Assembly (NCBI GenBank): GCA_013696315.1
Contig: JACCYU010000160.1
Coordinates: 1 to 40,649 of the forward strand
DNA: 40,649 nucleotides
Origin: Gammaproteobacteria bacterium
Lineage (GTDB): Bacteria; Pseudomonadota; Gammaproteobacteria; JACCYU01
Direction of reading: 5' to 3'
This document shows, one piece after another, positions 1-40,649 of the stretch. How positions within the stretch are numbered: the stretch's first letter is position 1; every line of letters starts with the position of its first letter. The translations under genes and the position numbers were made by a program. The notes beneath the pieces are model-generated. The model worked only from the letters and a program-made list of their open reading frames with translations, ran no database searches and was not told the DNA's origin.

Positions 1-978
1 GTGAGTTTCGGCAACCCCGAGCGAGAACGCTCGATAGTAATCACCGGCAGCATGTTCTGCGATCTCTCGCATCGTAGCCTGATCGCCGTCACCGGCGAAG
101 ATGCGCTCGAATTTCTCCAGAACCAGCTCAGCAGCGATGTGCGTGAAGTGTCCGGGACGCGCACCCAGCTCAGCAGCTATTGCAGCCCGCGCGGCCGTAT
201 GCTGGCCAGTTTGCGCGTGTTCTGGCGCGACGACACGTTCTATCTTAACCTGCCCACGGAGATTCTCGCACCGACCCTGGAGCGGTTGCGCATGTTCGTG
301 CTCCGCGCCAGGGTATCGCTGGAAGACCACAGCCTTGAACTGGTTCGGTGCGGCTACGCGGGGCCCGATGCGGGACAGGAACTTAAGCAGGCGCTGGGCG
401 ACTGTCCCGCCGCCGTGGACGATGCGTTGCAGGTTGGAGAACTGACCGTACTGCGCATACCGGGACCGCGTCCGCGTTTCGAGATCCACGGACCGACGGG
501 CGCGGTGATGAAGCTGTGGGAGCGGCTCAATGTTCGCGGCGCGCCCGTAGGCGCCGCGCCCTGGGCGTTGCTGGATATCCTCTCCGGCATACCGAACATC
601 TACCCCGCCACGGCGGATCGCTTCGTTCCGCAGATGGCAAATCTGCAAATGATCGGCGGCGTCAGCTTTAAAAAAGGCTGTTATCCGGGCCAGGAAGTGG
701 TCGCCCGCATGCACTATCTGGGCAACCTGAAACGCCGCATGTACCGGCTTAGCGCGGCGACCGACACCATCCCTAAGCCCGGTGACAGCATCGTCGCGGC
801 TGGCAAGGATACGAACGAGCCCAGCGGCACGATCGTAGAGGCGCAACTGAACCCGGATAGTAGCGGCGTCGCTGCGCTGGCGGTGCTGCGGATCGCCGAT
901 GCCGAACAGCAGCAACTGCGTCTGTGGGATGCTGAAGGCGCGAAAGTCACGCTCGACACATTGCCTTATGACGGCTGA
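1..978 (+). CDS. ygfZ: Folate-binding protein YgfZ (GcvT-like), possibly 5'-incomplete
   Basis: Tetrahydrofolate-binding protein of the GcvT/YgfZ family, which supports assembly or repair of certain iron-sulfur enzymes in the cytoplasm. The family signature KGCYPGQE lies at about residues 225-232, with the conserved cysteine at 227; before it comes the GcvT-like beta-rich region opening with DLSHRSLIAVTGEDA. The 325-residue length is normal for the family. The frame is open from the first base of the window with a GTG, so the true start may lie upstream; an ATG at 52 is the other plausible start, just before the conserved block. The coding strand runs toward lysS, which is convergent. Family call is firm; start is uncertain. 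Confidence 0.9.
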   Translation: MSFGNPERERSIVITGSMFCDLSHRSLIAVTGEDALEFLQNQLSSDVREVSGTRTQLSSYCSPRGRMLASLRVFWRDDTFYLNLPTEILAPTLERLRMFVLRARVSLEDHSLELVRCGYAGPDAGQELKQALGDCPAAVDDALQVGELTVLRIPGPRPRFEIHGPTGAVMKLWERLNVRGAPVGAAPWALLDILSGIPNIYPATADRFVPQMANLQMIGGVSFKKGCYPGQEVVARMHYLGNLKRRMYRLSAATDTIPKPGDSIVAAGKDTNEPSGTIVEAQLNPDSSGVAALAVLRIADAEQQQLRLWDAEGAKVTLDTLPYDG

Positions 979-1035
979 CACCAGCCCCGCGACGCTCGCC
1001 AAGTGCCGAGTGCGCGAGCGCGGCACGGCTTCTCC

Positions 1036-1191
1036 ATGCGCGGTATAACGCTGCTGGTCGTGATTGTGGTGCTGATCGCGCTGGCCGGTTACATCGTGCG
1101 TCCGAGCAGCAAGGTCGCGTCAAACAGCTTATATATCTTAAGCGGCATCTTCACCGCGCTGCTGGTGCTCGGCATGGCGCGCATGGGCTGA
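1036..1191 (+). CDS. Small two-helix membrane protein, function unknown
   Basis: Not a family I recognise. From the ATG at 1036 it encodes 51 residues, almost entirely two hydrophobic helices (about residues 4-17 and 29-47) joined by a short polar loop containing RPSSK. An upstream in-frame start at 1003 would add eleven residues rich in Arg and Ala, which would be unusual before a membrane helix. It follows ygfZ by about 57 bases on the same strand and may be cotranscribed with it. Coding is supported by the coherent hydrophobic pattern and by position rather than by homology, so confidence is moderate. Confidence 0.5.
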   Translation: MRGITLLVVIVVLIALAGYIVRPSSKVASNSLYILSGIFTALLVLGMARMG

Positions 1192-1198
1192 TACGTAA

Positions 1199-1217
1199 CG
1201 CGCCCGCAACCGGCGCG
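1199..1217. terminator. Possible hairpin between convergent genes
   Basis: CGCGCC and GGCGCG form a perfect six-pair stem with a seven-base loop in the 34-base gap between the small membrane protein and the convergent lysS. A long T-run is absent on either side, so intrinsic termination is only possible, not shown. Confidence 0.3.
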
Positions 1218-1225
1218 CAATACTT

Positions 1226-2728
1226 TCAGCGGGCTTCGGGCCGCATGTGCGGAAATAACAGCACGTCGCGGATCGACGGCGAGTCGGTCAACAGCATCAC
1301 CAGCCGGTCGATGCCGATGCCCTCGCCGGCCGTCGGGGGCAGACCGTACTCCAGCGCGCGGATGTAGTCTAGGTCGAAGTGCATGGCTTCCGCGTCGCCG
1401 GCGTCCTTGGCCATGGCCTGCGCGCGAAAGCGCTCCACCTGGTCTTCCGCGTCGTTCAGCTCCGAGAAACCATTGGCCAGTTCACGGCCCGCGACAAAGA
1501 ACTCAAAACGGTCCGCAATGGAGTCATCGGCGTCATTCCTGCGCGCCAGTGGCGAAACTGCGGTCGGGTAAGCCGTAATGAAAGTCGGCTCCTGTAACCG
1601 CGGCTCCACCGTTTTCTCGAAGATTTCGATCTGCATCCTGCCGGCGACGTCGTCCGGCTTGACTGGCACGCCCAGCCGCTCGGCGAGCGTCTTCAGTGAC
1701 GCGGTATCGTCAAGCTCGGCCAGGCTTACGCCGTCGTTAAACTGGACGATCGCCTCTTTCACGGTCACGCGCGCGAAAGGTTTTTCCAGATCATATACCT
1801 GGCCCTGATAGTTCAGCCGGGTGCCGCCGGTAACCGCGATCGCCAGCCCGCGCAACAGGTCTTCGGTCAGGCTCATCAGGTCGCAGTAATCCGCATACGC
1901 CTGATAAAACTCCAGCATGGTGAACTCGGGATTGTGCTGCGCGGAGAGGCCTTCATTGCGGAAATTGCGATTGATCTCGTAAACCCGCTCAAAACCGCCG
2001 ACCACCAGACGCTTCAGATATAGCTCCGGCGCGATGCGCAGGTAAAGCTTCATGTCCAGCGCGTTGTGATGAGTGACAAAAGGCCGCGCGGCAGCTCCCC
2101 CCGGGATGGGCTGCATCATCGGCGTCTCGACTTCGAGGTAGCCGCGCGCATCCAGATATTGGCGGATGAAGCGAATAACCTGGCTGCGCACCCGAAACGC
2201 CGCGCGCACCGGGTCATTCATAATCAGATCGACGTAGCGCTGCCGGTAGCGCTGCTCCGGGTTGGTGAGACCGTGGAATTTTTCCGGCAGCGGACGCAGC
2301 GATTTCGACAGCAGCCGAAAGTCTTCGACCTTGATGCTGAGCTCGCCGGTTTTCGTCTTGAACAACGCGCCGCGCGCACCGACGATGTCCCCCACGTCCC
2401 AGGTCTTGAAATCCGCGTACACGCCGTCGGCCAGCGCGTCGCGCTGTATGAAAAGCTGGATGCGGCCGGACATGTCCCGCACCTGCGCGAAACTGGCCTT
2501 GCCCATCACGCGCTTGGCCATCATCCGCCCCGCCACGCTTACGCGCACATTACGGTCCTTGAACTGCTCGTCATCCAGCGCGTCATATTGGCCGTGCAGA
2601 TCACTCGCTAACGCATCGCGCCGAAAATCATTTGGAAACGCGTAGCCCTTCGCGCGCAGGCTGGCGAGCTTCTCGCGGCGTTGCGCGATCAGCTTGTTTT
2701 CGTCGTGCGCGCCGGTGTCGTCATTCAT
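1226..2728 (-). CDS. lysS: Lysine--tRNA ligase, class II
   Basis: Charges tRNA-Lys with lysine in the cytoplasm. The 500 residues match the usual length of class II LysRS. The N-terminal OB-fold anticodon-binding domain is visible ([19 protein letters not shown]). The class II core follows, with motif 1 around [13 protein letters not shown], motif 2 [14 protein letters not shown], and C-terminal motif 3 [13 protein letters not shown] ending in [10 protein letters not shown]. The gene begins only five bases after the prfB stop, so the two are one operon, an arrangement common in proteobacteria. Nothing looks unusual. Confidence 0.97.
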
Positions 2729-2733
2729 GGTCT

Positions 2734-3832
2734 TTACAATCCGCTTTTCAGGCTGGCCTCGATAAAACGGTCCAGATCGCCGTCCAGCACCGCTTGCGTG
2801 TTGCCAACCTCCACGCCGGTGCGCAGATCCTTGATGCGCGACTGGTCCAGCACGTACGAGCGTATCTGGCTGCCCCAGCCGATGTCCGACTTGCTGTCCT
2901 CCAGGGTCTGTTGCTCGCTGCGGCGCTTCTGCATCTCCAGTTCATAAAGCTTGGCCTTGAGCTGTTTTATGGCGACATCCTTGTTCTTGTGCTGGGACCG
3001 ATCGTTCTGACACTGCGTCACCGCGCCGGTCGGCAGATGCGTGATACGCACGGCCGATTCGGTGCGGTTGACGTGCTGTCCGCCGGCGCCGCTGGCGCGA
3101 TACACATCGATGCGCAGATCGGCTGGGTTAATCTCGATGTCGATTTCGTCATCGACTTCCGGCGACACGAACACGGACGCGAACGACGTGTGACGACGCG
3201 CGCCCGAATCGAACGGCGATTTGCGCACAAGCCGGTGCACGCCGGTCTCGGTACGCAGCCAGCCGTACGCGTAATCGCCCTCGAATTTCACGGTGGCGCT
3301 CTTGATGCCGGCGACTTCGCCAGGCGAAACTTCGATCAATTCCGTATCGAATCCGCGCGCCTCGCCCCAGCGCAGATACATGCGCAACAGCATGTTCGCC
3401 CAGTCCTGCGCCTCGGTGCCGCCGGAGCCGGCCTGAACATCCAGAAACGCGTTATTGGCGTCCAGTTCGCCGGCAAACATGCGGCGGAATTCGAGCTGTT
3501 CGATGGCCTGCTCGAAACGCGCCAGCTCACCGTCAAGCTCGGCGAGCATCGCTTCGTCGTCGTCTGCCGCCGCCAGTTCGACCAGGGCTGCGCTATCGCT
3601 TAAGCCCTTGCTCAAGTCGCGCAGGACGTGGACGATGTCCTCCAGTCGCGCACGTTCCTTGTTGAGGCCCTGCGCGCGCGGCTGGTCGTTCCAGATATCC
3701 GGCTGCTCCAGTTCGCGCGCGACCTCTTCCAGCCGCTCGGCCCTGGCATCGTAGTCAAAGATACCCCCTGAGCGCGGTGGCGCGCTGTTTGAGGTCATCC
3801 AGTCGTGCGTATATCGCGTTGAGTTCCTGCAT
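2734..3832 (-). CDS. prfB: Peptide chain release factor 2, with programmed +1 frameshift
   Basis: Terminates translation at UGA and UAA codons. The first reading frame starts at the ATG at 3832 and gives 25 residues ([14 protein letters not shown]... to LRGYL) before an in-frame TGA at 3757-3755. A +1 shift there continues as [20 protein letters not shown] and runs to 2734. The shifted part holds the stop-codon recognition motif SPF (in [13 protein letters not shown]) and the catalytic GGQ motif ([11 protein letters not shown]). Total length is about 379 residues, close to other RF2 proteins. A simple ORF call starting at 3798 would be wrong, because that reading frame precedes the shift site. 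The gene lies between recJ and lysS in one operon. Confidence 0.95.
3754..3769 (-). other. RF2 autoregulatory +1 frameshift site
   Basis: On the minus strand the order is AGGGGG, TAT, CTT, TGA, C. This is the classical prfB recoding signal: an internal Shine-Dalgarno-like stretch three bases before the slippery CTT, then a UGA in the poor C context. When RF2 is scarce the ribosome pauses at UGA and slips by +1, so RF2 controls its own synthesis. Spacing matches the E. coli site as I recall it. Confidence 0.95.
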
Positions 3833-3900
3833 GGCGTGTTAACGGCAAAAAGAGCGTAATACTACAACAAGCGCCGCAATGAATTCGCGCCGGCAGCGGA

Positions 3901-5634
3901 TTACGGCTGTAACGGTCGCAGATGCGTCACGTTGAGTTGCGGAGACACGCGCCCCTGGTACTCGTTCTCGTCGAAGCGATACAAAAGGTACACCGCGCGA
4001 ACGTCTTTGGTCCATTCGAGGGCGTCGATGTTGAATACGATCGCATCGAGCAGACACGCGCCGCCGCGCGGCCTTATCTTAAGCTTCAGGTGCCGTTCGC
4101 CGACCGGCCGCTGTGTCACGATTTCGAATTCGCCTTCGAACAACGGCTCCGGAAACCCCTGACCCCAGGGCCCACCCGCGCGCAGCAGCCGCGCCACTTC
4201 GAGCGTGAAATCCGCATCACTCAATTCGCCATCGGTATACTGCACGCCGTCGAGTTGCTCCGGCGTGATCGCGGCGCGCACCGCAAGCTCGAAGGCGGTG
4301 CGGAAAGCGTCGAAGTGCGCGGCCGGCATGGTCAGGCCCGCCGCCATCGCGTGGCCACCGTACCGCGTGATCAGTCCCGGGTTGTGCGTGGCCACGGCTT
4401 CCAGCACATCCCGGATGTGCAATCCCGCAACCGATCGCGCGGAACCCTTGAGCGTGTGTTCACCCGCATCGGCGAACACGATAGCCGGCCGCTGGAAACG
4501 CTCCTTGATACGCGACGCCAGAATGCCGATCACGCCCTGATGCCAGCCAGCATCGAACAAACAAAGGCCGTGCGGCAGTGCGTCGTCCCGCAGTGCATCG
4601 AGCGTCCGCAACGCGACCAGCGCCTGCGCATGCATGTCGCTTTCGATCACGCGCCGCTGGCGGTTCAGTTCATCGAGCTCGCCGGCCAGTGCCCCCGCAC
4701 GTTCCTCGTCATCGCACAGCAGACACTCGATGCCGATGGACATGTCCTGCAAACGGCCGGCGGCGTTGAGCCGTGGACCGGCAGCGAAGCCTAGATCTGA
4801 GGCCACTGCGCGCTCATGCGAGCGACCGGCGCAACGCAGCAGCGCGGGAATGGCGGGGATGCAATGCCCGGCGCGGATGCGTCGCAAACCCTGCTCGACC
4901 AGAATGCGATTGTTGTGATCCAGCGGCACCACGTCGGCGACCGTCCCCAGCGCAACCAGGTCCAGGTACCGCGCCATGTTCGGCTCGGCAAGCCCGTGCC
5001 TGGCAAACCAGTCCACCGCCCGCAACCGCGTGCGCAACGCCAGCATCAGGTAAAACACCACACCGACGCCAGCCAGCGTCTTGCTGGGAAAAAAGTCGCC
5101 TGGCAGATTGGGGTTGACGATCGCATCGGCGGCGGGTAACTGCGCAGCGGGCAGATGATGATCGGTAATCAGTACGCGCATGCCGCGCGCTTTCGCCGCC
5201 GCCACGCCCTCGACGCTGGAGACACCGTTATCGACCGTAATCAGCAGCTCGGGCGAGAGCCCGGCGCCGACCGCGACGATTTCCGGGGTGAGTCCATAGC
5301 CGTATTCGAAACGATTGGGTACAAGGTAATGCACGTCTTGTGCGCCGAATGCCCGCAGCGCGCGCACGGCCAGCGCGGTGCTGGTGGCGCCGTCTGCGTC
5401 GAAGTCGCCAATGATCAGAATCCGGCTGCCGTGTTTCAGCGCGTGCATCAGCAAGTCGGTAGCGGCCGCCATGCCGGACAAGCCCTCGCAGGCATGCAGC
5501 CGGCTCAAGCCGCATTCCAGTTGCCACGCCTCGGTGATACCGCGGTGGGCATATAGGCGCTGAAGCAGCGGGTGCAGACCATCGATATGCAGGGGCATGG
5601 CGCTGCGGGCAAGGATTCTGGGCGCGCGGATCAT
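3901..5634 (-). CDS. recJ: Single-stranded-DNA-specific exonuclease RecJ
   Basis: A 5'-3' exonuclease on single-stranded DNA acting in recombination, mismatch repair and base-excision repair. The DHH phosphoesterase core is complete: motif GDFDADGATSTALAV near residue 79, VDNGVSS, ITDHHLPAAQLPAADAIVNP with the DHH triad, and LDLVALGTVADVVPLD. The DHHA1 domain has GWHQGVIGILASRIKERF and RYGGHAMAAGLTMP, and a C-terminal OB-like region ends the protein. The 577 residues fit the family. The ATG at 5634 directly follows the stop of the upstream gene (TGA then ATG), indicating coupling; an internal ATG about 12 codons in (MPLHIDGLHPLLQR) is an alternative start. Confidence 0.96.
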   Translation of the reverse strand: MIRAPRILARSAMPLHIDGLHPLLQRLYAHRGITEAWQLECGLSRLHACEGLSGMAAATDLLMHALKHGSRILIIGDFDADGATSTALAVRALRAFGAQDVHYLVPNRFEYGYGLTPEIVAVGAGLSPELLITVDNGVSSVEGVAAAKARGMRVLITDHHLPAAQLPAADAIVNPNLPGDFFPSKTLAGVGVVFYLMLALRTRLRAVDWFARHGLAEPNMARYLDLVALGTVADVVPLDHNNRILVEQGLRRIRAGHCIPAIPALLRCAGRSHERAVASDLGFAAGPRLNAAGRLQDMSIGIECLLCDDEERAGALAGELDELNRQRRVIESDMHAQALVALRTLDALRDDALPHGLCLFDAGWHQGVIGILASRIKERFQRPAIVFADAGEHTLKGSARSVAGLHIRDVLEAVATHNPGLITRYGGHAMAAGLTMPAAHFDAFRTAFELAVRAAITPEQLDGVQYTDGELSDADFTLEVARLLRAGGPWGQGFPEPLFEGEFEIVTQRPVGERHLKLKIRPRGGACLLDAIVFNIDALEWTKDVRAVYLLYRFDENEYQGRVSPQLNVTHLRPLQP

Positions 5635-6678
5635 TCAAACGCCGGCAAAGGTATCCAGACTGCGCGACCTTCGCCAGATGCGCCATTGCCGCGCACGGTC
5701 GATGCGATAGCGCCCGCCAAGGCAGTCGTAAAGATCGCATCCGGCCACATGCCCGTTTCTGATTGCCCGCGTCAGCGGCTGGAACCATGCCTGTTCCAGC
5801 GCGGTCATTTCGCTGCACCAGGCGGAGAAATCGTCATATCGTGCGGGCGGCAACAGGTTTTCCAGGCTCACCAGATGGGCGCCCCGGGCCGCGCCCGACA
5901 GCATGTCGTCAAGCGAAGCCGCCGCTGGCTTGGTATCGATATCCGCCAGCCGCGCCAGGCCGCGCGCAAGCGGATCGTCCGACCAGACCGCGTCCACGCT
6001 CACGCTCAAACGTTCGCGCTCCGGCAGCGGGCCGGGGCCGGCCAGCCACAGGCCATTGATGATCGGCTTACCACGATTCTCCCGCAAGCGATTGAGGTCA
6101 CACCCGTAAAACAGCATTTGAGTCTCGTTGAGGAATGACCGCCAGCGCGCGGCATCCGGACCGGCAGGCAGACAAGCCTGCACTGCCCGCCCCATGACCT
6201 GTCGTTGCGCATGGGTGGTGATACGGGCTGTCGAGGGCAATCTTAAATGCCAGTACGCTCGTGACGTGATCTCCAGCGCCAGGCCGCTGCCCGCGAAATG
6301 TGTAGCGAAAATCTCGCCCAGCCCGCGCGCTTCCGACTCGGTGATACTGAGCGAGCCGCTATCGCGCAGGTAAACGCTCGCCACATCGGCTTTCAGGTTC
6401 ACCGGATCGGCACACAGCCAGACTGCGCCGTCACTATCGCGACCAAAGCCGAATCGGCGCAGCGCGCCCAGCGGCAGATCGAGATCGTTAAGCGCAGCGA
6501 GACCGAACACCCAGCACAGGCACGCATCCACCCCATTGGCCGGCGCCATGAACTTTTCGGCCTTGGCAAGCAATGCCTCAACGCCTTCGAAGCGGGGCAA
6601 CGGGCCGAAATCCATCACCCACCGCAGGGCTCTGTCAAGCAGACCCGGTGCCAACAAATGCAGTCTGAGGTCGCTCAT
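5635..6678 (-). CDS. RpfE-like conserved protein upstream of recJ
   Basis: Resembles the RpfE-type proteins encoded next to recJ in Xanthomonas and other Gammaproteobacteria, often annotated as a regulatory protein or as a cofactor-independent phosphoglycerate-mutase-like protein. The biochemical role is not established, and I see no classical catalytic motif. The protein has about 347 residues and opens with SDLRLHLLAPGLL, the typical short lead into the family's first strand. I chose the ATG at 6678 because GAGGG stands six bases before it and homologues start close to this strand; an ATG at 6705 is the alternative. It is the first gene of the block rpfE-like, recJ, prfB, lysS. Confidence 0.7.
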   Translation of the reverse strand: MSDLRLHLLAPGLLDRALRWVMDFGPLPRFEGVEALLAKAEKFMAPANGVDACLCWVFGLAALNDLDLPLGALRRFGFGRDSDGAVWLCADPVNLKADVASVYLRDSGSLSITESEARGLGEIFATHFAGSGLALEITSRAYWHLRLPSTARITTHAQRQVMGRAVQACLPAGPDAARWRSFLNETQMLFYGCDLNRLRENRGKPIINGLWLAGPGPLPERERLSVSVDAVWSDDPLARGLARLADIDTKPAAASLDDMLSGAARGAHLVSLENLLPPARYDDFSAWCSEMTALEQAWFQPLTRAIRNGHVAGCDLYDCLGGRYRIDRARQWRIWRRSRSLDTFAGV

Positions 6679-6733
6679 GCGCGCGGCCCTCGGCACGGTT
6701 AGCATTTTAGGTTCCGGGCACCCGACTGGATAT

Positions 6734-6764
6734 CCCGTGTTACGGGGATTTGATTGTCACAATC
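6734..6764. promoter_or_regulatory. Two inverted repeats in a divergent intergenic region
   Basis: Between the rpfE-like gene and the sigma-54 activator there is GATTGTCACAATC (6752-6764), a perfect six-base inverted repeat around one base. Just before it, CCCGT and ACGGG (6734-6746) flank GTT. Either could be an operator for one of the two divergent genes; no matching regulator can be named from sequence alone. Confidence 0.35.
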
Positions 6765-6913
6765 CGGAGCTTGCCATAAAATCGCAACGGCATAGCCGAT
6801 GAACGTTATACTGGCATGGTAGTTGGCCACCTAGAGTCTCACCCGAAATCTACATTTGAAATCAATCATTATCGAGCGGCCGGTTGTGGGGAGGCACTGT
6901 CCGGAGGAGCGCG

Positions 6914-8875
6914 ATGCAGCATTCAGAGGTCGATAGCGTCAATCACGTCAGATTCGTGCAGTCGGTTGTCAACGGCACTCACGGTGGCGGCGAGGAAGTC
7001 GAAAGCCAGATTGCCCGTTCATGGCAGCGTTGTTTTAAAGAACATCATCTGGACCCGGCTGGCCGGCACGAGCCGGTGCTGCTCGCCCGCACGGAACTCC
7101 TGGAACGGCAGGATCGCACCGCCCGCCTGCTCGAGGTCGCCAAACTGGAAATGGCGAATCTTTACCAGCAGGTCGCAGGCTCTGGCTACGCGATTCTGCT
7201 GGCGGACGCGGACGGCGTAATCGTCAACTACATCGGCGATCCGCAGTTTACCAGCGCGGCCGCACGGAGCGGACTGCAGAACGGCGCCGTGTGGAGCGAG
7301 CTGACGCAGGGGACGAATGGCATGGGCACCTGCCTGATCGAGAAGAAACCTTTGGTCGTGCATCATAAGGATCATTTTTTTGCGCGCAATACCATTTTGA
7401 CCTGCTCCGCGGCGCCGATCTTCTCGCCCCAAGACGAATTGGTGGCCGTGCTGAACGCGGCTGGCGAGTCCAGCATGGCGCAGCAGCATACTAAAGTCCT
7501 GATCAACATGTCTGCCCAGATGATCGAGAACCGCCTCTTTCTCGGTGCCTACAAGGATCGTTTTCTGGTGCGTTTTCACAGCCGTCCAGAGTTCGTAAGC
7601 ACCTTGGGCGAAGGCGTGATTGCGTTCAATGACCACGGCGTCGCCTGCGCGGTGAATCGCAGCGCGCTGTTCCAGTTGGGCGTGGCGTCGAAAGACTGTC
7701 TGATCGGCAAACGGATCGAGAACATCTTCGATCTGAGCATGAACAGCCTACTGGCGCTGGCCGCGCGGCGGCCGTTTCAACCCGCGCCGATCCACGACAC
7801 CAACAGCGGACGGCGCTTCTTCGCGGCCATTCAGTCGCCCGAACAGAATGCGCCGTCGGCGCCGTTTAAGTCCGAGGAGGCATCAGGCCGCGAGCGCAAG
7901 GCGCTTGACGGCAATGCTTTTCAGGGGCTTGAGTTCGGCGATGCGCAGATGATGGAGAATATCCGGCGCGCGGAAAAAATACTGGGCAAGGACATCCCGG
8001 CCATCCTGTACGGCGAAACCGGCACCGGCAAAGGACGCTTCGCCAAGGCGCTACATCTCGCCGGCGGCCGTTCCGGAAAGGCATTCGTCGCAGTCAACTG
8101 CGCGGCAATTCCAGAAACGCTGATCGAAAGCGAATTGTTCGGCTACAAGCCCGGCGCGTTCACCGGCGCGCGCCGTGACGGCAGCCGCGGCAAGATCGTG
8201 CAGGCCAACGGCGGCACTCTGTTTCTGGACGAGATCGGCGACATGCCCCCGCAGCTGCAGGCGCGTCTGCTGCGCGTGCTGGAAGACAAGGAAGTGATGC
8301 CGCTGGGCGGCGAATCCCCAATTAAAGTCGACATTCACGTGATCAGCGCCACCCACTGCGACCTGGCGAAACTCATCGAGGAAGGCAGGTTCCGACGGGA
8401 TCTGTTCTACCGGCTGCACGGCATCAGTCTGTGCATGCCGCCGCTGCGCGAACGCACCGACCGCCGCCGGCTGATCAAGCATCTGCTCAAGACCGAAACC
8501 GGCCCCGCCGCCGCGGTCAGGATTCAGCCCGAAGTCATGAAGACGCTGGAGAACCACGAGTGGCCGGGCAACATCCGGCAGTTGCGCAATTGCCTGCGCA
8601 CCCTGCTGGCGCTGTGCGAAGACAACACCATCGACATGGACGACCTGGACGCCGAACTTCTTCTGGGGCGCAATCCGGCGCAACTACCGTCGTGTCACGC
8701 CGAGGACGAAGCCCCGCAACAGGACAATCCACTGGCGTGCGCCGAACGCGATGCCATAGTGCGCGAGCTCGAAGGAATGCGCTGGAATGTCACCAAGGTC
8801 GCCGGACGGCTCGAGTTGAGCCGCAATACGCTTTACCGCAAGATGCGGCGTTACGGTATCAAACCCCCGCGCTGA
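6914..8875 (+). CDS. Sigma-54-dependent transcriptional activator, AcoR type
   Basis: Enhancer-binding protein that opens sigma-54 promoters using ATP. The N-terminal third has the GAF-like sensor typical of AcoR regulators (GTNGMGTCLIEKKPLV), and a PAS-like stretch follows (GEGVIAFNDHGVACAVN). The AAA+ domain has Walker A GETGTGKG at about residue 367, the sigma-54 contact loop GAFTGA at about 414, and Walker B GTLFLDEIGDMP. A Fis-type helix-turn-helix ends the protein (VAGRLELSRNTLYRKMRRYG). Length is 653 residues. The ATG at 6914 has GGAGGA at the right distance, so I prefer it to the upstream in-frame codon at 6884. Relatives often control acetoin or alcohol dehydrogenase genes; the target here is not visible. 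The first cofactor gene follows 100 bases downstream. Confidence 0.9.
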   Translation: MQHSEVDSVNHVRFVQSVVNGTHGGGEEVESQIARSWQRCFKEHHLDPAGRHEPVLLARTELLERQDRTARLLEVAKLEMANLYQQVAGSGYAILLADADGVIVNYIGDPQFTSAAARSGLQNGAVWSELTQGTNGMGTCLIEKKPLVVHHKDHFFARNTILTCSAAPIFSPQDELVAVLNAAGESSMAQQHTKVLINMSAQMIENRLFLGAYKDRFLVRFHSRPEFVSTLGEGVIAFNDHGVACAVNRSALFQLGVASKDCLIGKRIENIFDLSMNSLLALAARRPFQPAPIHDTNSGRRFFAAIQSPEQNAPSAPFKSEEASGRERKALDGNAFQGLEFGDAQMMENIRRAEKILGKDIPAILYGETGTGKGRFAKALHLAGGRSGKAFVAVNCAAIPETLIESELFGYKPGAFTGARRDGSRGKIVQANGGTLFLDEIGDMPPQLQARLLRVLEDKEVMPLGGESPIKVDIHVISATHCDLAKLIEEGRFRRDLFYRLHGISLCMPPLRERTDRRRLIKHLLKTETGPAAAVRIQPEVMKTLENHEWPGNIRQLRNCLRTLLALCEDNTIDMDDLDAELLLGRNPAQLPSCHAEDEAPQQDNPLACAERDAIVRELEGMRWNVTKVAGRLELSRNTLYRKMRRYGIKPPR

Positions 8876-8974
8876 CCTCGCCCGCGGCGAACCTGGCCGC
8901 GACATGCGGCGGTATTCGGCCACGACACCTGATCCGTTGCGCTATTCCATCGTCAACTCGTTGCGGAGATCGAA

Positions 8975-10417
8975 TTGCCCGAGCACATTCTGTTCTTGAC
9001 CGGCAAGCTCGCCGAGCGGAGCTTGCAGCAGGTGCTCGAGGGTATGCAGCCGACCGAATTCACTTACCACGTGCATCAGATTGGCATCAGCGTGGCTGCG
9101 CTGATGTCTACCGACCTTATCAGTCGCCGTCTCAAGGGAACCTTCGACGTCGATCGTATGGTCCTGCCCGGCCACTGCCGCGGCGACATCGACGCGCTGT
9201 CCCATCAATTCGGCGTGACGGTCGAACGGGGACCCAAGGAACTGAAAGACCTGCCGCAGTACTTCGGACGTGAGGCCGCGCAAGTCGATCTGAGCCGGTT
9301 CGACGTGCGCATCTTCGCCGAGATCGTGGATGCGCCGGATCTGTCGATCGAAAAAATCCTCGAGCGCGCGCAAGAATATCGTCGCGACGGCGCCGACGTG
9401 ATCGATCTGGGCTGTCTGCCCGCCACGCCGTTCCCGCACATGGCGGACGCGGTGCAAGCCTTGAAGCAGGCGGGCTTTCAGGTCAGCGTCGATTCGCTGG
9501 ACGCCGACGATCTGCGGCGCGGCGCAGAGGCGGGCGCGGATTACCTGTTGAGTCTGACCGAACAAAGTCTGGCGCTCGCCGATGAAGTCGACGCCACACC
9601 AGTGCTGATTGCCGCCGAAACAAGCGAACTCGATTCGCTGTTTCGCGCGATCGATACCTTGCTTGCGCGCGACCGGCGCTTCATTGCCGACGCGGTGCTG
9701 GACCCCATCCACGCGGGATTTACCGATTCGCTTCTGCGCTATCACGCCTTGCGGCAGCGTTATCCAGACATCGAAATCATGATGGGCACCGGCAACCTCA
9801 CCGAGCTGACACACGCCGACACCGCCGGCAATACCGCGTTGCTAATGGGGATTATTTCAGAGCTGGCCATCGGTCATATTCTTACCACGGAGGTCAGCCC
9901 GCACTGTCGCACCGTGATACGCGAGTGCGATCGCGCGCGACGCATCATGTATGCTGCGCGCGCGCAGAGCACACCGCCGCGCCTCATCGACGAGGGGCTG
10001 CTGGCACTGCACGAACGCCGCCCATTCCCGTACAATCTCGACGAGGTCAAGGCCACCGCCGCGGCCGTCAAGGACCCCAATTACCGCATCCAGGTCACCG
10101 AGGAAGGCGTGCACATTTACAACCGGGACGGGTTTCATTCAGGCCACGATCGCCAGGATCCCCTCATTTTCTATCCGCATCTGGATGTCGCGGACGACGG
10201 CGGTCATGCGTTTTATCTCGGCATGGAACTGGCGCGCGCGCAGATCGCTTGGCAGCTTGGCAAGCAGTACAGTCAGGACGAGGAACTTAAATGGGGCTTC
10301 GCGGTAGAGCAGCCCGCGGAAGACCTGGAGCAATTCGCGGAAGAAGGGTCCACCCTCAAAGACCGGCGCCAGAAACGCGCCCAGACCAGCAAGAAACGCC
10401 GGCAACATAAGGCATGA
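8975..10417 (+). CDS. Dihydropteroate synthase-like protein (DUF6513), H4MPT biosynthesis
   Basis: Member of the archaeal-type DHPS-like family found in methanogens and in methylotrophs that carry H4MPT. In them it is thought to join p-aminobenzoate-derived and pterin precursors, although the exact reaction is debated. A family-specific N-terminal domain is followed by a TIM-barrel DHPS-like half: RRDGADVIDLGCLPATPF, a strand giving VSVDSLDADD, then FIADAVLDPIHAGF and MMGTGNLTELTHADTAG. The start is a TTG at 8975 preceded by GGAGA five bases away; I found no ATG giving the conserved N-terminus. The 480 residues end in a strongly basic tail. The stop overlaps the next ATG by four bases. Confidence 0.88.
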   Translation: MPEHILFLTGKLAERSLQQVLEGMQPTEFTYHVHQIGISVAALMSTDLISRRLKGTFDVDRMVLPGHCRGDIDALSHQFGVTVERGPKELKDLPQYFGREAAQVDLSRFDVRIFAEIVDAPDLSIEKILERAQEYRRDGADVIDLGCLPATPFPHMADAVQALKQAGFQVSVDSLDADDLRRGAEAGADYLLSLTEQSLALADEVDATPVLIAAETSELDSLFRAIDTLLARDRRFIADAVLDPIHAGFTDSLLRYHALRQRYPDIEIMMGTGNLTELTHADTAGNTALLMGIISELAIGHILTTEVSPHCRTVIRECDRARRIMYAARAQSTPPRLIDEGLLALHERRPFPYNLDEVKATAAAVKDPNYRIQVTEEGVHIYNRDGFHSGHDRQDPLIFYPHLDVADDGGHAFYLGMELARAQIAWQLGKQYSQDEELKWGFAVEQPAEDLEQFAEEGSTLKDRRQKRAQTSKKRRQHKA

Positions 10418-11004
10418 TCCGCGAGTGCATCGTCACCACCCGCTGCGAAGACGGTAACGCACATGTCGCGCCCATGGGCGTGCACGTAAGCGTCGCGCCC
10501 GCAGGCGCGCAAGTAAGCGATAATGCGCTGATGATCGCGCCGTTCAAGCCCTCCGCGACCTTGGAAAATCTGCTGCGCGAGGGCAATGCCTGTATCAACT
10601 ACACAGACGATGTGCGCGTGTTCGCCGGCTGTTTGACCGGGCGACGCGACTGGCCGGTGCGCGCCGCGGATCATATCCAGGGCTTGCGGCTCGCTGATTC
10701 TCTCGCGCACGCCGAGGTCGAAATCGCGCGTATCGACGGAGACGAACTGCGGCCGCGGTTCCACTGCCGGGTGGTATTCGAGGCGACGCACGCGTCGTTT
10801 CGCGGCTACAACCGCGCGCAGGCCGCCGTACTCGAACTGGCGATTCTGGTGAGCCGTCTCGACCGTCTGCCGTTAGATAAAATTGAAAGCGAGATCGAAT
10901 ACTTGAAAATTGCAATCGAGAAAACCGCCGGGCCGCGCGAGCGCCAGGGGTGGGAGTGGCTGATGGCGAGCATTGACGCGCATGACAAGCGCGCTCCGTC
11001 ATGA
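10414..11004 (+). CDS. DUF447 family protein, H4MPT/methanofuran gene cluster
   Basis: Matches the DUF447 family, found in methanogens and in H4MPT-using bacteria next to cofactor genes. The family is predicted to have a flavin-reductase-like split-barrel fold; its reaction is not known to me. The N-terminal IRECIVTTRCEDGNAHVAPM and the motif INYTDDVRVFAGCLTG are characteristic, and a helical C-terminal half contains LEIAILVSRLDRLPLDKI-like sequence (here LELAILVSRLDRL). Length is 196 residues. ATGA overlaps on both sides (10414 and 11001) show translational coupling with the DHPS-like gene and mfnB. Confidence 0.85.
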   Translation: MIRECIVTTRCEDGNAHVAPMGVHVSVAPAGAQVSDNALMIAPFKPSATLENLLREGNACINYTDDVRVFAGCLTGRRDWPVRAADHIQGLRLADSLAHAEVEIARIDGDELRPRFHCRVVFEATHASFRGYNRAQAAVLELAILVSRLDRLPLDKIESEIEYLKIAIEKTAGPRERQGWEWLMASIDAHDKRAPS

Positions 11005-11741
11005 CCCGCCTGCTCGCCAGCGTCACGAATATCGAAGAAGCCGAGCTGGTGATCAGCGCCGGCGCGGATATCGTGGACCTCAAGGATCCGGCGCGCGGCG
11101 CGCTCGGCGCGCTGCCGTTGTCGAGGATTCGAGCAATCGTAAACGCGGTCGCAGGACGGCGTCCCGTTAGCGCCACAATCGGCGATCTGCCGGCCGACCC
11201 CGATGCATTATCGTGGACCGTCAACGACACCGCGGCCACCGGCGTGGATTTCGTCAAGGTCGGCTTGTTCGGCCCGGAATACTTCGACCAATGCCTGCAT
11301 GCGCTAGCGCACAATGCGGCCGCTGGTGTCCCCCTCGTGGCCGTGTTGTTCGCGGACAGGCAACCTTACTCTAATGTCGTGGCTCGCATAGCGGACACGG
11401 GTTTCAAAGGCGTCATGCTCGACACGGCCGATAAAGCCGGCGGCGGCCTGCGCCAGCATCTGTCCCTGGAGGAGTTATCGGCATTTGTGGCCGCGGCCAG
11501 GGCACAAGGTCTGCTGACAGGGCTGGCGGGCAGCCTGCGCATGGCGGACATCGGACCGTTGCTTGCCGCCGACGCCGATTACCTTGGCTTTCGCACCGCG
11601 TTATGCGGCGGTCATGCGCGCACCGCCGCTGTCGATCCCGCGGCGGTGGTCGCCATACGGGCCTGCCTGCGCCGGGCGGAAACCTACGAACCATCGACAT
11701 CGACATGGATTCGCGCGACGATCGACGCATCGGATGCATAG
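11001..11741 (+). CDS. mfnB: (5-formylfuran-3-yl)methyl phosphate synthase MfnB
   Basis: Makes the furan precursor of methanofuran by condensing two molecules of glyceraldehyde 3-phosphate in the cytoplasm. The 246-residue TIM barrel has the family block AGADIVDLKDPARGALGAL with Lys28. VDFVKVGLFG carries Lys86, and GVMLDTADKAGGGL carries a conserved Asp; these match the active-site lysines and acid described for the methanogen enzyme. It is the last gene of a three-gene coupled operon. Together with mfnD, mfnE and mfnF at the other end of the window it supports methanofuran-dependent formyl transfer in this organism. Confidence 0.92.
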   Translation: MTRLLASVTNIEEAELVISAGADIVDLKDPARGALGALPLSRIRAIVNAVAGRRPVSATIGDLPADPDALSWTVNDTAATGVDFVKVGLFGPEYFDQCLHALAHNAAAGVPLVAVLFADRQPYSNVVARIADTGFKGVMLDTADKAGGGLRQHLSLEELSAFVAAARAQGLLTGLAGSLRMADIGPLLAADADYLGFRTALCGGHARTAAVDPAAVVAIRACLRRAETYEPSTSTWIRATIDASDA

Positions 11742-11825
11742 ATCTGGGTTAAGCACGTCCTGGTCCGAGTTTCGCGCACACAAAATGGTGTTCCGGTGGC
11801 GCCGGGACCGAAGGCGGCGAATCAA

Positions 11826-12908
11826 TTAGATATTCAGCGGCACGCCCTGCTCGGTCAGCAATTTCTTGAGTCCGCGCATGACCGGAAAAACTTCTTGGTT
11901 CCAGTCGGCGCCCTGCATGTCGAACGCCTTCTGCTCCTCTTCCACGATCCAGCGGTCTTCCGCGAAAATGCTGTTGGTGAACCAGGTGATGAAGGGCCAC
12001 AACAGAGTGATCAGGCCGGGAATGGCGGGCCGCCTGATCATCATCAGGCCGTAGGTGTGATTGATACGCTGCGCGCGATCCACCGGGATGTATGCATTCC
12101 ATAGATCGAGCGCGGGTTCCTGGCTACCAGCAGTCCAGAACCTTAAGGTCTGATAGGGGTACTCGGTGCGGATGGTCATCAAATCCTTCGGACGCTGCTC
12201 GGTGGGCGCGGGTCGCCTGCCCAGCATGAACTTTTCGCCCAGCGGCTGTCGCCCGCTCGCGCGAGAGAATGTGTAATCGGCCTCTATCCAGTTCTCGCCG
12301 CTGCGCAGTTCCCTGAACATCGTCCTGATGCCGCCCATCAGCCTGCGATGCAGAAACTGATGGTTCATGTCCATCAGGTTCTCGTGCATGAACGAATAGT
12401 GGCAGTTGACCCGCCGATCGAGGTAGCGCGTTTTGTAACGGGGGTCGTCGGCTGACGGCACGTCCGGAAAAGGGACTTCATGCTGCGTGTTCACATCGCC
12501 GGGAAACACGAACACGAGCCCGTACGCCTCCCGGCAAGGGTAGCTGCGCACGCCGTTGGGAAGCGACTTGTCCTTGTTCAGATACGGCACATTGACGCAT
12601 CTGCCGGTGCGATCGTAAGTCCAGCGATGATAGCCGCACTGCAGGCGCTCACCGACCACTACACCCGCGCGTAGCGGCACCTGCCGGTGCGCGCATCGAT
12701 CCTCCAGCGCGAACAAATCGTCGCTCGCGGTTCTCACCAGCACGATGGGCTCGCCCGCGAATGAAACGCCCAGCGGCTTGCCCCGCCTTACGTCTTGTGA
12801 GCGGCTGACCGGGTACCAGTAGTCCGGATGAATCCCGGTCGCTCTCAGGTCCCGCGCGGTATTCGAATAATCCTGTGAGTCAGGCAAAACATCGGTGACG
12901 GCAGACAT
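11826..12908 (-). CDS. Rieske [2Fe-2S] non-haem iron oxygenase, substrate unknown
   Basis: Oxygenase alpha subunit that would insert oxygen using an electron partner not encoded here. The Rieske cluster ligands are Cys72-x-His74 and Cys91-x2-His94 (CAHRQ, CGYHRW). The mononuclear iron site is Asp180, His183 and His187 in HENLMDMNHQFLH. A strongly hydrophobic segment at about 294-315 (AIPGLITLLWPFITWF) suggests a membrane-bound form and a lipid-like substrate; this is inference. The start has GGGAG upstream. It is the last gene of the phosphonate/lipid array, 114 bases after the CDP-alcohol transferase. Hydroxylation of an aminoethylphosphonate lipid or of a polycyclic lipid are both possible, and sterol-modifying Rieske enzymes of methanotrophs are a precedent. 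Confidence 0.85.
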   Translation of the reverse strand: MSAVTDVLPDSQDYSNTARDLRATGIHPDYWYPVSRSQDVRRGKPLGVSFAGEPIVLVRTASDDLFALEDRCAHRQVPLRAGVVVGERLQCGYHRWTYDRTGRCVNVPYLNKDKSLPNGVRSYPCREAYGLVFVFPGDVNTQHEVPFPDVPSADDPRYKTRYLDRRVNCHYSFMHENLMDMNHQFLHRRLMGGIRTMFRELRSGENWIEADYTFSRASGRQPLGEKFMLGRRPAPTEQRPKDLMTIRTEYPYQTLRFWTAGSQEPALDLWNAYIPVDRAQRINHTYGLMMIRRPAIPGLITLLWPFITWFTNSIFAEDRWIVEEEQKAFDMQGADWNQEVFPVMRGLKKLLTEQGVPLNI

Positions 12909-13022
12909 AGATTTCTCCCTTATATCGAGGCGTGCTCAGGACATGACGGCATGATAACGCGAGCCAAATGCGTCGCCAAACGTCGATGCCTAACGGTGCG
13001 ACGGATAAGCCTGAAGCGGGAA

Positions 13023-13628
13023 TTAAGGCAGATCAGTTTTCTCGTCCAGCAGTCCCCGCCAGTGCAATTGGTACGCTGCCCACGCGAACAGGGGCGCTCC
13101 GACCGTGGCCGCCGCCAGCAGCGGCGCCATCCAGTCGAGCAGCGCGGCCGCGGGAATCACGATCATCGCGTCATCGGGATCGAAGCGCGGTAATGCGCGC
13201 AGTTCACCGGCGCGGCGTCCATGCTGCTGCTCGACTCGCGTAACCCACCACAGTATGCAGATGATCGCCGCACCCGCGACGATACCCATGGGTATGGCCG
13301 ACGCACAAAACAGACCATCGCGCAGGCCGATACCGATGCCGACGAAAGCCAGCGCGTTGCACGAGGTATCGGCAATCAGGTCGTACTGGTGACCCCAAGG
13401 GCTGGACTTGCCGCTGGCGCGCGCCAGTTCGCCATCGGCTCGATCCAGCAGCATGGACAGCAGAAACATCGCCGCCGCCCAGTACTGCCAATCCAGCGCG
13501 AACATCGCCGCCGCCGCGAGACCCGACACCAGGCGAGCCGTGGTGATGTGATTGGGCGTCACCGGTGTATCGATCAGCGGTCGTACGCTGGCGCGCACGC
13601 TGCGGTGTAACCAGGTGTCGTGACTCAT
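13023..13628 (-). CDS. CDP-alcohol phosphatidyltransferase family protein
   Basis: Integral membrane enzyme that exchanges CMP between a cytidylylated group and an alcohol. The full family signature DGxxAR(8)GxxxDxxxD is present: Asp65-Gly66, Ala69-Arg70, Gly79, Asp83 and Asp87. Several hydrophobic helices follow. The 201 residues are the normal size. The gene lies two bases after the AEP transaminase stop, in the same operon as AEP synthesis. This suggests it transfers AEP from CMP-AEP to a lipid alcohol such as diacylglycerol, giving a phosphonolipid. The specificity is inferred from context; it could instead use an ordinary CDP-lipid. Confidence 0.88.
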   Translation of the reverse strand: MSHDTWLHRSVRASVRPLIDTPVTPNHITTARLVSGLAAAAMFALDWQYWAAAMFLLSMLLDRADGELARASGKSSPWGHQYDLIADTSCNALAFVGIGIGLRDGLFCASAIPMGIVAGAAIICILWWVTRVEQQHGRRAGELRALPRFDPDDAMIVIPAAALLDWMAPLLAAATVGAPLFAWAAYQLHWRGLLDEKTDLP

Positions 13629-13630
13629 GA

Positions 13631-14701
13631 CTATACTTGCAGGACTGTGTGGAATGCGGCTAGCAGGCGATCGATATCGGCCGTCGTGATCGCGCCCATC
13701 ACGGCCACGCGAAAAATAGTGCTCGCGAACTTGGCCTGTCCCGCGTAAATGATGAAGCCGCGCGTCTTTAAGCCGTCGTGCAAGGTCTCGTAGGTTATGT
13801 CCACGGGCAGCCGGTACGCGCTCAGCACCACCGAGGCCTGACTCTTCGCCACCAGCGGTTCGATACCCAGAGCCGCGAGCCCATGCCTGAGCTTGTCCGC
13901 GAGCGCGCGATAGTGATCATGCCGCGCGGTCCTGCCGCCCTGCGCTTCGAACTCGACGAGCGCCTGCTTCAGCGCGTAGAAAACATGCACCGGCTGGGTG
14001 AACGGCGTGTCACGCCGGTCCTGTTCGCGGCAGTAGTTCGCCAGATCCAGATAAACCGATCGCGCCGTCCCCGCTGACAACTGCTCCCGCCGTGCGATGA
14101 CAAACGATACGCCGGGCGCGCCGTGCAGACATTTATTCGCGGTAGCAGCGCAGGCGGCGATGCCGGGTTGCTCGAAATCGATTGGTTCCGCGCCGAAGCT
14201 GCTCACCGCGTCGACCAGCAGGTGCACACCGCGCGCGCGGCACAACTCACCCAGCGCCGCCAGCTCGTTGAGGCGACCCGTCGTGGTCTCGTGATGCGCT
14301 ACCCCGATGTGACTAAGTTCCGGCTGCGCGTTCAGTAACTCCTCTATGCCTTTGATCTCAAGTTGACTTTCCCAGGGATGCGCAAGCGCGCGGTGTTCGA
14401 TGCCATGCGCGTGGGCGATGGCGGTCATGCGCTCTCCGTAGACGCCGTTTTCAATGACCAGCAGCCTGCCGTCGCGTGGCACCAGGCTGGTCAGCATCGC
14501 TTCCACCGCGGCGGTGCCGGAACCCGCAAGCAGCACGGCCGCCCACGCATCGTCCGAGAGCCCGTAGACGCGCAACAAGCTGTCGCGGATCGATGCCTGC
14601 AAATCGGCGAATTCCGATTCGCGATGGCAGAGATCGGGACCGGACAGCGCCTGACGCACTTCCGGCGAGAGCGTGACGGGTCCGGGATTCAGCAGAATCA
14701 T
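13631..14701 (-). CDS. phnW: 2-aminoethylphosphonate--pyruvate transaminase
   Basis: PLP enzyme interconverting phosphonoacetaldehyde plus alanine and AEP plus pyruvate. The opening LLNPGPVTLSPEVRQAL and the phosphate-binding GSGTAAVEAML are typical, DAVSSFG holds the cofactor aspartate, and the Schiff-base lysine is Lys190 in TANKCLHGAPG. The 356 residues fit the family. PhnW is often catabolic, but here it is coupled by a four-base overlap to phosphonopyruvate decarboxylase, with PEP mutase upstream and no phosphonatase (PhnX), so the biosynthetic direction is more likely. Confidence 0.93.
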   Translation of the reverse strand: MILLNPGPVTLSPEVRQALSGPDLCHRESEFADLQASIRDSLLRVYGLSDDAWAAVLLAGSGTAAVEAMLTSLVPRDGRLLVIENGVYGERMTAIAHAHGIEHRALAHPWESQLEIKGIEELLNAQPELSHIGVAHHETTTGRLNELAALGELCRARGVHLLVDAVSSFGAEPIDFEQPGIAACAATANKCLHGAPGVSFVIARREQLSAGTARSVYLDLANYCREQDRRDTPFTQPVHVFYALKQALVEFEAQGGRTARHDHYRALADKLRHGLAALGIEPLVAKSQASVVLSAYRLPVDITYETLHDGLKTRGFIIYAGQAKFASTIFRVAVMGAITTADIDRLLAAFHTVLQV

Positions 14702-15873
14702 GCCGGCCCGGTTGAGGGCGTCGACGGCGCGCCGATGTGCGCCATAAAGCGTGCGCGCACCTCGGCCGGCGACAAGGTCGGGCGCGGCAGAACTTCAAGT
14801 GTGCCGGTGCGAATCTTGAGGCAACCGAAGCGCGGTCCAATCCTGCCCGTGCCGCCGAGCAGATGATCCAGAATCGAGAGGTTGTCATCCTCAAGCGCGA
14901 TTGGATAACCACACGCACGGGCAATGCCGGCAAACGAAACATTGTTGGATACCGTCGCCTGCGCGCCGGTCGAATCGTGCGCCTCGTTGTCGAGCAGAAT
15001 GTGCACCAGATTGCCGCCGCCGTAGGCGCCCAGGGTCGCGAAATTGCCCATGCGCATCAATGCCGCACCGTCGCCATCGATGACGACCACCCGCAGGTCC
15101 GGGCGCGTCATCGCTAGTCCCAGCCCCAGCGATGACGCGCACCCCATGGAACCGACCATATATAAGTGATTCGGCCGATCGGAGAGCGCGTACAACTCGC
15201 GGCCCGTGTAACCGGTAGTCGCGATAACAACCGTGTTGGGCTGCGCGGTCATCTCGACCACACGTTGCAGAACCTTCGCGCGCGAGAGGCGCGCCGTGAG
15301 CGTATGTGCGCCGCCGATCCTCGCCTTCTGGTCGCGGTCGTAACGCAGCTTGTGCCGCTGCGTCGAGTCGGAGCGCGCCACCGAATCCTTGCGCATGACC
15401 AGCGCGTAGGGGCGCATCATGTCGCTCATGTGCGACTCGGCACGCCGCAAGGTCTCTTCGATGCGGCCAGCGTCGGTCGGGAAGTATTCCCAGGGAATAC
15501 GCATCGCGTCCAGCACACCACCGGTCATCTCGCCCATGAGCTGATGTTGCGGCTCATCGTTAAGCTCCGGATCGCCGCGCAAGGTCACGATCAGCAGCAT
15601 CGGAATGCGAAACGCATGCGCCAGCGACACCAGCGGGTTGACCGCGTTGCCCAGCCCGGAATTCTGCATCATGGCGATCGGGCGCTGCCCACCCAGAAAC
15701 GCGCCCGCGCAAATCGCGACCGCGTCGCCTTCGTTGGCGGATGACACGTAAACCAGATTGTCGTCGGCGATCGCGTAATCGATGAACGGCGTCAGAAACG
15801 AGCACGGCACTCCGGCATAGCGGTGGTAACCGAAGTCGCGTGCGCGCTCGACGAAGTCCCGCGCCTCGATCAT
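14698..15873 (-). CDS. ppd: Phosphonopyruvate decarboxylase
   Basis: Thiamine-diphosphate enzyme that decarboxylates phosphonopyruvate to phosphonoacetaldehyde, the irreversible step that drives C-P bond formation. The N-terminal PYR domain contains the conserved glutamate in SSANEGDA (about residue 48). The C-terminal domain has the ThDP/magnesium motif from GDG at 267 to DNEAHDSTG at 295. The 391 residues match the family. It overlaps pepM by four bases at its start and phnW by four at its end, giving pepM, ppd and phnW as one coupled AEP pathway. Confidence 0.93.
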
Positions 15874-17528
15874 GACTCGCGCTCAGGCCCCGCATGCCGC
15901 TGCTGACCATGCGCGAAATCACTGGCGCGGCTCAAATCCTCCATGCGATTCACGTCCAGCCAGTGGCCATGAATGTAGAGCACCTTCACACGTCTACCCG
16001 TCTCGATCAGGCGGTTGAGCAAGTCGGTGACACCGAGGCTGTCGAAGTCCGCACGCTCTCGCAGATCGTCCATTTCTTCGAGCAGCCATTCCCGGCCCGG
16101 TCCCACCACTCTCAGCATGCCGATCCAGCGTCCGGAAGGCTGATCGTCGTCATGGTTCGCGTGGTACGCGACACGCAAGAGATCGACGTCCTCGTGGAAC
16201 AGGGCATGGTCGTCGGGGCGCGAGCACCACGCGAGATCACGATAGTCGCGGCTCGCTTCGCGCGGCAGTACGGAGTCGATCACCACCATGATCTCGCCGC
16301 GCATGTCCAGCAGGTCGGACAGAATGTAACGGCGAAACAGCAGATCGCCATAGGTGATGACGGTGTCCTCCCTGATGGCCTCGCGCGCGCAGGCCAGCGA
16401 AGCAAGCTCGCCGCTGATCATGTAGTCAGGATTGCGTAGCACCTGGACGCCGCTCAGATCGATGGCCTCGGCCTTGTAGCCGGCCACGACCGCCGTGTGA
16501 TGTACCTGCTGGCTCTTGAATTCGTCCACCAGACGCTGCAGGAGCGGCTTGTCGCCGATGGACAGCATGACCTTGGGACAATTCTCGGTGAGCGCCTCCA
16601 GCCCCCGGCCGCGCGTGGCCGCGAGCACCACCGAATGCCGGATCGTGCCGGCGGCGAAATAGCGCTTTTCCGCGCCGGCCAGTTCGTCCGCGCCCTGCAG
16701 GCGGAAAATCTCCCTGACCGGCGCGATGTGATCTTCCACGCTGGCGATCGTCTGTGTGGTCTGAATTTCCTCGGCGACTCTCCGCATGGCCGCCACCGCG
16801 CCACGGAGCATGTGATTTGCCCATATCACCGTGCTGATGCCCGCCATGAGAAACACTTCGGTGGGCGTGCTGTAATATTTGGTCGGGACGATCACGAGCG
16901 GCAGGCGATTTTCCCAGCGCTGCGCGAACGCCAGCACCTCGGTGGCCTGCGACTGCGCGCTGTGTATCAGTATCGCGTCCGCGCCCGCGTCCTGATAGGC
17001 GCGCGCGCGGTGCAGCGCCTCATCCAGCCCCCAGCCGGCGACCAGTGCCTCGATCCGCGCCACCACGCAAAAATCCGGATCGAGCTGGCTGTCCTTGCCG
17101 GCCTTGATCTTGCCGCTGAATTCATCGACATCGCACAGGGGCTGGCGCACGCCCTCGATGAAGCTGTTGGTCTTGGGAAATAATTTGTCTTCAATGCATA
17201 CGCCGGCCACGCCGCGCTGCTCGAGCTTTTTCACCAGCCGCCGCGTGTTGTTGAAATTGCCGTAACCCGTATCACCGTCCAGCAGAATGGGAATCGAGGT
17301 CGCGTCACACATGAATTCCAGCATGTCCACAACCTGCGTCCAGCTCGCCTCGTTGTTGTCACGCACGCCGAACTGCGCGGAGATCGCCAGACCGCTGGCC
17401 CAGATGCCCTTGAATCCCGCTTCCTCGACAATGCGGGCGCTGATACCGTTGTGCGCCTCCATGATGAATTCGAGCTGCGGCGAATTTAACAGCGCGCGGA
17501 GCTGAGCGCTTTTCGAGGGAGTCTGCAT
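15870..17528 (-). CDS. pepM: Phosphoenolpyruvate mutase fused to a nucleotidyltransferase
   Basis: Residues 1 to about 290 form a PEP mutase that makes phosphonopyruvate, the C-P bond-forming step of nearly all phosphonate synthesis. Its diagnostic motif is [11 protein letters not shown] (113-123), preceded by WASGLAIS (43-50) and the metal-binding DGDTGYGNF from 84. Residues from about 295 to 552 resemble an NTP-transferase ([15 protein letters not shown], then [17 protein letters not shown]), plausibly a cytidylyltransferase for AEP. Such fusions are known; the fused domain lacks the most canonical glycine-rich loop, so its activity is less sure. There is no good ribosome-binding site before the ATG at 17528. 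Confidence 0.92.
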
Positions 17529-17657
17529 TAAGAAGCTAAGTGACTAATCGGAAAAAGGGTCGAACCGTAATGTGCGCAAAAGCGCGGCCAAAGGCAAGTC
17601 TGCCGGCGAACCGTGGTCTTGTGGCCGAATTGGCAACCAAATAAGCGGTCGCGTTCA

Positions 17658-18389
17658 CTACCGGTGCGCGACCAGCCGCGGCACTATTTCGCTGCGCGCA
17701 CGCTCGATATCTTCCGGAAAATCGATCTCCAGCCACGGCAGGCCGGTGATATCCTCGAAGCCGAACTGGTCCGGTTTGGCCAGCAGCACGTCTCGCAGGG
17801 CCTCCTCAAAAGGCGTATCCAAGGCGCCGGCTTCGACATACCGTGCGGTCACGGCTAGCAGCTTTTGCGTTACGGGATTCGACAGGCGGAAAAAACCAAC
17901 CGATTCACCAAGGTAATCGCAAACGACATCGACCTGCTTTCTGAATTCGACCAGACGCCCGTCGCGCACGCAGAGCTTGACCGGTTCGTCGCCGGGCTCC
18001 ATGTCGCGATCCAGTAGAAAGCAGTTGGGATGCGGAGACGACATCAGACGCTCGATCATGCGGTGGTCGTAAAGCACGTCCGCGTCCATCAGCAACACGT
18101 TGTCACCAGCGAAGCACTCGCGCAGGCGCCACAGGGTCACGATGCTGCCTTGGCGGTAGTCCGGATTTTCGATCAATCGCACGGCGTGGCCGCCGTCAAG
18201 TTCCGCGAGCGCTTGCGCAATGTCGGCAGCCTGATGCCCTACCCCGATAGTCAGGTTATCGATACCGCAGTCCCGCAGGATCTCGAGATGCCGCTGCAAC
18301 AGCGTTTTCCCGTCGAATTCGAGCAGGCATTTAGGTGTGTCTAACTCTAGGCGCCGCCCCACGCCGGCAGCCAGCATCACAGCTTTCAT
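17658..18389 (-). CDS. Nucleotidyltransferase, phosphocholine-cytidylyltransferase-like
   Basis: Single-domain NTP-transferase of 243 residues with the classic nucleotide-binding loop LAAGVGRRL (6-14), the following PKCLLEFDGKTLLQ and the metal-binding VLLMDADVLYD. The segment DEPVKLCVRDGRLVEFRKQ is like LicC-type cytidylyltransferases. Chosen start: ATG at 18389, where the conserved N-terminus begins; the frame is open further upstream only as a shadow of the hpnL-like gene. It lies between the hpnL-like gene and pepM, so CMP activation of AEP (as done by PntC-type enzymes) is a reasonable guess. A phosphocholine or sugar-phosphate substrate cannot be excluded. Confidence 0.82.
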   Translation of the reverse strand: MKAVMLAAGVGRRLELDTPKCLLEFDGKTLLQRHLEILRDCGIDNLTIGVGHQAADIAQALAELDGGHAVRLIENPDYRQGSIVTLWRLRECFAGDNVLLMDADVLYDHRMIERLMSSPHPNCFLLDRDMEPGDEPVKLCVRDGRLVEFRKQVDVVCDYLGESVGFFRLSNPVTQKLLAVTARYVEAGALDTPFEEALRDVLLAKPDQFGFEDITGLPWLEIDFPEDIERARSEIVPRLVAHR

Positions 18390-18432
18390 CGGTAGCGGAT
18401 CCGTGCGATTTGATCCATCACGCGTCCGCCGA

Positions 18433-19422
18433 TCAGGATTCCATAATCCGGCGTCGCCAGGAGTGCCGGCCTTCGACGAACTGCCAGGCGAGGATGCCCG
18501 GCAGCCCCAGCGCCAGTTCGCGCACGCGCTTGGCGAGCGAGAGCGCCAGTGCGACTGTCGGCGGTACGCCCAGCAGGCCGCCGAGCAGGATAAATCCACT
18601 TTCCTGCACGCCCAGCGCGCCGGGCACCGCGAACGCCGCCGAACGTATGGCCTGTCCCAGGCTTTCCAGGATCAGCGCCTCGACGAGACCGACCGGATGC
18701 CCCAGAAACCATAGCGCGAGCCACACCTCGCCGGCGCCCAGCACCCACCCCGCCAGACGCCAGCCGCAGGCACTCCAGATCGCGTATCGATCGCGGTAAA
18801 GCGCTACCACTTCGCGATCCAGCGCCACCACACCGCCGGTTATAGACTGCCACCCGCCGCCCTGAGCCAGGCGTTCCAGCCCGCGCGCGAGTACCAGGAA
18901 CACGCCGGCGCGTTGCGCGATGACAAACGAACCCGCGATAACGCCGAAGACGGCGATCCCGATCAACAGTTCCGCCGCCGCGTCACTGGACCCGGCGTGC
19001 CACAGCAGCAGAACCACACCCATCAATGCGAACGCGATCAACGTCACCATACCGGCGGTGAGATCGACGATTACCGAGGCGCCGGCCGGCACGCCCGACA
19101 TGCCGCCACGACGCAGTAATCGCACGCGCAGCAGGTCACCGCCCACTTGCGCGACCGGGAACAGGGAGTTGACCGATTCGCCCAGCCAGCGGATCCACAC
19201 GAGTTCGCTCAATGATTGACCGTGGCCCCGCGGCAACAGCGCGCGCCAGCCGAGCACATCCAGCAGCAGCGGCGCCAGATGAAACACGGTGATCCACGCA
19301 AGCCCCCAGCCGGCCTCGCCCAGCACGCGCAGGACATCACCCAGACCCTGATAAACGGTGACGCCGATAAACAGGCTCAGGCCCGCAAGCCAGGCGCCGT
19401 ACAGTGCGAAGCGCAGTTTCAT
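18433..19422 (-). CDS. hpnL: HpnL-like integral membrane protein
   Basis: Multi-helix membrane protein of the UPF0104/lysylphosphatidylglycerol-synthase transmembrane superfamily, which includes the hopanoid-associated HpnL proteins. The 329 residues contain about seven hydrophobic segments, the family-like LGESVNSLFPVAQVGGDLLR and the C-terminal GALGVQESGFILLGGLLG. No soluble catalytic domain is present, so it is more likely a lipid transporter or flippase than a transferase. The ATG at 19422 overlaps the hpnA stop (ATGA), which fixes the start. It sits at the boundary between the hopanoid genes and the phosphonate genes and could serve either. Confidence 0.82.
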   Translation of the reverse strand: MKLRFALYGAWLAGLSLFIGVTVYQGLGDVLRVLGEAGWGLAWITVFHLAPLLLDVLGWRALLPRGHGQSLSELVWIRWLGESVNSLFPVAQVGGDLLRVRLLRRGGMSGVPAGASVIVDLTAGMVTLIAFALMGVVLLLWHAGSSDAAAELLIGIAVFGVIAGSFVIAQRAGVFLVLARGLERLAQGGGWQSITGGVVALDREVVALYRDRYAIWSACGWRLAGWVLGAGEVWLALWFLGHPVGLVEALILESLGQAIRSAAFAVPGALGVQESGFILLGGLLGVPPTVALALSLAKRVRELALGLPGILAWQFVEGRHSWRRRIMES

Positions 19423-20414
19423 GGCGCCACCGCCGCTCCGCGCAAAAACCACGCGACAGCGTCGCGCAAGGCCTCAAACGCCGGCCGCGGCGCATACGCC
19501 AACTCGCGTTGGGCCTTGTCGCTGCTGTAGTACATGCGTTTTTTCGCCATGCGTACGCTATCCACTGTCAGCGGCAGGTTCTCGGCGCGCAGCAGCCGAC
19601 CGCAGCCTTCCGCAACATACGCGATCGGCAGCAACACGTTGTGCGGCACTCTGATCCGCGGCGGACGTCGGTCGGACAGCTCCGCGATGGTCGTCAGGAT
19701 CTGTTTTAGCGATAGATTCTCGCCGCCCAGCACATAGCGTTCGCCGATGACGCCGCGCTCCAGTGCGCGCAGGTGCCCGTCGGCCACGTCGTCCACATGC
19801 ACGATATTCAGGCCGGTATCTACGTACGCTGGCATGCGGCCTTTGGCCGCGTCCGCCACCATGCGCCCGGTGGGTGTGGGCTTGATGTCGCCAGGGCCGA
19901 CCGGCGTAGAGGGGTTGACGATCACCGCCGGCAGGTGCGCCTCGGCAATCAGGGCATGCACTTCGGCCTCGGCCAGAAACTTGGAACGTTTGTAATCGCC
20001 TATCATGTCGTCAAGCGTGACTGGCGTGTCCTCGTCGGCGGGCGCGCCATCCCGCGTTGTCCCCAGGGTCGCCACACTGCTGGTGTAAACCACGCGCCTG
20101 ACTTTCGCCGCGAGCGCCGCCCGCATGATGTTACGCGTGCCCTCGACATTGGCCGCGTAAATGGTGTCGGGATCTAGCGCCCACAGCCGGTAATCGGCGG
20201 CCACGTGAAACAGCGTATCGCACCCTGTTAACGCCCGCTCCAGCGACACTCGATCGGTGAGATCGCCCACCACGCGCTCGACGCTAAGCCCCTGGAGGTT
20301 ACGCGGATCGCTGTGCGCCCGCGTGAGCACGCGCACCGCCTGACCCGCGTGTAACAGACGCCGCGCGACCGCCGCGCCCACAAATCCCGTCGCGCCGGTT
20401 ACCAGGGTCGTCAT
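19419..20414 (-). CDS. hpnA: Hopanoid-associated sugar epimerase HpnA
   Basis: Extended short-chain dehydrogenase/reductase of about 331 residues. It has the NAD(P)-binding TLVTGATGFVGAAVARRLL at the N-terminus, VVYTSSVATLG and the catalytic-type YKRSKFLAE (YxxxK). The annotation HpnA comes from its regular presence in hopanoid loci; its substrate has not been firmly shown. The start at 20414 begins the Rossmann fold directly; the longer open frame upstream has no conserved sequence. It is coupled to the hpnL-like gene downstream and lies 85 bases after hpnN. Confidence 0.9.
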   Translation of the reverse strand: MTTLVTGATGFVGAAVARRLLHAGQAVRVLTRAHSDPRNLQGLSVERVVGDLTDRVSLERALTGCDTLFHVAADYRLWALDPDTIYAANVEGTRNIMRAALAAKVRRVVYTSSVATLGTTRDGAPADEDTPVTLDDMIGDYKRSKFLAEAEVHALIAEAHLPAVIVNPSTPVGPGDIKPTPTGRMVADAAKGRMPAYVDTGLNIVHVDDVADGHLRALERGVIGERYVLGGENLSLKQILTTIAELSDRRPPRIRVPHNVLLPIAYVAEGCGRLLRAENLPLTVDSVRMAKKRMYYSSDKAQRELAYAPRPAFEALRDAVAWFLRGAAVAP

Positions 20415-20499
20415 GACGGTCGATGGCAGGCGCCAGCGCGGCGCCGCAATCGGAAAATTAACCGCGGCGTATTCCGCGGCAGGCAATCAAAATTGTGGG

Positions 20500-23175
20500 T
20501 CATGGGGGATCCTGACGCCAGCTCAGCAGCGCCGGCAAGACTATAAGCGTCACGCCCAGAGTCAAGAGAACGCCGACGGTGAGCAGAAACCCGAGACTTG
20601 CAGTGCCCGGATGGGCGGAAAACGCAAGGCTGCCAAAACTGACGATGGTAGTCAACGCACTGTAGAACACCGCCCGCGCCGTGCTGGTGCGCAGCAAGGT
20701 GGCGTACGAACCCGGCTGGCTGCGCAGCCGGTGCATCATGTGAATGCCGTTGTCCACGCCGATACCAAGCAGCAGCGGCAAGGCGATGATGTTGGCGAAA
20801 TTGAACGCGTGACCGCTCAGCGTCACCACCGCGCCGGTCAGCGCGCCGCCCAGCAACAGCGGCGCCAGCACCAGCAGTGCGTCGCGCGGCCCACGCATCA
20901 GCAATAACAATAACACCGCGATCACCAGCAACGACGTGACAAACGCCTGCTGAAACGCGGCGACAACCGCCTCGCCTGCTTTCAGACTGATCACCGGCAG
21001 GCCGGTCGCGTGCGGTGCAAGTGCACTTACCTGCGCCACGAACTGGCGCAACGCCTCGCTGTCGCCCAAGTCGTCTTTGGGGAAGGCTTCCACGCGGTAG
21101 GCGCCACCCGGCGCGCGCCACTGCGCCGCCAGCGGCGGGGGCAGGACTTTAAATCCTACGGGGCCGGCCTTGAGCGCCGTGTCCAGCACATTCAATGTAT
21201 CCGGCAAGGTAGCCAGCAGACTGCGATCCAGCGCCGCCAGGCTGTGCGCCGCCGCGACCTGCGTGCCATCGCTCAGATCATCGAGCAGCCGTCTTATATC
21301 GGCGCGCAAGCGTGCGGTGAGCGCGGGCCAGCGCGGCTCGGCGCCGCTGTGCAGATGCCGCGCGAGCGCCGCCTGAAAATCCTCAAGCGCCGCGCGCTGT
21401 TCCGCATAAGACGGCGGGTCTACTTTAGCGCCAGTCATCAGGGTCAGCCCCATGACCAGCCGCATGTCGTCGATGATCGCGAGCTTGCGTACCTGCCGCG
21501 CGGGCACGTGGTCGGGCAGGCTGACCGCGCGGCTGACCGAGGGCAGCTCGCGCAGGCGCTCCGCCACCGTTGCGGCCGCGGTCGCGTCGGGCTCAAGGAC
21601 GGAAATACTCCATGGCGGCGTGTCGTCACTGTCCACGAGGTCCTGAAAAGTCGCGACCGATTCGCTGTCGGGATCGCGCAGGTTGAGCGGATTGTAATCG
21701 AAGCTCGCAAACGGAAGGCTCAGCGCCGCTACTGCCGCCAGCGCCAGCGCGGTGCGCCTTATCGCGCGCGCATGCCGGCGCGGAAACGCAGCCACCGCAT
21801 CGGTGTAACGCCCGAACGACGCGGGCCCGGATGATTCAGGCCCAGACCATGTAGACAATATGTCGCCACTCGCGCGCGATGGGAACAGGGTCAGCAACGC
21901 GGGCAGCAGGCTCAAGCTGGTAATGAGGCTGATGAACACGCCGGCGCCGGCGATCAGTCCCAGCTCCGAAACGCCTGCGTATGCAGTCGGCACGAACGCG
22001 AAGAAGCCCACCGCCGTGGTCGCCGCCGCGAGCGCCAGCGAGGTGCCGACATGGCTCACGGCCGTGCGCAGAACGGCTGACTGTTCGGCGCCGCGCGTAT
22101 TCAGTTCACGGCACCGCAGACACAGATGGATCGCGTAGTCGGCGCCAAGACCGATGTTCATGACCGCGAAAGCGACCGAGATCAGGTTCAGATGCCCTAT
22201 TGCCACCGCCGCGAAGCCCGCGGTGATTATCAGGCTGGCCAGGAGTGTCGCCACCGACGCGGCGACCATGCGCGGCGAACGCATGCCGGCGAGCAGCACC
22301 AGTATTACCAGCGCTAAAGAAACCACCGCGCCGGTGCCGGCGCCGCGCGCGACGCTTTGCATCTCGTCGTACTCCAGCGCCGCGGCGCCGGTTATGCGCA
22401 AGGTCACGCCCTGGGAACCGTCCAGCGCCATGGCGTGTTTCAGTCCTTCCAGCGCGTTCATGGCGGGGGCGGCCGGCAGCCAGTTGCCGTAATCCAGCCG
22501 CGGCTGAGCGAGAATGAACTGCCGTGCGCCCGAGTCCGATGCGGCATTGCCCAGCATCAGGCCCTGCCAGGAAAGACGATGGAAGCGCCCTGCCCCTTGC
22601 GCCTCGATGGCGGTCTCCAGCGCTTTCAGCAGTGGCGACAAGTCCAGCTTCTCGCCGTCATCCACTGCGTTCAGCGCCTGTGTCAGCATTTGCTGCAGTC
22701 CGCGCAAGGATTGATCCTGCGCGAGCGTGCCCAGAAAGGGCTGCACCTGCGCGAGGTCGTCCGCGAGCTGCCGCAATTCCGGTACATCGAGGTACAGAAA
22801 CGCATGCCGGTCGAAGAACGCGCCGGCACCGGGGCGCGATACCGTCCTGAACAGCGTGTTGGTGCGCTTTAGTTTATTTGCGACCCGGTCGGCGGCGGCG
22901 CGCGCGAGTTCTGGCGTATCACTTTCGATCACCAGCAGCAGGGTGTCCACATACTGCGGAAACGCGCGTTTATAGGTTTCGTAGTCCTGGCGAAACGGCA
23001 ACTCGGCCGATAGCATGTCCGCGCGATCGGTATCCATGCCGAGATGCTGGGACGCGTAATATACGGAGCCGACGGCTATAACGACGAATGACAGCACCAC
23101 TGCCCGCGGCGCGCGGGCCACGCGACTGATCCACCATCCTATGGCGACGCTCAAGGCAGTTTCCAGTCGGGACAT
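20500..23175 (-). CDS. hpnN: Hopanoid-associated RND transporter HpnN
   Basis: Large inner-membrane RND/MMPL-type exporter of 891 residues, required in other bacteria for moving hopanoids to the outer membrane. It shows the two-fold layout of the family: an N-terminal helix (VVLSFVVIAVGSVYYASQ), a long periplasmic domain, a helix bundle with NIGLGADYAIHLCLR, a second periplasmic domain and a second bundle with LLLGIGVDNGIHMMHRLRS. The paired GADYAIH/GVDNGIH motifs are typical. The gene is 154 bases downstream of hpnG, and the gap carries a near-perfect direct repeat. Confidence 0.93.
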   Translation of the reverse strand: MSRLETALSVAIGWWISRVARAPRAVVLSFVVIAVGSVYYASQHLGMDTDRADMLSAELPFRQDYETYKRAFPQYVDTLLLVIESDTPELARAAADRVANKLKRTNTLFRTVSRPGAGAFFDRHAFLYLDVPELRQLADDLAQVQPFLGTLAQDQSLRGLQQMLTQALNAVDDGEKLDLSPLLKALETAIEAQGAGRFHRLSWQGLMLGNAASDSGARQFILAQPRLDYGNWLPAAPAMNALEGLKHAMALDGSQGVTLRITGAAALEYDEMQSVARGAGTGAVVSLALVILVLLAGMRSPRMVAASVATLLASLIITAGFAAVAIGHLNLISVAFAVMNIGLGADYAIHLCLRCRELNTRGAEQSAVLRTAVSHVGTSLALAAATTAVGFFAFVPTAYAGVSELGLIAGAGVFISLITSLSLLPALLTLFPSRASGDILSTWSGPESSGPASFGRYTDAVAAFPRRHARAIRRTALALAAVAALSLPFASFDYNPLNLRDPDSESVATFQDLVDSDDTPPWSISVLEPDATAAATVAERLRELPSVSRAVSLPDHVPARQVRKLAIIDDMRLVMGLTLMTGAKVDPPSYAEQRAALEDFQAALARHLHSGAEPRWPALTARLRADIRRLLDDLSDGTQVAAAHSLAALDRSLLATLPDTLNVLDTALKAGPVGFKVLPPPLAAQWRAPGGAYRVEAFPKDDLGDSEALRQFVAQVSALAPHATGLPVISLKAGEAVVAAFQQAFVTSLLVIAVLLLLLMRGPRDALLVLAPLLLGGALTGAVVTLSGHAFNFANIIALPLLLGIGVDNGIHMMHRLRSQPGSYATLLRTSTARAVFYSALTTIVSFGSLAFSAHPGTASLGFLLTVGVLLTLGVTLIVLPALLSWRQDPP

Positions 23176-23285
23176 CGGCAGCGAGTACTCAGGCCGGCGG
23201 AGGTGTTACGAACGTGCGGTAATCAGGCGGCGGCCTTGGCTGGCGTGAGGGAATTCAGCAAACGGACAGCGCTCCGGGTGCTATT

Positions 23286-23320
23286 TTGTGTTAAGCGCCA
23301 AGATTGTGCTAAGCGCCAAG
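23286..23320. repeat. Tandem 17-base direct repeat upstream of hpnN
   Basis: TTGTGTTAAGCGCCAAG (23286-23302) is followed after one base by TTGTGCTAAGCGCCAAG (23304-23320), differing at one position. The repeat lies in the 154-base hpnG-hpnN gap, about 110 bases before the hpnN start on the minus strand. It could be a pair of operator half-sites or a simple duplication. Confidence 0.7.
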
Positions 23321-23329
23321 GCTCGTACG

Positions 23330-24046
23330 CTACGTCGCGAAAAAGCGACCGTCAGCCAGCGACGCGACATCGGTCAGGGTGGCGCGCGCGGCGCGAAAGC
23401 CCAGCGCCAGACGCGAGACCGCCGCCCAGTCCAGCGGTCGCGCCAGCACCTGCCGGATGACCGCGCCGATGCATACGTGCCCGCCGTTGTCGATCACGCC
23501 GCCGAGCCACGTCGGCACGCGGGCGACGGAGGTATCGGAAACCGCGCGGATCGCCACAAACGGCACTTGCGCCTCGCTGGCCAGCGCCGCCAGCGCGGCG
23601 CTTTCCATGTCGGCCGCCATTGCGCCTGAACGCAGCATGAGCGCGCGCTTCTGCGCGCGCGTGGCGAGTACCGTCGTGCTTTCGATCAGCGGATCGACGT
23701 GGATGACGAAGCGATTTTTAAGCTGCTCGCACAGCCAGCCGTGCCAGGCCGTATCCACCGAGTAGGATCTGAGGTCCGTGTCGAGAATCACGCCGGGCAC
23801 CAGCAGATTACCCGGCGCCAGCGCGCGGTCTAGTGCTGCCGCCACCCCCCAGCTCATCAACGCGGTGGCGCCTTGAGCCAGCAATTGTTCACCGGCGGCG
23901 CGCGCGCGGCTGGCGCCCATGCCGGCCAGCGCCACTCTTACGTCGCAGGCTTGTGCAACGTTCACTTCCATCGGTGGCTTCAGCGGCCTGCGGATCAAGG
24001 TGCGCGCCTCACCATCCAGCGCGGCGACGATCCCTATGCGCGTCAT
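23330..24046 (-). CDS. hpnG: Hopanoid phosphorylase HpnG (adenosylhopane nucleosidase)
   Basis: Purine-nucleoside-phosphorylase fold enzyme of 238 residues that removes adenine from adenosylhopane to give (phospho)ribosylhopane, a precursor of bacteriohopanetetrol and aminotriol. The opening IGIVAALDGEARTL, the central LMSWGVAAALDRALAPGNLLVPG, the substrate-binding MAADMESAALAALA and the later AIRAVSDTS fit the MTAN/PNP fold. The start at 24046 overlaps the shc stop (ATGA), so I discard the longer open frame to 24274. It acts directly after HpnH, which is encoded on the divergent strand. Confidence 0.92.
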   Translation of the reverse strand: MTRIGIVAALDGEARTLIRRPLKPPMEVNVAQACDVRVALAGMGASRARAAGEQLLAQGATALMSWGVAAALDRALAPGNLLVPGVILDTDLRSYSVDTAWHGWLCEQLKNRFVIHVDPLIESTTVLATRAQKRALMLRSGAMAADMESAALAALASEAQVPFVAIRAVSDTSVARVPTWLGGVIDNGGHVCIGAVIRQVLARPLDWAAVSRLALGFRAARATLTDVASLADGRFFAT

Positions 24047-26001
24047 CCTAGCGCTGCCACCCGCAGTTTCCGGTAACGCGCCAGCGCCCACAGCGGGAAA
24101 TACTTCTGATAACCGTGATATTTCAGATAGAACACGCGTGGGAAGCCCGGCGCCGTAAACGTATCGTCGCGCCACAACCCGTCGGCGCATTGCGCATCCA
24201 GCAGATAGCGGGCCGCCCGATCCAGTGCCGGCGAGTCTGCCTCGCCCGCGGCCATCAGCGCCAGCATCGCCCACGCCGTCTGAAATGAGGTGCTCTCCAC
24301 TGCATCGCGAACCGCCGGCCGGTCACCGAGATAGCTGTCGTTGCCCTCTCCCCAGCCGCCGTCGGACTGCTGTGTCTCTTGCAGCCAGATCACGGCCCGC
24401 CGTACCGCGGGATCGTCCCGCGCTACGCCCACCTGCTCCAGCGCTGCCAGCACCGACCAGGTGCCGTAAATGTAATTGGTGCCCCAGCGCCCGTACCAGC
24501 TCCCGTCGGCTTCCTGTTGCGCGCGCAGGTACGCGATGCAGCGATCCAGGGCCTGCTGACAATGCGGATCGCTGGCGGCGAAACGGTCCAACGCGATCGC
24601 GCAGCGTGCGCTCACGTCCGCGGTCGGCGGGTCCAGCAGCGCGCCGTGATCCGCGAACGGTATCGCGTTCAGGTATTCGCGCGTGTTATCGACATCGAAG
24701 GCCGCGAATCCGCCATTGCGCGACTGCATGATACGGATCCACTCGGCCGCGCGGCGTGCCGACTCGTGGTTGCGGAGATCGTCTGACTGCATCATCGCCC
24801 AGGCCACCGCGCTCGTATCGTCGGTGTCGGGATAATGGCTGTTGCTGAACTGAAACGGCCAGCCACCGCCCGCGGCAAAGGGGCGATCGCGCCGCCAGTC
24901 GCCGGGTTCGTCGCGCAACTGGCGGTGGCGCAGCCACGACAGACCACGCTCCGCCGCTTGCGTCTCGCCGGCTTCCTGCATGGCCAGACAGGCGAGCGCC
25001 GTATCCCACACGGGCGACATGCAGGGCTGACAGTACGCGCTGTCGCCGTCCACCACCAACAGATCATCAAGCGCCCGACGCGCATCCTGGCGGTAAGGGT
25101 GCGTCGCGGAATAGCCGCGCAGGGCCAGCGCTTCGTAAGAGTTGACCATGGCCGGAAAGATTGCGCCCAGGCCCCCGCGACCGTTGCGGCGCTCGATAAT
25201 CCAGTCTTCGGCGCGCTGTAGCGCACGGTTGCGTATCCAACGGGGCACGAACGGCTCCAGCCAGCGCCCGGTCCGATCCAGCAACAGAAACAGCCGCTTG
25301 AGCACTGACGGCGCCGGGAAATAATCGGTGACGTTTTCCGGCGGCACGTCGAACAGCTCGCTCAAACCCACAGCTTGGGGATTCCGGGCCTGCGCGCGCA
25401 GGCTGCACAGGATCAGCAACGGCACCATGACGGTGCGCGACCAGTACGATACCTTGTCGATATGAAACGGAAACCAGCGCGGCAGCAGGATGATTTCCAC
25501 CGGCATGAACGGCACCGCGCGCCACGGCACCTGGCCGAACAGCGCCAGCGCGATGCGCGTGAAAACGTTCGCGCGGGCAGCACCCCCACGCGCCAGAATA
25601 GCTCGCCGCGCCGCCGCCATATGTGGCGCTTCGCAGTCGTCGCCGGCAAGCTTCAGCGCGTAATACGCCTTGACCGAACAGCTCAGATCGAAATCCCCAC
25701 CCTCGTAAAGCGGCCAGCCGTGATGCAACGCCTGATCAAGTCCCGCCTGGTCTTCCATAGACTGGTGCGCACGGATGAATACCGCGAGCTTCGCCTGCAG
25801 CGCGGTATCGACTTCGCCCATGAAGTGCATCATGAGAATATATTCGGCGGGAATCGTGCAGTCGGCTTCCAGCTCGTACGACCAGTGCCCCGCGCGCTGT
25901 TGCGACACCACCAGCGCGCTGACCGCGCGCTCAACCGCCGAGTTCAGCAGGTCGCTTTCACTCAGCCGCCACCTTGCGCGCGCCACCCGATCCAGCATCA
26001 T
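24043..26001 (-). CDS. shc: Squalene--hopene cyclase
   Basis: Membrane-associated monotopic enzyme that cyclises squalene to hopene/hopanol, the committed step of hopanoid synthesis. About 652 residues, the usual size. The catalytic DXDD motif is DTDD at about 392-395 (YPDTDDTSAVAWAM). Several QW repeats are visible: QSRNGGFAAFD, QQEADGSWYGRWG, QQSDGGWGEG, QCADGLWRDD. The most likely start is the ATG at 26001, which overlaps the squalene synthase stop as TGATG; a TTG at 26004 and a second ATG at 25998 are in frame. It is coupled on both sides, to sqs and hpnG. Confidence 0.97.
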   Translation of the reverse strand: MMLDRVARARWRLSESDLLNSAVERAVSALVVSQQRAGHWSYELEADCTIPAEYILMMHFMGEVDTALQAKLAVFIRAHQSMEDQAGLDQALHHGWPLYEGGDFDLSCSVKAYYALKLAGDDCEAPHMAAARRAILARGGAARANVFTRIALALFGQVPWRAVPFMPVEIILLPRWFPFHIDKVSYWSRTVMVPLLILCSLRAQARNPQAVGLSELFDVPPENVTDYFPAPSVLKRLFLLLDRTGRWLEPFVPRWIRNRALQRAEDWIIERRNGRGGLGAIFPAMVNSYEALALRGYSATHPYRQDARRALDDLLVVDGDSAYCQPCMSPVWDTALACLAMQEAGETQAAERGLSWLRHRQLRDEPGDWRRDRPFAAGGGWPFQFSNSHYPDTDDTSAVAWAMMQSDDLRNHESARRAAEWIRIMQSRNGGFAAFDVDNTREYLNAIPFADHGALLDPPTADVSARCAIALDRFAASDPHCQQALDRCIAYLRAQQEADGSWYGRWGTNYIYGTWSVLAALEQVGVARDDPAVRRAVIWLQETQQSDGGWGEGNDSYLGDRPAVRDAVESTSFQTAWAMLALMAAGEADSPALDRAARYLLDAQCADGLWRDDTFTAPGFPRVFYLKYHGYQKYFPLWALARYRKLRVAALG

Positions 26002-27104
26002 CAACCCCCCGCACTCCGCAGATCGCGCCCCGCGACATTGACCATACCCCGGATCAGCCGGTCGCGCTTAAGACTCATGCGCGCGATGAGGATGGTCGCC
26101 TTGACACTGCGCCGCGAGATCTTGACTTCACGCCCGGTACTGAAATCCGGGTGGCGCGCGAGCTTGCGCAAGGTCAGTACGGCAAAACCGATCGCCCACA
26201 GACAGAACGAGCGAATGCCTCGTTCGTGCCGGGGAATCAGCAAGGTATAGGTTACCGCGTCGTCCAGATGCGACTGCGCGATGGCGATCAGCCGCTCAAG
26301 GCCGGCGCCGAACTCGGCCCGATAAGCGCCGGGAGCGAGCTTGTGCAGGTCGAATCCAGCCTCCTCGAACACACTGCGCGGCAGCCAGCAGGCGCCGCGC
26401 TGCTGATCGTCCCAGATGTCTTTGAGGATATTCGTCATTTGCAATCCCTGCCCGAACGATACCGCCAGCGGCATCAGGGTGTGCCGATGGCGCGCGATGT
26501 CCGGCGAATATTCGCAGAACAGCTCGGTCAGGCTTTCGCCCACAATGCCGGCGACGTGGTAGCAGTAGCGCGCGAGCTGGTCGAGGTCCTCGAGTCCGCG
26601 CGGATTCTTGACGTGCTGGAATTCCACCATCCCGCTCGCCATCACACGCACACACCGGGCCAGGGATCTTAGCTGTGACGGGCTGAAGCTGAACGTAATC
26701 GCTATCACCGAAGGCGTGCGCCCTATCAACTCCTGCTCCGCGGGAAGCGTGTGTGCGGAAAGCCGGGCGGCGAGCGTTGCGGAAAACGCCCGCGCGCCGT
26801 TGCCGGTTTCCACGACGTCTACGAATTGCGCGCACAAAGCCGCCTGCTCATCCACGCCAAGCGCGGGTTCATCTTCGATGGTGTCGACGATGCGACACAG
26901 CAGATAAAGGTTGGATATGACGTCCCGGAGCTGGATAGGCAACTGCGGGATGGTCAGTGCGAACGTGCGCGACACGCCCAGCAGCAAATGGCTCTGCAGG
27001 GTTCGTTCGGCATCCGACAGACACCGGACTTCGGCTGCGCGCGGATTCCGCCTGGCGCTAGTGGCCCGCGGACCGGACTCGGCGGCATGCGCGGATTCAG
27101 TCAT
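26001..27104 (-). CDS. sqs: Squalene synthase (farnesyl-diphosphate farnesyltransferase)
   Basis: Condenses two farnesyl diphosphates to squalene. The 367 residues contain both aspartate-rich motifs: DTIEDEP (from 74) and NILKDIWDD (Asp at 229-233), with YCYHVAGIVGESLTELF between them. It resembles the one-step, eukaryote-like synthase seen in Methylococcus rather than the HpnC/HpnD pair, and no HpnE-like oxidase is found here. The C-terminal region (IRSFCLWAIGFAVLTLRKL) is hydrophobic in part. The first 28 residues are polar and probably disordered. It heads the minus-strand hopanoid array and diverges from hpnH. The distinction from HpnC/HpnD is by eye and should be tested. Confidence 0.9.
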   Translation of the reverse strand: MTESAHAAESGPRATSARRNPRAAEVRCLSDAERTLQSHLLLGVSRTFALTIPQLPIQLRDVISNLYLLCRIVDTIEDEPALGVDEQAALCAQFVDVVETGNGARAFSATLAARLSAHTLPAEQELIGRTPSVIAITFSFSPSQLRSLARCVRVMASGMVEFQHVKNPRGLEDLDQLARYCYHVAGIVGESLTELFCEYSPDIARHRHTLMPLAVSFGQGLQMTNILKDIWDDQQRGACWLPRSVFEEAGFDLHKLAPGAYRAEFGAGLERLIAIAQSHLDDAVTYTLLIPRHERGIRSFCLWAIGFAVLTLRKLARHPDFSTGREVKISRRSVKATILIARMSLKRDRLIRGMVNVAGRDLRSAGG

Positions 27105-27184
27105 TGTCCGGCCGCCGAGTGTCGCATAAATGCCGCATAAGCGCCGTCATCGCTAGCGTCGGGCACTGGCTTCGGACCGGAAAA

Positions 27185-27196
27185 GTACACTTGTAC
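27185..27196. promoter_or_regulatory. Inverted repeat GTACA-CT-TGTAC
   Basis: A perfect five-base inverted repeat with a two-base centre, about 80 bases upstream of the squalene synthase start. Its size and position suit a dimeric repressor or activator site. The regulator is not known. Confidence 0.4.
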
Positions 27197-27373
27197 ATGC
27201 CTCGAAATTCAATCTAAGTAATATCCGCAACTTGGGTTTTTTCCAGGGTGCGGGTATCGTAACAACAAGTTTGCGCCGGTTAAACTTCTATGTTACATGT
27301 TTACGACAAATGGAATTCCCGTTTTATCGTGTTGCGTCGCCGACGTGGGGCAATACGAGAAATTGACCAGATG

Positions 27374-27410
27374 TTAACCACGCAATTTTAACTACCAGAT
27401 TTTTAACCAC
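27374..27410 (+). promoter_or_regulatory. Three TTAACYAC direct repeats upstream of hpnH
   Basis: TTAACCAC (27374), TTAACTAC (27388) and TTAACCAC (27403) recur at 14- and 15-base intervals, ending 15 bases before the hpnH start. The spacing is longer than one helical turn. They may be a multi-site operator or a leader element; the ribosome-binding site for hpnH is poor, so they may also affect translation. Confidence 0.5.
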
Positions 27411-27425
27411 AATCATCGAATCGTT

Positions 27426-28544
27426 ATGGGTGTGCCCTTAAGACAACAGTATCGAGTCGCCCGCTACCTGCTCGCGCAGCGTTTGCAACGAAAAGAGCGC
27501 TACCCGCTGGTGCTCATGCTGGAACCCCTGTTCCGCTGCAATCTGGCCTGTGCGGGCTGTGGCAAGATCGACTATCCCGAAGACATTCTCAACCGGCGTT
27601 TGAGTGTAGCCGAATCCTTGAGCGCAGTGGATGAATGCGGCGCGCCCATGGTCTCGATCGCGGGTGGCGAGCCGCTGGTGCACAAGGAAATGCCCGAAAT
27701 CGTGGCGGGAATCGTCGCGCGCAAGAAATTCGTTTATCTGTGCACCAACGCGCTCCTGCTGGAAAAGCGACTCGACGATTACCGGCCGTCGCCATATCTC
27801 ACGATGTCGATTCACCTGGACGGCAACCGCGAACGGCACGATGCCTCCGTGTGCCGCGACGGCGTGTTCGACAAGGCCACGCAGGCCATCCGCCTCGCGC
27901 TGGAAAAGGGTTTCCGGGTGACGGTGAACTGCACTTTGTTCCAGGGCGAATCCGCACACGAAGTGGCGGAATTTTTCGATTACGCAACCGCGCTTGGCGT
28001 GGAAGGCATCACCGTGTCGCCCGGTTTCAGCTACGAGCACGCACCGCAGCAGCAGGTGTTCCTGCAGCGCACCGGCGCCAAGCAACTGTTCCGCGACATT
28101 TTCAAGCTCGGCAAAAAACGCCGCTGGGCATTCAACCATTCCAGCCTGTTTCTCGACTTTCTGGCCGGCAATCAGACGTATCACTGCACGCCGTGGGGCA
28201 ACCCCACGCGCAACGTGTTTGGCTGGCAACGACCGTGCTATCTGCTGGTGGACGAGGGCTACGCGCCGACTTTCAATGCGCTCATGGAAGAGACGGACTG
28301 GGATCGTTACGGCACCGGGCGCAATCCCAAATGCGCGAATTGCATGGCGCACTGCGGGTACGAGCCGACCGCGGTGAGCGATACCTTCACGCACCCGTTG
28401 CGCGCACTGCAAACATTCATGTTCGGACCCCGCACCGAAGGCGCGATGGCGCCGGAATTGCCGGTGGGCTACGCCGAGAGCAACGTCGCGGACGGCATAC
28501 GCATTCCGATCGAGGAGATCGGCAGCCGGCACAGCGCCCGCTAG
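27426..28544 (+). CDS. hpnH: Radical SAM adenosylhopane synthase HpnH
   Basis: Adds the 5'-deoxyadenosyl group of S-adenosylmethionine to diploptene, making adenosylhopane, the start of all extended hopanoids. The 4Fe-4S motif CxxxCxxC is in FRCNLACAGCGKIDYPE (cysteines near residues 39-46). The C-terminal NPKCANCMAHCGYEPTAV supplies further conserved cysteines. The 372 residues and the very conserved opening YPLVLMLEPLFRCN make the call secure. The ATG at 27426 is the family start, though it has no clear Shine-Dalgarno. HpnG, which acts next, lies in the divergent operon. Confidence 0.97.
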   Translation: MGVPLRQQYRVARYLLAQRLQRKERYPLVLMLEPLFRCNLACAGCGKIDYPEDILNRRLSVAESLSAVDECGAPMVSIAGGEPLVHKEMPEIVAGIVARKKFVYLCTNALLLEKRLDDYRPSPYLTMSIHLDGNRERHDASVCRDGVFDKATQAIRLALEKGFRVTVNCTLFQGESAHEVAEFFDYATALGVEGITVSPGFSYEHAPQQQVFLQRTGAKQLFRDIFKLGKKRRWAFNHSSLFLDFLAGNQTYHCTPWGNPTRNVFGWQRPCYLLVDEGYAPTFNALMEETDWDRYGTGRNPKCANCMAHCGYEPTAVSDTFTHPLRALQTFMFGPRTEGAMAPELPVGYAESNVADGIRIPIEEIGSRHSAR

Positions 28545-28628
28545 CGGGCTGGCGGATACAGCGCCTCTGTACGGGCGCGGCGTGCGCTCAGCCGCGACCG
28601 GCGCCATCGTCGTAAACCGTCGTGAGTT

Positions 28629-29771
28629 GTGGATAGCCTGATCAATAGCGCCGGATTTTGCCTGACGGTCGGTGCGCTGCTGTTGTGGCTCGCGGTAATG
28701 CTCGCGCCCTGGCGTCCGTGGAGCACGCGCGAGCAGCTGACGGCGACTCCCTCGCCACCGGACTCCGACCTGCACGATGTCACGGTCATCATCCACGCCC
28801 GCAACGAGGCCTCACATATCGCTGAGACCCTGCGCGCCCTGGCGCGGCAGGGACACGGATTGCAGGTGATAGTCATCGACGATCAATCCACGGACGCCAC
28901 GGAGTTTGAGGCACGCGCCGTGACTGCGCTGACACCGATGTGTCTGCGCGGCGAGCCATTGCCCACGGGCTGGACCGGCAAGCTGTGGGCACTTGAACAG
29001 GGCCGGCGACTTGCCCGCACTCCGCTGACCCTGGCCTTGGACGCCGACATCGTACTGGCGCCGGATATTATCGCTACGGCGCGCGACAAGCTCAGCCGCG
29101 AACGTCTCGATATGCTCTCGCTGGTGGCAGCGCCGCGCATGCAAAGTGCGCTGGAAAAACTGGCTATGCCGGCGTTCGTTTACTTTTTCAAACTGCTTTA
29201 TCCGTTCGGTCTCAGCAATTCCCGACATTCGAGGATCGCCGCCGCGGCCGGCGGATTCGTACTGGTACGGACTTCGATGCTCGATGAGATTGACGCTTTT
29301 GCCTCCCTTAAAGGCGAGCTTATCGATGACTGCGCACTGGCGATGAAGGTCAAGCGCGCGGGCGGCAACATCTGGCTGGGACTCAGCCATGCGGTGATAA
29401 GTCAGCGGCGCAATCAGCAACTCGCCGACCTGTGGCGCATGGTGTCGCGCACCGCGTTTACCCAGTTGCGGTATTCGGGTGTCGCGCTCTGTGTCTGCAC
29501 TGTAACGATGTTCATCGCCTTCGTGAGCCCGTTGCTGGCGATGAGCAGCGCGCACGCAGCGACTCGTGTTGTCTCAATCGCGGCGCTGGCCATGATGATG
29601 CTCAGTTATCTTCCCACTCTGTTGTACTATCGGCGCTCACCCGCCTGGGTGCTGAGCCTGCCGCTCGCCGCCCTGCTCTATCTTGCCATGACCTGGGGCT
29701 CCGCCATCGGCTACTGGCGCGGTCGGCGCGCCAGCTGGAAGGGGCGCGTATACCGCGCAGAAACCTTATGA
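28629..29771 (+). CDS. hpnB: Hopanoid-associated glycosyltransferase HpnB
   Basis: Family 2 glycosyltransferase of 380 residues with an N-terminal membrane helix (FCLTVGALLLWLAVML), the catalytic domain (VTVIIHARNEASHIAE, VIVIDDQSTDAT) and a DXD-type metal site in ALDADIVLAPD. Three or more hydrophobic helices follow at the C-terminus. HpnB proteins are tied to hopanoid loci by context; the acceptor has not been firmly shown. I accept the GTG at 28629 as start because it precedes the first helix. It follows hpnH by 84 bases and overlaps hpnM by four bases. Confidence 0.9.
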   Translation: MDSLINSAGFCLTVGALLLWLAVMLAPWRPWSTREQLTATPSPPDSDLHDVTVIIHARNEASHIAETLRALARQGHGLQVIVIDDQSTDATEFEARAVTALTPMCLRGEPLPTGWTGKLWALEQGRRLARTPLTLALDADIVLAPDIIATARDKLSRERLDMLSLVAAPRMQSALEKLAMPAFVYFFKLLYPFGLSNSRHSRIAAAAGGFVLVRTSMLDEIDAFASLKGELIDDCALAMKVKRAGGNIWLGLSHAVISQRRNQQLADLWRMVSRTAFTQLRYSGVALCVCTVTMFIAFVSPLLAMSSAHAATRVVSIAALAMMMLSYLPTLLYYRRSPAWVLSLPLAALLYLAMTWGSAIGYWRGRRASWKGRVYRAETL

Positions 29772-30421
29772 ATGAAAGAAACCCTATGATTAGCGATCGC
29801 AACACAGGCGTGTTATGGAATTCGCTGATCGTGACGCTTATTTTTGCGCTGACCGCGCCCTGCGTCACGGCCGAGACCACGGCAGAGAGCGAGTCTACGC
29901 CGACGGCAGTCGTGGAGGCCTTTCAGAACGAACTGATAGCGGTAATGAAAGCAGCCCCAGAACTCGGCTACCACGGTCGTTACGCGCGCCTGGCGCCGGC
30001 GGTGCGCCGCAGCCACGACATCGCCACGATCTCGCGCATCTCGGTAGGCAGCTACTGGGACGGACTCGATCGCGCACAACAGGCGAGGCTTGTCGAAACC
30101 TTCGGCGATCTCAGCATTTCGACGTATGCGGAACGCTTCGATGGATATTCGGGCGAGCGCTTCGATACCCAGTCCAGCGGCGACCTGAGCGCCGAGGTAG
30201 CAGGCGTGCGCAGCCTGCTTATGAAGGCGGATGGCGGCGAAATCCAATTTGACTATGTATTGCACAAAGACGATCGCGGCTGGCGTATCGTTAATATCGT
30301 GGTCGACGGGGTGAGCGATCTCGCACTCAAACGCGCGGAATACGCGGAAATCCTGAGCCGCGACGGCTTCCACGCACTGATCGCGGCGCTTAAAGAAAAG
30401 ATTGCCGCCAACGCGCAGTAA
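29768..30421 (+). CDS. hpnM: Hopanoid-associated periplasmic protein HpnM (MlaC/Ttg2-like)
   Basis: Secreted protein of 217 residues from the MlaC/toluene-tolerance family, which binds lipids in the periplasm. It has an N-terminal signal sequence (hydrophobic SLIVTLIFALTAPCVTA, likely cleaved after TA), then a helical and sheet domain with SRISVGSYWDGLDRAQQARL and GWRIVNIVVDGVSDLALKR, both typical of the family. The ATG at 29768 overlaps the hpnB stop; an ATG at 29786 is an alternative. Together with HpnN it suggests a dedicated lipid transport route for hopanoids. No terminator is obvious after the stop. Confidence 0.9.
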   Translation: MNERNPMISDRNTGVLWNSLIVTLIFALTAPCVTAETTAESESTPTAVVEAFQNELIAVMKAAPELGYHGRYARLAPAVRRSHDIATISRISVGSYWDGLDRAQQARLVETFGDLSISTYAERFDGYSGERFDTQSSGDLSAEVAGVRSLLMKADGGEIQFDYVLHKDDRGWRIVNIVVDGVSDLALKRAEYAEILSRDGFHALIAALKEKIAANAQ

Positions 30422-30981
30422 AAAAGGGCGCAATGGCTTGAGACCCTCGCATGTTGGGCATTCCTTATAGTTCGCTGACCACCAGCAGCGTCGGTTCGAC
30501 GATGCTCTTTTCGGCTGGCCGGTCACCCCGCGCTCTATGCGGCTCGGGATAAGAGTCCACGCCTGATTCGTGCCGCGGACGTGCCGGGGAGGCTACTACA
30601 CTTTTCTCAACATTCCAGCTCGAATTCGTACTCCGGTTTAAGCGCGGCGCAACCGTCATGTGCGCGTTTCAACCGCACACGCCTCCGTCGCGGCCTCCCT
30701 TACCGCACCCTCGCCCGCCGCGTTTATCGCCCACCCCCGGTTGTCATTCACCAATGGGCACGCCACGCGGAACGTGCACGCAACAAGCCGCCCGTCGCGC
30801 GGTGCGTGCCGCTCGTCTTGGCGCGCTCGCCCGGCCGTGGCTGTTCGTCTACCTTGATTGACCGTTCAGCCCGATTTTGCGCGTTCACATCAGAGATTGG
30901 ATCGCTCGCCTATGTCGGCTTGTGGATACGCGGGAACGGCGGCACGAACAGAAGTTTGTGAAATCCCGGAGGACACCGACA
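30422..30981. other. Non-coding gap before the signalling pseudogenes
   Basis: About 560 bases in which the open frames on both strands are short, Arg/Pro/Ser-rich shadows without family resemblance. It may hold the remains of an older gene or the former promoter of the MHYT gene. I see no RNA gene or mobile element. Confidence 0.6.
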
Positions 30982-31755
30982 ATGACCGGCTCTTACGACA
31001 TTTGGCTCGTCATTTTGTCTGTCGTGGTGGCGAGCCTTGCCTCCTACGTCGCGGTCGACCTGGTTTCGCGTGTCGTTGCGTCAACCGCGCGCAAGAGCAA
31101 ATGGTTCTGGCTGGTCGGCGGCTCGCTCTCAATGGGAATGGGCATTTGGTGCATGCGCTTCATCGGCACGCTGACTTATCGACTGCCGATCCAATGTCGT
31201 ACGACATCCCCATAACCCTGATTTCGCTGTCAATCGCGGTGGGTTCGCGCTGTTTATGGTCAGGTGGCGCCATGACGTCCCGCAACTCAGTTGGCGCCGG
31301 ATGTCTGATGGCTCCGGCATCGTAGCGATGCACTACACCGGCATGGCGTGAATGCACATGTTCCCACCGATTCGCTACGCTCCGTTGCTGTTTGCGCTCT
31401 CCCTCGTCATCGCGATCGCCGTGGCGGTCGCTGCGTTATGGATCGCGCTGCAACTGCTCGCGGAGTCGCTCTTCACCGCGATCTGGAAGCGTTTTGGCGC
31501 GGCGCTGGTGATGGGCGGCGCGATCTGCGGCATGCATTACACAGGCATGGCCGAGACCTGGGCCGATCGTCTCGCACAGTACTTGGAACTAGGCCAGTTG
31601 GCCTCGGAGGTCAACGCGCCGGGCAACGATGTCTTCGACTCGCACGACGTGGAGCCGAATCCGCACGCATGCGGGCCGCGATGCGCGCCTTCAACCTGCA
31701 TCTTGACCAGGTGCGCGCCGAGCATGTCGGATTCCCCATCAAAAGAAGGCAGTAG
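30982..31755 (+). pseudogene. MHYT-domain membrane sensor, broken
   Basis: Remains of an integral membrane sensor with repeated MHYT motifs, usually found at the front of cyclic-di-GMP or kinase proteins and proposed to bind copper. A good GGAGG precedes the ATG at 30982. The first frame gives MTGSYDIWLVILSVVVASL to YRLPI, the second starts near 31194 with MSYDIPITLISLSIAV, and the third from about 31241 gives GFALFMVRWRHDVPQLSW and AMHYTGMA. That frame ends in an in-frame TGA at 31349-31351 and continues as MHMFPPIRYAPLLFALS and CGMHYTGMAET. The 3' tail (RAFNLHLDQVRAEHVGF) is again in another frame. In the first motif the histidine is replaced by Arg (CMRFIG). So there are about three frame changes, one stop and one key-residue loss. 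Confidence 0.85.
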
Positions 31756-33987
31756 ATGAAACACCTAAAAATTTGGCAGAAGCTGGCCTTGATGGCGATC
31801 GTCTTTTTAGTCTGGTTTGCGGCGGTGACCTACAAGATGGTTTCCTCCATCAACACATTGGGAGTTGAATTCGCACGTCAGGAGATGCGCGGTGTGGACT
31901 ATTACATTCCGCTGCTGGCACTGCTGAAAGACCTGCAGCAGCACCGTAGCATGGCCAATGCCTGGTTGAGCGGCGACGCGGCTTTCAGGGACAACCTCGC
32001 CACCAAAGACGCCGACATCGAGAACGACATCGCGAAAGTGGACGCAGTGGACCAGCAGCTGGATAGCGCCCTGCACACGAGTAAGGAATGGACTGCCTTG
32101 CGCGCTGCCTGCAGCGAACTTGTGAGCAAGACGCCCGGCCTCTCTGCGGACGACAGTTTCCAGCAGCATACCAGCGTGATTGGCAAAACCATCGCCTTGA
32201 TCACCCACGTCGGTGACGCCTCTAATCTGACGCTCGATCCCGACATTGACAGCTACTACCTGATGAATGTGCTCATTTTTCAAGGGCCGGAGGTAAGCGA
32301 ATTATTGGCCCAGGCCAGCGGTCTTGGCATTGGCATGACGGCGGCCAAGGGCGGGACCGCTGAGGAGTTCGAAAGACTGGACCGCCTGTCCGTCCTGGTG
32401 GACTTTCTGCAGAACAACGTTAAGGACTCGCTAAGCAGGGCACTGGCGTTTAATGCAGCGCTCAAGCCGCAGTTGGAAGCGCACATAAATGCCACCGAGA
32501 GCGCGGTGCGGCAAGCCGCGGGCGATATCAGACGGCTGGCTGCTAGCAAGAAGGTAGATGACTACGCTGTGGACTATTACGGGCCCATTACCCGCAGCGT
32601 CCATTCGATCTATGAAATCGAGAATCATGTCACGGGCACCTTGATTGAATTGCTAAACAAACGCATCGAGAAATTCCAGCATGAGGTGCGCTATATCCTG
32701 GCGTGGGCGGCTCTTGGCCTGCTGATGGTTTCACTTATTAGTCTTTTCATCATGCGCGATATCACGGTTCCTCTCGGCAAGCTGCTTGCTTTCCGCCAAC
32801 CAGATCGCGACCGGCGACCTGAACGTGCAAGCCAAGTCCGAGGCGCGCAAGGATGAGACGGAATGCTGAGCCGGGCATTCGCCAATATGGCCGGGAGCTT
32901 GTCAACGCTTGCCCAGGACAAGTTGCGCGAGTCGGAAGTTCGCTTCCGCTCCGTCGTGCAGACCGCGTCGGATGCCATCGTGCTGGCCGGCAAAGGCGGC
33001 AACATCATCTCGTGGAACCGGGGCGCGCACGAGATTTTCGGCTACGGGGAAGACGAAGTGCTGGGTCAATCCGTCAGTCTAATCATTCCCGAACGTCTCC
33101 AGGGGGCGCATACGGCTGGTATGGCCCGCGTCAGCGCCGGCGGCAACGCGCATCTGATCGGCAAGGACTTGGAGCTGGTCGGGCGCCGTCGGGACGGAAG
33201 TGAGTTCCCTGTCCAGCTTACGCTCAACATGTGGCGCGTCGGGAGCGAAACGTATTACTCGGGAACCATGCGCGACATCACCATGCGCAAACACGCCGAA
33301 GAGCAGATGCGCGCATCGCTGGCGGAGAAAGAGATACTCCTGAAGGAGATTCACCACCGGGTCAAGAACAACATGCAGGTAATCTCATCGATGCTGAACC
33401 TGCAGATGGGGCGTATCCAGGAGCCGCGCACGCGCGAGATGTTCCGTGACGCGCAGAACCGCATCAAGAGCATGGCCCTGATTCACGAACGGCTTTATCA
33501 GCAGCACACCCTGGCGCGGGTGGAATTCGCCGCTTACCTGCGCCAGTTGGTGGGTCATTTGCTGCGATCCTACCGCACCAGCGCGGTGACGCTGAAGTTC
33601 GAGGCTGACGAGGTCTCGCTCGACATCGACACCGCCGTGCCCTGCGGCCTGATCGTCAACGAGCTGGTCGCCAACGCCCTCAAGCACGCGTTCGCCGACG
33701 GCCGTACCGGCGTATTAACCGTTATCTTACGCGCGAGTGAGGCAGGCAGCGAAGTCGGTCGCGCGCGGCTGATCGTCGCCGACGACGGTCCCGGCATTGC
33801 GGCGGGATTTGATCTGCGCAAGGCCACGTCGCTGGGCCTGCAACTGGTGGCCGATCTCACTGAGCAGATCGGCGGCGTAATTGAATCGAGCAACGATCAT
33901 GGCGCGCGCTGGACACTCAGCTTTCCCGCCTCACGTCCCCAGCGGGCGCCAGCGGCCAATACGAGCACCCTTCCGGACGCGGCGTAA
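31756..33987 (+). pseudogene. Membrane sensor histidine kinase with HAMP, PAS and HWE/HisKA_2 domains, broken
   Basis: Would be a two-component kinase of about 740 residues. The first part has an N-terminal helix, a long helical periplasmic sensor, a second helix (AWAALGLLMVSLISLFIM) and the beginning of HAMP. At about 32790 an extra base shifts the frame. The correct HAMP sequence (SANQIATGDLNVQAKSEARK) is then in another frame until about 32861, where a missing base restores the first frame. The off-frame stretch contains a TGA at 32854-32856. The second half has a PAS domain, LKEIHHRVKNNMQVISSML with the phospho-accepting His, and ATPase motifs NELVANALKHAF and DDGPGI. The halves could in principle be made separately, but the soluble half lacks a good start. 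Confidence 0.82.
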
Positions 33988-34011
33988 GGATCAGACACGG
34001 AGGGAGACAGC

Positions 34012-36223
34012 ATGACTCAATCAGCGCAAGTCACCAGGCGGCGCAGCCTACGCGCATCTTGGTGGTCGAGGACGAACGCATCGTGGCGCGCGATATTCAG
34101 GCCGCGCTGCGGCAACTGGGCTATGAAGTGCCCGCCACCGCGGCCTCCGGCGACGACGCCCTGCGCCTGGTGGAGGAGATTCGTCCGCACCTGATCATGA
34201 TGGATATCAACATCCAGGGCGATAAGGACGGCGTGCAGACGGCAATGCTGGTGCGCGAGCGGTTCGACGTGCCGGTGGTTTTCTTAACCGCCAATTCCGA
34301 TGACGCTACCTTGCACCGCGCCAAGCAGGCGCAGCCTTATGGCTTTCTGCTCAAGCCGTTCGAAGAGCGTGAACTGCGCGCAGTGATTGAGACCGCGCTC
34401 TACAAACCCCGTGTGGAGGCACGCCTGCGCGAGAGTGAAGCGCGCCTGCACGCGATCTTGCGCTCCATCGGTGACGGCGTGATCGCCGCCGACCGCCAGG
34501 GAAAGGTCGTGTTTCTCAACCCCGTGGCCGAGGCCTTGACCGGGTGGACTCAATCCGAGGCGCTGGGCGTGGCGCTCAACGAGGTTTTCTTTTCGTTCAG
34601 CGCGACGCAGGGAGCCGCGGAAAATACGCTTGCGCGACTTATGCGCGAGGAAACGTCAGGAGGCTTGCTCAGTCACGCCTGGCTGATGTCGCGCGCGGGT
34701 GGCCGCACGCCCATCGAACACACGATCTCTTCCATTACGGGGCGCGCCGGCGGGTGTCGTGGTGGCTTTTCGCAACGTAACCGAACGCAAGGCTTTCGAG
34801 GAGCGCCTCACACACCAGGCCTTCCACGATCCACTCACGCGCCTGCCGAATCGCGCCCTGATGCACAACCGGCTGCGGCACGCCCTGGCCAAAGCGCCGC
34901 GCAGCCACTCGCAGATCAGCGTGCTGTTTCTGTACATGGACAACTTTAAGCTCGTGAACGACTCGCTGGGTCACGCGGCCGGTGATCAATTACTGCAGCA
35001 GGTCGCCGAACGCCTGCGCCGAGCGTTGCGCGAAGGCGATACGGTGGCGCGCTTCGGTGGCGACGAATTCACGATCCTGCTCGACGCGCTTGACAATCCC
35101 GCGTACGCACTCAACGTCGCGGCACGGATCATCGCGGCATTGCAGGAGCCCTTTCTAATTGAAGGACAGACGATTTACACCTCGCCCAGCATTGGCATCG
35201 CCTTCAGCCGTGAGGGCGAGCAGTTGGCGGACGAGCTGCTGCGCCAAGCGGACGCCGCGATGTTCGAAGCGAAGAAGAAGGGTCGGGCGTGCTTTGAGGT
35301 GTTCCGCGAGGGCTTAAGCGATCAGATGCTGCGTTGTCTGCAGCTCGGCAACGATCTGCGCGTGGGGATCGCGCGTGGCGAACTGGTGCTGCATTACCAG
35401 CCCAAGATCGAGTTGGACCACCGGACGCATCTACGGTGTGGAGGCGCTGGTGCGGTCGAATCATCCCACCCGCGGGATGATTCAGCCGAACGAGTTCATT
35501 CCAATTGCCGAGCAGATGGGGCTGATAAGCCAACTGGGTCGCTGGGTGCTGCGCGTGGCCTGCCAGCAGGGACGACGCTGGCAGGATGCCGGCATTGATA
35601 AGGGGCCGCTGTTCGCGGACAGGAATGTTTCATCACGGTCGCCTCTCTCCAGCGACGAAACAGGCACATCGGCGGAGCGCGCGCACGCTTACGCACTGCG
35701 CATGAACGTGAACGTGGCCGCGGGGCAGCTTAAAAAGCAGGGCGATTTTGTGCGGGAAGTCGCCCAGATCTTGCGGGAAACCGGCCTGCAGCCGCATCGG
35801 CTGGTGCTGGAAATCACCGAGAGCGTGGCGATGGACGAAGCCGAACAAACAATCGAGACCTTGCGTGAACTCAAAACGCTGGGCGTGCAGCTGGCGATCG
35901 ACGACTTTGGCACCGGCTATTCGAGTCTTTCCTATCTCCGATCGTTTCCCCTGGACATCCTCAAGATCGACCGCCGGTTCGTGACCGGACTCAAGGAAAC
36001 ACCCGGCGACAAGGTCATCGTCGAATCAATGATCGACCTGGCGCACGCCTTAATCTGACCGTGGTGGCCGAGGGCACGGAAACGGCGCTCGAAGTCGAGT
36101 CGCTACGCGCCATGGGCTGCGACCTGGCGCAGGGTTTTTATTTCGCGAAGCCCATGCAGCGCACTGGCCGCCTATCTCGGCATCACAAACGAATGCGCGG
36201 ATCAGCGACAGACAACGGGCTGA
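34012..36223 (+). pseudogene. Response regulator-PAS-GGDEF-EAL protein, multiply frameshifted
   Basis: Would receive phosphate from the adjacent kinase and make or degrade cyclic-di-GMP. A strong GGAGGGAG precedes the ATG at 34012, but the receiver domain (TRILVVEDERIVARDI, DINIQGDKDG) lies in another frame. Further shifts fall near 34740 (between PAS and VVVAFRNVTERK), 35420 (start of EAL), 36055 (stop, then TVVAEGTETALE) and 36155. GGDEF (RFGGDEFTILL) and EAL (YGVEALVRSNHP, IDDFGTGYSS) active-site motifs remain readable. The EAL part also holds an extra stretch of about 25 residues near 35620-35690, before MNVNVAAGQL. The true end is probably the TGA at 36221-36223. Confidence 0.85.
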
Positions 36224-36263
36224 AAAAAAATGGGTGGGTACGCTGCGCTTTATCCACCCTACG
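36222..36263 (-). terminator. Intrinsic terminator of the mfn-pabB operon, REP-like sequence
   Basis: Read on the minus strand, GGGTGG (from 36259) and CCACCC (to 36232) form a stem around a 16-base loop, followed by a run of eight T (36230-36223). It begins about 11 bases after the mfnE stop. The loop text, with AAAGCGCAGCGT, resembles a repeat seen at many loci in proteobacterial genomes, from memory. Confidence 0.8.
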
Positions 36264-36273
36264 ATCTTCGAAC

Positions 36274-36936
36274 TCAAAGGTGCTTCAACGGGTCATTCAA
36301 TCGCGCCGGCCCTTGCCCAGGATGGTGTGTCACCGCCGTGCCGACCGGTGTCCCGTTAAGCGCCGCAGCGAACAAATCGTAATCGTGCGCCGCGAGGATG
36401 CGGCACATACAGCGCTTATCGTTCAACAACTCCGCCAGGCGCGAGTCCACCACGCCGCGGCGCGCAAGCTCTTGCGAATTGACCTTGATTGCATCGATTC
36501 GTATCGACTTGACCAGCAGCAAATGGCTCGCTCGCAGCCGCGCTGCCAGCCAGGCGGCCAGCGAGTCCGACGTCAGCGACCAGTCGCAGCGCATTCCGCG
36601 CATGGTCGTACCCGGCGGTATCCATACCGGCACCTGTCGCGCCCGCCACGCGCGCCTTATCGCATCCTCATCGGCCGCGACTACGAGGCCGGGTTGCAGG
36701 TCGCTTAGCATCATCCCGTACTGCGCCATCCCCAGCATCGCCATGCGATGCGCGGCGGCGTCGCCAAACCGCCAGCGTCCCTGCGCTGCGCGCACCTGAT
36801 CCGCAAACGGACCGCCGCCCGGCACCACCGCGATGCGCCCGGCGCCATGCTCCGCGAGCGCCGCCAGCCAGTGGGGCAAGAACTCGCCCGCGAACAAACT
36901 GCCGCCGAGCTTCACCACCCATTTGTTCAGGTTCAT
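36274..36936 (-). CDS. mfnE: Amino acid kinase family protein, MfnE-type (aminomethylfuran phosphate kinase)
   Basis: Small amino-acid-kinase-fold enzyme of 220 residues. In methanogens MfnE phosphorylates [5-(aminomethyl)furan-3-yl]methyl phosphate to the diphosphate used to build methanofuran. The phosphate-binding VVKLGGSLF opens the protein. IAVVPGGGPFADQVR and LTSDSLAAWLAARL with LLLVKSI follow, in the family order. It starts four bases after the pabB stop and is the last gene of the operon before the terminator. The pairing with mfnD and mfnF makes MfnE much more likely than other kinases of the fold. Confidence 0.88.
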   Translation of the reverse strand: MNLNKWVVKLGGSLFAGEFLPHWLAALAEHGAGRIAVVPGGGPFADQVRAAQGRWRFGDAAAHRMAMLGMAQYGMMLSDLQPGLVVAADEDAIRRAWRARQVPVWIPPGTTMRGMRCDWSLTSDSLAAWLAARLRASHLLLVKSIRIDAIKVNSQELARRGVVDSRLAELLNDKRCMCRILAAHDYDLFAAALNGTPVGTAVTHHPGQGPARLNDPLKHL

Positions 36937-36940
36937 GTGT

Positions 36941-38332
36941 TTAGAGATGAGTCACCGCTTGCTGCCTGGGCTGAAACAGCGCGCGCATCGCCGCCGCCTT
37001 GTCGAAAGTCTCCTGATATTCGGCTGCGAGCTCCGAATCTGCCACGATGCCCCCACCGGCCCAGAAGCGGGTCACGCCATGGCTGTTTACCAGGGTGCGG
37101 ATGGCGATGTTGCTGTCCATAGCCCCGTCGAAGCCAACATAGCCGATCGCGCCGCAATATACACCGCGACGATGCGGCTCCAGCTCCTCGATGATCTCCA
37201 TCGCGCGCAGCTTGGGTGCGCCGGTGATGGAGCCGCCGGGGAAACAGCCGCGCAGCAGATGCAGCGCATCGCGCGCCGGCGCCAGTTTGCCCGTCACGGT
37301 GCTGACCAGATGATGCACGGTCGCGAAGCTTTCCAGGCTGAACAGCGCCGGCACCGCCACGCTGCCCCACGCGCAGTTCTTGCCGATGTCGTTGCGCAGC
37401 AAATCCACGATCATGAGATTTTCGGCGCGGTCCTTGGCGCTGTTCAGGAGTTCCTCGGCGGCGGCGCGATCACGCGCCTTATCCGGGCTGCGCGCGCGGG
37501 TGCCCTTGATGGGACGCGTCTGCACGCATCCTTCGCGCACTTCCAGGAATCGCTCCGGCGAGGCGCTCAGGATTTGCGCGAAGGGCGTGTTCAGGTACGC
37601 GCTGTAAGGCGCGGGATTGATGCGTCGCAGGCGCCGGTATGCGAGCCAGGGATCGCCGTGCGTGGGCGCGGCAAAACGCTGCGCGAGATTGACCTGATAA
37701 CAGTCGCCGGCGCGGATATATTGTTTGATGCGCTTGAACGCCGCCGTGTAGAACACCTCGTCCATATTCGACTTCAGGACACCAGCGGCTTGAAACGGCT
37801 CGCGCTGAAGCGCCGGCCGCGGCGCGCGAAACTGAGTCACGAGCCGGTCCCAATGACGGAATGTGTCGTCATCGCGGCCGTGCCCCACCAACCAGCTGCG
37901 TGCGACCTGATGATCGACCACCAGGGCCCAGTCGTAGATACCGATCGCCATTTCGGGCAATTGCTCGGCGTCCGCGGCGAGACTGGGCAGGCGTTCGAGC
38001 CTGCGGCCGAGATCGTAGCCGAAGTAACCGATGGCGCCGCCGCAAAACGGCAGGCCGACGGAGGCCGCCGCGCGCGGACCCAGACACTCGCGGAGAATCT
38101 CGAACGGGTCATCGGGCAGGAGCTTTGATCCGTGCGCGCCACGTAACTCGCTCATCGCGCCGCGAGTATACACGGTGATCATCGGATTGGCGCTGATGAT
38201 GTCGTAGCGGCCCTGGCGGGTGTGGGGATGACCGCTGTCCAGAAACACGGCCCACGGCAAATCGGCGACGCATTCGAACAACCGGTCGCTGTGCGGAAAA
38301 TACGGTAACTCGGTGACGCGCGCTTCACTCAT
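36941..38332 (-). CDS. pabB: Aminodeoxychorismate synthase component I
   Basis: Converts chorismate and ammonia into 4-amino-4-deoxychorismate, precursor of p-aminobenzoate. The 463 residues carry the chorismate-utilising core. TRPIKGTRARS holds the PabB-specific lysine (PIKGT rather than the PIAGT of anthranilate synthase). MIVDLLRNDIG, GSITGAPKLRAMEII and VYCGAIGYVGFDGAMDSN are also present. p-Aminobenzoate is needed for folate and also for H4MPT. Its location inside the mfn operon suggests it serves the cofactor pathway, perhaps together with the DHPS-like protein at 8975. Confidence 0.94.
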   Translation of the reverse strand: MSEARVTELPYFPHSDRLFECVADLPWAVFLDSGHPHTRQGRYDIISANPMITVYTRGAMSELRGAHGSKLLPDDPFEILRECLGPRAAASVGLPFCGGAIGYFGYDLGRRLERLPSLAADAEQLPEMAIGIYDWALVVDHQVARSWLVGHGRDDDTFRHWDRLVTQFRAPRPALQREPFQAAGVLKSNMDEVFYTAAFKRIKQYIRAGDCYQVNLAQRFAAPTHGDPWLAYRRLRRINPAPYSAYLNTPFAQILSASPERFLEVREGCVQTRPIKGTRARSPDKARDRAAAEELLNSAKDRAENLMIVDLLRNDIGKNCAWGSVAVPALFSLESFATVHHLVSTVTGKLAPARDALHLLRGCFPGGSITGAPKLRAMEIIEELEPHRRGVYCGAIGYVGFDGAMDSNIAIRTLVNSHGVTRFWAGGGIVADSELAAEYQETFDKAAAMRALFQPRQQAVTHL

Positions 38333-38403
38333 GACCGCTTAGACACGCAAACGCCCCATTGTCACAACGCGGGGTCACAGCGCCCTGCAAACGGTAACGG
38401 CGG

Positions 38404-39516
38404 CTATTCGGCGCCCGCCCCGACGCGATGGTATGACTTCCCCTGCCCTCCGGCGAACTCGTTACTCGCCAGCAGCGCGATCGCCACGGCAGGCGCGCAG
38501 TCGGCGATCGCCGCACCCCCCGCCAGTGGCTCGGGGGGAAAGAACGTGCCGAAATCGACGAACGGACGCTGCAGTCGTATGGCGAGCGCGCGCACCAGAA
38601 AGCGTCCGATGCCGGCGCCGACCAGTGGCGCGCTAACCCCGAACACGCCGCGCGAGAGATGTGTCTCGCAAGCGGTGCGCAGACGCATGAGCTGGCATTC
38701 GGCGATGTATTCGGCCACCCTGACCCAGTCATCGTTATCGGCGGCATCCTGCTCTGTCGCCAAACCCATATCGACGCCCAGCATGCGCGCCAGGCGTCGC
38801 GCGCTGGCGGCTTCGGTCTTGTCGCCGCCGTCCGCACTGGGCAGCATGTCCGCATAGGCCGGCAGGTCACCGGTCAGGCGATAGACATCCGCCGTCGTGG
38901 CGAACTGCTCGGCCATCAGGCCGGTCCATCTGCCTGCGCTCGCCGCGCGGTCGGTAATTGCCATCACCGGCGTCCTGATTACGCCGGTATAAATCAGTTC
39001 GTCCTGCGTCAGGCGCGCGTGATCGGTAAACCCGCACGCATTTACCTCGCCGTGGCTGAAGCTCAGCATGTCGGTGGTGGTGCTGCCGACATCGATATAT
39101 AGGCCTTCCGACATCCGGTTCGCGACCAGCGTGGCGGCCGCCAGCCAGTTCGCTGACGCCACTTGCTCGGCCTGCGCGGCCACGGCCTCAGCCGACACGA
39201 AGCCGTTGCGGCCGGCATACACCAGCAGCGGCGTCTCGCCGAACTGCTGCACCATCACACCAAGCAACTCTCTCACACCGTGTGTGCGATCGGGAAAGAT
39301 GTCCACCAGCTCGCCGGTCATGGTTACCGCGTGCGACGCGCGGTCGATCTGCATATCCTCCAGCATGCTGCGCAAGGTAATGCGCAGCTGCGGCAGGCCG
39401 CGCCATAACGGACATGGCCGCTGGATGACTTGCTGCACCGCGCCGTTGACGTTGACGCTGGCCGCCTTGACGTGGGCGCCACCGAGATCCCAGCCCACTA
39501 CCGGGTCAAGCAACAT
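38404..39516 (-). CDS. mfnF: H4MPT-linked C1 pathway protein, MfnF-type
   Basis: Member of the hydantoinase/ASKHA-like family that in methanogens couples the furan diphosphate to gamma-glutamyltyramine (MfnF). It has 370 residues with the phosphate-binding GWDLGGAHVKAA near the N-terminus, YIDVGSTTTDMLSFSHGE as the second phosphate motif, and TGELVDIFPDRTHGV, which is highly typical of the H4MPT-linked family. The ATG lies inside the end of mfnD (11-base overlap), so the two are coupled. A 71-base gap separates it from pabB. Confidence 0.9.
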   Translation of the reverse strand: MLLDPVVGWDLGGAHVKAASVNVNGAVQQVIQRPCPLWRGLPQLRITLRSMLEDMQIDRASHAVTMTGELVDIFPDRTHGVRELLGVMVQQFGETPLLVYAGRNGFVSAEAVAAQAEQVASANWLAAATLVANRMSEGLYIDVGSTTTDMLSFSHGEVNACGFTDHARLTQDELIYTGVIRTPVMAITDRAASAGRWTGLMAEQFATTADVYRLTGDLPAYADMLPSADGGDKTEAASARRLARMLGVDMGLATEQDAADNDDWVRVAEYIAECQLMRLRTACETHLSRGVFGVSAPLVGAGIGRFLVRALAIRLQRPFVDFGTFFPPEPLAGGAAIADCAPAVAIALLASNEFAGGQGKSYHRVGAGAE

Positions 39517-40510
39517 GACCCGCCTCCAGCGAAACGTCGATGGCGGCCGGGGCGCGCGTGCGCACCGACGCCAGTTCGCCGCCGCCGATCAGGTCCAGCA
39601 CCAGCGCGGCTGGATTCTCGCCCAGCGAATCCTTGAGGCCCAGATAGGACGTGGTGACCCGCGGGTTGATTTCGAGCAACAGCGGGCCGTGCTCGCTGAC
39701 GATGAAGTCAACGCCGACCAGCCCCCACAAGCCAGGCATCGCGGCGGCGACACCACGCGCCAGCCGCGCGTAACCCGCGCGCCCATCCGTCAGACCGTTG
39801 ACGACGCAACCCAGCAGATGAAATTCGTCGTTGGAGACCACCACGCGCTGACGATTGCAGCTCAGCAGCCGCGCTTCGCCATCGCGGCACAACAGACACA
39901 GGCTGCCCGACACACCCTCGATGAAAGGTTGCGCCACGTACACCTCACCGTTGGACTCTTTGGCGGCCATGCGTGCGAGTTCCTGTTCGTCGCGGCAGAT
40001 GCGCGCGCCCAGACAACCCACGCCGTCGTCGGGCTTGACGACCCAGCAGCTCGCGTGATCACGGGGGCACTCGGACAGGGCGTAAGTCGGCACCATCGGC
40101 AGGCCGTGCTGCGTAAGCCGTACCGCGGTGCGCAGCTTGCTCGCGGCCACACGTACCGCGTCCGGACGGCTGTTGAGCAACAGCTTGCCCGCGTTGATCA
40201 CCTTGCGGCTGGAGCGTTCCAGCCTATCACCGGTTTCGGGCGCGACCGGCCACACCGCATCGGCCTCCCCCAGCAGTTCCTGCCAGCCGCGTCGGAAATC
40301 GTCTTCGTTATGCACGTAATGCACATCGGCGCCCCAGTCCGGCTCGTCGAGACGCGCATCGCGCAATGTGGTTAAATGCAGATCGGGAATTTCAGCCAGG
40401 TCATTGATCAACGCACGCAACATCATGTCGCCCTCGTACGTCAGCGAGGCGGGCACGGTTTCAGCCAGCATGCCGCCGCCTGTTACATACTCGAACACAA
40501 AAATTCGCAC
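39506..40510 (-). CDS. mfnD: ATP-grasp ligase, MfnD-type (tyramine--L-glutamate ligase)
   Basis: ATP-grasp enzyme that in methanogens joins L-glutamate to tyramine in methanofuran synthesis. The family opening RIFVFEYVTGGG is followed by the ATP-grasp core: WVVKPDDGVGCLG, VAQPFIEGVSGSLCLL and the metal-binding LLLEINPRVTTSYLGL. I chose the GTG at 40510, which has AGAGGT four bases before it and begins exactly at the conserved strand. An ATG at 40567 would add 19 residues without family resemblance. About 334 residues from the chosen start. It is the first gene of the operon mfnD, mfnF, pabB, mfnE. Confidence 0.88.
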   Translation of the reverse strand: MRIFVFEYVTGGGMLAETVPASLTYEGDMMLRALINDLAEIPDLHLTTLRDARLDEPDWGADVHYVHNEDDFRRGWQELLGEADAVWPVAPETGDRLERSSRKVINAGKLLLNSRPDAVRVAASKLRTAVRLTQHGLPMVPTYALSECPRDHASCWVVKPDDGVGCLGARICRDEQELARMAAKESNGEVYVAQPFIEGVSGSLCLLCRDGEARLLSCNRQRVVVSNDEFHLLGCVVNGLTDGRAGYARLARGVAAAMPGLWGLVGVDFIVSEHGPLLLEINPRVTTSYLGLKDSLGENPAALVLDLIGGGELASVRTRAPAAIDVSLEAGHVA

Positions 40511-40649
40511 GTTTACCTCTTGCAAATCATACCGGTTATCGACCTGATGGATGGCCGTGTCGTGCATGCGCGCGGCGGCGAACGCTCGCGCTATCGCCCG
40601 GTGCGCTCTGTACTATGCGGCTCCAGCGGACCATCAAACAGTAAACCAT

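Follow-up and report, generated by a model that had tools for sequence, protein, structure and literature searches.

What does a Rieske oxygenase do at the end of a run of genes for hopanoid and phosphonate synthesis? The gene that raises this question lies at 11826-12908 on the minus strand of the window, by which we mean the whole stretch of 40,649 nucleotides that was analysed, and it is an intact open reading frame encoding a protein of 360 amino acids. The first-pass annotation had placed it at the end of a phosphonate/hopanoid array, and indeed it ends a same-strand series in the order SQS-SHC-HpnG-HpnN-HpnA-HpnL-NTP-PepM-Ppd-AEPT-CDPOH-Rieske, with a gap of 114 bp between it and the CDP-alcohol phosphotransferase gene that precedes it. 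All minus-strand, the hopanoid genes comprise a member of the squalene synthase family (26001-27104, PF00494), squalene-hopene cyclase (SHC; 24043-26004, TIGR01507, 777 bits), an HpnG-like phosphorylase that scores below the cut-off of its model (23330-24274, TIGR03468), the hopanoid transporter HpnN (20500-23175, TIGR03480), the hopanoid-associated epimerase HpnA (19419-20486, TIGR03466) and the hopanoid-associated membrane protein HpnL (18433-19452, TIGR03476). They are followed on that strand by a nucleotidyltransferase (17658-18599, PF12804), the true start of which is probably downstream of 18599, a PEP mutase fused to a nucleotidyltransferase domain (15870-17528, TIGR02320 and PF12804), phosphonopyruvate decarboxylase (14698-15873, TIGR03297), 2-aminoethylphosphonate (AEP) aminotransferase (13631-14701, TIGR03301) and a CDP-alcohol phosphatidyltransferase family protein (13023-13628, PF01066), which is outside the conserved family context.

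It can be seen that over 13023-27104 the SQS, SHC and HpnG/N/A/L genes run straight into the phosphonate and CDP-alcohol phosphotransferase genes. The nucleotidyltransferase in the HpnL-PepM interval resembles CDP-inositol-type cytidylyltransferases, and PepM already has a nucleotidyltransferase domain of its own. HpnH, the adenosyl-hopene transferase, is encoded just beyond the array on the plus strand (27426-28544, TIGR03470), and its presence indicates that the organism makes extended, side-chain hopanoids. In the 114-bp gap ahead of the Rieske gene (12909-13022, minus strand) a ribosome-binding-like GGGAGA precedes the ATG start; a sigma-70-like match at 12979-12951 is weak and no better than chance.

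The protein combines a Rieske domain (PF00355, 4.6e-24, residues 31-123) with a VanA_C catalytic domain (PF19112, 4.9e-16, residues 167-334), and no second Rieske protein of the same kind was found in the host genome at E<=0.001. Across 56 aligned relatives the ligands of the Rieske [2Fe-2S] cluster, C72, H74, C91 and H94 (C-x-H ... C-x2-H), are invariant, as are D180, H183, H187 and D318. The first seven of these residues had been listed in the first-pass annotation as the cluster and iron ligands, and all seven are present; however, D180 aligns with the aspartate of the NLMD motif in dicamba monooxygenase and by this alignment is the bridging, electron-transfer residue rather than an iron ligand. 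The carboxylate ligand beside H183 and H187 is most likely D318, which was missing from the list, because of its conservation and its place in a helix. In its cluster motif, its 2-His-1-carboxylate site with bridging aspartate (D318 being the putative carboxylate) and its fold, the protein is a member of the Rieske non-heme iron oxygenase superfamily. The histidine pair of the iron site is spaced H-x3-H, a feature that among the proteins examined is common only to an SdmA-like protein (L085, from genome G030), whereas dicamba monooxygenase, SxtT and most of the other Rieske oxygenases examined have H-x4-H.

A hydrophobic segment ahead of D318 (together codons ~297-319, 11952-12020, minus strand) had been thought unusual for a soluble enzyme, a possible site of membrane insertion and a pointer to a lipid substrate. 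We found that its best 19-residue Kyte-Doolittle mean was 1.31, at residue 298, which is under the usual transmembrane threshold and quite ordinary beside unrelated Rieske oxygenases of the same class, where the range was 0.4-1.54. In the AlphaFold model (mean pLDDT 87.9, pTM 0.86) the segment forms the N-terminal half of a helix of the catalytic domain, residues 299-332 (pLDDT about 92-94), and D318 is predicted to lie on this same helix. As modelled, the segment does not look transmembrane, and membrane insertion through it was rejected on the basis of its hydropathy and its position within this helix. Since it is part of a catalytic-domain helix, the segment by itself is no evidence for a membrane location or a lipid substrate.

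A scan of bacterial genomes gave 593 relatives, the best 80 of which were 58-77% identical over nearly the full length. The clade to which the protein belongs is strongly conserved, spans 46-89% identity and is marked by the signature SFMHENLxDMNHQxLH together with H-x3-H; in a sample of 369 genomes from the class, orthologues were 61-100% identical and nothing else reached E<=1e-40. Relatives were also present in plasmid records, from Burkholderia and Cupriavidus (57-62%), Mycetohabitans (mostly 54-56%), Streptomyces (48-54%), Komagataeibacter/Novacetimonas (about 49%) and Acetobacter (46-47%). All of these keep SFMHENLxDMNHQxLH. In a rapidly built tree, whose outgroup branches are long and which can be relied on only to show that the clade is a unit, they group together (support 92), separately from SdmA-like proteins and from other Rieske proteins.

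The nearest described family is that of SdmA, the 4-methylsterol oxygenase of methanotrophs and myxobacteria. Its model (NF052579) was the sole full-length NCBIfam match for 56/56 relatives, always a distant one, and the window protein resembles SdmA in a match over residues 19-352, in H-x3-H, in a hydrophobic stretch ahead of a D-x3-(I/V)-E-x-E-Q helix and in a polycyclic triterpenoid context. However, the window protein is only 27-31% identical to the SdmA-like protein of G030 and scores 168 bits against an equivalog cut-off of 600, and the host genome has neither the partner protein SdmB nor a sterol (oxidosqualene) cyclase, SHC being its one cyclase. Membership of SdmA was rejected on these grounds. 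Vanillate/dicamba-type monooxygenases (VanA_C; DdmC 3gb4, SxtT/GxtA) share the Rieske plus VanA_C fold and include the best solved-structure matches, but they differ in sequence, in their H-x4-H spacing and in acting on small soluble substrates.

Carriers of the clade are almost all hopanoid producers. In the class sample, which was chosen without regard to the Rieske gene, SHC was above cut-off in 51/369 genomes and the Rieske orthologue was present in 8/369, with SHC in 8/8 carriers (p=8e-8; 5e-6 by genus). Likewise, in one family that includes several Nevskia-labelled genomes (the family of G100), within which genomes are not independent, the Rieske gene was found in 17/58 and SHC in 21/58; all 17 carriers had SHC, and there were no carriers among the 37 SHC-negative genomes (p=3e-11). 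Among carrier genomes of the wider scan SHC was present in 44/50, this set being the top of a similarity-ranked list with uneven taxon sampling. After duplicates had been merged (G092=G115, G171=G130, G215=G095, G284=G114) there were 54 distinct carriers from several phyla, of which 48 had SHC, 51 had HpnH and 52 had one or the other; the two without either, G122 and G135, are both partial genomes of 1.4 Mb. The carriers include isolates of Streptomyces, Cerasicoccus, Salinisphaera and Hankyongella. We did note that three loci, L008, L048 and L069, are titled Rhodospirillales, Verrucomicrobia and Lysobacteraceae and yet their genomes form one family with Nevskia-labelled genomes; taxon names of many metagenome-assembled records are thus unreliable, and phylum-level claims rest on isolates and on counts.

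This co-occurrence is not a by-product of gene clustering, since the Rieske gene rarely adjoins hopanoid genes. Within flanks of up to 10 kb per side there were usually none, the Rieske gene being mostly far from them (an exception is L028, where it is about 7 kb from HpnA/HpnG/SHC), and no conserved operon partner was found among the loci across the family. The gene is present in only 8/51 (16%) of the SHC-positive genomes of the class, which argues for an accessory, optional modification and not a core step.

As carriers are almost only hopanoid makers across very different bacteria, the most likely function is a hopanoid modification, and we conclude with good confidence that the protein is a hopanoid-tailoring oxygenase. 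The second possibility offered by the first-pass annotation, an SdmA-like oxidation of a polycyclic lipid, therefore has good support, with a hopanoid as that lipid, from the co-occurrence, the match of every relative to SdmA and the shared histidine spacing. The substrate would be a hopanoid (bacteriohopanepolyol) from the SHC/HpnH pathway encoded alongside. By analogy with other members of the superfamily, the oxygenase component would receive electrons from a reductase that is shared or encoded separately, and would activate O2 at the iron held by H183, H187 and D318, close to the Rieske cluster of the adjacent subunit. Such activation beside an adjacent subunit's cluster is standard for the superfamily. 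We found no literature link between Rieske or ring-hydroxylating enzymes and hopanoids in open-licence papers; the superfamily is known, and neither the clade nor its substrate class seems to have been assigned.

Hopanoids are sterol-like lipids, major in bacterial membranes, and some of the oldest molecular fossils derive from them. The Rieske family offers a concrete candidate that comes from co-occurrence and not from gene clustering, and its members occur across several phyla, also in vinegar bacteria, which are easy to grow. If the assignment is correct, an oxygen-dependent hopanoid modification could be ascribed to a gene, genome sequences could be used to predict unsaturated or hydroxylated hopanoids, and what is now labelled an 'aromatic ring-hydroxylating dioxygenase' would become a lipid enzyme.

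Which hopanoid reaction is catalysed is a more tentative matter. The likeliest product would be a hopanoid with a delta-6 double bond in ring B, a reading that we put a little short of an even chance and that comes from the chemotaxonomy of a few named groups; it is judged about twice as likely as hydroxylation of the side chain. There is mechanistic precedent in DAF-36/Neverland, the sterol 7,8-desaturase, a Rieske enzyme that puts a ring-B double bond into a polycyclic lipid. Members of the clade occur in Burkholderia and in Acetobacter/Komagataeibacter. Delta-6 hopanoids are documented in Komagataeibacter and other Rhodospirillales, and a 2025 survey of 54 Alphaproteobacteria reports 49-82% unsaturated hopanoids in acetic-acid bacteria, with 82% in Acetobacter pasteurianus (PMC12583986, Table 3). 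In Burkholderia cenocepacia a cyclitol ether has been annotated as delta-6 (PMC8560942). In Sphingomonadales, by contrast, the SHC-positive species have essentially no unsaturated hopanoids (PMC12583986, Table 3), and the Rieske gene is correspondingly rare: SHC was found in 19/159 genomes, and the Rieske gene in 1/19 of these, the centre genome itself.

Some points count against delta-6 desaturation. A membrane 'sterol desaturase' of the fatty acid hydroxylase superfamily has been proposed for the same role of desaturating hopanoids (PMC6460317, PMC12583986), although it is an unrelated, integral-membrane di-iron protein and does not cover all producers of unsaturated hopanoids. A weak point of the delta-6 reading is that both plasmid-borne Rieske genes recorded for Acetobacter pasteurianus IFO 3283-01 (L137, L138) are interrupted or truncated at insertion sequences, a natural loss; strain 386B has an intact copy on a plasmid.

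The main rival to delta-6 desaturation is hydroxylation of the side chain at C-31, perhaps C-30, of bacteriohopanetetrol derivatives to give pentols and hexols. Rieske enzymes do hydroxylate sp3 carbons, and nearly all carriers have HpnH and hence side chains. The enzymes for pentols and hexols, like those for unsaturated hopanoids, are stated to be unknown, with no pentol-enzyme candidates near hpn clusters (PMC12583986), and acetic-acid bacteria make pentols too (PMC12583986, Table 3). The two features come apart in some species: Afipia broomeae has delta-6 but no pentol, and Rhodopila globiformis, Nitrospirillum amazonense and Sphingomonas mali have pentol but no delta-6 (PMC12583986). A bacteriohopanepentol cyclitol ether is annotated in B. 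cenocepacia (PMC8560942), which, having both delta-6 and pentol forms, fits either reaction. However, pentols occur in 6/8 SHC-positive Sphingomonadales species (PMC12583986, Table 3), the order in which the gene is so rare, and under a simple beta-binomial model this rarity is at odds with a general pentol hydroxylase at p about 2e-4; common pentols in an order where both the gene and unsaturation are nearly absent argue against such a hydroxylase and fit a desaturase. The link to HpnH cannot be used to tell ring from side chain, because almost every SHC-positive genome of the class also has HpnH (of 369 genomes, 49 have HpnH and 51 SHC), and this test was set aside as uninformative. Methanotrophs make aminopentol, and yet G030, G187 and G225, which have SHC and a sterol-type cyclase and are presumed methanotrophs, were without an orthologue at E<=1e-40. 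Hydroxylation at C-31 is on balance unlikely.

Less probable again is some other oxidation of the hopanoid, such as ring hydroxylation, methyl oxidation of the SdmA type or delta-11 desaturation. The relationship to SdmA and the co-occurrence with hopanoid synthesis would suit such reactions; against them, the SdmB partner is missing, the epimerase of the array scoring 493 bits with the HpnA model but no more than 255 with that of SdmB (cut-off 600), a different candidate family has already been proposed for delta-11 desaturation, and no such products have been reported broadly.

A further possibility is that the 12-gene array as a whole makes a hopanoid phosphonate, a lipid class not yet described. 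The Rieske enzyme would then oxidise a hopanoid and the phosphotransferase would couple CMP-activated AEP to a hydroxyl of the hopanoid; where the phosphonate genes are absent, only the oxidation of the hopanoid would take place. Linkage of SHC and PEP mutase in a hybrid hopanoid/phosphonate cluster has been described in Roseomonas, for which a terpene-phosphonate has been suggested (PMC8776678). We regard a hopanoid phosphonate from the array in the window as improbable.

That the protein is an ordinary soluble oxygenase of aromatic compounds, as its database name in the plasmid records implies, is very unlikely. Its predicted structure does match SxtT/GxtA, dicamba monooxygenase and NdmA best (Foldseek against the PDB: E 3.5e-21 to SxtT; TM-score 0.66-0.72), but over the full length the protein is about 20-24% identical to any solved enzyme, the clade stands apart with its own signature, there are no catabolic neighbours and the family follows hopanoid producers.

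Least credible of all is 1-hydroxylation of AEP or a phosphonolipid made by the adjacent genes, the first proposal of the first-pass annotation: the gene does come after the pepM-ppd-AEP aminotransferase-CDP-alcohol phosphotransferase set both in the window and in the genome of the congener G001, where the tail of the array keeps its order, and adjoins the same set in a different orientation in the betaproteobacterial locus L004, but in flanks of up to 10 kb per side of 83 loci (L002-L084) phosphonate genes were found only in the window genus and L004, acetic-acid bacteria carry the clade and reportedly have no phosphonate clusters (PMC8776678), and AEP hydroxylation was rejected because it is SHC, rather than phosphonate genes, that the family tracks.

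Some lineages have neighbourhoods of their own. A gene for a small FMN-reductase/flavodoxin-like protein lies directly upstream on the same strand in 20 loci (L042:304-771 and 19 others), and its product is a possible electron donor in that lineage. In the acetic-acid bacterial loci L103, L104, L106, L112 and L113 the Rieske gene is on plasmids and adjoins cobalamin-independent methionine-synthase-like genes, with DUF1852 also beside it in the Acetobacter plasmid loci, and a different role in Acetobacter/Komagataeibacter is possible. In Burkholderia cenocepacia the gene is on a 1.1-Mb replicon. In the window itself, genes for DUF6513, DUF447 and MfnB (4-HFC-P synthase) at 8975-11741 on the plus strand converge on the Rieske gene; these probably belong to tetrahydromethanopterin-linked C1 metabolism, and the host may be a methylotroph.

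Follow-up and report, generated by a model that had tools for sequence, protein, structure and literature searches.

The question raised by this locus is which molecule receives the 2-aminoethylphosphonate (AEP) that its genes are predicted to make and activate. The window, i.e. the whole stretch of 40,649 nucleotides analysed here, comes from a gammaproteobacterial draft genome (96% complete) and carries an AEP cassette that the original prediction had read as a CMP-AEP route to phosphonolipids. Hopanoids, whose genes adjoin this cassette, are the chief counterparts of sterols in bacteria and the source of the hopane record in rocks.

Organisation of the locus

The AEP cassette is composed of five minus-strand genes (13023-18389). 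The first, NT2 (17658..18389), codes for a stand-alone PntC/LicC-like nucleotidyltransferase and predicted AEP cytidylyltransferase (PF12804, 56 bits), and is followed by the gene for PepM/AepX, the PEP mutase, fused to a C-terminal PF12804 nucleotidyltransferase domain (15870..17528; TIGR02320, 396 bits for a cut-off of 320), by those for the phosphonopyruvate decarboxylase Ppd/AepY (14698..15873; TIGR03297, 435 bits, cut-off 313) and the AEP aminotransferase PhnW/AepZ (13631..14701; TIGR03301, 416 bits, cut-off 361), and finally by that of a CDP-alcohol phosphotransferase (CDP-AP, 13023..13628; PF01066, 56 bits), predicted to use CMP-AEP as donor of AEP to a hydroxyl group on a lipid. The EDKxxxxxNS motif of PepM is present at residue 113. 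The genes are tightly packed, with overlaps of 4 bases each at pepM-ppd and ppd-phnW, and gaps of 2 bases between phnW and CDP-AP, 129 between NT2 and pepM, and 43 between hpnL and NT2. Profile matches and motif reading thus bore out all five genes and the motifs originally described. The lack of a phosphonatase was also upheld, and across the whole draft genome: no phosphonatase exceeded its cut-off and no PhnJ was present. As for the PhyH oxygenase, expected for hydroxy-AEP, it was not detected in this genome but was found at 13 other loci.

The cassette lies immediately behind hpnL and forms the 3' end of a hopanoid operon, so that the order shc-hpnG-hpnN-hpnA-hpnL-NT2-pepM/NT-ppd-phnW-CDP-AP is read on one strand with short gaps. 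On the minus strand, the hopanoid genes are hpnL, coding for a putative flippase-like membrane protein (18433..19452; TIGR03476, 330 bits, cut-off 196), hpnA, a hopanoid-associated SDR (19419..20414, with an ATG at 20414 and a frame open to 20486; TIGR03466, 494 bits), hpnN, the hopanoid RND transporter (20500..23175; TIGR03480, 982 bits), hpnG, the hopanoid-associated phosphorylase, whose start is uncertain (23330..24274; TIGR03468, 155 bits, below the cut-off of 187), the squalene-hopene cyclase gene shc (24043..26004; TIGR01507, 778 bits), and a squalene synthase-like or HpnD-like gene (26001..27104; TIGR01559, 103 bits, and TIGR03465, 77 bits, both below cut-off). The divergent, plus-strand arm holds hpnH, the adenosyl-hopene transferase gene (27426..28544; TIGR03470, 565 bits), an hpnB-like glycosyltransferase gene (28629..29771; TIGR03469, 343 bits, cut-off 379) and a frame with hpnM in its C-terminal part (29432..30421; TIGR03481, 214 bits, residues 135-328). 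With shc and hpnH, hpnA, hpnN and hpnL above their cut-offs within one locus, this is a genuine hpn cluster. Scanning for sigma-70 promoters and terminators did not point to a break between hpnL and NT2: promoter-like matches did not exceed those in shuffled sequences, and the terminator-like ones, somewhat more numerous than in shuffles (18 vs. 10.7 +/- 3.3), included none within the hpnL-NT2 gap. Homology was the basis for naming the AEP enzymes and the hopanoid genes, as well as for placing the two nucleotidyltransferases and CDP-AP in their families.

In the window, as in many relatives, the cassette is part of a hopanoid operon, which makes a hopanoid, in place of diacylglycerol, a possible lipid acceptor. 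The original phosphonolipid reading stands as regards AEP synthesis, CMP activation and a CDP-AP distinct from ordinary ones, but it had overlooked this operon context. If CDP-AP instead moved AEP from CMP-AEP to diacylglycerol, giving a phosphonate analogue of phosphatidylethanolamine, the hopanoid neighbourhood would be explained by both products being outer-membrane lipids, co-regulated or transferred together. We consider this possible but rather doubtful, although similar clusters have been predicted to make phosphonolipid (PMC5987646).

The two nucleotidyltransferases

The best PDB profile match of NT2 is Tde-PntC (6pd1, 76 bits, full length), and the comparison with PntC-type sequences, using the published catalytic residues as reference (PMC6697681), indicates that these are kept: NT2 has equivalents of Tde-PntC R15, K25, K153 and E196. 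Among 95 relatives, G9, G11, R13 and K20 of the GxG(T/S)R...PK loop are invariant, as are D104 and D223, while D102, K151 and E195 are nearly so; the T/S position of the loop is R in the window. Of the two amine-binding Glu residues of Tde-PntC, Glu196 has its counterpart in E195, but the Glu104 position is Asp (D102), as in LicC. On this basis of sequence comparison, a CMP-AEP activation step in the cassette is well supported, and NT2 is the likely AEP cytidylyltransferase.

NT2 also resembles IPCT (NF041135, 72 bits; 2xme, 52 bits), which is consistent with hopanoids receiving another head group from NT2 and CDP-AP (inositol-phosphate-like, phosphoethanolamine or other), in the manner of a split IPCT-DIPPS, with AEP being activated by the PepM-fused domain for a different use. 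Such an arrangement seems unlikely, NT2 being closer to PntC than to IPCT and encoded directly upstream of pepM.

Concerning the PepM-fused domain (about residues 296-540), its atypical glycine loop, noted in the original prediction, is real: a 15-residue segment replaces LAAGxGxR..PK, the canonical GxG(T/S)R loop is absent, and the position of PntC Arg15 is occupied by G, E or A. However, 52 of 55 relatives share the AA[S/T]RG loop, and the oddity is therefore a family trait. An Arg three residues before the Arg15 position (R306) is conserved in 52/55 as well, and K319, D395 and D525 are kept. That the unusual loop signals an inactive domain was considered unproven and set aside, given that the loop is conserved along with the latter three residues. 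In the AF2 model of the fusion (pLDDT 84.8), the best structural matches of the domain are Tde-PntC (6pd2, Z 28.6) and LicC (Z 26.3). Both nucleotidyltransferases have PntC/LicC-type relatives, and either may make CMP-AEP; in our proposal this would be NT2, perhaps together with the fused domain.

The CDP-alcohol phosphotransferase

The CDP-AP motif is intact (D62-x2-D65-G66-x2-A69-R70-x8-G79-x3-D83-x3-D87) and, together with the fold, places the protein in PF01066; an alphaproteobacterial subgroup has CDP-AP proteins without the last Asp of the motif. The original prediction could have failed had CDP-AP grouped with the enzymes of ordinary phospholipid synthesis, but against the NCBIfam equivalogs it scored only 24 bits for pssA (cut-off 107) and 20 for ClsA (cut-off 240), with no match to pgsA. 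The genome has separate genes for PgsA and PssA, both above cut-off, and for a PgsA/Cls-like protein. The conclusion that CDP-AP is not an ordinary phospholipid synthase is thus supported.

The nearest folds to the CDP-AP AF2 model (pLDDT 90.9) are AF2299 (Z 21.6) and IPCT-DIPPS (Z 18.5), with further matches to PIPS and, at Z of about 12-13, to CPT1/CEPT1; PDB matches to a designed PPR protein were judged to be due to chance. Likeness to DIPPS and PIPS would be in keeping with a transfer of another head group to hopanoids. For diacylglycerol as acceptor, the chemistry would be of the cholinephosphotransferase type and CPT1/CEPT1 do figure among the matches, but AF2299 and inositol-type enzymes come closer in fold than enzymes with a diacylglycerol acceptor, a ranking that by itself does not fix the acceptor.

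Distribution in other bacteria

The presence of hpn genes near NT2 and/or pepM recurs in Alpha-, Beta- and Gammaproteobacteria, some cyanobacteria and Nitrospinia. It was seen in other gammaproteobacterial families (loci L032, L034, L035, L066, L083, L085, L099, L108 and L114), at cyanobacterial loci L040, L041, L045, L048, L052 and L067, and at many alphaproteobacterial loci. In the stretch read at L032, L066, L083, L085, L108 and L114, no CDP-AP was seen. Two cultured bacteria share the pairing: a plasmid of Roseomonas marmotae carries hpnCDE-shc-hpnG, hpnH-ispH, CDP-AP, PhnW, an HpnL-like gene, aepY, aepX, NT2 and an HpnN-like MMPL, and on a Mycetohabitans rhizoxinica megaplasmid hpn genes likewise lie near NT2 and/or pepM. 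HpnL homologues accompany the AEP cassette in relatives; in the HpnL tree, AEP-linked copies did not separate from plain hpn-linked ones.

At the genome level, HpnH is present in all seven PepM-NT fusion genomes of the gammaproteobacterial set vs. 4 of the 87 others (94 relatives, mostly one per family; p 3e-8, or 3e-6 with one per family). Among 98 alphaproteobacterial relatives, 18 of the 20 NT2 genomes have HpnH (p 2e-10) and 15 have PepM (p 6e-11), the latter also co-occurring with NT2 in 6/6 gammaproteobacterial NT2 genomes; these genomes are not phylogenetically independent, and the NT2 loci are the 80 closest to that of the window. In one alphaproteobacterium (L134), CDP-AP is fused in frame to HpnN, beside NT2, pepM, ppd, phnW, shc, hpnG, hpnA and hpnH; a plasmid search with the fusion returned no second case among the matches listed, and no record covering 80%. 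This fusion to a hopanoid transporter, the constant presence of HpnH with the PepM-NT fusion and the many alphaproteobacteria holding NT2 and CDP-AP inside hpn operons with pepM elsewhere all argue against diacylglycerol as acceptor. Conversely, cassettes away from hpn genes do exist, as diacylglycerol would allow: around 20 of 26 Nostoc-type loci, a distance of about 10 kb is free of hpn genes, and the cassettes of Burkholderia cenocepacia (L149) and of a single-contig genome (G195) do not adjoin the hpn genes looked for.

PepM was not detected in the remaining five alphaproteobacterial NT2 genomes, as would suit a head group other than AEP; all five have HpnH, and four also a CDP-AP-hpnA operon. 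Nevertheless, NT2 accompanies PepM in the majority of cases given above, and the PepM-negative tips of the NT2 tree are scattered among PepM-positive sisters, most of these genomes being drafts.

AEP could also decorate a surface glycan (LPS or capsule), the hopanoid linkage being incidental. AEP glycans are known, PntC occurs with LicD clusters and a distinct clade of NT2 goes with LicD. Out of 93 NT2 loci, 9 have LicD, 56 CDP-AP and 49 hpn genes, yet LicD never occurs together with CDP-AP or hpn neighbours (0/93) and was not found in the window's genome. LicD was accordingly rejected as the transferase here, and a glycan destination is very improbable.

Proposed pathway

In our proposal, the cassette would provide hopanoid biosynthesis with a phosphonyl-tailoring branch. 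PepM, Ppd and PhnW would convert phosphoenolpyruvate to AEP, which NT2, and perhaps the PepM-fused domain, would couple with CTP to give CMP-AEP; we infer the use of AEP by NT2. CDP-AP would then transfer AEP to a hydroxyl of the bacteriohopanepolyol made by Shc, HpnH, HpnG and HpnA, an acceptor suggested by gene context. The resulting phosphonohopanoid may be flipped by HpnL and carried to the outer membrane by HpnN, both roles being putative for this product. Weighing against it are the loci read without CDP-AP, the alphaproteobacterial genomes in which PepM was not detected, the CDP-AP proteins that have lost the last motif Asp and the cassettes distant from hpn genes. We hold the chances of this transfer onto bacteriohopanepolyol to be about even. 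The pairing of AEP-activation and hopanoid genes in several bacterial groups predicts a hopanoid with a C-P head group. By extension, and somewhat more tentatively, phosphonohopanoids bearing AEP or hydroxy-AEP might form a widespread, undescribed lipid class, made by NT2 and CDP-AP modules in hpn operons of Alpha-, Beta- and Gammaproteobacteria and some cyanobacteria, served by HpnL and exported by HpnN, in one lineage through the CDP-AP-HpnN fusion. The calculated [M+H]+ values are 654.486 for AEP-BHT and 670.481 for its hydroxy form.

If true, such a lipid would represent a new head-group class and a destination for bacterial AEP, and would point to a function of HpnL. It would also make it possible to ask directly, by mass spectrometry of strains that can be cultured, what the majority of PepM-fusion clusters modify. 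For hpnA, hpnB and hpnL, no role is listed so far, and a 2025 survey of Alphaproteobacteria reported that the surroundings of the hpn cluster yielded no additional candidate genes (PMC12583986). No report of a phosphonohopanoid was found in the literature searched.

Comparison with known systems

Clusters with two nucleotidyltransferases have already been published. The Pnt clusters of Treponema denticola, Atopobium rimae and Olsenella uli likewise have a PepM-NT fusion, a stand-alone PntC at a distance of one or two genes, Ppd and an AEP transaminase, and the PntC catalytic residues are common to NT2; their glycan partners are LicD or a glycosyltransferase, whereas the window has CDP-AP inside a hopanoid operon (PMC6697681). 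Almost the same gene set (CDP-APT, OG-Fe(II), NTPT, pepM, ppd, AEPT, hpnL) appears in the Nostoc cyanolichen/Burkholderia cluster of PMC5987646 (Fig. 7), interpreted there as phosphonolipid synthesis, with no hopanoid product proposed in the account of that cluster; compared with the cluster as depicted, the window is without the PhyH oxygenase and has its cassette within the shc-hpn operon. The hybrid-product idea itself was voiced in 2021 for Roseomonas, where hopene cyclase genes physically linked to pepM led to the suspicion of an 'undiscovered terpene-phosphonate' (PMC8776678); the passage on this cluster concerns Acetobacteraceae only and names no transferase, acceptor or activation step. 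Finally, IPCT-DIPPS of Archaeoglobus and AF2299, the closest folds to CDP-AP, follow the same logic of a nucleotidyltransferase and a CDP-alcohol transferase, but IPCT-DIPPS is a single fused protein acting on inositol phosphate, whereas the window has two separate genes linked to AEP synthesis.

Organisation of the AEP cassette and its hopanoid setting

Profile searches recovered, on the minus strand at 13023-18389, all five genes named in the original prediction, scoring as described there: a CDP-alcohol transferase (CDP-AP, PF01066; 13023-13628), PhnW/AepZ, Ppd, PepM fused to a PF12804 domain (PepM-NT; 15870-17528) and a stand-alone PF12804 nucleotidyltransferase (NT2; 17658-18389). The three 2-aminoethylphosphonate (AEP) enzymes, PepM, Ppd and PhnW/AepZ, exceed their curated cut-offs, PepM carries the diagnostic EDKxxxxxNS motif, and the CDP-AP ligand motif, reported as intact, is indeed complete. 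The pepM, ppd and phnW genes are joined by 4-base overlaps and phnW is 2 bases from the CDP-AP gene, a spacing which is that of one transcript. The absence of degradation genes extends to the whole genome (3.05 Mb draft, 96% complete), where neither PhnJ nor a phosphonatase match over its cut-off was found.

The gene preceding NT2 on the same strand, at a distance of 43 bases, is hpnL, and before it come hpnA, hpnN, hpnG and shc, with hpnH, an hpnB-like gene and hpnM divergent from them. The AEP cassette forms the 3' portion of a hopanoid operon. As for the proposed CMP-AEP route to phosphonolipids, its AEP enzymes, nucleotidyltransferases and CDP-AP stand, but this operon setting had been missed.

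Directly downstream of CDP-AP, a Rieske oxygenase (11826-12908, minus strand), kept in the sister genome G001, is distantly SdmA-like (4beta-methylsterol monooxygenase; 168 bits vs. a cut-off of 600), and HpnA of the operon is likewise SdmB-like (255 bits). This oxygenase could be a candidate for oxidation of the hopanoid or of AEP. Beside the operon, at 8975-11741 (plus strand), a dihydropteroate-synthase-like protein, an unassigned ORF (10414-11004) and an MfnB-like (5-formylfuran-3-yl)methyl phosphate synthase make up what resembles a block of tetrahydromethanopterin/methanofuran-type C1 cofactor genes.

Nucleotidyltransferases and CDP-alcohol transferase

In the suggested comparison with PntC-type sequences, the best PDB profile match of NT2 was the characterised AEP cytidylyltransferase of Treponema denticola (Tde-PntC; full length, 76 bits), followed by IPCT (52) and LicC (51). 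Arg15, Lys25 and Lys153 of Tde-PntC, whose alanine mutants keep less than 10% of the activity (PMC6697681), align with R13, K20 and K151 of NT2, Glu196, near the AEP amine, with E195, and Glu104 with D102, a LicC-like position. All 95 NT2 relatives compared keep R13, K20, D104 and D223, and almost all keep D102, K151 and E195. From its sequence, the likely substrate of NT2 is AEP.

Concerning the PepM-fused domain, the glycine loop (AATRGRG, replacing AAGxGxR) is as atypical as first noted, yet it is a family trait, because AA[S/T]RG occurs in 52 of 55 relatives; the PK lysine is invariant in these 55 and both metal aspartates are kept in nearly all. In the AlphaFold2 model of PepM-NT (pLDDT 84.8), the nearest nucleotidyltransferase folds are Tde-PntC (Z 28.6) and LicC (26.3), and the domain may be active via a shifted arginine.

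CDP-AP does not group with ordinary phospholipid synthases: it scores far under the PssA and ClsA cut-offs and gives no match to PgsA; other genes of the genome encode PgsA, PssA and a PgsA/Cls-like protein. Its model (pLDDT 90.9) is nearest to AF2299 (Z 21.6), IPCT-DIPPS (18.5) and PIP synthases (about 17-18), with CPT1/CEPT1 (12-13) and PS/PGP synthases (10-11) lower; the acceptor is not readable from this predicted fold. At 14 loci, the CDP-APs inside alphaproteobacterial hpn operons share a DHxDGELAR..GHxxDH motif that lacks the final Asp, normally a catalytic residue, and has G, A or another residue in its place; some loci have two CDP-AP genes.

Distribution among relatives

An NT2 profile scan of 84,980 genomes, from which the closest 80 loci were taken, provided with further loci a total of 93. 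At 49 of these, NT2 has hpn genes in its neighbourhood, with at least two different ones at 33. The conserved alphaproteobacterial order is hpnM / hpnN-NT2-CDP-AP-hpnA-(hpnL)-ispH-hpnH / shc, pepM being often elsewhere, and PepM-NT occurs together with hpn genes in three whole-genome relatives (G013, G030, G092). Named isolates with cassette and hpn genes include Mycetohabitans rhizoxinica (megaplasmid) and Roseomonas marmotae, whose plasmid p1318-3 (431 kb) holds the whole hopanoid cluster plus the cassette at 13590-42312; the trait can therefore be plasmid-borne.

In a set of 94 relatives with, for the most part, a single genome per family, 7 carry PepM-NT and 11 carry HpnH, the adenosyl-hopene transferase, all seven PepM-NT genomes being HpnH-positive (Fisher p 3e-8; 3e-6 at one genome per family; kinship within the set ignored). 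Among 98 alphaproteobacterial relatives (NT2 in 20, PepM in 18, HpnH in 29), NT2 occurs with HpnH in 18/20 (p 2e-10) and with PepM in 15/20 (p 6e-11), kinship being again ignored.

In the alphaproteobacterial draft genome G208, a single open frame (L134:14495-17809, plus strand; 1104 residues) encodes CDP-AP (residues 15-214, 52% identity to that of the window) and the hopanoid RND transporter HpnN (233-1090). It adjoins hpnL, with NT2, pepM, ppd, phnW, shc, hpnG, hpnA and hpnH at the same locus. Such a natural fusion, although one draft-genome case, is strong evidence of functional coupling; no second one was found among the matches listed in a plasmid search.

Predicted product

With AEP synthesis, the nucleotidyltransferase and CDP-AP families, the hopanoid operon, the recurrent linkage and the one fusion established by homology, we infer that CMP-AEP would be the donor, bacteriohopanepolyol the acceptor, and that HpnL and HpnN would handle the product. 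We give a phosphonohopanoid about an even chance. Against it count the cassettes unlinked to hpn genes (most Nostoc, Burkholderia, G195), including the CDP-AP-HpnL-NT2-PepM-Ppd-PhnW set of Burkholderia cenocepacia, which has no hpn biosynthesis genes nearby, and the gammaproteobacterial loci without a nearby CDP-AP; a diacylglycerol phosphonolipid is a possible, less probable product. HpnL (18433-19452 in the window) accompanies the cassette here and at eight other loci, even at those with no other hpn genes nearby, hinting at a role with the phosphono-lipid.

Also counted against a phosphonohopanoid are five HpnH-positive alphaproteobacterial genomes with NT2, mostly having a CDP-AP-hpnA operon, where PepM was not detected; gaps in the drafts, AEP taken up from outside or a head group other than AEP may account for them, and a different head group placed on hopanoids is improbable overall. 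The clusters repeatedly include a PhyH (2-oxoglutarate dioxygenase) gene (L032:16403-17173, minus strand, and 12 other loci), and L148 has a 2OG-Fe(II) oxygenase, suggesting 1-hydroxy-AEP head groups; PhyH was not detected in the window's genome.

LicD, the partner in glycan-type systems, adjoins NT2 relatives at 9/93 loci, none with CDP-AP (56 loci) or hpn (49 loci) neighbours, and these nine fall in one starred clade of the NT2 tree, with L075 and L089. This split fits one activated phosphonate passed to either glycans or lipid. Transfer of AEP to a glycan is very unlikely here, the window's genome having no LicD. With one further locus, on a Rhizobium rhizogenes plasmid (L150), LicD-type partners were recorded at ten loci, some in genomes where PepM was not detected, and represent another tailoring system, probably for glycans.

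Comparison with known systems

Earlier work already describes PepM joined to a nucleotidyltransferase, as well as clusters that hold another such enzyme as a separate protein (PMC6697681). Nostoc clusters of the same make-up have been read as phosphonolipid synthesis (PMC5987646), and a Roseomonas hopene cyclase has been linked to pepM, with a terpene-phosphonate suspected (PMC8776678). A 2025 survey of alphaproteobacterial hopanoids contains no word beginning 'phosphon' (PMC12583986), and no paper among those searched uses both 'hopanoid biosynthesis' and 'phosphonate biosynthesis'. Within the literature searched, it appears to be new that the linkage recurs in several classes, that NT2 relatives divide between LicD and CDP-AP partners, that CDP-AP and HpnN are fused in one genome, and that a predicted product is specified with its predicted mass.
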